A stretch of 55,215 nucleotides of DNA from Zygnema cylindricum (taxonomy: Eukaryota; Streptophyta; Zygnematophyceae; Zygnematales; Zygnemataceae), in the NCBI GenBank assembly GCA_037447655.1, contig JBBHKE010001445.1, positions 1-55,215 of the forward strand, read 5' to 3'. Shown here piece after piece: positions 1 through 55,215 of this stretch (position 1 is its first letter; the number at the start of each line of letters is the position of its first letter). Made by a program: the position numbers and the translations under genes. The notes under the pieces were generated by a model. The model ran no database searches, was not told the DNA's origin, and saw only the letters and a program-made list of their open reading frames with translations.

Positions 1-1224
1 TGTCAGATTAAAAATCGGACGATTTTGATCGAAAGTCAACGTTCTCACCTTCTGATTGATGGTGTCAAATCGTTAAGCGAACAAGTGTGTATTGAGAAAA
101 GTTGTTTTAAGTGGCGGAAATAATGTTAACACTAATAGCGATACAAGGTGTACACCACTAATCGTTACGTGTTAAAGTTTTTTCGCCACTTATAATATAT
201 TTTCTTCGTGCACACCTATCGTAACTTCAATTTTATAATGGTTATAAGGCAAGAATTTTCACCTTCCTATTGGTGGTCTCATGTTGACTACTCGAATAGT
301 GTGCACTGAGAAAAAATGTTTAATTATGGAATTTATGTAATGAAGTAATCCGATGTTGTTATCGTTGTTCTTTGTATTAGGCATTAGATTTTTGGAGTGT
401 TACGTTAACGTTCCATCAGGTGAAAAGTGGGGAAGTTTACAGAAATCCGTGCCTCTCCGTACCAAATCGTACTGCCTATTTTGTTTTTATAGGAAAAGTA
501 ACATTACAGAGTATCTTGCCAATACTCTCTAAAGGTCTTGGAGGTTTCACTGGCCTTCGTATGTTCATTTGCGAAGAGTTCGCTTCACTTTTCTCTTTAA
601 CTTAACCCACCTCAAGGAGGTGGGTTGGCATATACAAAAAAAAAAAACCGTGACACGCTGGACGATTAAGCTACGTGTTTTGATGGAAAACCAAAAAAAA
701 ATCTTAAAATTTGCACATGACACGCGCTTTCCAAAATACAACATAAAATAAAAACAAAATTTTGTAACATTCCTGCGTCACCCTATTTTTGGTAACTTTT
801 GTTCGTCACACCATTTCTCTCAAAGGACATTCGTTTTGTTCGAAAACAAAAACCCTAAAAAATGAGCTGGCGTACAGACCATAGTTTAAAAGTAGGTGAA
901 AGTAGGCGCATACAATATGCCTATTGTATGCAAAACATACAATATGACCATAAGACCCGTATTGTATTCGGACCTATTCCGACCAATTAAAACATCCCGA
1001 TCAAAAATTGGACCAATTAAAACATTCAGACCAATATTTGTTATTTACATCGTCAGTTTGAGACGATCGGACATTCGTTGATCAAAGTAGCTATCTAAGG
1101 AGATCACATGAAAATCCCATAACACAACTTACGATAAAGGCGCCGACCAAAGGCCTACCATATAAACGCCTACTTTTGAACTATACTACAGACTGGCGTC
1201 TGCTAAAGTATAAAAGTTCTGTCG
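1..1224. other. A+T-rich intergenic sequence left of element A
   Basis: I see no coding region here; the short ORFs lack codon structure or family motifs. Around 135-175 two sequences resembling TACACC-type transposon ends abut (a GGTGTA end followed directly by a TACACC start), so old DDE_1-family debris is likely. There is a 10-bp perfect hairpin at 604-626 (loop AAG), followed by an A-tract, and a 9-bp palindrome at about 906-929. The sequence just left of 1225 is the pre-insertion target of element A; its other half resumes at 24422. Confidence 0.5.
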
Positions 1225-1229
1225 TATGA
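1225..1229. other. Target-site duplication of element A (left copy)
   Basis: TATGA here is repeated at 24422-24426, immediately outside the far end of element A. Five bases is the usual duplication length for copia integrases. The match fixes the A termini to the base even though 23 kb separates them. Confidence 0.85.
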
Positions 1230-2412
1230 TATTCAAATGTATGTATTTTCTAGGTCTTAAAAAAGGGAAAATTAATAAAGAGGAAGTCAACAAAAGCAGC
1301 TTGCCTCCGGCTCCACTCTCCAAACCCCCACACTTGTCGCAGTCACAAAAAGTAGGAGAGACAGCTAGAGCCATGGCTGCCCATGCTGCCTAGAGAGAGA
1401 GACAGGCTGTAGTCTTTGGTAGGTTTAACAAAACTGTCTTGACGAACCCATGATATGATCCTGGTACTTGACGTCCGTCAAGAATCAGGTAGCCGGTAAC
1501 TTTATCCTATAGTCTAGGACCTATGCTACAATATACACGGAACGATAAATATACAAACATAAATAGTTAGACTTATTCATTTAACGACATACTAAGACAT
1601 AGAAACAGTTTGTATTGTACGGACTACGGGTTATCTCGCAACAGATATCGCGCATTTGTTTCAAATGTAAAACAAATACCGAGCAATTATTTAGACTGCC
1701 ACTTTCAAATGACGCTCTTAATCGAATGGTCGTGGTGCCGGGATTTTAGAGTGGGCGATTTCGCGTTTTCGAGCACCGCCACTCTGAATGACACGTGGCA
1801 TGATCCACGAGGATTGTTGGATTTCTGAAATGCAAGATGATAATTTTGGATGTGACAAATGTCACATTATCGCGATGTCGTACATTGATCGTACAAAAAG
1901 TACGATGGTGCCGGTACTTTCTTATACAGTACACTCTTAGGATTAGACCGTACATCAATACTAGGGAGCTTAGAGAGGGGTTTTAGGACTTATAATAATT
2001 TTGCTAGGTAGTCGCCTCTCTCTTAGAGAGCATCTGTATAAATAGACAAACTTTGCCATTTAATTACAACTCACTTAGTGGACCATTTTCAGTGATTCGT
2101 TTTGCTTCCGACTCACAGGAGTCCAGGCAACACAAGGGTGTAGTCGGTCAAAGTTTTTGCTTGCCACGGTGGCTGCATTTCTAAGGGAAAGTCAAAGTGG
2201 GTGAATGTGTCCAAAACTCATATTCTAACTTTGCATTCTATGGTGGAACTGAGCACACATAAAGTCTTATTTCACGGGGGTGAAGTTGTATTGGGATTAT
2301 GATTGTGAAGAGGTCAATCATTTGAGTTTCTATCAACTTAGAGTCGACACTAACTAGATAAGCTTCTTGAGAGCTGCCTACTCTGAGGACCAATAGAGGT
2401 TTCAAACTTTCA
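1230..2412 (+). repeat. 5' LTR of element A
   Basis: The LTR is about 1.18 kb and aligns throughout with 16809-17981 plus 24410-24421. The terminal TG has decayed to TA. A TATA box (TATAAATA, 2037-2044) lies about 370 bp before the end, so U3 is roughly 800 bp. At 1441-1510 lies the antisense tRNA-like module found in all LTRs of this window, here degenerate. The 3' end carries a mutated form of the gag start (ATA for ATG). Confidence 0.88.
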
Positions 2413-2425
2413 GGTTACGGGCCCA
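2413..2425 (+). promoter_or_regulatory. Primer-binding site of element A
   Basis: GGTTACGGGCCCA follows the LTR directly. It differs by one base from GGTTATGGGCCCA, the complement of the anticodon arm of initiator tRNA-Met. That is the site used by Drosophila copia with a cleaved half-tRNA primer. It is not the TGGTATCAGAGC site, complementary to the tRNA 3' end, common in plant copia elements. Confidence 0.7.
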
Positions 2426-3365
2426 CACTACAGGGTGCCTATGTTTCTTTATCCAAACTTCACTTATTGGGAGTTTACGATGGAGGGATTGCTTTTCGAA
2501 AAGCACTTATGGGGAATTGTTTCGGGACAAGTGAGGCGTTCGCCACCAAGCTTTGGTGGAGCTCACTACGGAGATTCATCAGAGGCTTCCCAGAAAACCA
2601 ACCGGATTTCAGATGCAACGGAAGGTGAAGGGAAAATCATTGCCATAGAAGGGGGAAAAGGGGAGAAAGGAAAAAGAACACCTATGATGAGGGGAGATAA
2701 TCTCTCGGCTACGGTTCCTCTTGTATGGGTTATAACTAAAATTGAAGAAACTGACAATAAAATATGGGAGTATAAGAACACTATAGCAAAACATCTTTTA
2801 CTTAGAAATATGTTTAAGTCCATGGCTCTCACTCTTTTAAATCTAACAAAGTCTTCAAAAATCTTGGAAACACTAAGACAGATTTATAAGACAGGGACTA
2901 GTTGTTAGTAAAACAGGAAATAAGGGCCTATGTTTATAAAGGCGAAACATGATAGAGTTTTGCAATGATATTGCTGCGTTATATGTTGAGCTTGCTAGTG
3001 CGGGATATGTAGAATCTGAGGAGAGAAATATTAACACAGTAATAAAAAAACTCCCAGATGAGTACGAAAACATCATTTACGGTATGCAGGAAATGGATGG
3101 CTCCTCATGGATTTGGAGCATTACTATGGGGATAATTCATATGAGGAAAAGCACTTTGGAGCTTCGTAGGGGAAGTAACAAGGTGAATGCACTAACACTT
3201 GGTGGTGATTGGCGGAAGCGTGATGAGAGGAACACCGGTGACGAGCGGAAGCGTGATGAGAGGAAGAAAGACAAAGGTAAACCTTTTCAGAATTTTGGTA
3301 GAAAGAGAGGGAAAGGAAAAGAAATGGGAGATTTCAAAAAGGGGGTTTGCTTCTTTTGTAGGGAG
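2413..3365 (+). pseudogene. Gag remnant of element A, N-terminal part
   Basis: The translation resembles the gag of the other elements: RVPMF...YWEF near the start, a middle region, then the conserved MKLPDE-type segment, here KKLPDEYENI (about 3046-3075), and a basic linker rich in Lys/Arg/Asp/Glu. It ends at CFFCRE, the first half of the CCHC zinc knuckle, where element B inserted. Stops and frameshifts break it. The second half resumes at 15876. Function in a live element would be capsid formation and RNA binding in cytoplasmic virus-like particles. Confidence 0.75.
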
Positions 3366-4352
3366 TGTTGAAATTATTAGATTTATGTGGTATTTTCTTT
3401 GTCTAAATTGTTCAGTACAAAAAGGAAAAGATAAAGGCGAACAACCTACCTCCACCTCCTCTCTCTACTTACCATACTTGTTTGTAGTCACTGAGGGATA
3501 GAGAGGGTGGTTGAGCCATGGCTGTGGTAGCTCAGCAGGCAGGACTAAAGAGTGACTTAAGTCACTCTCAACAAAAGGATGAGTCCGGCAAGACCCGAAC
3601 CTCCGATCGGCAAAGCGCGGCGTAGCCGTTAGCTCTAACCAGTCTGTCGTAGAAGTCCGTTAGGAGATATAGGGTTCGATATTTATTTAAACTATTGTAT
3701 GGTACTGAAATCAATTAACTAGAATTTGAACAAAGGAATATAGAACTTGTTAAATTTAGTGCGGACGTCATTTTGCGCGAAACAAATGAATCGGACATTT
3801 GTTTCGACGGTCGACATTTCATGTCGGATTTTAATCTGACAGCACATATCAAAGCCGAGATCGCGGAATGATCACTTTGGCTTTTATGGACGTGGCATGA
3901 TTTGGCGTTGTGTGGAAGGATGATATTCGATCGCGGGAATTCCTAAGAATGTACGGACGAGTTGAAAAGTGACACGCGTCCACTCAGTGGCATTGTCGTA
4001 CACAAGGCGTAAAGAAAAAACATCAACAGTAGTACCTTTTTGTACTTTACAGTCATATGATTGGTTCGTACTTCAGTAGATAGGGGTTGTGATAGGGGTT
4101 TTAGGACTTAGGAACTCTAAAAGAGCTTTGTATAAAATTAGCATTTTTGCTGGCTTATAACTCATCGGTTGGTTGGCCTTTTTCAGTGATTCTTTTTGCT
4201 ACGGACTCAAGGGAGTCCAAGCTGCAGCAGGACGCACTCAAACTGTGAGTTTGCCTTCCTCAACAGCAGTGGTTGTGGCTTGAAGTGGGTTAGTTAAATA
4301 CTATCTAGAGGCTTCTTGTATTCTGTAGTCCACAGGAGGACACAAAATTGCA
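3366..4352 (+). repeat. 5' LTR of element B
   Basis: The LTR is 987 bp, begins TGTTGAAATT and ends AATTGCA. A TATA box (TATAAAAT) lies at 4131-4138. The antisense tRNA-like module is at about 3582-3652, with a near-consensus B box (GGTTCGGGTC on the minus strand). The partner LTR starts near 14890. The LTR resembles that of element E more than those of C and D. Confidence 0.9.
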
Positions 4353-5455
4353 GGTTATTCGTCCACCCTCTAGGGTGCCCACCTTCAATGGATCTCAGTT
4401 CATCTATTGGGAAGCCATGATGATGGGTGCTTTGTGAGAGAAACGATACTGAGGTATTGTAGTGGAAAGGTGAAACGTGTACCTTTGAAAACTCTACCAA
4501 ATTTGGAGGAGTAAGGTTTCCTACAGCAACGGCTGCCTCAACGGAGGAGGCAGATGATGGGGACAGCAGTGTGTCCCAAAAAGGGAAAGGGAAAGAGACA
4601 CCCCTTACTCCTATTGCCACAGTACCGAGAGCGAGGACCGTGAAGACCGCGGAGAACGATACTCAAATGTGGGAGGATGTAAACATCGCTGCCAAGAACT
4701 TCATTCTGAGGCACCTCACTCAAGCTCTGGCCACCCCTCATCTTCACATTTACAAGGCCGAGGAGTTGTGGATGAGTTTGGTGGAGATCTATAGAGCAGG
4801 AACTATTCAGGAGCTCCAGTTGGTTGAGCAAAAGCTAGTGAGTTACACTTACAAAAGAGGAAAGATGTTAGATTACTGTAATGATCTTTCTTGTTTGTAT
4901 ATGGAGATGGAAAGTGCCGAGTGGACAGGTACAATGAAAATGAAAATTAACACTCTTATCATGAAGTTACCAGATGAGTACGAGAACATAACGTACCGAG
5001 TATGGAAATGCCTGATAGTTTATGGAAATGGAACATAGTGGACCGGATGATACTTGTGCACGAAAACACAATGGAGATTAGGGGATGAGAAAGATCATTC
5101 AAGCTCTAGCAACAAGAGGGGACCGATAGGGGAACGACCTGAAGAAACCGTACAAAGGGGAGAGAGATCATTCTAGAGGACCAAGGCCTCCAAAAGGTCT
5201 TTGTTATTTTTGCAAAAAGTCGAGACACTTCATAGCAGATTGTGTCAAGATGTCAAAGCTGAGGCTCCAAGAGAATTGTGGAGGGAGTTCTTTTGGAAGG
5301 AAGAAAAAGGCACTTGTGGTCACAAAAGTAACAGGACAAACCAAGGACGAGTCCTCAGAGGAGGATGGGGAGCTACTTCTTGACGAGAGTTTGGAGGAGT
5401 AAGAGATACCTCGGAGACAGAAGTGTGCCTTTGGAGCAATTCGGGAAGCGCCAAG
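4340..5455 (+). pseudogene. Gag of element B
   Basis: Read-through from the LTR gives RPPSRVPTFNG and YWEAMMMGAL. A 155-codon open stretch (4571-5038) follows, with NFILRHLTQALA, the LWMSLVEIYRAGT segment, a DYCNDLSCLYMEMESAE helix and MKLPDEYENI, all collinear with elements C and D. The zinc knuckle near 5197-5240 reads CYFC...H...C, keeping all four ligands, but the usual Gly before His is Arg. Several stops interrupt the frame. It would form the capsid and bind genomic RNA in an intact element. Confidence 0.85.
4353..4365 (+). promoter_or_regulatory. Decayed primer-binding site of element B
   Basis: GGTTATTCGTCCA occupies the place of GGTTATGGGCCCA directly after the LTR. The first six bases are kept and the middle has mutated. 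It is recognisable only by comparison with elements A and D. Confidence 0.55.
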
Positions 5456-6936
5456 AAAGGGTGGATCATTGACCCAGGTGCATCCATGCATATGTGCCGT
5501 GATTAGGAACTCTTCACTAAGCTAAAAAAGATCCCTACTGTAGAGATAGAGTATGGGGATGGGAGAGTGGTTACTACAGATCTAGTGGGGTTAGTAGATC
5601 TGAATGTCTTAGTGGAGGGTAAGACTTGTATACTTACATTTTCAGATGTACTCTACATTCCTCATTTGAGTAAAAATCTTGTCACTACGTCTATCTTGGA
5701 TGACAAGGAGTTTGATACCTTCACTAGAAAGGGAGTCTTTACAGCTAAGTATGGGGATGGAGTTTACTTCACGGCAGATAAGGGTAGTCAAGGAATATTT
5801 AGGCTTAACATGAGCAATGAAAAGAAGAATGCTTACTATGTTGGTGTTCCTAAGTTTGATGATTTAACATAAACGATTGGGACATGTGCATTTTGATAAG
5901 TTGAGGGAGATGAAAAAGCTTGGGGTAGTAGAAGGCATTCTGTTTGGGGATAATGAAATGATGGATGATTGTAGTGGCACAAACTATCCTTTCCCAAAGC
6001 CGCCACATATAGAGGTGAGAAAGTACTAGATTTGGTCCACATAGATATTTGGGGACCTGCAAAAGTACCTTCGCTTGGAGGAAAGAGGTTTATGTTGACA
6101 ATAACCGATGACTGGTCTAGATACTCTAGAGTGTATTTCCTAAAAACAAAGTCTGAAACATCATCTTACTTCAAAGAATATAAAGCATGGAGTGAGAAGT
6201 TGCATGAAACCCCTAATAAGAGAATAAAGAGTGATGATGGGGGGGAATATACCTCTAGCCAGTTTGAGGAATATCTAAGAGATGAGGGAGTGCAACACCA
6301 GAAAACTGTACCATATAACCCAAAACAAAATGGGGTAGCTGAGAGGTTGAATAAAACACTAGCAGATAGGGCATACAGTATGTTAGCCGACAAAAAATAG
6401 GAAAGAGATTTTGGGCAAAGGCAATGAACTGTGCCAACTACATTAAGAATAGAGTCCTTACCTCAGCTGTAAACAAAAAGACACCTTATGAGAGATGGGT
6501 TGTAAGGAAACCGGATATCTCACACCTTAAAGTATTCAGTAGCCAAGTTTATTGTCTTGACACGTATAGGAAAAACTGGAAACTAGATGCTAAGGGAAAA
6601 GCTGGATACTTTGTGGGATATGATGAGGATGTTAAGGGGTATAGAGTCTATGACTTAGCAAAGAAAGATATCAATCTGGTCAAACACCTAATTGTTATGG
6701 ATGAAAGGAAGTCATTTGACCCCTTCAAATATACAAAGAAGATAAGAATCAGATTTGAGTGCGAAAGTGAGGAGAACTCGGTCGTTCCCAAAAAAGACAT
6801 GAATGAAATCGTGATTACACACTCAGGGGAAATCCGAGATACAAGAGACTCACCAGAAACCTCATACTCCTATGGACTTCTAGGAGATAGAAGAAGTGGG
6901 ACCAGAACGAACTCCCATGGACAAGGGAGCCAATGA
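5456..6936 (+). pseudogene. Protease and integrase of element B
   Basis: The protease active site reads DPGA at about 5471 instead of DSGA, followed by SMHMC. Next come the protease body (5567-5872) and the LREMKKLGVVEG segment, but the CSGCAQGK part of the integrase zinc site is lost near 5970. The catalytic core is recognisable: DIWGP, ITDDWSRYSRVYFLK, DDGGEYTSSQFE and NGVAERLNKTL. These supply the D,D(35)E residues. The GKAGYFVGYDEDVKGYRVYD segment and an acidic linker close it. Frame breaks lie near 5872-6030, 6400 and 6936. Confidence 0.88.
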
Positions 6937-6949
6937 TACAGTGAGGAGA

Positions 6950-7535
6950 AATCCAAGAATTTTATCAATTCCAGCTTCGGAGTTTCAGGGAGGGAGAAAG
7001 AGCATCAAAAGGATACAAAGAAAACATGCCGCTCATAAGGTAACTAGGCTATCTCACCCAGATGAGCCTTAGTTTTCCTCGGAGGCAATGTATAGTCCAG
7101 AGAAAGAAGGATGGATTAGAGCCATAAATGATGAGATGGCCTCTATCATGGAAGCAAATACTTGGGAACTAGTGGATTGTCCTCCAGACAGAAAACTTAT
7201 TGGGTGTATATGGGTATTTAAACTAAAAAAGAAACCAGATAATACCATTGGGAGAGATAAGGCTCGATTGGTAGCGAAACGGTTTACCCAAAAGGAGGGG
7301 ATTGACGATGAGAAGACCTTTGCCCCAGTTGTTTGGTTCCCATCAGTAAGGATTTTACTCAGTCTGGCAGCAGCGGAAGACATGGAAATACACCTGATGG
7401 ACATTAAGACTGCTTTTTTTAATGATGAGTTAGAGGAAGAAATTTCAGAGGCAACTGAGGCCGTGGAGGAAGGGAAGAGAGCAGTGTGTGGCTTAAAGTT
7501 TTTATGGACTGTGCAGGCTCCTGCCAGTGGAGCAG
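6950..7535 (+). pseudogene. Reverse transcriptase of element B, N-terminal part
   Basis: Translation gives the copia RT entry: DEMASIMEANTWELVD, IGCIWVFKLKKKPD, ARLVAKRFTQKEGIDDE, TFAPVVWFPSVRILLSLAAAEDMEIH and MDIKTAFFN. Homology to the ...SLYGLKQAPR segment can be followed with indels to about 7530 and then stops. The catalytic YVDD belongs downstream, where element C sits. The part that follows C resumes at 13912. Confidence 0.85.
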
Positions 7536-7655
7536 GAGTGGACCGGGGTGGCAATCTGCCATTTTATTTGAAGGCTTGGCATGGCAATGGTGCTGGCATG
7601 GCGGGCCTTTGGTGCATGCAGCCCTTGCACTCTGAAGGCCGGTGGTTCTTCCCCT
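7536..7655. other. Unassigned filler at the damaged left edge of element C
   Basis: This stretch matches neither the expected B reverse transcriptase nor the first roughly 185 bp of C's 3' LTR, both of which are missing here. It is G+C-richer than its surroundings, with short direct repeats of TGGCATGGC type. The likely story is a deletion across the B/C junction repaired with filler DNA. I do not recognise its source. Confidence 0.4.
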
Positions 7656-8521
7656 AGAGCAATAAGTTCTGGAGGGTCAAAGTTGACCTTTTGTACAAAA
7701 GCTCTTTGGGAGAGAGGGTCCTATCTTCTAATTTTTCTAAGTCCTATCTCTCTCACACACTCTATCTATTGATGTACGGAGCCAATCAGATCATAGTTCC
7801 GTACACAAAAGTATAACTGCCGGTGTGTACTTTATGTACGGAGATTGTACGATATGGCCTAAATGTCGACACATGTCATATCCGTATTCGGTGCCGTAAT
7901 CTCTGGAGATACCACGATCAATGTAATTTCGCCACGTGACATCCGACGTGGCGATGACCACAAACCGCCGAAATCTTCTTCCGCGATCTCGGCGCTAATT
8001 CCGGCCGTCCGATTAAATTCACATTTAATCGTAGCCGTAATAAATACATGCGCGGTATTCGTTTCGCTAAAGAAATAAATTCGCGGTATTGATTTCTTAT
8101 CCGTACCGTAATCCGTACTTTTACATTACCGGATCTATGTATCCCGTAAACAATTACAGTTAAATGAATTATCCTACATGGAAATGTTTAATTAAATATC
8201 AAGCCATATAGTACGTAGCACTAGGTCTAGGCTTAACGGATAAGGCTACCGGCTACCAGCTATCTGCCGGCCGGCAGGTACGAGGATCAAATCCTTTGGC
8301 CTACACATACCTTTTAGTAAATAAAACCCCTAACTAATGTATATTTCCGGTAAACCTCTGGATAGCCTAGGTAGCCATGGCTCTAGCTCCCTCTCCAATT
8401 TCTCAGTGACTGCGACAAGTTTGAGAGTTGGAGAAATAAGTTAGAAGTAGACTGCCTCGGCCTCTTTCTATAGTTCTATTTAGATATAGAAAATACTTAA
8501 AATGGAGCATTAATTTCTACA
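7656..8521 (-). repeat. 3' LTR of element C, truncated
   Basis: Aligns with 13040-13911 of the 5' LTR with scattered substitutions. About 185 bp of the LTR's terminal (U5) end is missing at the left. The tRNA-like module is at 8226-8305 on the plus strand. A degenerate purine tract (complement of CTCCACTT, 8522-8529) adjoins it. Confidence 0.88.
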
Positions 8522-8534
8522 CTCCACTTATTTT

Positions 8535-10090
8535 CTAGTCAATCTTTAATTTCATACCACACTTCTCCCCGCAGAAAATTAGCTTAGGGGAAGGCACAGG
8601 TTTGGTCATCATATCTGCTACCATCTCACTATCTGGTCGGTACTCTAAACTGATTATTTTGTTTTCTACTTTCTCTCTAACAAAATTGAGTCTGATGTCC
8701 ATGTGTTTGGCTTTAAAATGATGTTTAGGATTGGTAGAAATAGTGATTGCTGCCTGACTATCACAAAAAAATTTATGCACACCACTCTTAAGGTGACCAA
8801 GCTCACCAAGCAAAGACTTGACCCACATCAATTATTTTACAGCAAAGCAAGAGGCCATATACTCAGCCTCCATGGTGGACTGAGCAATAACTGTTGCTGT
8901 TTGCTACTCCAACAGCAAGCCCCATCACCCACATATAATACATATCCAGAAGTAAATCTCCTCATCGGAGCATCACCATAACTGGCATCACTCCAAGTAG
9001 TGGTGTCACTATTCTCCCCACCCAAATGCAACCATAGATCCCTAGTTCCTATCAAATATCTAAGGACACTCTTAGCTGCCTCCTTATCCCTCTTAGTGGG
9101 AGCATTTAGACTTCTACTCAGCACTCCTACAGCTGCAGCTAAATCCGACCGGGTACAATTCATAAAATAGATTAGACTTCCCACTACTTACCTGTAAGGA
9201 ATAGTCTGCATGAACTTCTGTTCTTTAGGAGATAATTCCTCGTCTAAGACTATGACTCCTTCTTCCTCACTCCCCTCACTTCCCTTTTTCAACTCCATTG
9301 GAGTTGTACAACTATTAGCTTTATCCATTTGAAATTTTTCAAGCATGTTCCCTATTGCTTCCTTTTGAGTCAATCTTATAATTTTTCTTTTTCGGTCTCT
9401 CTCTACTTGAATTCCTAAAATATATTTTGCTTCCCCCATATCCTTCATTTCAAAACTCCCCTTAAGATCGGTTTTCAGTTTATTCATTTTTTCCATTGAT
9501 TTACTTAAAATAAGCAAATCATCAACATAAATTGCAATAAATATAAAACCTTCCTCATCTTCGAAAACATAGATTGAGTGATCTGAGCTGATCCAGATAT
9601 ATCCCAGACCGGTAAGAAACTCATCAAGCTTCTTATTCCAGTGTCGAGGCGCCTGTTTCAAACCATAAAGAGATTTAATCAGCCGACATACCTTACTCTC
9701 CTCTCCTTCCTCCACAAACCCTTCGGGTTGTCACATGAAGATCTCCTCTTCCAATTCTCCATGCAAAAAGGTTGTCTTGATGTCCATTTTGTGCACTTCC
9801 ATGTCTTCCGCTGCTGCCAGGCTGAGAAGTATGCGGACGGATGGAAATCTGACGACTGGGGCAAAGGTTTCCTCGTAGTCAATTCCCTCCTTTTGTCTAA
9901 ATCCCTTTGCCACTAATCGGCCTTGTAGCGCTCGATTGTGTTATCTGGGTTCAGTTTTAATTTGAAAACCCACTGACAACCTATTGGTTTTCGGTTAGGT
10001 GGACAATCCACCAGCTCTTAAGTATCGGCTGCCATAATTGAAGCCATCTCCTCATTGATGGCTGTCTTCCACCGATTTTTTCTGGACAAG
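8535..10090 (-). pseudogene. Reverse transcriptase and RNase H of element C
   Basis: From right to left: AKGFRQKEGIDYEETFAPVV (9731-9913), SLYGLKQAPRHWNKKLDEFL and YVDDLLILSKS (9188-9715, catalytic YVDD intact), then RNase H with SGYVLYVGDGACCWSSKQQ, and MDIRLNFVREKVENKI to the end (8535). At least four frame breaks split it (near 9915, 9730, 9187 and 8835). Copies the genomic RNA into DNA and degrades the RNA strand in an intact element. Confidence 0.9.
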
Positions 10091-11735
10091 TCATCGTCTC
10101 TCTATAAGTTTGAGGTTCATCTTGATGAGATAGTTTAGTTACCTTGTTATTAACCTGTTTTTCTTGCAGTCTTTTGCTACTTCTCCTTCCCCCCTCAAAA
10201 TCTGAGGCCGCAATAGATGGTTCTCGTGCATTCTTTTGAACAAACTCGGCTTCTCCCCTATCCCTTGATTTCGAATCAATTTCCACCACGTCTTCCGTTT
10301 TGCGTAGAGTTGTCACTGGAGTTTCCACAGCCGAGTCTTTTTCGGTCTGATTTGTACCTGCTAGAATGTCATCTTCCCTAAAACCTGGTTAGTTTGGAAG
10401 CTCTAAGTCATCGAAATTTTCTGACTCAAATCTGATTTTTACTGACTTTGTATATTTGAAGGGATCCACAGACTTTCCTTCATCCATAACTACTAGATGC
10501 TTTACTAAGATTATATCTTCTCTTTTTAGATCATAAACTCTATATCCTTTAACATCCTCATCATATCCTAATAACTATCCCGGTTTTCCTTTAGGATCTA
10601 GCTTCCAATTAGACCGATCTGTATCTAGACTGAATACTTAACTGCCAAAAACCTTTAAGTGAGATAAGTCTGGTTTCCAGCCTGTCCATCTCTCATAAGG
10701 TGTTTGATGTTTTATAGCTGAAGTAAGAACTCTATTTTTGAGGTAATTAGCACAGTTCATTGCTTGTGCCCAAAACCTTTTTCCTATCTTTTAATGTGAC
10801 AACATACTTCTAGCTATCACTTAGTGTTCTATTTAACCTTTCACCTACCCCATTCTCTTCCGGGTTTTCTGGAACTGTCTTTTGGTGTTGGACCCCATCT
10901 TCCCTCAAATATCCTCAAACTGGTTAGAAGTATACTCTCCACCATTGTCACTCCTTACTCTCTTGATTAGAGTTTCATGAAGTTTTTCGCTCCATGCTTT
11001 ATATTGTCTAAAACAATTCTGAGCTTCGGACTTGTTTTTCAAAAAATACACTCGAGAATACCGAGACCAATCATCATAAATCTCTTCCCCCCTGGTGAGG
11101 GCACTTTAACTGGTCCCCAAATATATGTGTGTATTAGATCTAGAATTTTTTCTCCCTTATAGGTGGTTGTTTTAAGAAACGGTAATCTGTGTGTTTTACC
11201 TTGAGCACATCCACTACAATCACTTATATTATCATTCTCACTGAACTTAATCCCTTCCACCACTCCCATCTTTTTCATCTCTCTTAACTTGTCTAGATAC
11301 ACATGCTGAAGCCTCTTATGCCACATCATAATATCTTGAACACCAGCATAATAAAGTTTCTTCTTTTCATTACCTAAAACCAGCCTAAACATCCCATGGC
11401 TACCTTTCTCAGCAATGAAATAGACATCCTCCTCAAAACTAGCAGTAAAGACTCCTTCCCTAGTGCGAGTAAAAAAATTCTTATCATCTAATACAGATGT
11501 AGAGATGAGGTTTTTGTTCAGATCCGGAATAAACAATACATGGGAGAATGTTACTATGGATGTCTTTCCTTCTACTAACACTTTCAAATCTACCGATCCT
11601 ACAAGAGTAGTGGTGACTATCCTCCCATCCCCGTACTCTATCTCTACGGTGGGAATATTTCTTATCTTAGTGAACAGGTGCCTATCCTTACACATGTGCA
11701 TGGAGGCACTTGAATCTACAATCTAGCCTGCTTCA
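10091..11735 (-). pseudogene. Protease and integrase of element C
   Basis: The protease motif is DSSA rather than DSGA (about 11708-11730), preceded by a stop, then SMHMCKDRHLF. The 11039-11701 stretch holds the protease body, the integrase zinc region (HKRLQHV, CSGCAQGKTHRLPF, where the usual Gly before His is Gln) and the first part of the core. RSDNGGEYTSNQFE and the C-terminal segments follow with stops and deletions to about 10330, then an acidic/basic linker ending at KRLQEKQVNNKVTK. Confidence 0.88.
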
Positions 11736-12876
11736 CCTTTCAATCCACCGTAAGCACATTTCTGCCTTCCTGGAATTTTGACCTCGTTTTTCCCCTCCAA
11801 CTCCTCATCGAAAAAGAGCTCATCGTCCTCGTCCTCGGATTCCGCCTCATGTACGTGTGTCACAAGGGCCTTTTTCTTTCCTCTCAGGGTACCACCGGTT
11901 TGCCCCTCCTTTAACCGAAGCTCCGTTAGCTTAGTGCGCTCTGCCATATAGTGCCCAGGTTTCTTACAAAAATGACATAAACCTTTGGGAGCCCTTGGTT
12001 TCGAACTCGTCGCTCTCATTTTTTTTGCTCCCTCCCCCCATAGTTACCGACCAGTTTCCGGGAATCCTTCTTCCTCTAATCGGTTGCAGTTGCCAAGGCT
12101 TGGCCACTCTTTCCTCCCCTTCGAATCTCAATCGTATTCTCCCGAACGAGAATCATCCCTACCATTGAGTTCCATATCCACCTTGAGTCCGGCAAGTCCT
12201 ACACACGGTTGACTATGTTTTCAAACTCATCAGGTAACTTCATCAGTAAACAGTTAACCTTTTCTTTTTCACTAAAACCTTTTCCCGCACTCTCTAGCTC
12301 CATGAAGAGTGTAGGAAGCTCATTGCAAAAATCCAACATCTTCCCCCCTTTATATACATACTCCTTAACTTTCTTATCAGCCAACTGTTGTTGCTGAATC
12401 ATACCACTTTAGTACATCTCTATGAGAGCCATCCAAAGATCGGATGCCCTCTCTACCTGCAAATGAGGACATGCAAGTCCTTTAGTGAGATTGCGTAGGA
12501 TGAAGTGCTTTGCCGCTATATTGTTGAAATCCTAGGTTTGAGTATCATATTCTTCGTTTTTCAGAATAGGTGACATGAATGCTGAACCAGTTGCTATTGG
12601 TGTGGTCGTCACCTTCTCCACTCCTTTGTCCACCAACTCTCATTCCTTTGTCTCCTCCGTTGAAGATGGACCAGTTTTCTTTGTAAACCTGCTTCCTCCA
12701 AACCCTGGAGGAATTCCAAGACTTGATGGATGCCCCAACCGTCCACTCACTATCCCCCAAAACCTTTTTTCGCATAGAGCTCTATCATCATACTTTCCGA
12801 GTATATGAAGCCAGTTCCATTAAATATTGGTACCCTAGAGGGTGGGCTCATAACTTGAAACTCCGAGACCTCTATA
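11723..12876 (-). pseudogene. Gag of element C
   Basis: Segments match element D: QQQQLADKKVKEYVYKGGK, LDFCNELPTLFMELESAGK and LLMKLPDEFENIVNRV (12199-12402), then the zinc knuckle CHFCKKPGHYMAER near 11935-11975, in which the last cysteine has become arginine. The start codon inside the LTR is ATA instead of ATG. The region 12403-12545 holds stops. Confidence 0.85.
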
Positions 12877-13911
12877 AGTCCTCAGAGTGGACAGCTTCCA
12901 AGAAGCTTCTTGGATAACCTTGACCCCTTTGTGTTTCAGCAAAAATAATTCTCACCCTGGCATACAAAACTTTTGACCAACTTTACCCTTGTGAAGACAA
13001 GACTCCCCTGAGTCGATAGCAAAAAGAATCTGTGAATTTGATCCCCTGAGCAGTAAGTTATGGAGGGTCAAAGTTGACCTTTTGTACAGAAGCTCTCTGG
13101 GAGAGAGGGTCCTATCTTCTAATTTTTCTAAGTCCTATCTCTCTCACAGACTTTATCTAATGATGAACGGAGCCAATCAGATTATAGTTCCATACACAAA
13201 AGTACAACTGCAGATGTACTTTATGTACGGACATTGTACGACATGGCCTAAATATCGACACATGTCATATCCGGATTCGGTGCCGTAATCTTCGGAGATA
13301 CCACGATCCAATGTAATTTCGCCACGTGACATTAGACGTGGCGATGACCACAAACCGCCGAAATCTTCTTCCGCGATCTCGGCGCTAATTCCGGCTGTCC
13401 GATTAAATTCATATTTAATCGTAGCCGTAATAATTACATGCGCGGTATTTGTTTCGCTAAAGAAATAAATTCGCAATATTGATTTCTTATCCGTACCGTA
13501 ATCCGTACTTTTACATTACCAGATCTATGTATCCCGTAAACAATTACAGTTAAATGAATTATCCTACGTGGAAATGTTTAATTAAATATCAAACCATACA
13601 GTACGTAACACTAGGTCTAGGCTTAACGGCTAAGGCTACCGACTACCAGCTGTCTGCCGGCCGGCAAGTACCAGGATCAAATCCTATGGCCTTCACATAC
13701 CTTTTAGTAAATAAAACCCCTAACTAATGTTTATATTCTGTAAACCTCCAGATAGCCTAGGTAGCCATGGCTGTAGCTCCCTCTCCAATTTCTCAGTGAC
13801 TGCGACAAGTTTGAGAGTTGGAGAAAGAAGTTTGAGGTAGCCTGCCTCAGTTTCTTTCTATACTTCTATTTAGACCTAGAAAATACTTAAAAGGGAGCAT
13901 TAATTTCTACA
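12856..13911 (-). repeat. 5' LTR of element C
   Basis: 1056 bp, bounded on the plus strand by TGAAACTCCGAG and TTTCTACA, so TG...CA in element sense. The tRNA-like module is at about 13623-13693 (plus strand, B-box-like GGATCAAATCC). The primer site follows at 12843-12855 with one change from that of D. Confidence 0.9.
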
Positions 13912-14870
13912 GATGATCTGCTTGTGTCGAGTTAATTTTTGGAAAATATCAATAAGTTAAAGAATGATCTTAGAAACAGATTTGATATGAAGGATTTACG
14001 GGAGGCAATATATATTTTGGGGATTCAAATAAAGAGAGATAGGAAGAAAAATATTATCAGACTTACTCAAAAAGAAGCAATAGGTAATATGCTAGAGAAA
14101 TTCCAGATGGGAAATGCTAATTGTTGTACCACTCTAATAGACTTGAAAAAAGTAAGTGATGGAAGTGTAGGGGGAGTGATGATCTTAGATGATGAAATGA
14201 GTTCAGAGGAGAGAGAGTTTATGAAGCCTATTCCTTATAGACAGTTCGTAGGAAGTTTAATCTATTTTATAAACTGTACCAGGCCGGACATAGCACCAAC
14301 AATTGGAGTACTCAGTAGGAGTCTTAATGATCCTAAGAAGAGAGACTGGGAGGCAACCAAGAGAGTCATGAGATATCTGGTGGGAACAAGAGAGTTATGG
14401 TTGGATTTGGGAGGGGAGCACATTGACATCACTACTTCGAGTGATGCTAGTTATGGGAACGCACCTATGAGAAGATGTACTTTTGGGTATGTGTTGTATG
14501 TTGGGGAAGGTGCTTGCTGTTGGAGCAGTAAGCAACAAAAGTTGGTTGCTCAGTCTACTATGGAGGCTGAGTATATGGCCTCTTGTTCTGCTGTGAAAGA
14601 GTTGATGTGGGTGATGTCCTTGTTGCAAGTACTGGGGTATATAAAAGAGGGAGTGCATGAAGTGTTTTGTGATAATCAAGCTGCCATTGCAATTGAAGCT
14701 AATCCAAAACATCATTTTAAGGCTAAACATATGGACATAAGATTGAGTTTTGTAAGAGAAAAAGTTGAGAATAAAATTATGAATCTTGTACATAGATCTG
14801 ATGAGGAAATGGTGGCTGATATGATGACAAAACCACTGCCTTCTCCCAATTTAAAATATCAGCAGAAAAA
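13912..14870 (+). pseudogene. Reverse transcriptase C-terminus and RNase H of element B
   Basis: Begins at DDLLV of the YVDD motif, exactly at element C's right edge, then has an early stop (TAA near 13934). From 13939 it is open for about 310 codons: INKLKNDLRNRFDMKDL, LGIQIKRDRKKNIIRLT, the YRQFVGSLIYFINCTRPDIA segment, then RNase H with DASYGNAPMRRCTFGY, CCWSSKQQKLVAQSTMEAEY and DNQAAIAIEANPKHHFKAKH. The frame runs on into the LTR, because the normal stop is lost. This is the best preserved part of B. Confidence 0.9.
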
Positions 14871-14889
14871 GCTGATTAAACCCAAGCTA

Positions 14890-15875
14890 AAGTTGACTAA
14901 AAACAAAGGAGACCGGCTAGACGGCGTGGCTTCTAGGTTAAACAGTTCATTAAAAAGGAAGTGCTTTTACCGCCTCCACTTCCCCTCACCCACCAACTTC
15001 TTTGTAGTCACCAGGACAGAGGGGTGGCCATTTCGCCCTAGCTCACCGGTAGACTAAAGAGTGACTTTGTCACTAACAAAAGGTCGGACCGGCAGGACTC
15101 GAACCTCCAACCGGCAAAGCGCGGCGTAGCCATTAGCTCTAACTAGTCTGTCGTAGAAGTCCGTTAGGAGATATAGGGTTCGATATTTATTTAACTATTG
15201 TATGGTACTGAAATCAATTAACGGGAATTTGAACGAAGGAACATAGAACTTGTTAAATTTAGTGCGGACGTCATTTTGCACGAAACAAATGAATCGGACA
15301 TTTGTTTCGACGGTCGACATTTAATGTCGGATTTTATCCGACGGCACATATCATCGTCGAGATCGCGGAATGATCACTTTGGCTTTTGTGGACGTGGCAT
15401 GACTTGGCGCCGCGTGGAAGGATGATATTCGGTCGCGGGAATTCCAAGGAATGTACAGACGAGTTGAAAAGTGACACGCGTCCACTCAGTGGCCTTGTCG
15501 TACACAAGCCGTACAGAAAGGACATCAACCGTAGTACCTTTTCGTACTTTATAGTCATATGATTGGTTCATACTTCAGAAGATAGGGGTTGTGAGAGGGG
15601 TTTTAGGACTTAGGAAATTTGGAAGGCAGTCACCTCTCTCTAAGAGAACTTTGTATAAAATTGGCATTTATGTCGGCTTATAACTCATCGGTTGGCTGGC
15701 CGTTTTAAGTGATTATTTTTGCTACGCACTCAGAGAAGTCCAGGTTGCACAAGGGTGCAGTCAAATTGTTAGTTTGCCTTCCTGGACATTAGTGGTTGTG
15801 GCTTGAATTGGGTTAGTTAAATTATATCTAGAGGCTTCTTGTATTCTGTAGTCCAATGGAGGACACAGAATTGCA
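14890..15875 (+). repeat. 3' LTR of element B
   Basis: Aligns with 3366-4352. The start is worn (AGTTGAC for TGTTGAA) and the end AATTGCA is intact. The tRNA-like module lies at about 15088-15155, antisense, with a consensus-like B box GGTTCGAGTCC. Followed directly by the duplication GGGAG. Confidence 0.85.
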
Positions 15876-16100
15876 GGGAGTCGGGTCATTATATGGAGGA
15901 GTATCCTAGTTTGGAAAAAAATAGAAGTTGGAATGTTGATGAGGAAAAACAAGGGGAAGAGGAGAACGAGGATGACGATTTTTTGGAGCTTCTTTGCATC
16001 GGTAATATGGGGAAGAGGAAAAGCACACAGAAATTCCACGAAAGGAAGAGTGTGCTTTTGGAGGTATAAGGGAATTAAAGAGAGAGGAGAAACTTGAGGG
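15876..16100 (+). pseudogene. Gag remnant of element A, C-terminal part
   Basis: Continues A's zinc knuckle across the removed element B: CFFCRESGHYMEEY, with Tyr in place of the fourth ligand Cys. Then follow an acidic stretch (EENEDDDFLELL) and PRKEECAFGG, equivalent to PRRQKCAYGG at the gag-protease border in element D. Confidence 0.75.
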
Positions 16101-16745
16101 AGTTCAAATTATTGAGGATAGTTTCATAGATATTTTGGAAACAAAAAACTGGTCAGAAAGGGAGACTTCAATGGATTCCGAGGAAAGGGGAGAAGTAAAT
16201 CTAAAGGAGGCTCTAAAGGATAGGGGAGAAGAGGAATATTTGATTAAAAGTTTAGGCGAGGAGAAAAATATTTTGGGTATAAAAATAGAATGTGATAGTG
16301 GAAAGAATTCCGTGAGAGAGAGTGAGGAAAGTTCAGAAAATGGGGTTATTATGATGGATAAAAATATGAGTTCGGAAGATGTAGTTTTTATGAGGAACTT
16401 AGTGGGGACTCTTGATTTAAAGATAAATTTGGGGGGTAATGGTTTTGACATCACTAATGGGAGTGATGCCATCTATGAAGGTGTGCATGTAAAAGGGTTA
16501 GTATATGGGTGTGTATTGCACATTGGAGATGAGGCTGACTGTTTGAATTAGAAGAGGAAAATTGGATTTTGTGTGGATGTAAAAGAGATGAGGTGCATAA
16601 AATCTTTGTTCGGATTTATGAAAAGTGGGATGCTAAATAAAATGTGTGATCAACAAGATGCAATTTTTATTTCAGCTAATCTAATAGACTTATTAGAATA
16701 TGAGGTTGGTTACTTAAAGTTTTATGCGAAAAAAAAGAAAGAATA
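16101..16745 (+). pseudogene. Shrunken RT/RNase H remnant of element A
   Basis: A 138-codon open stretch (16135-16551) keeps islands of the copia RT/RNase H in order: LGIKIECDSG, ENGVIMMDKNMSSEDVVFM, DLKINLGGNGFDITNGSDA, YGCVLHIGDEADC. Then come CDQQDAIFISAN and EVGYLKFYAKKK after a stop. The blocks between, including YVDD, are missing, yet the frame is mostly kept. This looks like a cluster of internal deletions rather than one clean loss. Confidence 0.7.
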
Positions 16746-17981
16746 AAAAGAAAAGAAAAATGTATTTGGTAGGAGTTGAAAAGAAAGTAGACTAGAAAAT
16801 AACAGGAGTGTTGAAATGTATGTATTTTCTAGGTCTGAATAAAGGGAAAATTAATTAAAAGGAAGTCAGCATAAGCAGCATGCCTCTGCTCCACTCTCCA
16901 AACCCCCACACTTGTCGCAGTCACAGAAGGTTGGAGAGACAACTAGAGCCATGGTTGCCCATGCTGCCTATTGAGAGAGATAGACTGTAGTTTTTGGTAG
17001 GTTTACCAAAACTATCTTAACGGACCCAACATTAGATCCTGGTACCTGCCGTCTGTCAAGAATCAGGTAGCTGATAGCTTTATCTTGTAGTCTAGGACCT
17101 ATGCTAAAATATATAGGGAACGATAAATATATAAACATATATAGTTAGACTAATTCATTTAACGGCATAGTAAGACATAGAAACAATTTGTATTGTACGG
17201 ACTACGGGTTATCTTGAAACAAATATCGCGCATTTGTTTCAAATGTGAAACAAATACCCGCGAATTATTTCGACGACTAATTTCAAATGTCGCTCTTAAT
17301 CGAATGGGCGTGGTGCGAGCCAGGATTCCGGAGTGGGCAACTTGGCATTTTCGGGCACCGCCACTCGGAATAACACGTGGCAGGATCCGGAAGGATCCCG
17401 AGATTTCCGAAACGCAAGATGATAATTTCGGTTGTGAAAAATGTCACATTATGGCGATGTCGTACATTGACCGTACAAAAAGTACGACGGTGCCTGTATT
17501 TTCTTGTACGTATAATCTTACGATTGGACCGTACCTCAATACTAGGGAGCTTAGAGAGGGGTTTTAGAACATAGAATAACTTTGCCATGTACTCGCCTCT
17601 CTCCTAGAGAGCATCTATATAAATAGGCAAACTTTGCCATTAAATTACAACTCACTCAGTGGACCATTTTCAGTGATTCTTTTTGCTGCGGACTCACGGA
17701 AGTCCATGCTACACGAAAGTGTAGTCCGTCAAAGTTTTTGCCTCGTAGGGTGGCTGCATTTCTAAGGGAAAGTCAAAGTGGGTGATTGTGTTCAAAACTC
17801 ATATTCTTACTTTGCATTCTGTGGTGGAACTAAGCACACAGAAAGTCTTATTTCACAGGGGTGAAGTTGTAATGGGGTTCTGATAGTCAAGGGGTCAATC
17901 ATTTGGGTTTGTATCAACTTCGAGTCGGCACTAACTAGATAAGCTTCTTCAGAGATGCCTACTCTAAGGACCAATGGATGT

Positions 17982-19004
17982 TGAAACTCTGAGACCTCCA
18001 TAAGTCCTCAGAGTGGACAGCTTCCAAGAAGCCTCTAGGATAATCCTGACCCCTTTGTGTTTGAGAAAAAATAACTGCCACCCTGGCAGACAAAAACTCT
18101 GACCAACTTCACCCGTGTGAAGACAAGACTCCCCTGAGTCGATAGCAAAAAGAATCTCTGAATTTGCTCCCCTGAGCAGTAAGTTATGGAGGGTCAAAGT
18201 TGACCTTTTGTACAGAAGCTCTCTGGGAGAGGGGGTCCTATCTTCTAATTTTTCTAAGTCCTATCTCTCTCACAGACTCTATCTACTGATGTACGGAACC
18301 AATCAGAATTGAGTTGTACTTTATGTACGGACATTGTACGACATGGCCAAAATGTCGACACATGTCAAATCCGGATTCGGTGCCATAATCTCCGGAGATT
18401 CCACAATCCAACGGAATTTCGCCACGCGTCATCCGATGTGGCGATGGCCACAAACTGCCGAAATCTTCCTCCGCGATCTCGGCGCTAATCCCGGCCGTCC
18501 GATTAAATTCGTCTTTAATCGTAGCCGTAATAAATACATGCGCGGTATTTGTTTCATTTACGAAACAAATGCGCGGTACTGATTTGTGTCCGTACCGTAA
18601 GTCGTACATTATATATTACTGGATCTATGTATCCCGTAATTCATTGCAGTTAAATGGATTTTCGCACGTATACATATTTAAATAACTATTAAACTATATA
18701 CTACGTAACACTACCGCTAGATTAAACGGCTAAGGCTACCGGCTATTTCCTATCTGCCGGCCAGTAGGTACAAGGATCAAATCCTGCCGCCGGCACATAA
18801 ATTTTACTTAAATAAATAAACCCTAATATAAATTTCCCGTAAACCTCAGGATAGCCAAGGTAGCCATGGCTCTAGCTTCCTCTCCAATTTCTTAGTGACT
18901 GCGACAAGTTTGAGAGTTGGAGAGAGAAGTTAAAGATAGACTGCCTCGACTTCTATATTTTTTTTCAGACCTAGAAAATACTAATAAAACCATTAGTTTC
19001 TACA
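17982..19004 (-). repeat. 3' LTR of element D
   Basis: 1023 bp, nearly identical to 23356-24404 apart from a 26-bp deletion near 18316. Contains the tRNA-like module at 18722-18795 (plus strand) and a hairpin TTTGTTTCATTTACGAAACA near 18548. Confidence 0.95.
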
Positions 19005-19017
19005 CTCCCCTTATTTT

Positions 19018-20639
19018 CTAGTCAATCTTTAATTTCAGACCACACTTCTCCCTGCAAAAAATTAGCTTAGGGGAAGGCACAGGATTGGTCATCATATCTG
19101 CTACCATCTCACTATCTGGTCTGTACTCTAAACTGATTATTTTGTTTTCTACTTTCTCTCTAACAAAGCTGAGTTTGATGTCTATGTGTTTGGCTTTAAA
19201 ATGGTGTTTAGGATTGGCAGAAATAGCGATTGCTGCCTGATTATCACAAAATATTTTCTGCACACCACTCTTAAGGTGACCAAGCTCACCAAGCAAAGAC
19301 TTGACCCACATCAATTCTTTTACAGCAGAGCAAGAGGCCATATACTCAGCCTCCATGGTGGACTGAGCAATAACCTTTTGCTGTTTGCTACTCCAACAGC
19401 AAGCCCCATCACCCACATATAATACATATCCAGAAGTACATCTCCTCATCAGAGCATCACCATAACTGGCATCACTCCAAGTAGTGATGTCAATATTCTC
19501 CCCACCCAAATGCAACCATAGATCTCTAGTTCCTACCAAGTATCTAAGGACTCTCTTAGCTGCCTCCCAATCCTTCTTAGTGGGAGCATTTAGACTTCTA
19601 CTCAGCACTCCTACAGCTGCAGCTACATCCGGCCGGGTACAATTCATAAAATAGATTAGACTTCCCACTACTTGCCTGTAAGGAATAGTCTGCATGAACT
19701 TCTGTTCATCAGGAGTTAATTCCTCGTCTAAGACTATGACTCCTTCTTCCTCACTCCCCTCACTTCCCTTCTTCAACTCCATTGGAGTTGTACAACTATT
19801 AGCTTTATCCATTTGAAATTTTTCAAGCATGTTCCCTATTGCTTCCTTTTCAGTCAATCTTATAGTTTTCCTTTTTCGGTCTCTCTCTACTTCAATTCCC
19901 AAAATATATTTTGCTTCCCCCATATCCTTCATTTCAAATCTCCCCTTAAGATCGGTTTTTAGTTTATTAATTTTTTCAATTGATTTACTAAAAACAAGCA
20001 AATCATCAACATAAATTGCAATAAATATAAAACCTTCCTCATCTTCGAAAACATAGATTGAGTGATCTGAGCTGATCCGAATATATCCTAGACCGGTAAG
20101 AAACTCATCAAGCTTCTTATTCCATGTCGAGGCGCCTGTTTCAAACCATAAAGAGATTTAATCAGCCGGCATACCTTACTCTCCTCTCCTTCTTCCACAA
20201 ACCCTTCGGGTTGTCGCATGAAGATCTCCTCTTCCAATTCTCCATGCAAAAAGGTTGTTTTGATGTCCATCTGGTGCACTTCCATGTCTTCCGCCGCTGC
20301 TAAACTGAGAAGTATGCGGACGGAGGGAAATCTGACCACCGGGGCAAAGGTTTCCTCGTAGTCAATTCCTTCCTTTTGTGTAAATCCCTTTGCCACTAAT
20401 CTGGCCTTGTAGCGCTCGATTGTGTTATCTGGGTTCAGTTTTAGTTTGAAAACCCACTTACAACCGATTGGTTTTCGGTTAGGTGGACAATCCACCAGCT
20501 CCCAAGTATCGGCTGCCATAATTGAGGCCATCTCTTCATTAATGGCTGTCTTCCACCGATTTCTTTCTGGACAATTCATCGCCTCTCCATAAGTTTGAGG
20601 TTCATCTTGATGAGATAGTTTAGTTACCTTGTTATTAAC
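19018..20639 (-). pseudogene. Reverse transcriptase and RNase H of element D
   Basis: Starts at the linker after QEK*VNNKVTKLSHQDEPQTY (the stop at 20640-20642 replaces Gln). It continues through WELVDCPPNRKPIGCKWVFK, ETFAPVVRFPSVRILLSLAA and SLYGLKQAPRH. A single-base deletion at about 20124 shifts the frame. After it come FIFIAIYVDDLLVFSKS (catalytic YVDD intact), EAKYILGIEVERDRKRK, the RNase H segment DASYGDALMRRCTSGYVLY, STMEAEYMASCSAVKELMW and MDIKLSFVREKVEN-like ends. Stop at 19018-19020, just before the purine tract. Confidence 0.94.
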
Positions 20640-22270
20640 CTATTTTTCTTGCAGTCTTTTGCTACTTCTCCTCCCCCCTTCAAAATCTGAGGCCAGAATA
20701 GATGGTTTTCGTGGATTCTTTCGAACAAACTCGGCTTCTCCCCTATCCCTTGATTTCGAATCAATTTCCACCACGTCTTCCGCTTCGAGTACAGTTGTCA
20801 CTGGAGTTTCCACAGCCGAGTCCTTTTCGGTCTGATTTGTTCCTGCAAGAATGTCATCGTCTCTAAAACCTGGATAGTTAGGAAGCTCAAAGTCATCAGA
20901 ATTTTCTGACTCAAATCTGATTTTTACTGACTTTGTATATTTGAAGGGATCCACAGACTTTCCTTCATCCATAACTACTAGATGCTTTACTAAGATTATA
21001 TCTTCTCTTTTTAGATCATAAACTCTATATCCTTTAACATCCTCATCATATCCTAATAAGTATCCCGGTTTTCCTTTAGGATCTAGCTTCCAATTGGACC
21101 GATCAGTATCTAGACTGAATACTTGACTGCCGAAAACCTTTAAATGAGATAAGTCTGGTTTCCGGCCTGTCCATCTCTCATAAGGTGTTTGATCTTTTAT
21201 AGCTGAAGTAATAACTCTATTTTTGAGGTAATTAGCACAGTTCATTGCTTTTGCCCAAAACCTTTTTCCTATCTTCTTATCCGACAACATACTTCTAGCA
21301 CTATCACTTAGTGTTCTATTTAACCTTTCACTTACCCCATTCTGTTCCGGATTTTCTGGAACTGTCTTTTGGTGTTGAACCCCATCTTCCCTCAAAAAAT
21401 CCTCAAACTGGTTAGAAGTATACTCTCCACCATTTTCACTCCTTTCTCCATTGATTGGAGTTTCATGGAGTTTTTCGCTCCATGCTTAATATTGTCTAAA
21501 ACAGTCCTCAGCCTCTGACTTGTTTTTCAAAAAATATACTCGGGAATACCGAGACCAATCATCAGTTATAGTCATCATAAATCTTTTCCCCCCCGGTGAG
21601 GGCACTCTAGCCGGTCCCCAAATATCTGTGTGTACTAGATCTAGAAGTTTTTCTCCCTTGTAGGTGGCTGTTTTTGGAAAGGGTAATCTGTGTGCTTTAC
21701 CTTGAGCACACCCACTACAATCAATTATATCATCACTCTCACTGAACTGAATCCCTTCCACCACTCCCATTTCTTTCATCTCTCTTAACTTATCTAGATT
21801 CACATGCCCAAGCCTCTTATGCCACATCATAATATCATGAACACCAGCATAATAAAGTTTCTTCGTTTCATTACTTAAGATCACCCTAAACATCCCATGG
21901 CTACCTTTCTCAGCAATGAAATAGACATCCTCCTCAAAACTAGCAGTAAAGACTCCTTCCCTAGTGCTAGTGAAAAAACCCTTATCATCTAATACTGATG
22001 TAGAGATAAGGTTTTTGTTCAGCTCCGGAATAAACAATACATCGGAGAATGTTAATATGGATGTCTTTCCTTCTACTAACACTTTAAGATCTACCGATCC
22101 TACAAGAGTAGTGGTGACTATCCTCCCATCCCCGTACTCTATCTCTACGGTGGGAATCTTTCTTATCTTAGTGAACAGGTGTCTATCCTTACACATGTGC
22201 ATTGAGGCACCTGAATCTATAATCCAGCCTGCTTCACCTTTCAATCCACCGTAAGCACATTTCTGCCTTC
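20640..22270 (-). pseudogene. Protease and integrase of element D
   Basis: The protease keeps the catalytic motif in WIIDSGASMHMCKD (about 22200-22230). The integrase zinc region is HKRLGHVNLDKLREMKEMG...CSGCAQGKAHRLPFPK. The core has HTDIWGP and ITDDWSRYSRVYFLKNKSE, then a TAA stop (21486-21488) in YKAWSEKL. The second catalytic position reads SENGGEY where C has SDNGGEY, an Asp-to-Glu change. The Glu of NGVSERLNRTL is present. The C-terminal GYLLGYDEDVKGYRVYD block and a variable acidic linker end at a TAG (20640-20642). Confidence 0.93.
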
Positions 22271-23375
22271 GTGGAATTTCAACCTCAGTTTTCGCCTCTA
22301 ACTCCTCATCCAAAAGGAGCTCATCGTCCTCGTCCTCGGATTCCGCCTCAAGTACGTGTGTGACAAGGGCCTTTTTCTTTCCTCTCGGGGTACCACCGGT
22401 CTGCCCCTCCTTTAACCGAAGCTCGGTTAGCTTAGTGCACTCTGCCATATAGTGCCCCGGTTTCTTACAAAAATGACATAAACCTTTGGGAGCCCTTGGT
22501 TCGAACTCGTCGGTCTGTTTTTTCTGCTCCCTACCCCCATAGTTTCCGACCGGTTTTCGGGAATCCCTGTTCCTCCAATCAGTCGATGTTGCCAAGGTTT
22601 GGCCACTCTTTCCTCCCCTTCCGATCTCAATTGTATTCTCTTGAACGAGAATCATCCCTACCACTGAGTTCTATATCCACCTTGAGTCAGGCAAGTCCTG
22701 CACACGGTTGACTATGTTCTCGAACTCATCAGGTAACTTCATTAGTAAATAGTTAACTTTTTCTTTTTCACTAAAAACTTTACCCGCACTCTCTAGCTCC
22801 ATGAAGAGTGTAGCAAGCTCATTGCAAAAATCCAACATATTTCCCCCTTTGTATACATACTCCTTAACTTTCTGATCAGCCAACTGTTGTTGCTGAATCG
22901 TACCACTTCGGTACATCTTTATGAGAGCCATCCAAAGATCGGATGCCCTCTCTACCTGCAAATGAGGACATGCAAGTCCTTGAGTGAGATGGCGTAGGAT
23001 GAAGTGCTTTGCCGCCATATTGTTGAAGTCCCAGGTTTCAGTATCATTCTCCTCGTTCCTCGGAATAGGTGACATGAATGCTAAACCAGTTGCTATTGGT
23101 GTGGTCGCCTCCTTCTCCTTTCATTTGTCCACCACCTCTCCTTCCTTTGTTTCCTCCGTTGAAGGTGAATCCTCTTTCCTGGTGAATTTGCTTCCTTTAA
23201 ACCCTGGAGGAATTCCAAGACTTGATGGACGCCCCAATCGTCCACTCACTATCCCCCAAAACCTTTTTTCGCATAGAGCTCCTATCATCATACTTTCCCA
23301 GTATATGAAGCCGGTTCCATTAAAGATTGGTACCCTAGAGGGTGGGCCCATAACCTGAAACTCTGAGACCTCCAT
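22271..23375 (-). pseudogene. Gag of element D
   Basis: The ATG (23373-23375) lies inside the LTR, and translation crosses the LTR end and primer site: MEVSEFQVMGPPSRVPIFNG. Then YWESMMIGALCEKRFWGIVS, a TGA at 23121-23123, the helical part FILRHLTQGLA...LWMALIKMYRSGT...QQQLADQKVKEYVYK...LLMKLPDEFENIVNRV, a TAG at 22671-22673 and an intact zinc knuckle CHFCKKPGHYMAEC. An acidic stretch and IPRRQKCAYGG lead into the protease without a frame change, as in fused copia gag-pol. Confidence 0.93.
23343..23355 (-). promoter_or_regulatory. Primer-binding site of element D
   Basis: In element sense GGTTATGGGCCCA directly abuts the LTR. This complements the anticodon stem-loop of initiator tRNA-Met (CAU anticodon flanked by GGGC...AACC), not the tRNA 3' end. 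Drosophila copia uses the same site with a half-tRNA cleaved in the anticodon region. The use of a half tRNA here is inferred from the sequence only. Confidence 0.78.
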
Positions 23376-24404
23376 AAGTCCTCAGAGTGGACAGCTTCCA
23401 AGAAGCCTCTAGGATAATCCTGACCCCTTTGTGTTTAAGCAAAAATAACTGCCACCCTGGCAGACAAAAACTCTGACCAACTTCAACCCTGTGAAGACAA
23501 GACTCCCCTGAGTCGATAGCAAAAAGAATCTCTGAATTTGCTCCCCTGAGCAGTAAGTTATGGAGGGTCAAAGTTGACCTTTTGTACAGAAGCTCTCTGG
23601 GAGAGGGGGTCCTATCTTGTAATTTTTCTAAGTCCTATCTCTCTCACAGACTCTATCTACTGATGTACGGAACCAATCAGAATTGAGTTCCGTACGTAAA
23701 AGTACAGCTGCCGGTGTACTTTATGTACGGACATTGTACGACATGGCCAAAATGTCGACACATGTCAAATCCGGATTCGGTGCCATAATCTCCGGAGATT
23801 CCACAATCCAACGGAATTTCGCCACGCGTCATCCGATGTGGCGATGGCCACAAACCGCCGAAATCTTCCTCCGCGATCTCGGCGCAAATCCCGGCCGTCC
23901 GATTAAATTCGGCTTTAATCGTAGCCGTAATAAATACATGCGCGGTATTTGTTTCATTTACGAAACAAATGCGCGGTACTGATTTGTGTCCGTACCGTAA
24001 GTCGTACATTATATATTACTGGATCTATGTATCCCGTAATTCATTGCAGTTAAATGGATTTTCGCACGTATACATATTTAAATAACTATTAAACTATATA
24101 CTACGTAACACTACCGCTAGATTAAACGGCTAACGCTACCGGCTATTTCCTATCTGCCGGCCAGTAGGTACAAGGATCAAATCCTGCCGCCGGCACATAA
24201 ATTTTACTTAAATAAATAAACCCTAATGTAAATTGCCCGTAAACCTCAGGATAGCCAAGGTAGCGATGGCTCTAGCTTCCCCTCCAATTTCTCAGTGACT
24301 GCGACAAGTTTGAGAGTTGGAGAGAGAAGTTTGAGATAGACTGCCTCGACTTCTATATTTCTTTTCAGACCTAGAAAATACTAATAAAACCATTAGTTTC
24401 TACA
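23356..24404 (-). repeat. 5' LTR of element D
   Basis: 1049 bp, TG...CA in element sense. The tRNA-like module is at 24122-24195 (plus strand, GGATCAAATCC). The conserved block CAGTGACTGCGACAAGTTTG is at about 24291-24310. The gag start codon is at its 3' end (23373-23375). Confidence 0.95.
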
Positions 24405-24426
24405 GATGTCTCAGAGTTGCATATGA

Positions 24427-24879
24427 TTACTTCGTACGCAGGTACATGGTACGAAAGTGAAGATTTGAAGCTAAGTTTGTCGGTGCTAAAAATCTGAAAG
24501 ATATTCGATATTGAATCGTAGCTTGCGTGGCGCCAATAAATTTAGAACATGTGGCTTACAAACTCTTCGTGATGGAACATCCACTCATATCTTATTCCCA
24601 CTGAAAAAAAATTCGATTCCGCAAGAGACTGACGTTCGAATAATGTATGGCTTTCTGAACACCAAATTTGTAGATTTCAGAAGTTCTCAAAAAAACCGTA
24701 CAAACGAACTTCCTCAATATATTGCCGGATGTAGAAGTAGGGTAAAAGTTGCGTCTTTCAGTGAAACAAGCCAACGGTAACACAAAAAGTCGACGAAGGA
24801 AAAAAACATCCGAACGACTACTTCATCGTAATCGCGTGAAAAAGCAGCAGGACTTTTGAACCATGGTCGTTGTCTTTCT
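24427..24879. other. Pre-insertion flank between elements A and E
   Basis: This is the right half of the site into which A inserted. An 89-codon ORF (24511-24780, plus) shows no motif I recognise and has no clear start context or neighbours that support it. I call nothing coding here. Confidence 0.4.
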
Positions 24880-25014
24880 TGCAATTTTGTGTCCTCCATT
24901 GCACTACAGAATTCAAGAAGCCTCTAGATAGTTGTTTACTGACCCACTTTCAATGGCAACCACTGCTGCCCAAGCAAACAAGTTGACAATATGACTGCAC
25001 CCTTGTGCATCCTG

Positions 25015-26472
25015 TAGTGTTGGGTATCGGGTAAATTCATATCGCTATAATTTCGATATTCGATATATCGAATATTGATCGAGCAAATTCCTCGATAAAT
25101 CGTAGGGAGACCAACCTAAATTATCACGAAATATATCGCAAAAATTGGGTGTCCGTACAGTCCTAGTAAGGAAAATCAAACGGAAAATCGTCCGGATCCC
25201 CCCCCTTTTAGAAATTGATCGTTCTTTTAGTTATTTCTAGGTCTAAAATAAAATGCAGAAAAGAAGCCAAGGCAGTCTGCCTCTAACTTCTCTCTCCAAC
25301 TCTCACACTTGTTGCAATCACTGAAAGTAGGAGAGGAAGCTAGAGCCATGGCTGCCTATGCTATCATGAGATTTACGAGTAGTAGATTAGTTGATCTACG
25401 CTAGTAAATTAGTTTATTTACTAAAAGTGATACTGACGGACCTAGGATTTGATCATGGTATCTACCGTTTGAGCCACAAGTAGAAGGTAGCTCTATCCAT
25501 TTAGTCTATCACTAGTGTTAGACTATGTAGTGTTTGATAATAAGATAAACATTTTTACGCTGACAAATTCATTTAACGGAAACTATTTACAAGATACATA
25601 GGTTCGGTTATGTAAAAGTACGGATTAAGGAACGGACAATAAACAAGTACCGCGCATTTGTTTCGATAGCGAAACGAATACCCCGCAGGTATTTATTACG
25701 GCTACGATTAAGTCTGCATTTAATCGAACGGCCGAAATGAATGTCGAGATCGCACAAGAGGATTTTGACGGTTTTTGGTCATCGCCACATTGGATGACAC
25801 GTGGCAGAATAACATTGGATCGCGGCATCTCCGGGGATTGTGGAAGCGAATCCGGATATAACACGTGTCGACATTTAGGCCATGTCGTACAATATCTGTA
25901 CATAAAGTACACCGACAATTGTACTTTTGTGTACGGAAGTGCAATATAATTGGTGCCGTATATCAGTAGATAGAGTTTTAGAGAGAGATAGGACTTAGAA
26001 AAATTTGCTAGATATGACCCTCTCTCCCAGAGAGCTTATGTATAAAAAGGTCTACTTTGTCTCTCCATAACTAACTGCTTAAGAGAGCAAATTCAGAGAT
26101 TATTTTTGCTATTGACTCAGGGGAGTCTCGCCTTCACAAGGGTGGAGGTGGTCAAAGTTTTTGTTTGCCTAGGTGGTAGTTATTCTTGCTAAAAAACACA
26201 AAGGGGTCACGCTTATCTTAAAAGCTTCTTGCAAGCTGTCCATTCTGAGGACCTATAGAGGTCTTAGAGTTACACCACTCCCCCCGACGCGCGCTCAACG
26301 AAAGGGGATGGGTGAAAAAAAAAATTGGGAAAAAAAAATTTAATGCCTCGATATATTGGCGATACGATATATCTGCAATTTTTCAATATATAGAAGCAAT
26401 ATATCGATTATCAGGTACCTGAAATTCTATATATATCGAATATCGGCAAAAGGTCTTCGATACCCAACACTA
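25015..26472. mobile_element. hAT-type MITE inside the LTR of element E
   Basis: The terminal inverted repeats are TAGTGTTGGGTATCG and its complement. The 8-bp flanking duplication GCATCCTG/GCAGCCTG has one mismatch. The TAGNG start and 8-bp duplication are hAT hallmarks. Removing the solo LTR leaves about 385 bp of AT-rich, ATATCGAT-rich foldback sequence with no coding capacity. The 383-bp copy at 36573-36955 is its full-length sister. Confidence 0.85.
25207..26274 (+). repeat. Copia solo LTR inside the hAT-type MITE
   Basis: A single LTR of the same lineage (1068 bp), starting TTTAGAAATT (TG worn to TT) and ending GAGTTACA, with duplication CCCCT/CCACT (one mismatch). A TATA box is at 26041-26048. 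The tRNA-like module is at about 25434-25512, antisense. It sits in the C-tract at the centre of the MITE. A solo LTR arises by recombination between the two LTRs of a full element. Confidence 0.85.
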
Positions 26473-27374
26473 GCAGCCTGGACTCCGTTGAGTCCGTAGA
26501 AAAAAAACACTTTGAAAATCCCCAACCAAGCGATAAATTATAGAGTGGCAAAGATGCCAATATATACAAACTCTCAAAGAGAGAGAGGACCATCTACCTG
26601 ATTTTTCCTAAGTCTTTGTTCCCTCTCACAACCCGTATCTACTAACTGTACTAACCAATCAAAACACTGTACAGTACCAAAAAGTACTACTGCCGATGTA
26701 CTTTCTGTACAGCCTCTGTACGACAAGGCCATTAAGCAAACGCGTGTCCACTTTTCAGTCGTCCGTACACTCCTCGGAATTCTCGCGACCAAATGTTATC
26801 TCTCCACGTGGCGCCAGGTCATGCCACGTCACAAAATGCCAAAGTGACCATTCCGGGATCTCGGCGATGATGTGCCATATCAGATAGAATTAAGTATCTC
26901 ATCTGAACCGTTAAAATAAACATCTTACTAATTTTTTTCGTGCGGAATCCTATCCGCATTGTATTTAACTTGTTGCATGTATCTATGTTTACATTTCCGT
27001 TAATCGGAATTACTATCGTAAGATTGTTTAAATATATGTCAAACCCTATATATCCTAGCGAACAACTACGACAAACCAGTTAGAGCGAAGGACTACGCCA
27101 TGCTCTACCGGTCGGAGGTTTGAGTCGTGCCAAACACAACCTTTTTGTTGAGATTGACTTAGGTCACTCTTCAGTCCTGCATTGGGGGAGCTGAGGCAGC
27201 CATGGCTCCACTATTCTCTCTCTCTCTTTCAGTGACTACAACAAGTATGGGGGATGGAGAGAGAAGGTGGAGGCACACTGCCTGCGCTTGTCACTCTTTT
27301 CTATTTTTTTAGACCTAAAAAATACTACTAAAACCTTTAGTAAATTTCAACTCTCCCCTTATTTTCTAGTCTAG

Positions 27375-28810
27375 TTATATTTTTTCTTTAAACCAGCATT
27401 TTTCCTTACAATACTTTAATTTGGGAGATGGCACGGGTTTGGTCATCATGTCACTCACCATTTCTTCATCAAGTCTATACACAAGAGTCAAAATTTTGTT
27501 TTCATCTTTTCCTCTTACGAATCTCAATCTTATGTCTATATATTTAGCTTTAAAATGATGTTTTTGATTTGATGCAATTGCAATTGCAGCTTGATTATCA
27601 TAAAAGACTTCATGCACTCCCTCCTTCATATACCCCAATTCTTGCAACCAGGATTTCACCCACATCAACTCTTTCACAGCAGAACAAGAGGCCATATAGT
27701 CAGCCTCCATAGTCGACTGAGCAACCACCTTTTGTTGCTTACTACTCCAACAGCAAGCACATTTCCCCACATACAACACATACCCAGAAGTGCATCTTCT
27801 CATGGGTGCATCCCTATAACTGGCATCACTGGAAGTAGTGATATCAGTGTGCTCCCCTCCAGATGCAACCATAACTCTCTAGTTCCTACTAGATATCTCA
27901 TGACTCTTTTGGGTGCCTTCCTGTCTCTCTTTCTAGGATCATTAAGACTCCTACTGAGTACTCCAATTGCTGCCGCTATGTCCGGCCTGGTACAATTCAT
28001 AAAGTATATTAGACTTCCTACATCCTGTCTGTAAGGGATAGACTTTATAAACTCTCTCTCCTCTAGACTCATTTGATCATCTAAGATTATCACTCCTCCT
28101 TCTACAATCCCATCACTTACTTTTTTCAAGTCAATGGGAGTGGTACAATTGTTTACTCTCTCCATCTGGAATTTCTCTAGCATATTTCCTATTGCTTCTT
28201 TCTGAGTGAGTCTAATTATCCTTTTCCCCCTATCTCTTTCCATTTTAATTCCCAAAATATATCTTGCCTCCCCTAAATCGTTCATATCAAATCTGCATAT
28301 AAGATCTTTCTTCAACTTATTGATCTTTTCCAAAGTCTTACTTAACACAAGAAGATCATCCACATAAATTGGAATAAAGATCACACCATCCTCATCTTCA
28401 AACATATAGATAGAATGGTTTGTGCTGATCCGGATATAACCTAGACTAGTAAGAAACTCATCTAGTTTTTTATTCCACTGTCGAGGAGCCTGCTAAAATC
28501 CATATAAGGACTAAATGAGCCTGCAGACTTTGCTCTCTTCCCCATTCTCCTTAATCCCCTCCGGTTGCCTCATGAAGATTTCTTCCTCTAACTCACCATT
28601 GATGAAGGCGGTCTTAATGCCCATTTGATGTATTTCCATGTTTTCCGCTGCTGCTAGACTGAGGAGAATCCTTACTGAGGGGAACCGAACAACTGGAGCA
28701 AAGGTCTCCTCATAGTTAATCCCCTCCTTTTGGGTGAACCCCTTTGCTACCAAACAAGCTTTATATCTTTCAATGGAATTATCTGGGTTCACTTTTAGCT
28801 TGAATACCCA
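27375..28810 (-). pseudogene. Reverse transcriptase and RNase H of element E
   Basis: ERYKACLVAKGFTQKEGINYEETFAPVV-type RT start (28511-28792), two stops in RLI*SLYGF*QAPRQ near 28500, then FEDEDGVIFIPIYVDDLLVLS with YVDD (about 28340). A one-base deletion near 27862 shifts the frame in the LWLHLEG segment. RNase H follows with SGYVLYVGKCACCWSSKQQK, STMEADYMASCSAVKELMW and YDNQAAIAIASNQKHHFKAK. Confidence 0.9.
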
Positions 28811-29474
28811 TTTAGAGCAAATAGGTTTTTCTGTCTGGAGGACAATCTGCTAGCTCCCAAGTATTTGTTTCCATGATGGAAGCCATCTCATCATTAATGG
28901 CTCTAATCCATCTGTCCTTTTCTGGGCTTTTCACTGCCTCCAAGTATGTTTGAGGCTCATCAAGATGAGACAGCTTAGTTACCTTATGAGCAGCTTGTTT
29001 CTCTTGTATCCTTTTGTTGCTCTTTCCTTCCCCAAACTTTGAAGATGGAATAGAAGGAAGTCTTGGGTTTTCTTCTTACTATCTCATCGTCTTCCCTATC
29101 CATCGAAGTCGAGTACAGTTCCTCCACGTTTGTCTCCTCGAAGTCCATAGGAATATGTGAGGTATCGTGTAACTCTCCTGTATCTTGGATCTCCCCTGAA
29201 TCTGAAATCACAATCTCACTCATGTCCCTTTCAGGAAAAACAAAATTTTCCTCACTTTCAGACTCAAATTTGATTCTTATCTTTTTGGTATATTTGAAGG
29301 GATCAATTAACTTTCCTTCATCCATGACAACTAGGTGTTTGACCAGAATGATATCTTGCTTTGCTAAGTCATAGACTCTATACCCCTTGACATCCTCGTG
29401 ATATCCCACAAAATATCCGGGTTTTCCCTTAGCATCAAGTTTCAAGTTTTTCTTATCCGTTTCTAGAGTGTAAA
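28811..29474 (-). pseudogene. Integrase C-terminal region of element E
   Basis: Begins at the gap with LETDKKNLKLDAKGKPGYF, VGYHEDVKGYRVYDLAKQD, LVKHLVVMDEGKLIDPFKYT and an acidic linker (SESEENFVFPERDM...). A frameshift near 29070 and further breaks precede the RT. The catalytic D,D,E core is not in the window. Confidence 0.85.
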
Positions 29475-29484
29475 NNNNNNNNNN
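29475..29484. other. Assembly gap (10 N)
   Basis: Ten N bases. Element E stops here without its 5' half. The true distance across the gap is unknown. Confidence 0.99.
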
Positions 29485-29723
29485 TAACAAGGGAGATTGC
29501 TAGAGCACCTAAATACTACCGAACAATATGTTGCAGCAGGTTATCGAGAAACGAAACACAAATTTGCATACATGGCCGCTGCTGTTTCACAGCAGCGAAC
29601 TTACACACTTAAATTCCCATAATGTAGGCTCAAAGCCGTTTACAACCTCTTTAGCTTTTCGCTGCTATTACGCAGCGGCGAAATTGCAACCTTTAAAGGT
29701 TACTTTTGCAGCAGGCCAATTAT
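29485..29723. repeat. GCTGCT-type hairpin sequence after the gap
   Basis: Contains two imperfect hairpins built on CGCTGCT...AGCAGCG and CGCTGCT...GCAGCGGCG (about 29579-29602 and 29660-29685). They recall the GACGAC hairpins in the DDE_1 transposon further on, but with a different trimer. I see no gene. Origin is unclear. Confidence 0.35.
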
Positions 29724-29849
29724 CCTCTCCACTTTCTCAGTGACTGCGACAAGTTTGAGAGTTGGAGAGAGAAGTTAGAGATAGACTGCCTCGACTTCTA
29801 TATTTCTTTTCAGACCTAGAAAATACTAATAAAACCATTAGTTTCTACA
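29724..29849 (-). repeat. LTR fragment of the C/D copia type
   Basis: Matches the first roughly 126 bp (element sense) of the D LTR, including CAGTGACTGCGACAAGTTTG and the terminal TTTCTACA. It is abruptly truncated on the left. It interrupts the truncated DDE_1 copy that starts at 29850. Confidence 0.8.
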
Positions 29850-31754
29850 AAGTTTTGTTGTCATCTTCACGATTAACCGGACGACGTTTTCATTGGAAAT
29901 TTCCAACGTTAAAGCGGCGACGCATTATCGTCGCTTTTCGATTTCTCCAACATTTGCCGAAACTCGGATGTAATACCCTTAAATTCACACATTCAAGCGA
30001 CGACACTTTGTCGTCGCCGGTACATACGTTTAAACACAAAGCAAAGAGCTATTGGACGACGTTGTATAACAAGCCATCATAAATCCACGAGATCGTTAGA
30101 GGGAACAATATGGCATGGACAAACATGCAATATGAGGGGGATATAATCAATTTATAAATTATTGAATATGTAAAATTCAATTACAAACAATGGGAAATAG
30201 CGACACACAAATTAAGCGACCAAGGGTTGCTACATAAAGGTAAGGACAATGGATAAAACTCTTACTTGTACGATACCCCCCTCGAAAAATGTTGCGGAAA
30301 CTTCTTGACGGTCCTCGGGATGAGCAGATCCTTTCCATTCACGTGAAAATCGTCGATCATCCAATTGATTACCCGAAGTCGAGTAACCTTCGTTGACACT
30401 TGCTGGACTTTTCGAATCGACACTCGGACGTTCCCGTATTTATCACACAGTGGGTCCAAATTTCCGGTCACAACGCCTTCCACGAGGGGGTTTACGTCGG
30501 GTGATCCCCTTCCTTTGTTCGGTGGGTCTGGTCCTTGTGTTTTTGTACAATCCATGTTCTCATCAGTTAAGGGTGGTAATAAACCCGTCGTAGCGGTGTT
30601 TTTCGTGGCAAAAAAAGTGGTAATATGGGAAGTAATAGGCCACATATTGCAAATAATAGAGCTGATTTTTTGGCCAAAATATGATACAAAGCAAAAAATA
30701 GAAAAGCAAAAGCCAAGGTAACTGAAGGATACGGAAAGACAGTGTCATTGTTGGACCAAACGCCAGATATATATATCAAATAAAAAACCCAATTGCGGGA
30801 AAAAGGGAGGGAAACCATTCCCCATACTTTCGGTAGTCAAAATTTAAATTTAAATATTTTGCGTGACAACACCCTGTCCAAATATTTTTGACGACACAAA
30901 GAAGGCGAGAAAGTTTCAAAATTTTCGTCAGTTTTGAGAGGGGGTATGCACGTGATAAGCGACCGACAATTTTCATGAAAGAGCCATGTTAACTGCCTGC
31001 TTCTTAATGTACCTACGGATCAACTTTCGAATGGCGACGGGTATGACAGGCGCTTGGTGTCACGTCGTGTTGGAGGCGTAATGTTTGCGTGGGTATAAAA
31101 TTGTCCACGTGTAAATTTGGGCAACCAATCATGAAACACTTGAGACCAGGTGGTTAGTGAGATTGTACAGTTGGGACCAATTTAGAATAGGATTTTACTC
31201 TATTACGTCATTACATTAACGCTAATACCGGTCATAAGTTAGGGAGACAAACAGAAGTGCTTTCATTATAGAATTAACACACATTTTAGCATGAATTCAC
31301 GCTAAAAAGACAAACGTCGCGACATTATTAGAGTAAATAACCCTTATTACCGTACAATGTCGACGTAAAACGGAAAAGCGACCAACCGTTGAAACAACAA
31401 GCATTGTGTAATCGATACATTCGTAGAAATTACACTCCGTACAACTGTATCAAAATTGTATACATAACGGCAGATACCTGACGCCTAACTGCGGTGAAAT
31501 ATTCTGACATGCACGTTAAAATGATTTACACTTTTACGTGACGGCATACGATCTGAATTAAAATGTACGACTACTTTTATTACTGTAAGCAGGTTTGCAA
31601 CCGACATTTCATTATGTTAAAGACCAAATTAGCATTAGTAAACAATTAGAATGTATGTTTTTTCTTTAAATCCGAAATTCTTAAATAGCGTACACCATTG
31701 TAATCGGTTGTATACGCTAAATAAACTTCAACGCTAATAACGATTGACGGTGTA
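29850..31754 (-). mobile_element. Truncated DDE_1 transposon copy
   Basis: Its outer end is at 31754, where, in element sense, TACACCGTCAATCGTTATTA begins. The first roughly 180 bp match the right arm of the MITE at 36966-37506, and about 80 bp match the MITEs at 35175-35390 and 48959-49176. Exon 1 of the transposase lies about 1.1 kb inside. Beyond it the intron carries GACGAC hairpins (perfect one at 29997-30017, another near 29913-29930), and the copy is cut at 29850 by an LTR fragment. Exons 2-4 are absent. Confidence 0.72.
30266..30585 (-). pseudogene. DDE_1 transposase exon 1, orphan copy
   Basis: Encodes RKVQQVSTKVTRLRVINWMI, then DLLIPRTVKKFPQHF. This is collinear with exon 1 at 38959-39331 (HKVQ-type, VINWML, LIPRTLRKFPEHF). 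The splice donor after TACAA (GTAAGA, element sense) is at the same codon position as in the other copy. A plausible start is the ATG at 30553-30555 within MDCTKTQGPDPPNKG. The other exons are gone, so it cannot make a transposase. Confidence 0.7.
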
Positions 31755-32589
31755 GTATTGGTTATCGAGGACCATTTGCCGATATTTGATATATATCAAA
31801 TTTCAGGCACACGATAATCGATATATCGCTTCGATTTATCGAAAAGCTAAATAACCCGATAAATTGCGATATATCGCATCGCCGATATATGGAGATATTT
31901 TTTTGAAAAAAATTATAACTATTTTTGCTATTGCGGCTAGTACTACTGCTGCTGCAAGTACTAATGTTATTTCAGCTAGTAGTTGTAGTTGCTGCTACTC
32001 CAAATAAATAAAATTAATAATAAATATTCACATTTTGTACACTTCAAATAATAATTAAAAAATAAATAAAAAAAAATCACATTTTGTACACCTTTAAAAA
32101 TAAACCTTAAAAATCAGAATAGAAATTCACTTTTTTTACACTTCAATAAACAATGAATTAAAATAGTTATAAAAATTCACATTTTTTACACTTCGAAAAA
32201 TAATTAATAATGATAATAATAATATGTCTGCAATTTTTTTTTTAGATCATACTTTGACTAAATTAATATGAACTTTTTGTATGTGAAGTTCTTACGTACT
32301 AAATAAGTAATTATATGAATTACAAAATTAATACTTTTTTGTCGGTTACATTTTGCGGAGTCTACCTTTAAAGTCACGGACGAAAATCACGTCGTACGTG
32401 GCGTATCAGACAATTTGTCTTATTTCGCTGAAATAACATATTATATAAAATATTTAATTTAAAAAATATAATATATCGCGATGGTTTATGTTGGTCGCGC
32501 ACGACATATCGAGGATTCTGCTCGATCAATATTCGATATATCGAATATCGAAATTATCGCGATATGAATTTACTCGATACCCAACACTA
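31753..32589. mobile_element. Decayed, enlarged hAT-type element
   Basis: The ends TAGTATTGGTTATCG and CGATACCCAACACTA match the 383-bp MITE, and the outer arms align with it. The centre is expanded by A-rich sequence and four copies of a TTCACATTTTGTACACTTC-like unit (about 32026-32200, spacing near 55 bp). No 8-bp duplication is visible (TGACGGTG against CATATAAC), so the termini may come from different copies. The left end coincides with the TA end of the DDE_1 fragment. Confidence 0.65.
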
Positions 32590-33059
32590 CATATAACACT
32601 GTTGTCAGTAATTGTTTTTTCACATTAATATCGATTCACGGTGTTGTAAAGTTGTAGTCGTAGATGTCCTATGCGCATATAACGCACGGAGTAAACTAAC
32701 GATTACTACGTACAGTGCGCATCAATAAAATCCGTACCTTTCTTCGCATTGGTACAGTTACCGTACACTAACGTGCAGCGTTCGTATATGACAGCTCATA
32801 TTAGGGATATTTAAGGGTTTTAGGAGATGTTAGGGTTTTCAGTAGTGTTATGTATCAGTCAAAAATTTATCGCGATAACACCGATACCAATAGTTATCGG
32901 TTATCGAACGGTTAGAGGTCTCGATATATCGATCTAAGACCAACAAATTCCATATTGGCGATAACTTTAAAAATATATAGTATGCCTACAATATTACTTT
33001 ATAACATACTGTATTATATTATTGACTTTATAAAGTGTGGCATGCCACGTATAAGAATA
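32590..33059. other. AT-rich sequence with hAT-like debris
   Basis: The stretch 32845-32960 has the GTGTTATGTATC / ATATCGAT character of the hAT MITE family without clear paired ends. A worn TACACCG-type end (TCACGGTGTTG) is at about 32637. No coding sequence seen. Confidence 0.4.
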
Positions 33060-33361
33060 TGTTCCGTCTATGTTTCACTGCGATATATTACGGACAGCGC
33101 AGCAAATAAACATTGGTCGGTTAACCGAAAATAAATTTTACGGCAATGTACGAAATTGTAACGACAAACTGATGAACATGGAACGAAAAAAAGACGGCGG
33201 ACACAAAGTACAACGGACGCAAAATAACATTTTCCGCGCCGCCGGATTCGAAGGACGACTTGGAATGAGAAAACACGAGTGGAAGGCTAGCGTGAGCGCC
33301 AACATCCCAGAATGGCTCTTTTGGCAGCTTATGCCAAAAAAGCCGACAGATTAACACGTGG

Positions 33362-34112
33362 TAGAGGTCGCAAAAGTCAAAAAAAATCATACCCGAAACC
33401 GACCGTTTTTTTTTTCCAAATCTGAGTAACTGACGCCCATCCGAGTTTTGTCACGCCCCAAAATTGTTAACCGTTAACCGACCATCGTTTACGAAAAAAA
33501 AAGTTAACCGAATCTTGATTTTTCGGGACTAACCGTGCCAGCCCGTAACCGAAAAAGTACAAAATTAATCAATGTACGACGGAATAAGCCAATAATTACG
33601 ATTTGTCGCGTTCCCTAAGATTTGTGAAATAAATAGTGTTACTACCGTGTCAGATTTGCGACGCTTTATCGCGTTCCCTAAGATTTGCGAAATGAATAGT
33701 GTACTACTATGTCAAATTTGCGACGCTTTGTCGCATTGCCTAAGATTTGCGAAATAAATATTGTACTACCGTGTTAGATTTGCGACGCTTTGTCGCGTTC
33801 CCTAAGATTTTCAAAATGAATAGCTTACTACAGTTCCGTGTCATGTTTGCGACGCTAATCATGATGTCACGTACTTCCACGATGCCAAAGAGTACAAAGT
33901 ACAAGAATGTTGGATTATAGGCACAATACAAAATTTTCATTTTTTTGGTTTTTTGGTTGACCGACCGTAACCGACCGTTTTTTTTTTCCTGGTGAATCAA
34001 CCGACCGTAACCGCCCGACCCTCAAAATTTGGCAACCGAATTGGTTCCGGATCCGGCGCGGGCGGTCGGTTAACGGTCGGTCACGGTTTCGGTTGACTGT
34101 TTGCGACCTCTG
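33362..34112. mobile_element. Second hAT-type element (TAGAGGTCGCAAA family)
   Basis: The 751-bp element starts TAGAGGTCGCAAA and ends TTTGCGACCTCTG, inverted repeats differing only in the first base. The 8-bp duplication ACACGTGG is perfect (33354-33361 and 34113-34120). Subterminal ACCGACCGTTTTTTTT and CGGTCGGTTAACGGTCGGT blocks face each other. The centre is a tandem repeat. No transposase. It is a non-autonomous hAT. Confidence 0.88.
33598..33855. repeat. Tandem repeat of about 66 bp, four copies
   Basis: Units begin TTTGCGACGCTTTGTCGCGT and continue CCTAAGATTTGCGAAATGAA, then TAGTGTACTACNNTGTCA, with small length changes. The unit contains the same TTTGCGAC core as the element's terminal repeats, and GCGACGCTTTGTCGC is itself a hairpin. 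Confidence 0.8.
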
Positions 34113-34310
34113 ACACGTGGCAGGTCCCCATTGGATCCCAAGGAAAAAAGGGACAAAGCCATGTCTTCGGATGAGAAAGGTACATCGTTTTTACTGGATC
34201 CGTACTCAAACCGTACAAATCTCATGGCGGCGACTGTACTTCTGTGCTTCTACAACGATCTGATCGGTAGACACCTCAGTAGATAAGAGGTTGTGAGTAG
34301 GGCGCGTCAA

Positions 34311-34689
34311 CGGAATAACACGTACAGTTGAGTTTAATGATCGTACATTTTTCTGTACGGTCCGTACAGATATCGACGATAGTTATCGATATTGGTGTTA
34401 TTGATGATAATAACCAATAAATTTTGGTTGTTTATTGGCGATAACACCGATAACGATATATCGTACCAATATATCGATTATCGGCTACCCGAAAAATGGC
34501 CGATATCAGTAATCGGCAAATCCTTTCCGATACAGAACCATAGATGTTCAATTTGTACAGATTTGAACTTTTTTACGAAAAATATGTAGTATTCGCTTGT
34601 TTCGTAAAATTAGTAAATTTCGTATGTCTCATACTTTACGAAAATGTGTACGAACATAAAAAAAAGACGTTGGTTCATTTTCGCGCCCG
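34311..34689. repeat. hAT-like ATATCGAT remnant
   Basis: 34370-34545 has the ATATCG-rich arms and the CCGATACAGAACCATAG end reminiscent of the TAGTGTTGGGTATCG family, but heavily mutated and without a visible duplication. The remainder to 34689 is featureless AT-rich sequence. Confidence 0.45.
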
Positions 34690-35035
34690 TATTTTCTATA
34701 TGTCCTCCACTCCGTCTTCAGAAGGAAGCCGATGTTCGAGACGTTGTAAATTTCGGCGCTCGCCGCTAGTTTGTTGCACTTCAGTTTTGCACTTTGCTTC
34801 ATTTGCGTGGGTGTATTTTTATCTGAGCGGCGAGCCACGGAATTTATGGCGTCTCGCACGCGTATTTTTATCTGAGCGGCGAGCCGCAAAATTTATGGCG
34901 TCTCACACGCGTATTTTAATATGAGCGGCGAGCAGCAGAATTTATGGCGTCTCGCACGCTTATTTTTATCTGTCCTCCACTCCGTCTTCAGAAGGAGCTG
35001 CCGTTGGAGACGCCGTAAATTCCGGCGCTCACCGC
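34690..35035. repeat. Inverted and tandem repeat block with GGCGCTCGCCGCT core
   Basis: The outer copies at about 34699-34766 and 34972-35033 both read TCCTCCACTCCGTCTTCAGA...GGCGCTC(G/A)CCGCT. Between them, three tandem units of about 53 bp (GAGCGGCGAGCC...GAATTTATGGCGTCTCGCAC) are the reverse complement of the core. The block can fold into a long stem. Its class is unknown to me. Confidence 0.65.
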
Positions 35036-35174
35036 TATTTCGTTGTACCTATCATTTTTTTAGGGTATTGAATATTAAAATTTTTGAAATTTGAAAGTTG
35101 AAAAAAAGTACGAATTTTACGACGAATTTTATATAGTTTGAAATTGTTTTATGCGCACTCTACGTAGTATTGGT

Positions 35175-35390
35175 TACACCGCCAATCGTTATTAGCGTAG
35201 TGTACGCTAATTCCGTCCCGCTCTTTTTTTATTCTCAAATATAATTATCCATACTATTTAAAAAAAACCCTAATTTATAATTAGAGTAGACGATTTCTTT
35301 CAAAATTTTCAAATTCTTTATTAGCGTACACCACTGTAATTATTTGTATACGCTAAAGAAACTTCTACGCTAATATCGATTGGCGGTGTA
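35175..35390. mobile_element. TACACCG-type MITE, 216 bp
   Basis: The ends are TACACCGCCAATCGTTATTA and the complement of TACACCGCCAATCGATATTA, bordered by TA. Nearly the same sequence recurs at 48959-49176. Its right arm (read inward) matches the end of the truncated DDE_1 copy at 31754 for about 80 bp, so it is an internal-deletion derivative of that transposon family. Confidence 0.85.
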
Positions 35391-35438
35391 GTTTACTCTG
35401 TGCGTTTTATGCGCATAGGACATCAATGTACACAACAC

Positions 35439-35978
35439 TACACCGCGAATCTTTATAAGTGTCAAAGTTTAAATAGTTTTGAAGAAAATTTACCGTAATA
35501 GATGCTAATTAAGAATTTGATTTTTTTTTTTTAAAAGGTGTATTCTAATTTCGGCGTTTATGCTAATTTGGGAACAGCAAAAATTGAATATTCGCCGTAC
35601 GTTTATACGCATTAACATATGTATACAAACAAAATATTAGAAATCGTACGCCGTCGCGAATTTATAATATCCGTACATGCTAAACTAATTTACGTGTCAG
35701 ATTAATCCCGTTTTTTGCAGTGCACGTTCCTATGCGTGCGCGTGTGGTTTAATTTATTTTTTTGTAAATTTTCACTTGAAAAGGTACAGTTGTGTACGGT
35801 CGGACATCGACCGTACACCACACTATTTATATTTTATTGTACTTTAGGGCTTTACTTTTTTTTGTACCTTAATTAACGTCAAAGAAAAATTAAAATCATG
35901 TATCCTATGTGAAAAAAAAAATGAAAATTTTAAGAACCCAAACTAGTGAATTTTACACTAATAACGTTTCGCGGTGTA
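35439..35978. mobile_element. TACACCG-type MITE, 540 bp
   Basis: The ends TACACCGCGAATCTTTATAA and, from the right, TACACCGCGAAACGTTATTA match the GTGAATCG subtype found at the ends of the large element (37518 and 48469). The interior is AT-rich, with ACGCTAATTTG-like motifs and no ORF. Target TA. Confidence 0.72.
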
Positions 35979-36572
35979 GTTTTTAGGGTACATTTTTGTA
36001 CATTCTGTATTTTTAATTACAACTGTTTTTGATTTTTTTGTTTATTTATTTACAGTGTTCGTATTTTATCGTACCTTTTATGGTTATTTATTTTAGATTT
36101 TTACAGTAGGCTACCGTGCATTTCTGCTTTATTAAGGACAACTGCGTTACGTTTTTCGTACATTTATAGGCATTTTTATACATTTTCGTGCGTTTTAGGG
36201 TTATTTATGCAGGATTTTAAGGGTTTTAGGGTACATTTCTGTACGTTCCCGTATAATATAGGACAACTGTCTTATATTTTTTGTACTGATATCGTATGTC
36301 TTTCGTACCTTTTTTAGATTTTTGAAGGATTTTCTAGGGTCACGCTTTTCGTACATTTTTTTACATTCCGTACAGAAAAAAGTATGAAATTTGTGAAATA
36401 TACGAAACAAGCGAATACAACGGGGTTTTCGGGAAAAAGTCGAAATCCGTACGAATTGGACAACTACTGTACGGTTGCAGCAGGATTACAGTACATTACT
36501 GTACTGCACTTTTAAAAGGTACAGTACTATTTTGAAAAGTGCAATAGGGCCCTGCCCTACTGTTGTTGCTAC
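35979..36572. other. AT-rich intergenic sequence
   Basis: T-rich, with many GTAC/TGTACGTT words and no ORF with coding character. Near 36475-36545 a set of overlapping TACAGTA / AAGTGCA inverted words occurs. I see no gene. Confidence 0.4.
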
Positions 36573-36955
36573 TAGTGTTGCGTATCGAGGACCTTTTGCC
36601 GATATTCAATATATATCGAATTTCAAGTACCCGATAATCGATATATCGCTTCGATATACCGAAAACCAAACCATCGCGATATATTGGCGATAAATCGCTA
36701 ATATATCGTATCGTCAATATATCGAGCCATAATTTTTTTTATTTTTTTTCCAAACACATCCCCCCCCCCCCCCCCCCCCCTTTTTTTTTTCCAAAGGGGG
36801 GGGGGGGGGGGGTACGGACACCCATTTTTTGCGATATATATGGCGATAATTTATGTTGGTCCCGGTACGATATATCGACGGATCTGCTCGATCGATATTC
36901 GATATATCAAATATCGAAATTATCGCGATATGAATTTACCCGATACCCAACACTA
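36573..36955. mobile_element. hAT-type MITE, 383 bp, reference copy
   Basis: The ends are TAGTGTTGCGTATCG and CGATACCCAACACTA, with 8-bp duplication GTTGCTAC/GCTGCTAC (one mismatch). The arms are ATATCGAT-rich foldback sequence. The centre holds 21 C, 10 T, CCAAA and 17 G (36760-36812). The size matches the 385 bp left after removing the solo LTR from 25015-26472. Confidence 0.9.
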
Positions 36956-36965
36956 GCTGCTACAG

Positions 36966-37506
36966 TACACCGCCAATCGTTATTAACGTTGTGTACGTTA
37001 ATTCCGTCCCGTTTTTTTTTTATTATTTCTCCATTAGTGTAGTTCATTCTATTTTTTTCTTTATTCTATTTAGGGTTATTTTTAGTACGTTGTATCTTAA
37101 ATAGAGTGGTGTACGGTCACTGTCAGACCGTACATAAATGTACATTTTTAAGTTAAAAAGTACAATAAATTAGTTTTAGTAACCTTGGACGCATAAGAAT
37201 GTGCGTTCTAAAAAGGAAAAAAAACCAGGTCGTAAAAAATCCCGCTCGCACATATTCGTCAGACAGCCGCGTTTCGACAGTGTGAATGTACGATTTGTGT
37301 ACAATTTGTCAGATTTTGTATGGAGACCTATATTAGTGTAAGCATGTTTGCGACCGACATTTTTTTTTTCAAAGATCCAAATTACCATAACCAAACAATT
37401 AGAATGTATGAATTTTTCCAAAATTTTCAAATTCTTAAATAGCATACACCACGGTAATTATTTTTATACGCTAAAAAAACTTACACGCTAATAACGATTG
37501 GCGGTG
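36966..37506. mobile_element. TACACCG-type deletion derivative, 541 bp
   Basis: The left end TACACCGCCAATCGTTATTA and the first roughly 50 bp match the 216-bp MITEs. The right arm matches the truncated DDE_1 copy for about 180 bp, including GTCGGTCGCAAACATGCTTA (there GTCGGTTGCAAACCTGC). The right terminus has lost its final TA (GGCGGTG, then GTCTG). It links the MITEs to the transposase-bearing family. Confidence 0.75.
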
Positions 37507-37517
37507 GTCTGTGCTGC

Positions 37518-37545
37518 TACACCGTGAATCGTTATTAGCGTATAG
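37518..37545 (+). repeat. Left terminal inverted repeat of the DDE_1 transposon
   Basis: Identical for 26 bases to the inverted sequence ending at 48469, then the two diverge. The first 20 bases are TACACCGTGAATCGTTATTA. The TA is probably target, leaving CACCG as the true end. Confidence 0.75.
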
Positions 37546-37669
37546 AAATTATTAGTGTATATAATGAATTAGTGTCATTTACGCTAATTTGTGTATCAAT
37601 ACCATTTTCAAAAAAATGTTTTATTGGAATTTCTCCATAACGCTGATTTGGGTATACATGATCCGTCAA

Positions 37670-37945
37670 CATAGCATATACAGTAAAATAGGTAGAAGTA
37701 CAAAATTTGACAATCCGTACGACGTGGCGTCCTTCCACTGTACAAAATCCATAATTCTATTTTGGGTTTGCGAATATAGAATCATTACACCGTGCATAAT
37801 TATACACTAAAATAGGTACGAGTAAAAACTGTCGAAATGTACGGTTATGTGTACTTTCACTTAAGTTCATTCGTGACTCTAATAAGCGTTTGTTTCGCAC
37901 GCGGTGAATATGATTACAGTAAAATAGGTGCGAGGACAACATAGG
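37670..37945 (+). repeat. Subterminal direct repeats (TAAAATAGGT)
   Basis: Three copies of a TACAGTAAAATAGGTRSGAG-like unit occur at about 37679, 37804 and 37917, spaced 113-125 bp, each followed by a GTAC-rich stretch. Subterminal repeats of this kind serve as transposase-binding sites in several plant DNA transposons. That role is an inference here. Confidence 0.55.
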
Positions 37946-38958
37946 ATGAAACGTACATTGTCGCGTCATACAGGCGATTCTATGCTTCGGGGTTGTAAAA
38001 CGCAGTTATCTCATAACGCTATGTAACCTACAACTAAAATACGTTCATTCATTTCAGTTTGTTATTGTGTATAGAACGCAACTATAGCAACAAGCATTCC
38101 ATGTTTATGTTTCGTTTCATATAACTTACAGTGAACCCAGCGATTGATTTTAATATCGTTGTCGTACGCGGTGAGAACGAGCGTTGTATGACGTTAAATA
38201 TGGACCCTTAACCTTAATAAGGTGCCCGGCGGCTTGCTTTATTAGAATTAATGTATTGTAATATTGGGACATAAGTGTATTAACGATACGTTTACTTAGA
38301 TCAGACGTCGAAAAAGCCTCTTATTAGTATCACTGTTAATTCTAATTGAATGTAAAACGAAGAAAAACCACTTTTTAGGAAACATGTTAATTCTAATTGG
38401 CGGTAATACGCCGACGAAAGATAATCAGTCGCCGTTGGAAGATTATCATTGGCTGTTGCCGAAAACACGTGGCATGTTTACTATCCACGCATTCTTAAAG
38501 TTGGTTAGTTTTCGTACGTGACGTTAGAACAACCGTTTTTCGGGGTTACGACGCCGCATTTTTTCCCATCATCTTTTTGCCGTACGCATTGTAAGCTGGA
38601 GGTCTTTCCATGGCGCTGACAACATTTCATCGACGACGTCAGTTTTCAAATTTTTTGCCAAATTGAAACATTTTTAGCGTAATCCCGCTTCTATTCCCGC
38701 GTTTTAAAATATTTTATAATTGAAAGGCATAATCAAGTTCAAAATTTGAACTTTTAACAAAAATTTTAAAATGGCAAATCCCTCCATTTTTACCGTGAAA
38801 ATTCACTATCGGTTGCATCTCGTGTATTATATAAATGTATTTGTGATGATGAGGACGACACTATCACCACCTCTTCCTCATTTGCTTGGGTTGCCATTTT
38901 CTTCCTTTGCAACAGCTCTTATTTCTTATTTTTTAGGTGATATTAAGGTTTTGAAATT

Positions 38959-39331
38959 ATGTGGACCCTTAATAGAATTTGGGGTGCCAACCCTGCCAAT
39001 AACATCAACAATCCACGCAACGCTCAGTCTGAACAAGATGAAAAAATGGAAAGGGTCAACGAGGAAATCGCATTTCAGAACGAGGAAGGGAGTGAGGCGG
39101 AAGTCGAAACCTCGGTTGACCCGGCGGCCATTGTGGAAGGGTTTTTTCCGTCCTCGGCCAATTCGAGAGGACGTGTTCCACACAGGAAAGTTCAACATGT
39201 GTCGACTAAGGTAACACGGCTGCGAGTTATAAACTGGATGCTGAGGGATTGCGAAAAAAACGGGTCAAAAGAACTCATTCCAAGGACGTTGAGGAAGTTT
39301 CCCGAGCATTTTACCGGAGTCTACAATACAA
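38959..39331 (+). pseudogene. DDE_1 transposase exon 1
   Basis: ATG at 38959 opens MWTLNRIWGANPANN, an acidic middle, then RKVQHVSTKVTRLRVINWML, ELIPRTLRKFPEHFTGVYNT. This N-terminal segment is typical of large DDE_1 transposases and probably contributes to DNA binding. The donor GTAAGC at 39332 leaves one base of a Lys codon. It pairs in phase with the acceptor at 43369, giving Lys-Tyr-Gln-Lys-Ala-Lys-Arg-Trp-Trp across the junction. The intron is therefore about 4 kb. Confidence 0.75.
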
Positions 39332-39655
39332 GTAAGCCATTTTAAACATACCTCATCCCATGTATTAAATGGTTTCGTCGAATCCTTCTTATTTTTTTAT
39401 TATTTCCATTCAGAATGCGGTGTTTTATTTTATTATTGTTGTGCTTCTAAAGTATTTGTACATTATTATGTTGGACCGCCGCCTTTACTTCTCAATCTAC
39501 ATCCTAACTTGTCATTGCCTCGCCATTAGTGCGTGTTTTTTTATGTTGTCGGTTGGTATGCATTGTCTTGTTATGTTTTTGTATTATTTTCATCGTGTCC
39601 TACGATTTTCTTGTGGGGACAACATATTAGCGCTGAAGGGTCTTTGTCGCGGTGT

Positions 39656-39911
39656 ATGCGACGACATCGTGTCGTCCCGTCAATGATGGGTACGACAAAT
39701 TCATTGAATGTATGAGGACGCCTCGTTTGGTCGAAAGTGCGAATGGCGGACGACAGTGGTTCGTTGTTTCGACTAAACCACCGACGACATCAGTTCAGTC
39801 AATCCAACGTTGGTATACTCGAATGTAATTCGCGGGCGTCGACGTTGTTTCGTCGATTCACTGTTGGGAAACGCGAATATATTTGAAAGCGCGACGACAT
39901 TGTGTCGTCGC
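39656..39911 (+). repeat. GACGAC hairpin cluster in intron 1
   Basis: Several inverted repeats occur on GCGACGACA / TGTCGTCGC: 39656-39678 (imperfect), about 39751-39800, 39833-39855 and a perfect 9-bp stem with 3-nt loop at 39891-39911. The same motif occurs in the matching intron of the truncated copy (29997-30017), so it belongs to the transposon and not to a chance insertion. Confidence 0.7.
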
Positions 39912-40098
39912 TTGGATGTCTGTTCTATAAGTTCGCATGGCCAACGGTTAAATTTTCCGTCGGTGAATAGTTGTCTACGTTTTTACAGCAGCACGATCTA
40001 AGTAAAGGTTTGACCAAAAGTGAGTCTTTTAGGTTGTTTTTTTCTCCCGTAATTGTGTATCTACTTTGTTTCCCGGGAAGCAATTGTTTTTTTTCTCC

Positions 40099-40740
40099 AT
40101 GGAGGGCGACCGACGACCATTCAAACGACTTCGCTCTGCCATTCAGCGACGATATCGTCCAAGACTAAATGAAACCGAGGTAGGGGGTCATATACCTAGA
40201 GGGGAGAATTTAGTGAGGGAAAGGGAGGCGGTTATAAAACAATTTAGGGAAGAAAGGGAGATAGCGGTAGGGGAGGATATTGAAAAAGAACATGAGGAAG
40301 GGGCGAAACTGGTCAGGGAGAAGGAAATAGAGGGGGCGGAAGAAAGGCAAAGTTTGGGAGAGGAGGCGGTTGGGCATGAGATACCGGGAGCGGAGGTGGT
40401 AGTTCGAGAGAGGGGGGCAACCGGAGGAGTATTAGGGAATAGGGTTGAACCGGAGGAGGGTGGTGGGTAAAGGGTTGGAATGGAGTTGGTTTTGATGGAG
40501 GGGGAGGAATCGGGTGCCGAAATAGAGGCGATGGAGGAATCGGAGGCGGTGGGGAGGGGAGGGACGAGGACGGAGAGGGTAGTAAGGAGAAGTGTGCCAG
40601 AGGGGGGGATTCTGGATGAAGGGTTGGAGCCGAGGAAGAAGGTGTCCGGGAAGTAGAAGGAGGTAAGGAAGAAGACGAAGAATACGACCCCTCGGGAACC
40701 GCGTCGGACGAGCCTATAGAGGACGGGGAAGAGCCTACGA
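40099..40740 (+). pseudogene. Accessory ORF in transposase intron 1, first part
   Basis: ATG at 40099 (context CTCCATGG) opens MEGDRRPFKRLRSAIQRRYR, a basic N-terminus, followed by about 100 residues dominated by Glu, Arg, Val and Gly (REREAVIKQFREEREIAVGE...), probably helical or disordered. A TAA at 40468-40470 and a frame change near 40640 interrupt it, after which EVEGGKEEDEEYDPSGT continues to the solo LTR. I do not recognise the family. Its place inside a transposase intron, same strand, suggests a second transposon protein. Confidence 0.5.
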
Positions 40741-40751
40741 AAGAGGGGGAT

Positions 40752-41992
40752 GAAACTCTGAGACCTCCATTGGCCCTCAGAGTATGCAGATCCAAAAGAA
40801 GCTAATCTAGATAGTGCCGACTCCAAGTTAATATAAACCCAAGTGACTGACCCCTTTACAGTCAGAACCCCAATATAGATTCACCCCTGTGAAATAACAC
40901 TTTCTGTGTGGTCAGTTCCACCACAGAATGCAAAGTTAGAATATGAGATTTGGACACATTCACCCACTTTGACTTTCCCTTTGAAATGCAGCCACCCTGG
41001 CAGACAAAAACTCTGACCGACTACACCCCTGTGTAGCCTGGACTCCCCTGAGTCCGCAGCAAAAAGAATCACTGAAAATAGTCAAGTAAATTGATAGTTA
41101 TGGCTGGCCAAAGTTTGCCATTTATACAGGGTGCTCTCAGGGAGAGGCAGCTGCCTACCCAAAATTTTCTAAGTCCTATACCCTCTCTAAAACTCTATCT
41201 ACTGAAGTACGGCACTAATCAAATTACTGTGTCGTACAGAAAAGTACAGGTGCCGGTGTACTTTCTGTACGGCCATTGTACGACATGGCCAAAATGTCGA
41301 CACGTGTAAAATCAGGATTAGTTCCTGTAATCTCCGGAATTCCCGTAGTCCAATGTTATCACGCCACGTGTCACATGACGTGACAAAGACCGTAAAACGC
41401 CAAAAATGCCTTTTCCGTGATCGCGGCGCCTATCGTGGCCGTACGATCAAGACCGGCTATAACCGTAGCCGCTGAAATTCGACGCGCGGTATTTGTTTCA
41501 CTATCGAAACAAATGCGCGGTATTTGTTTCGCTGTCGAAACAAATGCGCGGTATTTGTTTCGCTATCAAAACAAATGCGCGGTATCCGTTCTGCCCCCAT
41601 TCCGTACTTCGTACTAAATTAAACTGTATCTATGTACTAAGTATCTATTAGCCGTTAAACGGATTAATCTATATATAACGATTTATATATTTGTTAAACC
41701 CTATATATCGTAATATCTGTTCTAGACATAACGGCTAGAGCTAACGGCTAACGCGGATTGATGGACGGTAGGCACCAGGATCAATTCCTGGGTCCGTCAA
41801 CTAACTTTTGGTAAGACTACATAATTTACCCCCTGTCTTCTCTAGAGAGCCTAGGCAGCCATGGCTCTAGCTCCCTATCCAGCCTTCAGTGACTACGACA
41901 AGTATGGGGGCTTGGAAAGGGGAGTTAGAGGCAGACCGCCTCAGCTCTTTTTCTATCCTAATACAGACCTATAAAATACTCAAATATCAACA
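40752..41992 (-). repeat. Copia solo LTR inserted in the accessory ORF
   Basis: 1241 bp, plus-strand bounds TGAAACTCTGAG and CAAATATCAACA, with perfect duplication GGGGA (40747-40751, 41993-41997). Removing it restores one reading frame (EEPTKEGE joined to VPEEIDSSD). It keeps the gag ATG at its inner end (complement of 40766-40772 area) and the tRNA-like module at 41725-41800 (plus strand). It carries an expanded hairpin array at about 41487-41586. Confidence 0.93.
41487..41586. repeat. Hairpin triplication in the solo LTR
   Basis: Three tandem units of 31 bp, each reading GCGCGGTATTTGTTTCGCT then ATCGAAACAAAT, a palindrome around TTTGTTTCG...CGAAACAAA, followed by a fourth GCGCGGTAT. Other LTRs in the window have one such hairpin (for example 18541-18580). 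Probably an upstream promoter element that has expanded. Confidence 0.75.
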
Positions 41993-41997
41993 GGGGA

Positions 41998-42818
41998 AGT
42001 GCCGGAAGAAATCGATTCGTCGGACATTCCGGTGACGAGATACGAGGACGATCGGACAATCTCGGACGAGCAATCTTCGGAGAGCTCGGAGAGGCGCATG
42101 GAGGAAGAATATGGAGACGAAGATGAGGTCGTTGCTTTTCCTCCTTCACCGAACCACGAAAGGGCTATCGTGACGGTACAACCACCTCAAATTCCGGCCG
42201 ACCATGATGTTTCCATTCGAGAGGAAGAACCCGATTGGTTTTTTCCGCCTCCCGTCGGAGATGAGGCCATGGATGGCTTCCGACCATCGGCGGCCCACTA
42301 TATCCCGGTCAAGGAGTGGCCGGACTATTGGCGTTATGGGGAGGCTCGGCCTCTCGTACGGAATTTGAACCCCGTCCCGGAAATTCTAGACATCCCTCCG
42401 GATGTCCCCCGCCCACCCAACATGGTTGTACATCGCATCGTACAACCATGCTTCAAATTTCCCTTACATTAGGCATTTTCAGCCTAATGATGATCGTTTT
42501 CCATGGATTGTACGTCCACCGATCGCATTCGAAATCTATGTGCCCGAATTAATGCGGCATTATCACCCTTGGGATCCACGATTATTCACCATTCTACGTC
42601 GTGCAACTCGTACTCCGGAGCTAAACGAATTTTTAGAGGCTCGAAGTGCGGTTTTACAACGCTTCCGAAATTTGCAAGTGAGGCGTACGTACCTTTGGGA
42701 AATTCCGAGGGTAACACATGTGGATGAGCCCCCTCCACCGCCAGAATTGGAGCAATTGAGGAATGAAGTTGAAAATCTCAATCGGCGGGTCGATGAGAGA
42801 GGTTCGTCCCTTGATTAA
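41998..42818 (+). pseudogene. Accessory ORF in transposase intron 1, second part
   Basis: Continues VPEEIDSSDIPVTRYEDDRT through an acidic stretch to a more ordered segment: VKEWPDYWRYGEARPLVRNL, VPEILDIPPDVPRPPNMVVH. A frameshift near 42430-42460 leads to FQPNDDRFPWIVRPPIAFEI, YVPELMRHYHPWDPRLFTIL and a C-terminal heptad-like helix (ELEQLRNEVENLNRRVDERG) likely to form a coiled coil. The Trp/Pro-rich ordered region and constant reading direction argue that this was a real protein. Function unknown. Confidence 0.55.
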
Positions 42819-43079
42819 TAATCTCACGCGAGAGCTTGCAAGAATTAGGCGTCGTTGATGCGAGATGATGAAGGTCAATTTCATGGCCTTAATTCGACAA
42901 AGAGGTATCCCGGTTTCTCCCTCACCCTACATTGCATGTCCCAATGTTTTTTTTGTTTTTTATTTTTTCCATACATGTATAAATTTAATATATCTCTTCC
43001 ATTTCCTAGCCTTGTGAATGTAAATTTAACTTTAACTCTTACCTTTGGATTTGCTGATGTCGGCATTGTGTTTGATAGT

Positions 43080-43260
43080 TTTCATTCCCGGTTTAACGAC
43101 GAGACAGGGTCGTCGCTGAACTGTCGAATTTTCATTGGTGGTCGGTAAACGACTACGTATCATCGTCGTTTACGAAAAAAAATGTCAATTCGTTGATTTA
43201 ACGATGACTTTCTGTCGTCGCTGATTCAACGAGAGTAGCACTTCGTCGCTAAATATTCCC
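43080..43260 (+). repeat. GACGAC hairpins at the end of intron 1
   Basis: Sequences of the type AACGACGAGACAGGGTCGTCG (about 43096-43116), CGTATCATCGTCGTTTACG and GATGACTTTCTGTCGTCGCT recur three to four times. They match the hairpin type at 39656-39911 and 45620-46370. Confidence 0.6.
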
Positions 43261-43369
43261 GCATCTCTTTACTGTCACTTTAATTTGCTATATTGCTTAC
43301 GATTGTGACTAATGAAGTGACACACATAATGAAACTCATTTAATTCTTTACATTGTGTATTGTGTACAG

Positions 43370-43849
43370 AGTATCAAAAGGCCAAGCGATGGTGGATAGA
43401 GAGGAGGAATACGCTCGACGGTATATGAGAGACAACCTGCACATTCTTTTCTTCTAGTTTCGGGAGGAGATCGGTGGCGGTTACCAAGGCTTTGCCGGGA
43501 CGAGGAAGGAAGGAAGCCGCTTGGGTGACAGTTATACACGAAGAGTTACTTTCCGATTTTGAACGTTTTAAGAAAGCTGGTATGAAGATGTCCACCACAA
43601 TTCTCGGGGATATCGCTAGGGACATTATAAGAGAAAGGAGGAAAGAGTACGGACCGGAATGGTTCAACAAGGACGGGTCCGAAATACATCCGGTAATAAA
43701 TAAAAGGTGGGTGCAACGGTGTCAAGAGAAGCACAACATCGTTGTGCGGGCACAAAAGGGTAAACTACAATGCTCACCCGAGAAAGAGGAATACATTGAG
43801 CGTACCGTGGCCTTCCACATGGGCGTGCTGAAGCGAGGGTTTGAATCCG
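43370..43849 (+). pseudogene. DDE_1 transposase exon 2
   Basis: Begins KYQKAKRWWIERRNTLDG, then a TGA (43426-43428). It resumes at KALPGRGRKEAAWVTVIHEE, LLSDFERFKKAGMKMSTTIL, INKRWVQRCQEKHNIVVRAQ, KGKLQCSPEKEEYIERTVAF, HMGVLKRGFESG. This is the helix-turn-helix and linker region preceding the DDE core in large DDE_1 transposases. Donor GTGAGT at 43850, phase 1, fits the acceptor at 43995. Direct identity to known family members is from memory of the conserved pattern, not a search. Confidence 0.85.
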
Positions 43850-43995
43850 GTGAGTCACTCTACATTATCAAAATATTATAATGATGGTTCATTTTTTTGA
43901 AATGTGTTTTGTTTTCGTTGTATTCCCTATTTAACGACATATACTAAAAAAGTATGAAATTTGCTTGTTTTGGTTTGCCGTTGCATGTATACTAG

Positions 43996-44247
43996 GAATT
44001 TTCAACGAAAACCTTGTGGAAAACATGGATGAAACACACGTGATCGTCAACACCGACAATGGAGAGACTTTGGGATTTTGAGGGGATGATGTGGTGAAAT
44101 ACGCCGACGTCGCGGGAGGAGGTGAATCCATGACTCTCATGGTGCGAATAACTGGTGGGGTGAACGCTCGTATCGAAAACCCAATGATTATTTTTGCAAA
44201 TCGTTGGAGGAGTTACCCGATACAAGGTTTACCGGACACCGTCTTGG
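43996..44247 (+). pseudogene. DDE_1 transposase exon 3
   Basis: Reads GIFNENLVENMDETHVIVNT, where the Asp of MDET is the first catalytic residue. Then DNGETLGF, a TGA (44079-44081), GDDVVKYADVAGGGESMTLM, VRITGGVNARIENPMIIFAN and YPIQGLPDTVLG. Donor GTGAGT at 44248. The stop truncates any product before the second catalytic Asp. Confidence 0.88.
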
Positions 44248-44581
44248 GTGAGTTTTTTCTCCCAAATCTAATGTTTTCATTTTTATTTTGATGTATGTTT
44301 GTCTTTCATGAAGGTCCCTCTATTTATCTCCATCTCATATTTCTGTATAATCTTATATGTATATCTCTCTACTTCGCCCTCTCATACCTCCTCCCTCTCT
44401 CTCCCACTACAAATTTACGTTATTTTCGTTCATTAGCTCTCTAACTTCTCTTATCTTAAACAATGACTCCTATTACAAGCTACCTATGGTACACGTAGAT
44501 TACTTTCCCCATAAGGCAAATTTACGCAAGCAAAATAAAAATTTAATTTGTCATCTATTTGTTGATTTTTTATATTTTCAG

Positions 44582-45258
44582 GTGTTTGTTACCGGACCGG
44601 TCCAAAGGGTTGGAACGACAAAACGGTGTTCCCACAGTGGTTCGAAGAGACAAGGTCTTATCAAGGGGATTGGGAAGGACGACAAAAAATCATGTTATTG
44701 GATAACTGTGGAGGTCATAATACGTCCGATGAGTTGGAGCGAGTCTTGGAGGCCAAAAACACCGTTTTACACTATTTTCCACCTAATGCTACGCATCTTG
44801 TTCAACCGGCGAACTCTTTTGTCATCTCTAAAATCAAAGACGTGTGGAGCCGTATATGGGACAGCTGGAAGGCGAAAGGAATTGAAACCGAGCAAAAGGC
44901 TAAACCTTCGAGCCGTGGATGGTCCGGAAAATTGGTGGGACCCGGTAAAGCATTTTTTCTAAAATTGGCACGGGATTCTATCCGAGAGGTTAACGCGATG
45001 CGAGACAAAAACGGGATGAGTTACGCACGAAAATCAATGATTCAATGTGGCCTGTCTTTACGCGACAACCGGTGGGAAGAAGACATGCTCACACATCAAT
45101 TGCAAGACATAATCACCAAGTATCGCAACCACTTCGAAGGAGAGGTTGTGGAACCTCCTTGCCCAAGGGCAAGAGAATTCCTCCGAAATATTGAAGATGC
45201 CGACATTCAGCAAGATAACATTTTTAGCGAGGGAGGGATGAGCGGCAACGAGTTTTAA
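44582..45258 (+). pseudogene. DDE_1 transposase exon 4
   Basis: After TTTTCAG, GVCYRTGPKGWNDKTVFPQW leads to KIMLLDNCGGHNTSDELERV with the second catalytic Asp, then TVLHYFPPNATHLVQPANSF. The family's third Asp, expected in the QPxD position, is Asn here (codon AAC, 44812-44814). VISKIKDVWSRIWDSWKAKG and a C-terminal helical region follow, ending at TAA 45256-45258. Cut-and-paste transposition in the nucleus would be the role of an intact protein. Confidence 0.9.
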
Positions 45259-45599
45259 AGATATAATATAACTACGTATTGTTTTTTTTGTTTTTAATGT
45301 TAGTTTGAGAATGGTAGTTTAATTATAGCGGGAGTAGTAGTCATACTCGTGGCAAAATAATGTAGACGGTCCATAAAGTTTAGTATTAATTCACTTCTTG
45401 GGAAAAAACAAATTTTATATGTGTGTATGGTTTTATTATGGGATAATAAATTTCGTATTTCCGAAGTTTACATGTTTGGCTTAATGTGGAATTGGATGTA
45501 TTTATGAAATTTATTATGTATTTACCTTGAGGTGATGTTAATGTGGTGTTAAATATTTGAGTGTACGTGTAGTATGGAATTATATATATTGCTGCATTG

Positions 45600-46375
45600 A
45601 ACACCCTAAACTAATCAGCGACGAGTATACTTTGTCGTTGATTCATCATCCATCGAGGAAGTTCATAATTTGTACCGCATTTTCACGTCCATAATTAATG
45701 ATTGCCCTTTCAGCGGCGAGAATTTCTCGTCGCTGGATGGAGATCCAGCTTTTGAAACTGTTTGAGCATGACCTTCGACGATGTAGAGACTGTGTCGTCG
45801 CTGGATGAAAATCCAGCTTTGAAACTGCTTCAGCATGACTTTCGACGATGTAGAGACTCTGTCGTCGCTGGATGAAAACCCAACAGCGAAATTGCTTCTG
45901 CATCATCTTCGACAAAGCAGAGGCTGTCTTGTCGTTGGATGGAAATCCAGCTTTGAAACAGTTTCTGCATCATCTTCGACGATGCAGAGAGTGTCTTGTA
46001 GCTGGATGGAAATCCAGTTTTGAAACAGTTTGTCTCGTCGCTGGATGGAAATCCAGCTTTGAAACAGTTTGTCTCGTCGCTGGATGGAAATCCAACTTTG
46101 AAACAGTTTGTCTCGTCGCTGGATGGAAATCCAGCTTTGAAACAGTTTGTCTCGTCGCTGGATGGAAATCCAGCTTTGAAACAATTTTTGCATCGTCTTC
46201 GACAAAGCAAAGGCTGTGTCGTCGCTGACTGGAATTCCAGCGGCGAAAGTGAATCATCATTATCTCCGACAAAGCAGACATTGCCTCGTTGCTGAATGCA
46301 AATCATGGAATTTATTGTAACGTTGTTTGTCTGATCGCATGGCTTTACAGCTGCGAGTTTGGTTCGTCGCTGGTC
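45600..46375 (+). repeat. Minisatellite of GTCGTCGCTGGAT hairpin units
   Basis: About five units of 65-67 bp (from 45731) are followed by five of 39 bp (about 45995-46190) and a last diverged unit. Each carries the stem-loop GCTGGATGGAAATCCAGC next to TCGTCG. The long units add a second hairpin around CATCTTCGACGATGCAGAGA. Short units look like long ones minus that block. Placed 3' of the transposase, probably in its 3' region. Confidence 0.85.
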
Positions 46376-46933
46376 CGTGAACCTTCAGTTTACATATTAG
46401 GTGGATATTATTAAAGCTCTGAACAAGTAAGAAGGTTTTTACCATGGCAAAAATACCGATTTTGACAAGGCTGAAACCATAAAAACTGGATTGAATGATG
46501 TAAGCAGAATCTTCCATGTTGGAAACGCACAGTTCAAGTAATATACGCGGTGATAAGAAAGATTAATGCATATTTTCAACATATGAAGATGATACACAAA
46601 CGAAAAGACACCGAGATTTAATATATTCCAATGCGAAAAAGTCATCGGTACAACATGAAAGCAATTAAAAAAACACACAATTAATAAAAATATATATACT
46701 AAGTTGACACTAATAAAATCATTGATTAATAACAATGGGAAAAAAAAAACAAAATTTGTATATTTCACGATGATATCGTTTTCACAACGTTAAACTAAAA
46801 CAAAAATATAGGCCTATTAATCTACAATATTCAACAAAGCTCTATGTACTAACATAATTCTTAACGTTTCTACCTCTAGCTCGAAAATCCCCTAAAAAAT
46901 AATTTAACAACTTGGTAATATTACACACACTAA
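46376..46933. other. AT-rich sequence without genes
   Basis: The minus-strand ORF across 46439-46768 encodes a Phe/Leu-rich string typical of T-rich noncoding DNA. I see no motif or splice structure that supports it. Confidence 0.4.
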
Positions 46934-47170
46934 CTAATTAGCAACGATCGGTGACGACACATACAGATCTATGCAAAGCTCCTCAAGGTTTACTCCCGAA
47001 ACTTTCATCCTGTCTAACACCTTCAAAATGATGCTTTCTTCTTCCCTACAATCACATGTTGCCGTAGGGTGCTCCCCAATATAATGGCCGTCGGATAGAA
47101 GTTGATCAAATATGACAGTTTTACATACGAAAGAGAGAGGAAGATAACGGATTAATAGGGGGTATATGGG
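46934..47170 (-). CDS. Unrecognised possible terminal exon
   Basis: A 78-codon open frame follows the acceptor-like TTTGTTTAG (element preceded by a pyrimidine-rich tract) and ends at TAG 46934-46936. It reads, in part, KTVIFDQLLSDGHYIGEHPT, ATCDCREEESIILKVLDRMK, GVNLEELCIDLYVSSPIVAN, which has balanced protein-like composition unlike the surrounding shadows. A possible first exon lies upstream: MKGFW followed by GTAAGT (minus strand, about 47455-47470). Family unknown. It could be a transposon gene or a captured fragment. Confidence 0.3.
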   Translation of the reverse strand, partial: PIYPLLIRYLPLSFVCKTVIFDQLLSDGHYIGEHPTATCDCREEESIILKVLDRMKVSGVNLEELCIDLYVSSPIVAN

Positions 47171-48440
47171 CTAAACAAATAAAACGAGAAAAATGACGGA
47201 CAGAGAGAGACGGAACAGTGAGAAGGGAATGAGAGAGAAGATTAGAGAAAGGGTATGGGACAAAATGGGTGAGAGAGAGAGGGGAGAAGAGATTGACGGA
47301 GAATGGTAAGCAATTGAAATGGGAAAGAATGTGAGAGATAGGCAATGCAAAAATGAAGAGGTAAAGGGATTAAAAGGGTTAGAGAATGAAAAAGGTGGAA
47401 GAATAATAAGGTACAGGGAGCGAAAGATATGAAAAAACATGGTGAAATGCGCACTTACCCAAAAACCCTTCATAAACCCTATAATTTATAGCGACGGTAA
47501 TGGCGCGATTCCTCTTGTTGTTTCGACATATTGTTGTGTACCCTAATACTGTTGTAAACCCTAAAATGAGGTATGGAGTCGATGGATGTCGCGAGACTCA
47601 GCGAGGCGGCGGGGAGACGATCCGTATCTTGCCGAAAAAATGGCGGCGTCATGTGAAAATGGCTCTGCGAGATTCTGAATTCACCCACCAGAGGACGAAG
47701 ATGTGGTTGGGATTAGTCAGAACACAAAATCTATTTTTTGTGTTCTCTCCGCATTTGCCGTTGGTTTGATATCAATTGCCGTTTTCTAGGCGCCGCTTTT
47801 CTTCAATCCTAAATTTTGTAACTTTACTCTAATTTTTTTACAATGTGACAGTAATTTGTTGTCGTTTTGTGAAACATTACCCATTTTAGGGTCAAACTTA
47901 ACTCTAATAAGCTTCTATTTGGTTTAAAGGTCTGGTATTACCGTTATGTTTCTTTTTGACCCTGTAATAGTGTAAATATATACACTATTATTTTTGCAAT
48001 ATCTCAAATAGAGTTTATACGGCAACGTATTAGACTTAACTCTAACGCGACGATGAACATGTGTAAGTACGCAACATTACGCTTACGTAACATGGACAGT
48101 TATTACCATGTGCACATGTTATCCGTTCACACTATAACACACAAAAACGAACGTCTGAATGTATGCGAATGTTTATTTTGCAAACTCGACTCAACAATTT
48201 TTGTAAGCGCAGCTATGTATGCGACCGACATAAGATAACCACAAATTCCGTACGGATTCCGGTAAAGAAGTACAATGTTGTACTATCAAACTACTTCCGT
48301 ACACCACACTATTCATGCATTCAGTACGGTCATACCATTGACGCTAATTTGCAAGTACCGCATTTAATGTCAAAGATAAACTAGATTCAATCACTGTATT
48401 TCGTGTATCAATGTCAAATTTCGGGGTGCCGATATAGCGT
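47171..48440. other. Right part of the DDE_1 element, no gene seen
   Basis: Pyrimidine/purine-rich to 47470, then AT-rich with many GTACGNT words. A small GCGACGGTAATGGCGC spot at about 47492 recalls the hairpin arrays. Short ORFs lack support. ACGCTAATTTGCAAG at about 48338-48353 matches the subterminal ACGCTAATTTG of the left end. Confidence 0.4.
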
Positions 48441-48443
48441 ACA

Positions 48444-48469
48444 ATACGCTAATAACGATTCACGGTGTA
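48444..48469 (-). repeat. Right terminal inverted repeat of the DDE_1 transposon
   Basis: Read inward from 48469, the 26 bases equal those starting at 37518, followed by TGTACGCTATATCGG. The flanking dinucleotide is TA on both sides. Confidence 0.72.
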
Positions 48470-48958
48470 GCACAGCATGTCGGTTCGTTCACACGAAGAT
48501 TAAAGAGACGCGAACTAATCTTTACTATATTTTTTAATTTGTATGCTTAGTTTAAACTTAATATCTGTCTATTTAGTAACTGTACACTCATTTCGTATAC
48601 TGACGTTGTAGTGTGTGCTTGTCCTTTTCGTTTCATTGCGCACAGGACTGTTCATGTGCTCCCACACGTGTGTGCCACGCATTTCTCTGCTGCAGTGGGG
48701 CATGGCCGCATGGCGTGGCAAGGTTTGTCACTCGCATCGAGGGCCGAGAACTGCACCGACTATCAGCGCTCATGTGTACCGCACTGTACGGTATGCTGAC
48801 GAACTGTAAGATATGTTCCATTGTACTGTAAATGTTGAGCCGTACATTTGTACATCGGTTAGACTTTTGACCGAATGGGCATGATGGAACTGAACAGAAC
48901 GATCGAACCGAACATGCTGGTTTAGGTGAAATGTACTTCACAGTACAGTTTCGTACTG
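48470..48958. other. Intergenic sequence
   Basis: No coding region that I can support. Overlapping small ORFs at 48611-48831 in all three plus frames reflect absence of stops in a G+C-richer patch, not a gene. Confidence 0.4.
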
Positions 48959-49176
48959 TACACCGCCAATCGCTATTAGCGTTGTGTACACTAATTCCAT
49001 CCCGATTTTTTTTTTTAATTCTCAAATATAATTATCCATACTATTTAAAAAAACCCTAATTTATAATTAGAGTAAACGATTTCTTCGAAAATTTCCAAAT
49101 TCCCAATTAGCGTAAACCACGCTAATTATTTGTATTCGCTAAAAAAACTTCTACGCTAATAGCCATTGGCGGTGTA
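48959..49176. mobile_element. TACACCG-type MITE, 218 bp
   Basis: Ends TACACCGCCAATCGCTATTA and inverted TACACCGCCAATGGCTATTA. Internally almost the same as the copy at 35175-35390, including ATAATTATCCATACTATTTA and CCCTAATTTATAATTAGAGT. The flanks also share CTG outside the TA. Two near-identical copies 13.6 kb apart point to recent amplification. Confidence 0.88.
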
Positions 49177-50379
49177 CTGTACTGCACTGTAGTCTACTGT
49201 AGTACCTCTATTTAGCATCGAGTAATCGAAGCCGAGCTTCCAATTAACGAAGCCAGTTTAGTTCGGTTTCGTCCCAAACCGGGTGAGTGGCGAAGATCTC
49301 ACACGATGCCGATTGCCTCTGGTGGGGGTATTGTATTTCATTATATTTCTACCATCTTCATAGCTTGGGAAATATCTGTGTATCTTGTTCGTTCGATTTG
49401 ATTCACGATCTCCATAACTACTATTCATACGGTCGGTTCGTCATTATGGTACAATCGCATCGACGAAGAATGGTCGGCGGTCCAATCGTCGAGCTGCAAT
49501 CATTGAATGCGTTCACACTTGAAATATCAAACGGGCGAAGTTCTTTTCCCGCTTACGCAATTGGCAACTGGCACTGGACCCGCGGCACCGACCACCAGTC
49601 GATGGGCGGGAAAATTTTACCACACCGATCCGTACGGCACATTTACTCCAAACTTGCATTTCCAGTACAGGGGAAGGTCACACCCTCCCTTTTGTACGGT
49701 CCCTATCTTACCTCGCCGCCCGAATCAAAGTCTGAAAACCACCGATAACGTACACAATTGGCCAAATATCCGTGTTTTCCCAATTGAAACTCATACTCGC
49801 GAATAATTTGCCCTTTCCATCCTTCCAATAGTTGCCACCTGGCATTTGCTCTGTCCACGCGTGTGCACATGCAACTCCCGCACACCGACGAATTGTTTTT
49901 TGGCGCGCACACCCGAGTCTCCGCACTTCCCCGCCAAATCGGACCGCCGAGCTGGCAGCTGATCTGCAAATTCCCCAAGTATTCCCCGGAGGTGTCTACC
50001 GCGACCGTACAAATCGTCCTATCTTACCGTACGTTCTCACGGTCGCCAGGTGTCGCCGATACTAAATTCGCACGCTGTACTTTGCTTGTAACAAGCAGCG
50101 TGTCGGCTCCTGAGATCCTGCTGACAATATCCGTACGACGCCGCCCGACCCGCAGGACTGGGCGGCCCAAGCGGAACTCCGACCAATCAGAGTGAGCCAC
50201 GCCAGCTCTCCTCGCCTAACCTCCGTGGTCTCCATCCGTACGCCCATACCAGTTCGATGTCGCCACGCCCTCCGTCGTACCACTCATATACTCCGCGCGC
50301 GTACACACGTGTCTAGGCATCATACGCCCTTCCGATTTCTGCGTTCACTCGGCCGCCAATGTGTGACACACACTCTGGT
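49177..50379. other. Intergenic sequence upstream of the GRF gene
   Basis: Composition shifts from AT-rich to G+C-rich towards 50000. Overlapping ORFs on both strands (for example 49287-49748 and 49863-50195) have no recognisable domain. The promoter of the GRF gene should lie in or near this stretch, but I cannot place a TATA box with confidence. Confidence 0.4.
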
Positions 50380-50520
50380 CTCTCTTCACCTGCCCTCCCC
50401 CTCCCCCCTCACCCTTCTCCCCTAACCCCTCCCTTCCCTCTTCCCATCCCCCTCTCCCTCTCCCTCTCCCTCTCTCTCTCTACCCGTCTTGAAGCTGTCT
50501 CTCCCCTCCTATCCTCCTCC
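50380..50520 (+). promoter_or_regulatory. CT-rich leader/promoter tract of the GRF gene
   Basis: Long runs of CCCTCT and TCCCTC (including TCTCCCTCTCCCTCTCCC at about 50450-50470 and a CTCTCTCTCT run) form a pyrimidine tract on the coding strand just before the first ATGs. Such Y-patch/GAGA-type tracts are common at plant transcription starts and in 5' leaders and can recruit BPC/GAGA-binding factors. The exact start site is not visible. Confidence 0.5.
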
Positions 50521-50660
50521 ATGGCCCCCTAGCCCCCATGGGAGGCAGCGACTTGGCGCCCCCCCCCTCTAGCCATGCTCGCTGCTCGGGACCACGTGGC
50601 ATTCCCTCCGCAATGCGCGCGTCCAGCCAAGCAAACGCGCCAGCTGGCGCCTTCACATGA
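50521..50660 (+). promoter_or_regulatory. Two upstream ORFs before the GRF start
   Basis: A minimal uORF ATG-GCC-CCC-TAG lies at 50521-50532. A second ATG at 50538 opens 40 codons to TGA at 50658-50660, out of frame with and overlapping the main start at 50575. If both are in the mRNA leader they should lower translation of the GRF or favour a downstream start. Confidence 0.5.
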
Positions 50661-52057
50661 TCTCTCAGCCTCTCTCCTTCTGAACCCCTCCACGGGTCTT
50701 CACGGCTTCCCTCCCTCTCCTCCCTCTCCCTCCCCCTCCGATAGTGCATCCGAGGGCATCTTTGAACTACCCCCCATCTCCACTCCCTTCCTCCCTCTCC
50801 CTCCCTCTCCCTCCCTCTCCTTCCCGGATCCCAACGCCTTCTGGGAAGCTGACAGCTGGCTCATTGAGACTCGCTCTAAACCTATGCCCATTACCTCCTC
50901 TCACTCACTCCCCTCCGATCAATCCCACCAATCCCACCCTTCCCTCCCTTCCCTCCCTTCCCTCCCTTCCCTCCCTTGCCGCCCTTCCCTCTCCCCCCTG
51001 GACTGCCGCATCGTCTGCCTCGACCGCGCCGCTCGCTCCGATCCCAAAATCGACGGCTCGGATCGCTCGGATCCAGACAAAAAAAGTCAAAAAAGTAAAA
51101 AGAGGTGCGGGTGGCCTTCGGCCGGAGAGAGGTCCCCCGGAGAAGGCGCGTCCGAGGTAGTCCAGGCTGACGTCAGCAGCTTCGAGGTTCCTTCCGGAGG
51201 TGCCAGCTGGCAGATGAACAGAGACCCATTACAGCTGGCACCCTCTCCTTCCCTCCCTCCCCCTCAGAGCAGCAATCTGCATGGCATCGATTGGGACGAT
51301 CTAGGGCTGCTGGTGAAGCAGGAGCCCGGCCTCGACTTCCACCGACACTCGGGGGGGTCCACCGAGGGAGGCTTCGGCGTCTCTCTCTCTCACTTGTCCC
51401 CCTCCGCCGAAGGAGTAGAATTGCCTTTCCCCTCTCCCTCCTTCTTGGAGGATGTGAAGCCGACACTTGGCGACATCTCGGAGGATCCGCACAGCTGGCA
51501 GAGCGCGGTGATGCGCCAGCTGGCACTTCAGAACAGCTCTTACCTCCACCCCCACCAGAATCCGACTCATCATCAGGAGGGATCAGTAGAAGGACACGTG
51601 GCAGCATCTGGTGACTCAGAGCAAGTACATTTGTCAGCATTGTTCTCACACCATCACCAGCAACCTCCGGGAAGCTTGCAATCCACGCCTCAGGTTAAAT
51701 TGGAGCAGCCCTCCTCGTATCCTTCCTCCTCTCCCTACCTTATACAGTCTCTGTCCCCTCCCCCGGGACACCAGCTCCACCATCAGCTCTCCTTCCCTCC
51801 CTCCGCCCCTACTTCCTCTCTCCGCCCCCCTCCCAACAGGCGCCAGGTGGCAAGCACTGCCCCTCCCCAACTCTGGACTCCCATTGGCCGGAGCGCCTCC
51901 TTCTCCGGAGCCACCTCTCTCACTCGGAGCTCCGGGGACAGCTGTCAACTCTCCTCCTCCCCCTCCGCCCGCAGTCTTCCTCGCTCGGATTCCTCTCTCT
52001 CCGTCATATCTGGGGCCATGTGGCCGGGGGGGGGGCATTTGCACACCTCGCCTGGAG
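50575..52057 (+). CDS. GRF: GRF exon 1 (long N-terminal extension)
   Basis: 494 codons with no stop. Low-complexity Pro/Ser repeats include a 9-bp tandem repeat (50937-50975 area) coding [12 protein letters not shown] basic cluster [10 protein letters not shown] near residue 165 could be a nuclear localisation signal. [15 protein letters not shown] near 237 and QVKLEQPSS near 372 are acidic/hydrophobic patches containing psi-K-x-E sumoylation-type motifs. Gln/His-rich segments recall activation domains. Donor G|GTGAGG at 52058 matches in phase the acceptor TGCAG before 52663. The open frame past 52057 is intronic CT-rich sequence. Confidence 0.75.
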
Positions 52058-54441
52058 GTGAGGACCAGGGATCTCTCTCTGTCCTCATTTTGTCCTGTCT
52101 TTACTTCTCTCTCTTGCTCTCGGTCCTCTCTGTCACGCTCTCACACTCACACTCTCTATCTCTCCGTTTCTCTGTCTCTCTCTCTCACCATTGTTGTCTT
52201 TCACTCTCTGATGCGGTTTCCCTCTCTACCTCTTTTATCTCCTCTCACTGTGGCTCGTTCTTTCTCTCAAAACTATAGTAATGTTCTTGTGATTTTGCGT
52301 GCTTCTTTTTCTCTCTTACGCTTGAATTCCTTCTTTTTGCCTGGTTTTTGTCCTTATCTCCATCCCTTCTCTCCACCCCTTCTCTCACATTCTGTCTTAC
52401 CTCCACAGTTTTTGTCCAGCCTCTCTTAACATTTTTTGTGCCTCCTTAACTTCCCTCATCCTGTCCTTCTCATCACTCTTTCTTTACCCGTCTCCCTCTT
52501 AGGTCCCTCTATCTCACCCTCACCCTACCTCTCTCTCTCACACTCATCAGTATGCAGCCAGTTACATTCTCCACTAACGCCCTACACCTCTCTTCCCTTC
52601 CTCTTCTTTTCTCTCCACTGATTCCATCCTTACTCTCCCTCCCTCGCTCTCTCTAGCTGCAGGTCTCACTGCTCTCTCTCTATCCCCCTCCGAGGCTCTT
52701 CTCCATCACTCCGAAGATACCAACCGAGCCTCTCACGGCGGCCGATCTTCCCCCATAAACCGACAGCATCCACATCAACAAGGACACGTGTCACTTTTTG
52801 GAGGAGACCTTCCCTCCACCCCCTCAGACCGTCTGGATCCTGCATTTGGCAACAATTTTATGGAAATTCATGGCACTTCCGCAGGAGGAGGGAGAGGAGG
52901 AGAGACTGTCTCGGGGCAGTATGAGGCACTAGGGTCCAAAATGGGACAGCTGTCGTCTTCCTGGGCCCCATTTAGTGTAGCCCAATGGCAGGAGCTCGAG
53001 CAACAAGCTCTTATTTTTAAGTATTTAGTTGCAGGAGCTCCGGTTCCTCCGGACCTTGTGAGGGCTTTGAGGATCTCTGCAAATGCTAATATGGCGGCTT
53101 TGCCTCGACCGTATCAACATAGTAGGTCTTCTATTTTTGGTTTTTGGTTAAATTTTATCTTTTTGGGTCTGGCTAAATTTTTTCATTTAGGTTTTCAATA
53201 GTTTTTCGTTTTTTTGGTTTTGGTGAGGTTTCTCTTTCTGGTTTTGTTTAAGTTTTGATTTTTTGGATAACCGACATCAGTAGGTTTCGGGTTTTTGGTG
53301 AAACAAAATAGGGGGTTTTGTTAAGAGTAAATCTTGTTTCGATCGATTTGTTTTTTGTGGAACTCGTTTAATTATTCTGGATGAGTGGATAGTTTTTTTT
53401 TTTCGGTTATGTATGTTCCATGGGTTTGTTCTGGTTTTTTTTTTTCAGGATGTGTGAGAGAAAGGGAGAGGGAGGGGGTTTTTACTTGATTTGTATTAAT
53501 TTGTGTTGAACTGGGTTTTTTCCATTTTGGATAGGTTCCTGGAATCAAATGGGGCAAGTAGACTTGGAACCAAACCGGTGTCGAAGAACAGATGGAAAGA
53601 AATGGCGATGCTCAAGAGAGGTCAGTTTCTGTCTTGTTTTTTGTTTTTTTTTTTGTTTTTCTTATTTTTGTTTTGGTTAACCTTAAGACTTTCTACCTTC
53701 AGACCTATAAGCCTGTCTAAGACCTGAATGTTTTACCGAGCTTAAACCCGGGTTCAAAAAAATTTACTTCCGGAATGTCCCTGTTCCCAAAATTTCAAAT
53801 AGAACAAAAACTTTAGTTCCTTTATTATAAAGTAAACTATTTGTCCTCCATAATGTCCCACATTGCCATAGCTCGACTACGATCCCAAATCAGATCGTAC
53901 TCTCGCACAGTCTCTCTCTCTGTCTCTCTCTCCCCTCTTCCTTACCTTTTCTCTTTCCCTCTCCCTTCCCTCTTCCTCCCTCCCCCTTTCTCCTCCCTCT
54001 CCAGCTTTCGCTCACCAGCTCTCTCTCTCTCTCCTCCAGGTTGTCCCGGAACAGAAATACTGTGATCGTCACATGCATCGCGGTCGTCACCGTTCCCGTA
54101 AAACTGCCGAAGCTCCTCCTCCCACTCCCTCTCCCTGCTCCCCTACCTGCTCCAGCGGAGCCTATGGCAGCCATGGAAATGGGACAGGTGGCGCCTCCTC
54201 GGAGAAGGTGACAGCTGGAGGGGGACAGCCCCCCAGGGATAGAAAGAGAGCGGCTCCGGGAGGGGCACCAGGGGGACCGAATACGAGGACGGTCTCTCCC
54301 TCTTCGAATTTGATGGGACAAACTTTCTCTCCCTCCACTGGTCCGGAGGGGCCCGGTGGTATACACCGAGGAGGATTAGTGCCTCTGTCGGCACTTTCTA
54401 CTCGGAGGAATGAGTGAGTTGTTCTCTTTCCCTCTCTCGCC

Positions 54442-54501
<60 letters not shown>

Positions 54502-55167
54502 TTTGAATCTCGATTGTTTCTCTCACTCTCTCTCTCCTTGTTTGCCTCTTTGTGGAAAGTCTGGTAATGTGATGGTGGTCTTCACCTGTTTTGTGTTCTC
54601 AACCAAATCGTTGTCCCATCTCTCTCCTTCTCTCTCTTGCCCTCCCTCCCTCCCTCTCCCTCTTGCTCTCTCGCCCTCTCTCTCACCCTCTGTCCCTCTC
54701 TACCCCTCCGCAGGTTCAGCGAAGGCCTGCACAGACAGCAGAGACCAGATCAACTGGCCCTATGGAGTGGAGGAGGAGGAGCGGGGGGAGGGAGTGGGGG
54801 AGGTGGAGGAGGTAGTTTCCACTCTCCCCAAGGAAGCTTACAAGGGGCTGGTGGGGGAAATGGACAGCCCTCCAATTCGAGTCCGGAAACCGGAGGAGGA
54901 GGGGGGGGAGGGGGAGGAGGAGGCCCCTGGGGGCCCGGAGCTGGGCAGCCCTGGAGAGTGATTCTTCCGAGGGGGGGATTGCCTTTGGGGGGGGGAGGAG
55001 GGAGGACAAAGAGGAGGGAGGTCGGAGGGATCTGGGCAACAGAGAGGAGGGATAAGCTCGGCTATGGGGGTGGGGGTAGCGGTTCCCTCCAGTCAGGGGG
55101 GGCAGCAGGGAGGGAGCTTTGTGAGCCATCGGGCGGCCAATGCCATGGCAGTGCCATCGCCTCTGGA
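50575..55167 (+). CDS. GRF: Growth-regulating factor (GRF) transcription factor, five exons visible
   Basis: Plant nuclear transcription factor that acts with GIF (SSXT/AN3) coactivators to promote cell proliferation. Exons inferred from phase-matched GT/AG sites: 50575-52057, 52663-53121, 53535-53620, 54040-54413 and 54714 to at least 55167. QLQ (GIF-binding) is at about residues 597-632 and WRC (zinc-binding, DNA contact, nuclear targeting) at about 657-698. In known GRFs QLQ is close to the N-terminus. Here nearly 600 residues precede it, rich in Ser, Pro, His and Gln. The 3' end is beyond the window. Identification is firm; exon 1 usage is inferred. Confidence 0.9.
52058..52662 (+). other. 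GRF intron 1
   Basis: 605 bp, starting GTGAGG and ending CTCTAGCTGCAG, strongly pyrimidine-rich throughout (runs of CTCTCT). Two overlapping reading frames stay open through it because of the repeat composition, which is misleading. Confidence 0.7.
52663..53121 (+). CDS. GRF: GRF exon 2 (QLQ domain)
   Basis: Encodes about 152 residues ending PYQHS. The QLQ domain begins [19 protein letters not shown], then [16 protein letters not shown], with the Gln-Leu-Gln-type core (Q..ELE.QAL) and the conserved PVPP. In known GRFs this domain binds the SNH domain of GIF coactivators. An in-frame ATG (52859) 36 codons before QLQ could serve a shorter isoform of ordinary GRF layout. Donor A|GTAGGT at 53122 leaves phase 1. 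Confidence 0.93.
53535..53620 (+). CDS. GRF: GRF exon 3 (first half of WRC)
   Basis: Acceptor GGATAG at 53534. It completes a Ser codon and reads [20 protein letters not shown], then KKWRCSRE. It holds the first two zinc-ligand cysteines (C663 and C673 by my numbering) and the basic RRTDGKKWR. Donor GTCAGT at 53621, phase 0, splits WRC after SRE. Confidence 0.93.
54040..54413 (+). CDS. GRF: GRF exon 4 (second half of WRC and linker)
   Basis: Acceptor CTCCTCCAG at 54039. [20 protein letters not shown] completes the C-x9-C-x10-C-x2-H zinc motif and adds the basic tail. A Pro/Ser/Gly-rich region follows, ending STRRNE. At 54091-54111, where seed-plant GRF mRNAs carry the miR396 site, the sequence codes RSRKTAE and matches the usual site at only about 13 of 21 positions. 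Donor GTGAGT at 54414, phase 2. Confidence 0.92.
54414..54713 (+). other. GRF intron 4 with CT microsatellite
   Basis: 300 bp from GTGAGT to CTCCGCAG. Contains a (CT)n run at about 54448-54494, followed by further CT-rich tracts. Likely variable in length between individuals. Confidence 0.8.
54714..55167 (+). CDS. GRF: GRF exon 5 (Gly-rich C-terminal part, provisional)
   Basis: Acceptor CTCCGCAG. In the phase dictated by exon 4 it reads [20 protein letters not shown], long Gly runs, then [20 protein letters not shown] and NSSPETGGG. After the G-tract at 54899-54916 the frame stays open, but another frame reads more like a GRF tail: [20 protein letters not shown] then [20 protein letters not shown]. 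That points to a length error or indel in the G-tract. A donor GGAG|GTGAGA at 55168 would end the exon. Conserved C-terminal motifs are not seen. Confidence 0.6.
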
Positions 55168-55215
55168 GGTGAGAGGGAGGGGGGCAGAGGAGAAGGAGAG
55201 GGGGGAGAGGGAGAG

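Follow-up and report, generated by a model that had tools for sequence, protein, structure and literature searches.

A decayed Mover-like pogo transposon in Zygnema cylindricum with a putative second gene in the first intron of its transposase

Do the two inverted ends that lie 10.95 kb apart in a contig of the alga Zygnema cylindricum delimit a single transposon, can that transposon still move itself, and does it encode anything besides a transposase? The window, that is, the whole stretch of 55,215 nucleotides analysed here (contig JBBHKE010001445.1), very probably contains, at 37518..48469 of the forward strand, one decayed member of a Mover-like transposon family of the pogo superfamily that is present in many copies in this streptophyte. 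The family has matched ends, duplicates its TA target, encodes a DD36D transposase in four exons and carries a further open reading frame, ORF2, in several of its lineages.

End comparison places the left and right terminal inverted repeats, TA included, at 37518..37543 (forward strand) and 48444..48469 (reverse strand). The original prediction that both ends sit at TA and agree over 26 bases is borne out exactly, and the agreement reaches 29 bases with the flanks. The A-type 20-mer of this end occurs 2,324 times (1,185 + 1,139) in the 353-Mb genome, against 10 occurrences (3 + 7) of the reversed-pattern control. The proposed genome search for copies with the same ends recovered one on contig C1156, a 9,692-bp unit whose first and last bases are those of the window element and which, except for window positions 40751-41992, is 94.7-95.6% identical to it. 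Many family ends lie close by in the window, so the ends at 37518 and 48469 could in principle come from different elements and be paired by chance; this is barely conceivable and is rejected, given that the C1156 copy combines both these ends with the same contents in a single unit, for which a paralogous empty site exists.

That empty site holds a single TA, as does the paralogous empty site at 32634-32725 of a miniature element in the window (MITE1, 35175..35390), in line with the suggested check for such sites. Most matches in the empty-site screen with joined flanks were artefacts of neighbouring ends, and the "main" match was its own flank; these two sites were accepted after three alignments had been read. 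Insertion duplicates the TA target, as established from the empty sites of these two other family members and not from the window element itself.

The predicted 10.95-kb transposon stands as one element with real ends, but its length includes a nested solo LTR of 1,242 bp (40751..41992, TG...CA, strand unassigned), which is flanked by a 5-bp GGGGA duplication (40746-40750 and 41993-41997), is absent from C1156 and accounts for the extra length of the window element relative to that copy. As inserted, the element measured 9.7 kb. Its 3' non-coding part carries 67-bp and 39-bp tandem arrays (45718..46187, strand unassigned) with counterparts in C1156 and C1750. Searches of Rfam and of a plasmid collection returned no match.

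The four exons of the DDE_1 transposase expected between the ends are present, on the forward strand. Exon 1 (38959..39331) covers the N-terminal part, and its junction with exon 2 matches the continuous Fragilaria protein P0001; exon 2 (43370..43849) covers the putative DNA-binding part, exon 3 (43996..44247) the first catalytic Asp, and exon 4 (44582..45258) the DDE_1 domain (Pfam DDE_1, E 2e-13) with the second catalytic Asp. Exons 2 and 3 each contain an in-frame TGA (43426-43428 and 44079-44081, respectively), and the third catalytic position in exon 4 is Asn. With these three lesions, the window copy cannot make a working transposase, and its earlier description as a candidate autonomous element falls with them. 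The C1156 transposase (DDE_1, E 9.7e-13) is uninterrupted and has Asp at all three catalytic positions. Its second and third Asp are 36 residues apart. A motif scan could read this spacing in 30 of 45 relatives, and it was again 36 in 29 of them and 37 in the other; across the 46 rows of the alignment, the first, second and third Asp are kept in 45, 46 and 42, respectively.

Besides the window element's lineage (A), the genome contains a second lineage (B), exemplified by the 9,419-bp C1387 with TACACCGCC ends; 20-mers of B-type ends number 2,537. In C1387, exon 1 contains two stops, and a frameshift seems to precede the main frame of ORF2. The truncated copy at 29850..31754 (reverse strand), with a TACACCGTCAATCG end and an exon 1 relative at 30283-30564, is real, but it is not a close sister of the window element: it is what is left of the 5' part of a lineage-B element, which an LTR-like end interrupts at 29849. 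The three local MITEs (strand unassigned) likewise belong with lineage B. Two are of a ~220-bp class (MITE1 and 48959..49176) and one of a ~542-bp class (36966..37506, with a changed TA at the right end); they are real elements, and their derivation from the window element is rejected on the match of their ends to lineage B. For each of the seven ends tested, six from the MITEs and one from the truncated copy, lineage B gives the best score; the six MITE ends match it at 78-94% over 62-202 bp, whereas their matches to A are 73-91% over 35-74 bp. The reading in which the window element is autonomous and the MITEs are its derivatives draws on the first ~24 bases, which A and B ends have in common with two or three differences; with two stops, a lost catalytic Asp and six of six MITE ends closer to B, it is highly improbable. 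Cross-mobilisation of lineage-B MITEs by lineage A is possible. The Lemi/Emigrant pogo elements of eudicots likewise have a TA target and MITE derivatives.

To which family of the pogo superfamily does the element belong? Features of the superfamily found here are a DDE_1 domain with three Asp (C1156), the 26-bp ends and the TA duplication (C1156 and MITE1). For the families within it we rely on portions of the survey by Gao et al. (2020, PMC7386202), to which the following comparisons are limited. There, Mover is characterised by DD36D and by a DNA-binding domain that hmmscan does not detect; Lemi (DD29-42D) has an HTH_Tnp_Tc5 domain and is the sole pogo family given for land plants, in eudicots; and Tigger spans DD29-36D. 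In the window element and C1156, the best helix-turn-helix matches by hmmscan lie below the Pfam cut-offs, HTH_Tnp_Tc5 reaching 13 bits in exon 2 of the window element, where the cut-off is 22.2, and being unlisted for C1156. The named relatives of the transposase in the protein database come from a diatom, Rhizaria, an oomycete, a red alga and a moss, which, the moss apart, corresponds to the Mover hosts given in those portions (red alga, stramenopiles and Rhizaria, none in green plants). The element differs from Mover as described, and from the superfamily, in its streptophyte host, a matter of distribution and not of definition; in its length of 9.4-9.7 kb against the superfamily's 1.20-5.20 kb, a range that is descriptive and not mechanistic; in the four exons of its transposase; and in ORF2.

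These features fit a Mover-like element, an assignment that is based on diagnostic traits because the transposase tree had no Mover reference sequences: it covers the lineages of this genome without outgroup families, three of the five being represented by exon 2 alone, and support for grouping A with C2462 is only 92/49. An alternative to Mover is a placement of the transposase in Lemi or in some pogo clade that has no name yet. DD36D is not exclusive to Mover and falls within the Lemi and Tigger ranges, and Lemi is the land-plant family in the consulted parts of PMC7386202 and, like the element, has a plant pogo-type transposase; we nevertheless consider this placement unlikely, given the sub-threshold HTH_Tnp_Tc5 and relatives that come mostly from Mover host groups. 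A Mover-like family present in many copies in a streptophyte would, together with the moss relative, widen the range of Mover beyond that given in those parts of the survey. Pogo elements have also been described in the club moss Selaginella, in the part of Dupeyron et al. (2020, PMC7325037) used here.

The earlier reading of the element missed a second gene, apparently under selection, which lies in intron 1. In the window, ORF2 (40099..42858, forward strand) is delineated by tblastn pieces between 40099-40751 and 41993-42855, by alignment and by open frames in other copies; a stop, frameshifts and the nested solo LTR interrupt it here. Its length is ~446-509 aa. The frame is open over 446 aa in C2459, and in C186 the 506 codons that were read contain no stop. 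In all six copies in which exon 1, ORF2 and exon 2 are seen (window, C1156, C1750, C1387, C2136 and C2459), it lies inside intron 1 on the same strand. Part of the C1750 ORF2 is replaced by other sequence.

Genome-wide, at least 150 ORF2 matches were scored out of 1,175 candidates. At least 58 of these 150 have a listed exon 4 downstream on the same strand, 1.07-2.51 kb away, and the control arrangements among listed exon 4s, upstream of ORF2 or on the opposite strand, have none. The other 92 have no exon 4 among the matches listed. Two of them, C186 and C2459, were considered as ORF2-only elements, and this was not upheld: the former is a 5' fragment, and the latter looks like a complete element whose exon 4 is divided between frames. 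Four of 14 copies fetched regardless of ORF2 (C2462, C1560, C1064 and C1109) lack it in intron 1, C1331 being uninformative in this count, so the family as a whole does not need ORF2. In the tree, two branches contain lineages with ORF2 alongside lineages that lack it.

Across eight copies, dN/dS over codons 250-506 is 0.199-0.408 in all 28 pairs, and whole-ORF2 dN/dS is 0.26 at dS 0.45; between the window and C1156, ORF2 has a dN/dS of 0.59, and the shifted frames give 1.08 and 0.53, so that no selection is visible at that depth. By these substitution patterns and its constant placement, ORF2 is a predicted second same-strand gene in the first transposase intron of several lineages, under purifying selection. 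Its product consists of an acidic, low-complexity N-terminal half, a conserved core and probable C-terminal helices. A known domain is rejected, none having passed the cut-off in the domain, protein-database and PDB searches: for residues 260-508, none of the 1,204 protein-database candidates proved homologous at E <= 1e-3, Pfam gave nothing above its cut-offs, and the PDB yielded no match. AlphaFold2, run without an alignment on the window piece 42408-42794, gave a mean pLDDT of 54.

Could ORF2 be a captured host gene or transduplicate, carried as passive cargo? Its absence from some lineages and the mixture of lineages with and without it on two tree branches would agree with capture, which is very unlikely in view of the negative homolog, Pfam and PDB searches, the purifying selection across lineages and the fixed position relative to the transposase wherever both are listed. 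It is also conceivable, if somewhat doubtful, that ORF2 represents alternative exons of the transposase gene, exon 1 being spliced to either exon 2 or ORF2 so that one promoter yields two proteins, an arrangement that the same-strand location in intron 1 of all six fully seen copies would allow. En/Spm makes two proteins from one promoter by alternative splicing. Against the splicing reading of ORF2, the aligned copies keep an ATG at its start, and inspection of the alignment, by eye only, revealed no in-frame acceptor directly ahead of it.

ORF2 would encode an accessory protein, which most likely assists or regulates the transposase as its partner or regulator. Among plant transposons, En/Spm (TnpA-TnpD) and VANDAL (VANC) also make a second protein, one that promotes movement or acts against silencing; their transposases are unrelated to the one here, and the comparison with ORF2 concerns its proposed role. 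The transposase would bind the ends and move the element by cut and paste, MITEs would be moved in trans, and the ORF2 protein would act alongside as the accessory. Evenly poised, in our judgement, is the broader proposal of a two-component pogo-superfamily transposon, a transposase with a partner nested in its intron 1, in which the ORF2 module was gained, lost or exchanged between lineages and accompanied the spread of the Mover type in a streptophyte. A conserved second protein, if true, would be new for the superfamily as far as found in the open-access literature, and since the genome has copies with and without ORF2, their comparison can test whether ORF2 acts in transposition or in evading silencing. 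The TBE/Tec elements of ciliates, in the part of PMC7325037 used here, are likewise Tc1/mariner-group elements with genes beyond the transposase; they differ in their hosts, in a DD34E motif and in the extra genes, which encode a zinc finger protein and a recombinase.

For COX1, two short fragments were all that was recovered. The contig of the window also carries a plant GRF gene (QLQ, E 3.7e-15; WRC, E 2.6e-7), which points to a streptophyte. This gene has 18 relatives at 34-50% identity, including sequences from Closterium and angiosperms, and three of the relatives have names beginning with Gb_, which we take to denote Ginkgo.

The start of the element at window position 37518 and the reverse complement of the sequence ending at 48469 match at 26 positions (29 with the flanking TGC/GCA). 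The terminal 20-mer of this lineage, denoted A, occurs 2,324 times in the 352.8 Mb assembly searched, compared to 10 occurrences of the reversed control. Of 787 candidates from a genome search with transposase exon 4, the best 150 matches were scored, and the loci of two of the closest ones listed, on contigs C1750 and C1156, were compared with the window element. C1156 contains a copy with left and right ends identical to those of the window element, 9,692 bp apart, and with an identity to it of 95.6% in the left and 94.7% in the right part, confirming the original reading that the two ends belong to one element. C1750 agrees with the window element at the left end and over much of the interior but differs at the right end. 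The sole large gap in the alignment with C1156 is window 40751-41992, which, judging from its TG start and CA end, the target duplication-like GGGGA on either side and its similarity to LTR-like repeats elsewhere in the window, is a solo LTR.

The flanks of the C1156 copy, joined at one TA, match locus L051 on contig C611 (122 bp, 82%, spanning the junction), an empty paralogous site of this copy, and an empty paralogous site of the non-autonomous unit MITE1 (35175-35390) lies at window 32634-32725 (83%). The single-TA empty sites anticipated earlier are thus recovered for these two family members, showing TA insertion with TA duplication in both. Among the 38 family ends in the compared loci and the window, A is found two bases before the TA in 26, and G or C immediately before it in 32.

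The four-exon DDE_1 transposase predicted between the ends (exons at 38959-39331, 43370-43849, 43996-44247 and 44582-45258) is corroborated by C1156, where the four exons join into a single open frame of 593 residues, with an exon 1-2 junction consistent with the continuous Fragilaria protein P0001. The Pfam DDE_1 domain is detected in window exon 4 (E 2e-13) and in the C1156 transposase (E 9.7e-13), and no DNA-binding domain scored above the Pfam cut-off in either the window exons or the C1156 protein. A spacing of 36 residues separates the second catalytic Asp from the third, and a motif scan readable in 30 of 45 relatives gave 36 in 29 and 37 in one; in the alignment of C1156 with these relatives (46 rows), the first Asp is present in 45 rows, the second in 46 and the third in 42. 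The window copy, with in-frame TGA at 43426-43428 (exon 2) and 44079-44081 (exon 3) and Asn in place of the third Asp, is by these signs dead, and can no longer be considered a candidate autonomous element; an uninterrupted transposase is present in the genome, in C1156.

The 45 protein relatives of the transposase include sequences of Fragilaria, Spongospora, Phytophthora, Chondrus and the moss Ceratodon, and many unnamed proteins. In a 50-row tree built without outgroup families, five lineages from the genome cluster together (100/99), close to the Fragilaria group. In the available text of Gao et al. 2020 (PMC7386202), Mover elements, found in one red alga, five stramenopiles and one rhizarian, are DD36D throughout and have a DNA-binding domain undetectable by hmmscan; the window family resembles them in its DD36D and in having no such domain above the cut-off. 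By these features, the tree holding no outgroup families, we describe the family as Mover-like. It differs in size from the pogo superfamily, given there as 1.20-5.20 kb, with 9,692 bp in C1156 and 9,419 bp in C1387, a copy of a second lineage, B. The only land-plant pogo elements in that text are Lemi, in 23 eudicots, and the accessible part of Dupeyron et al. 2020 (PMC7325037) adds Selaginella. DD36D alone does not decide the family because the ranges for Lemi (DD29-42D) and Tigger (DD29-36D) in the same part of PMC7386202 include 36. Placement of the transposase in Lemi or another pogo clade instead of Mover is accordingly weighed here, and appears unlikely; as DD36D is not exclusive to Mover, we stop at regarding it as very probable that the window holds a decayed copy of a high-copy Mover-like pogo element, some lineages of which carry a selected second gene. 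Given the family identity and the empty sites, the Mover-like transposase would move the element by cut-and-paste at TA.

This second reading frame, ORF2, is nested in intron 1 of the transposase gene, in the same orientation. The order exon 1-ORF2-exon 2 is found in six copies (window, C1156, C1750, C1387, C2136 and C2459) and ORF2-exon 2 in four whose compared stretch shows no exon 1 (C611, C368, C1324 and C535); in C186, only exon 1 and ORF2 are found. Among 14 copies picked without regard to ORF2, the window copy included, ORF2 is present in nine, absent in four and C1331 is uninformative; intron 1 of the ORF2-less copies spans about 0.48 kb (C2462), 1.4 kb (C1560), 0.49 kb (C1064) and 2.6 kb (C1109). 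A genome search scored the best 150 of 1,175 ORF2 candidates, all 150 matching. Using the 150 listed matches each of ORF2 and exon 4, 58 of the former are followed on the same strand by a listed exon 4, at a distance of 1.07-2.51 kb, and none, within the distances tested, has one upstream or on the opposite strand. Because ORF2 is present in A and in B plus C2136 and absent in C2462 and C1560, its distribution would take at least two changes on the transposase tree (where the A-C2462 branch is weak), either losses or exchange between elements.

By the Nei-Gojobori method (own script), dN/dS over ORF2 codons 250-506 is 0.199-0.408 in all 28 pairs of eight copies, the pairs being non-independent and dS near saturation in many. 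For C186 and C2459, the ratio is 0.21 at dS 0.39 in this region and 0.26 over the whole ORF2; the transposases of C1156 and C2459 give 0.135. By contrast, the window and C1156 ORF2 give a ratio of 0.59, which does not improve on one of the shifted frames (0.53; the other gives 1.08) and shows no selection at that depth, as expected of copies decaying after insertion. Purifying selection and fixed placement lead us to infer that ORF2 served the element. The leading candidate role, tentatively, is that of a transposase partner or regulator; that of an anti-silencing factor ranks next, as a doubtful one, and the remaining probability falls to other roles. ORF2 residues 260-508 have no protein-database homolog at E <= 1e-3, ORF2 has no Pfam match above the cut-off, and its best PDB match is no better than E 0.26; its core, common to three lineages, includes PDW(F/Y)FPPP, IPPDV and HPWDPRL. 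Extra ORFs are described in the TBE and Tec elements of ciliates (Dupeyron et al. 2020, PMC7325037, in the part available), and we found no counterpart of ORF2 in pogo elements in the open-access literature searched. Synonymous divergence (pS) is lower in ORF2 than in transposase exon 2 for C1387 vs C2136 (0.50 vs 0.76) and window vs C1387 (0.67 vs 0.85), a pattern that exchange of ORF2 among lineages could produce, with codon usage as an alternative cause.

The C1387 element has the ends TACACCGCCAATCGTTATTAGCGT, and its terminal 20-mer occurs 2,537 times in the genome vs 9 in the control; its protein identity to C1156 is 40%, 61%, 80% and 75% in exons 1 to 4. The window MITEs (35175-35390, 36966-37506 and 48959-49176) and the truncated copy (29850-31754, cut at 29849 by an LTR-like end), originally taken for derivatives and a sister of the window element, fit lineage B best at all seven ends, six from the MITEs and one from the truncated copy; the right end of MITE2 is 94% identical to B over 176 bp vs 73% to A over 70 bp. 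The first 100 B-type places in the list include 32 adjacent +/- pairs under 1.5 kb, 14 of 216-223 bp, 14 of 533-547 bp and four others, and the window MITEs belong to these two size classes. Another unit, of 540 bp (35439-35978), also has family-like ends; it fits both A and B poorly and is perhaps a MITE of a third lineage. Among the matches listed, exon 4 of C183, C1387, C1653, C1796, C2158 and C2343 each scores 357.8 bits at 72% identity to the window exon, which may reflect a recent burst of lineage B.

Tandem arrays of 62-bp and 49-bp units (33598-33831 and 34813-34972) occur in the interval that separates the truncated copy from the MITEs, and arrays of 67-bp and 39-bp units within the element (45718-46187) have counterparts in C1156 and C1750. 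Window 1-29849 is a nest of Ty1/copia-type retrotransposon pieces and many LTR-like repeats, with RVT_2 at 27800-28492 on the minus strand (E 4.2e-25) and a 10-N gap at 29475-29484. At 50533-54961, surrounded by CT-rich microsatellites, lies a host growth-regulating-factor gene with QLQ (E 3.7e-15) and WRC (E 2.6e-7) exons; such genes are, to our knowledge, confined to streptophytes, and the 18 relatives of this one, including Closterium and angiosperms, are 34-50% identical to it.
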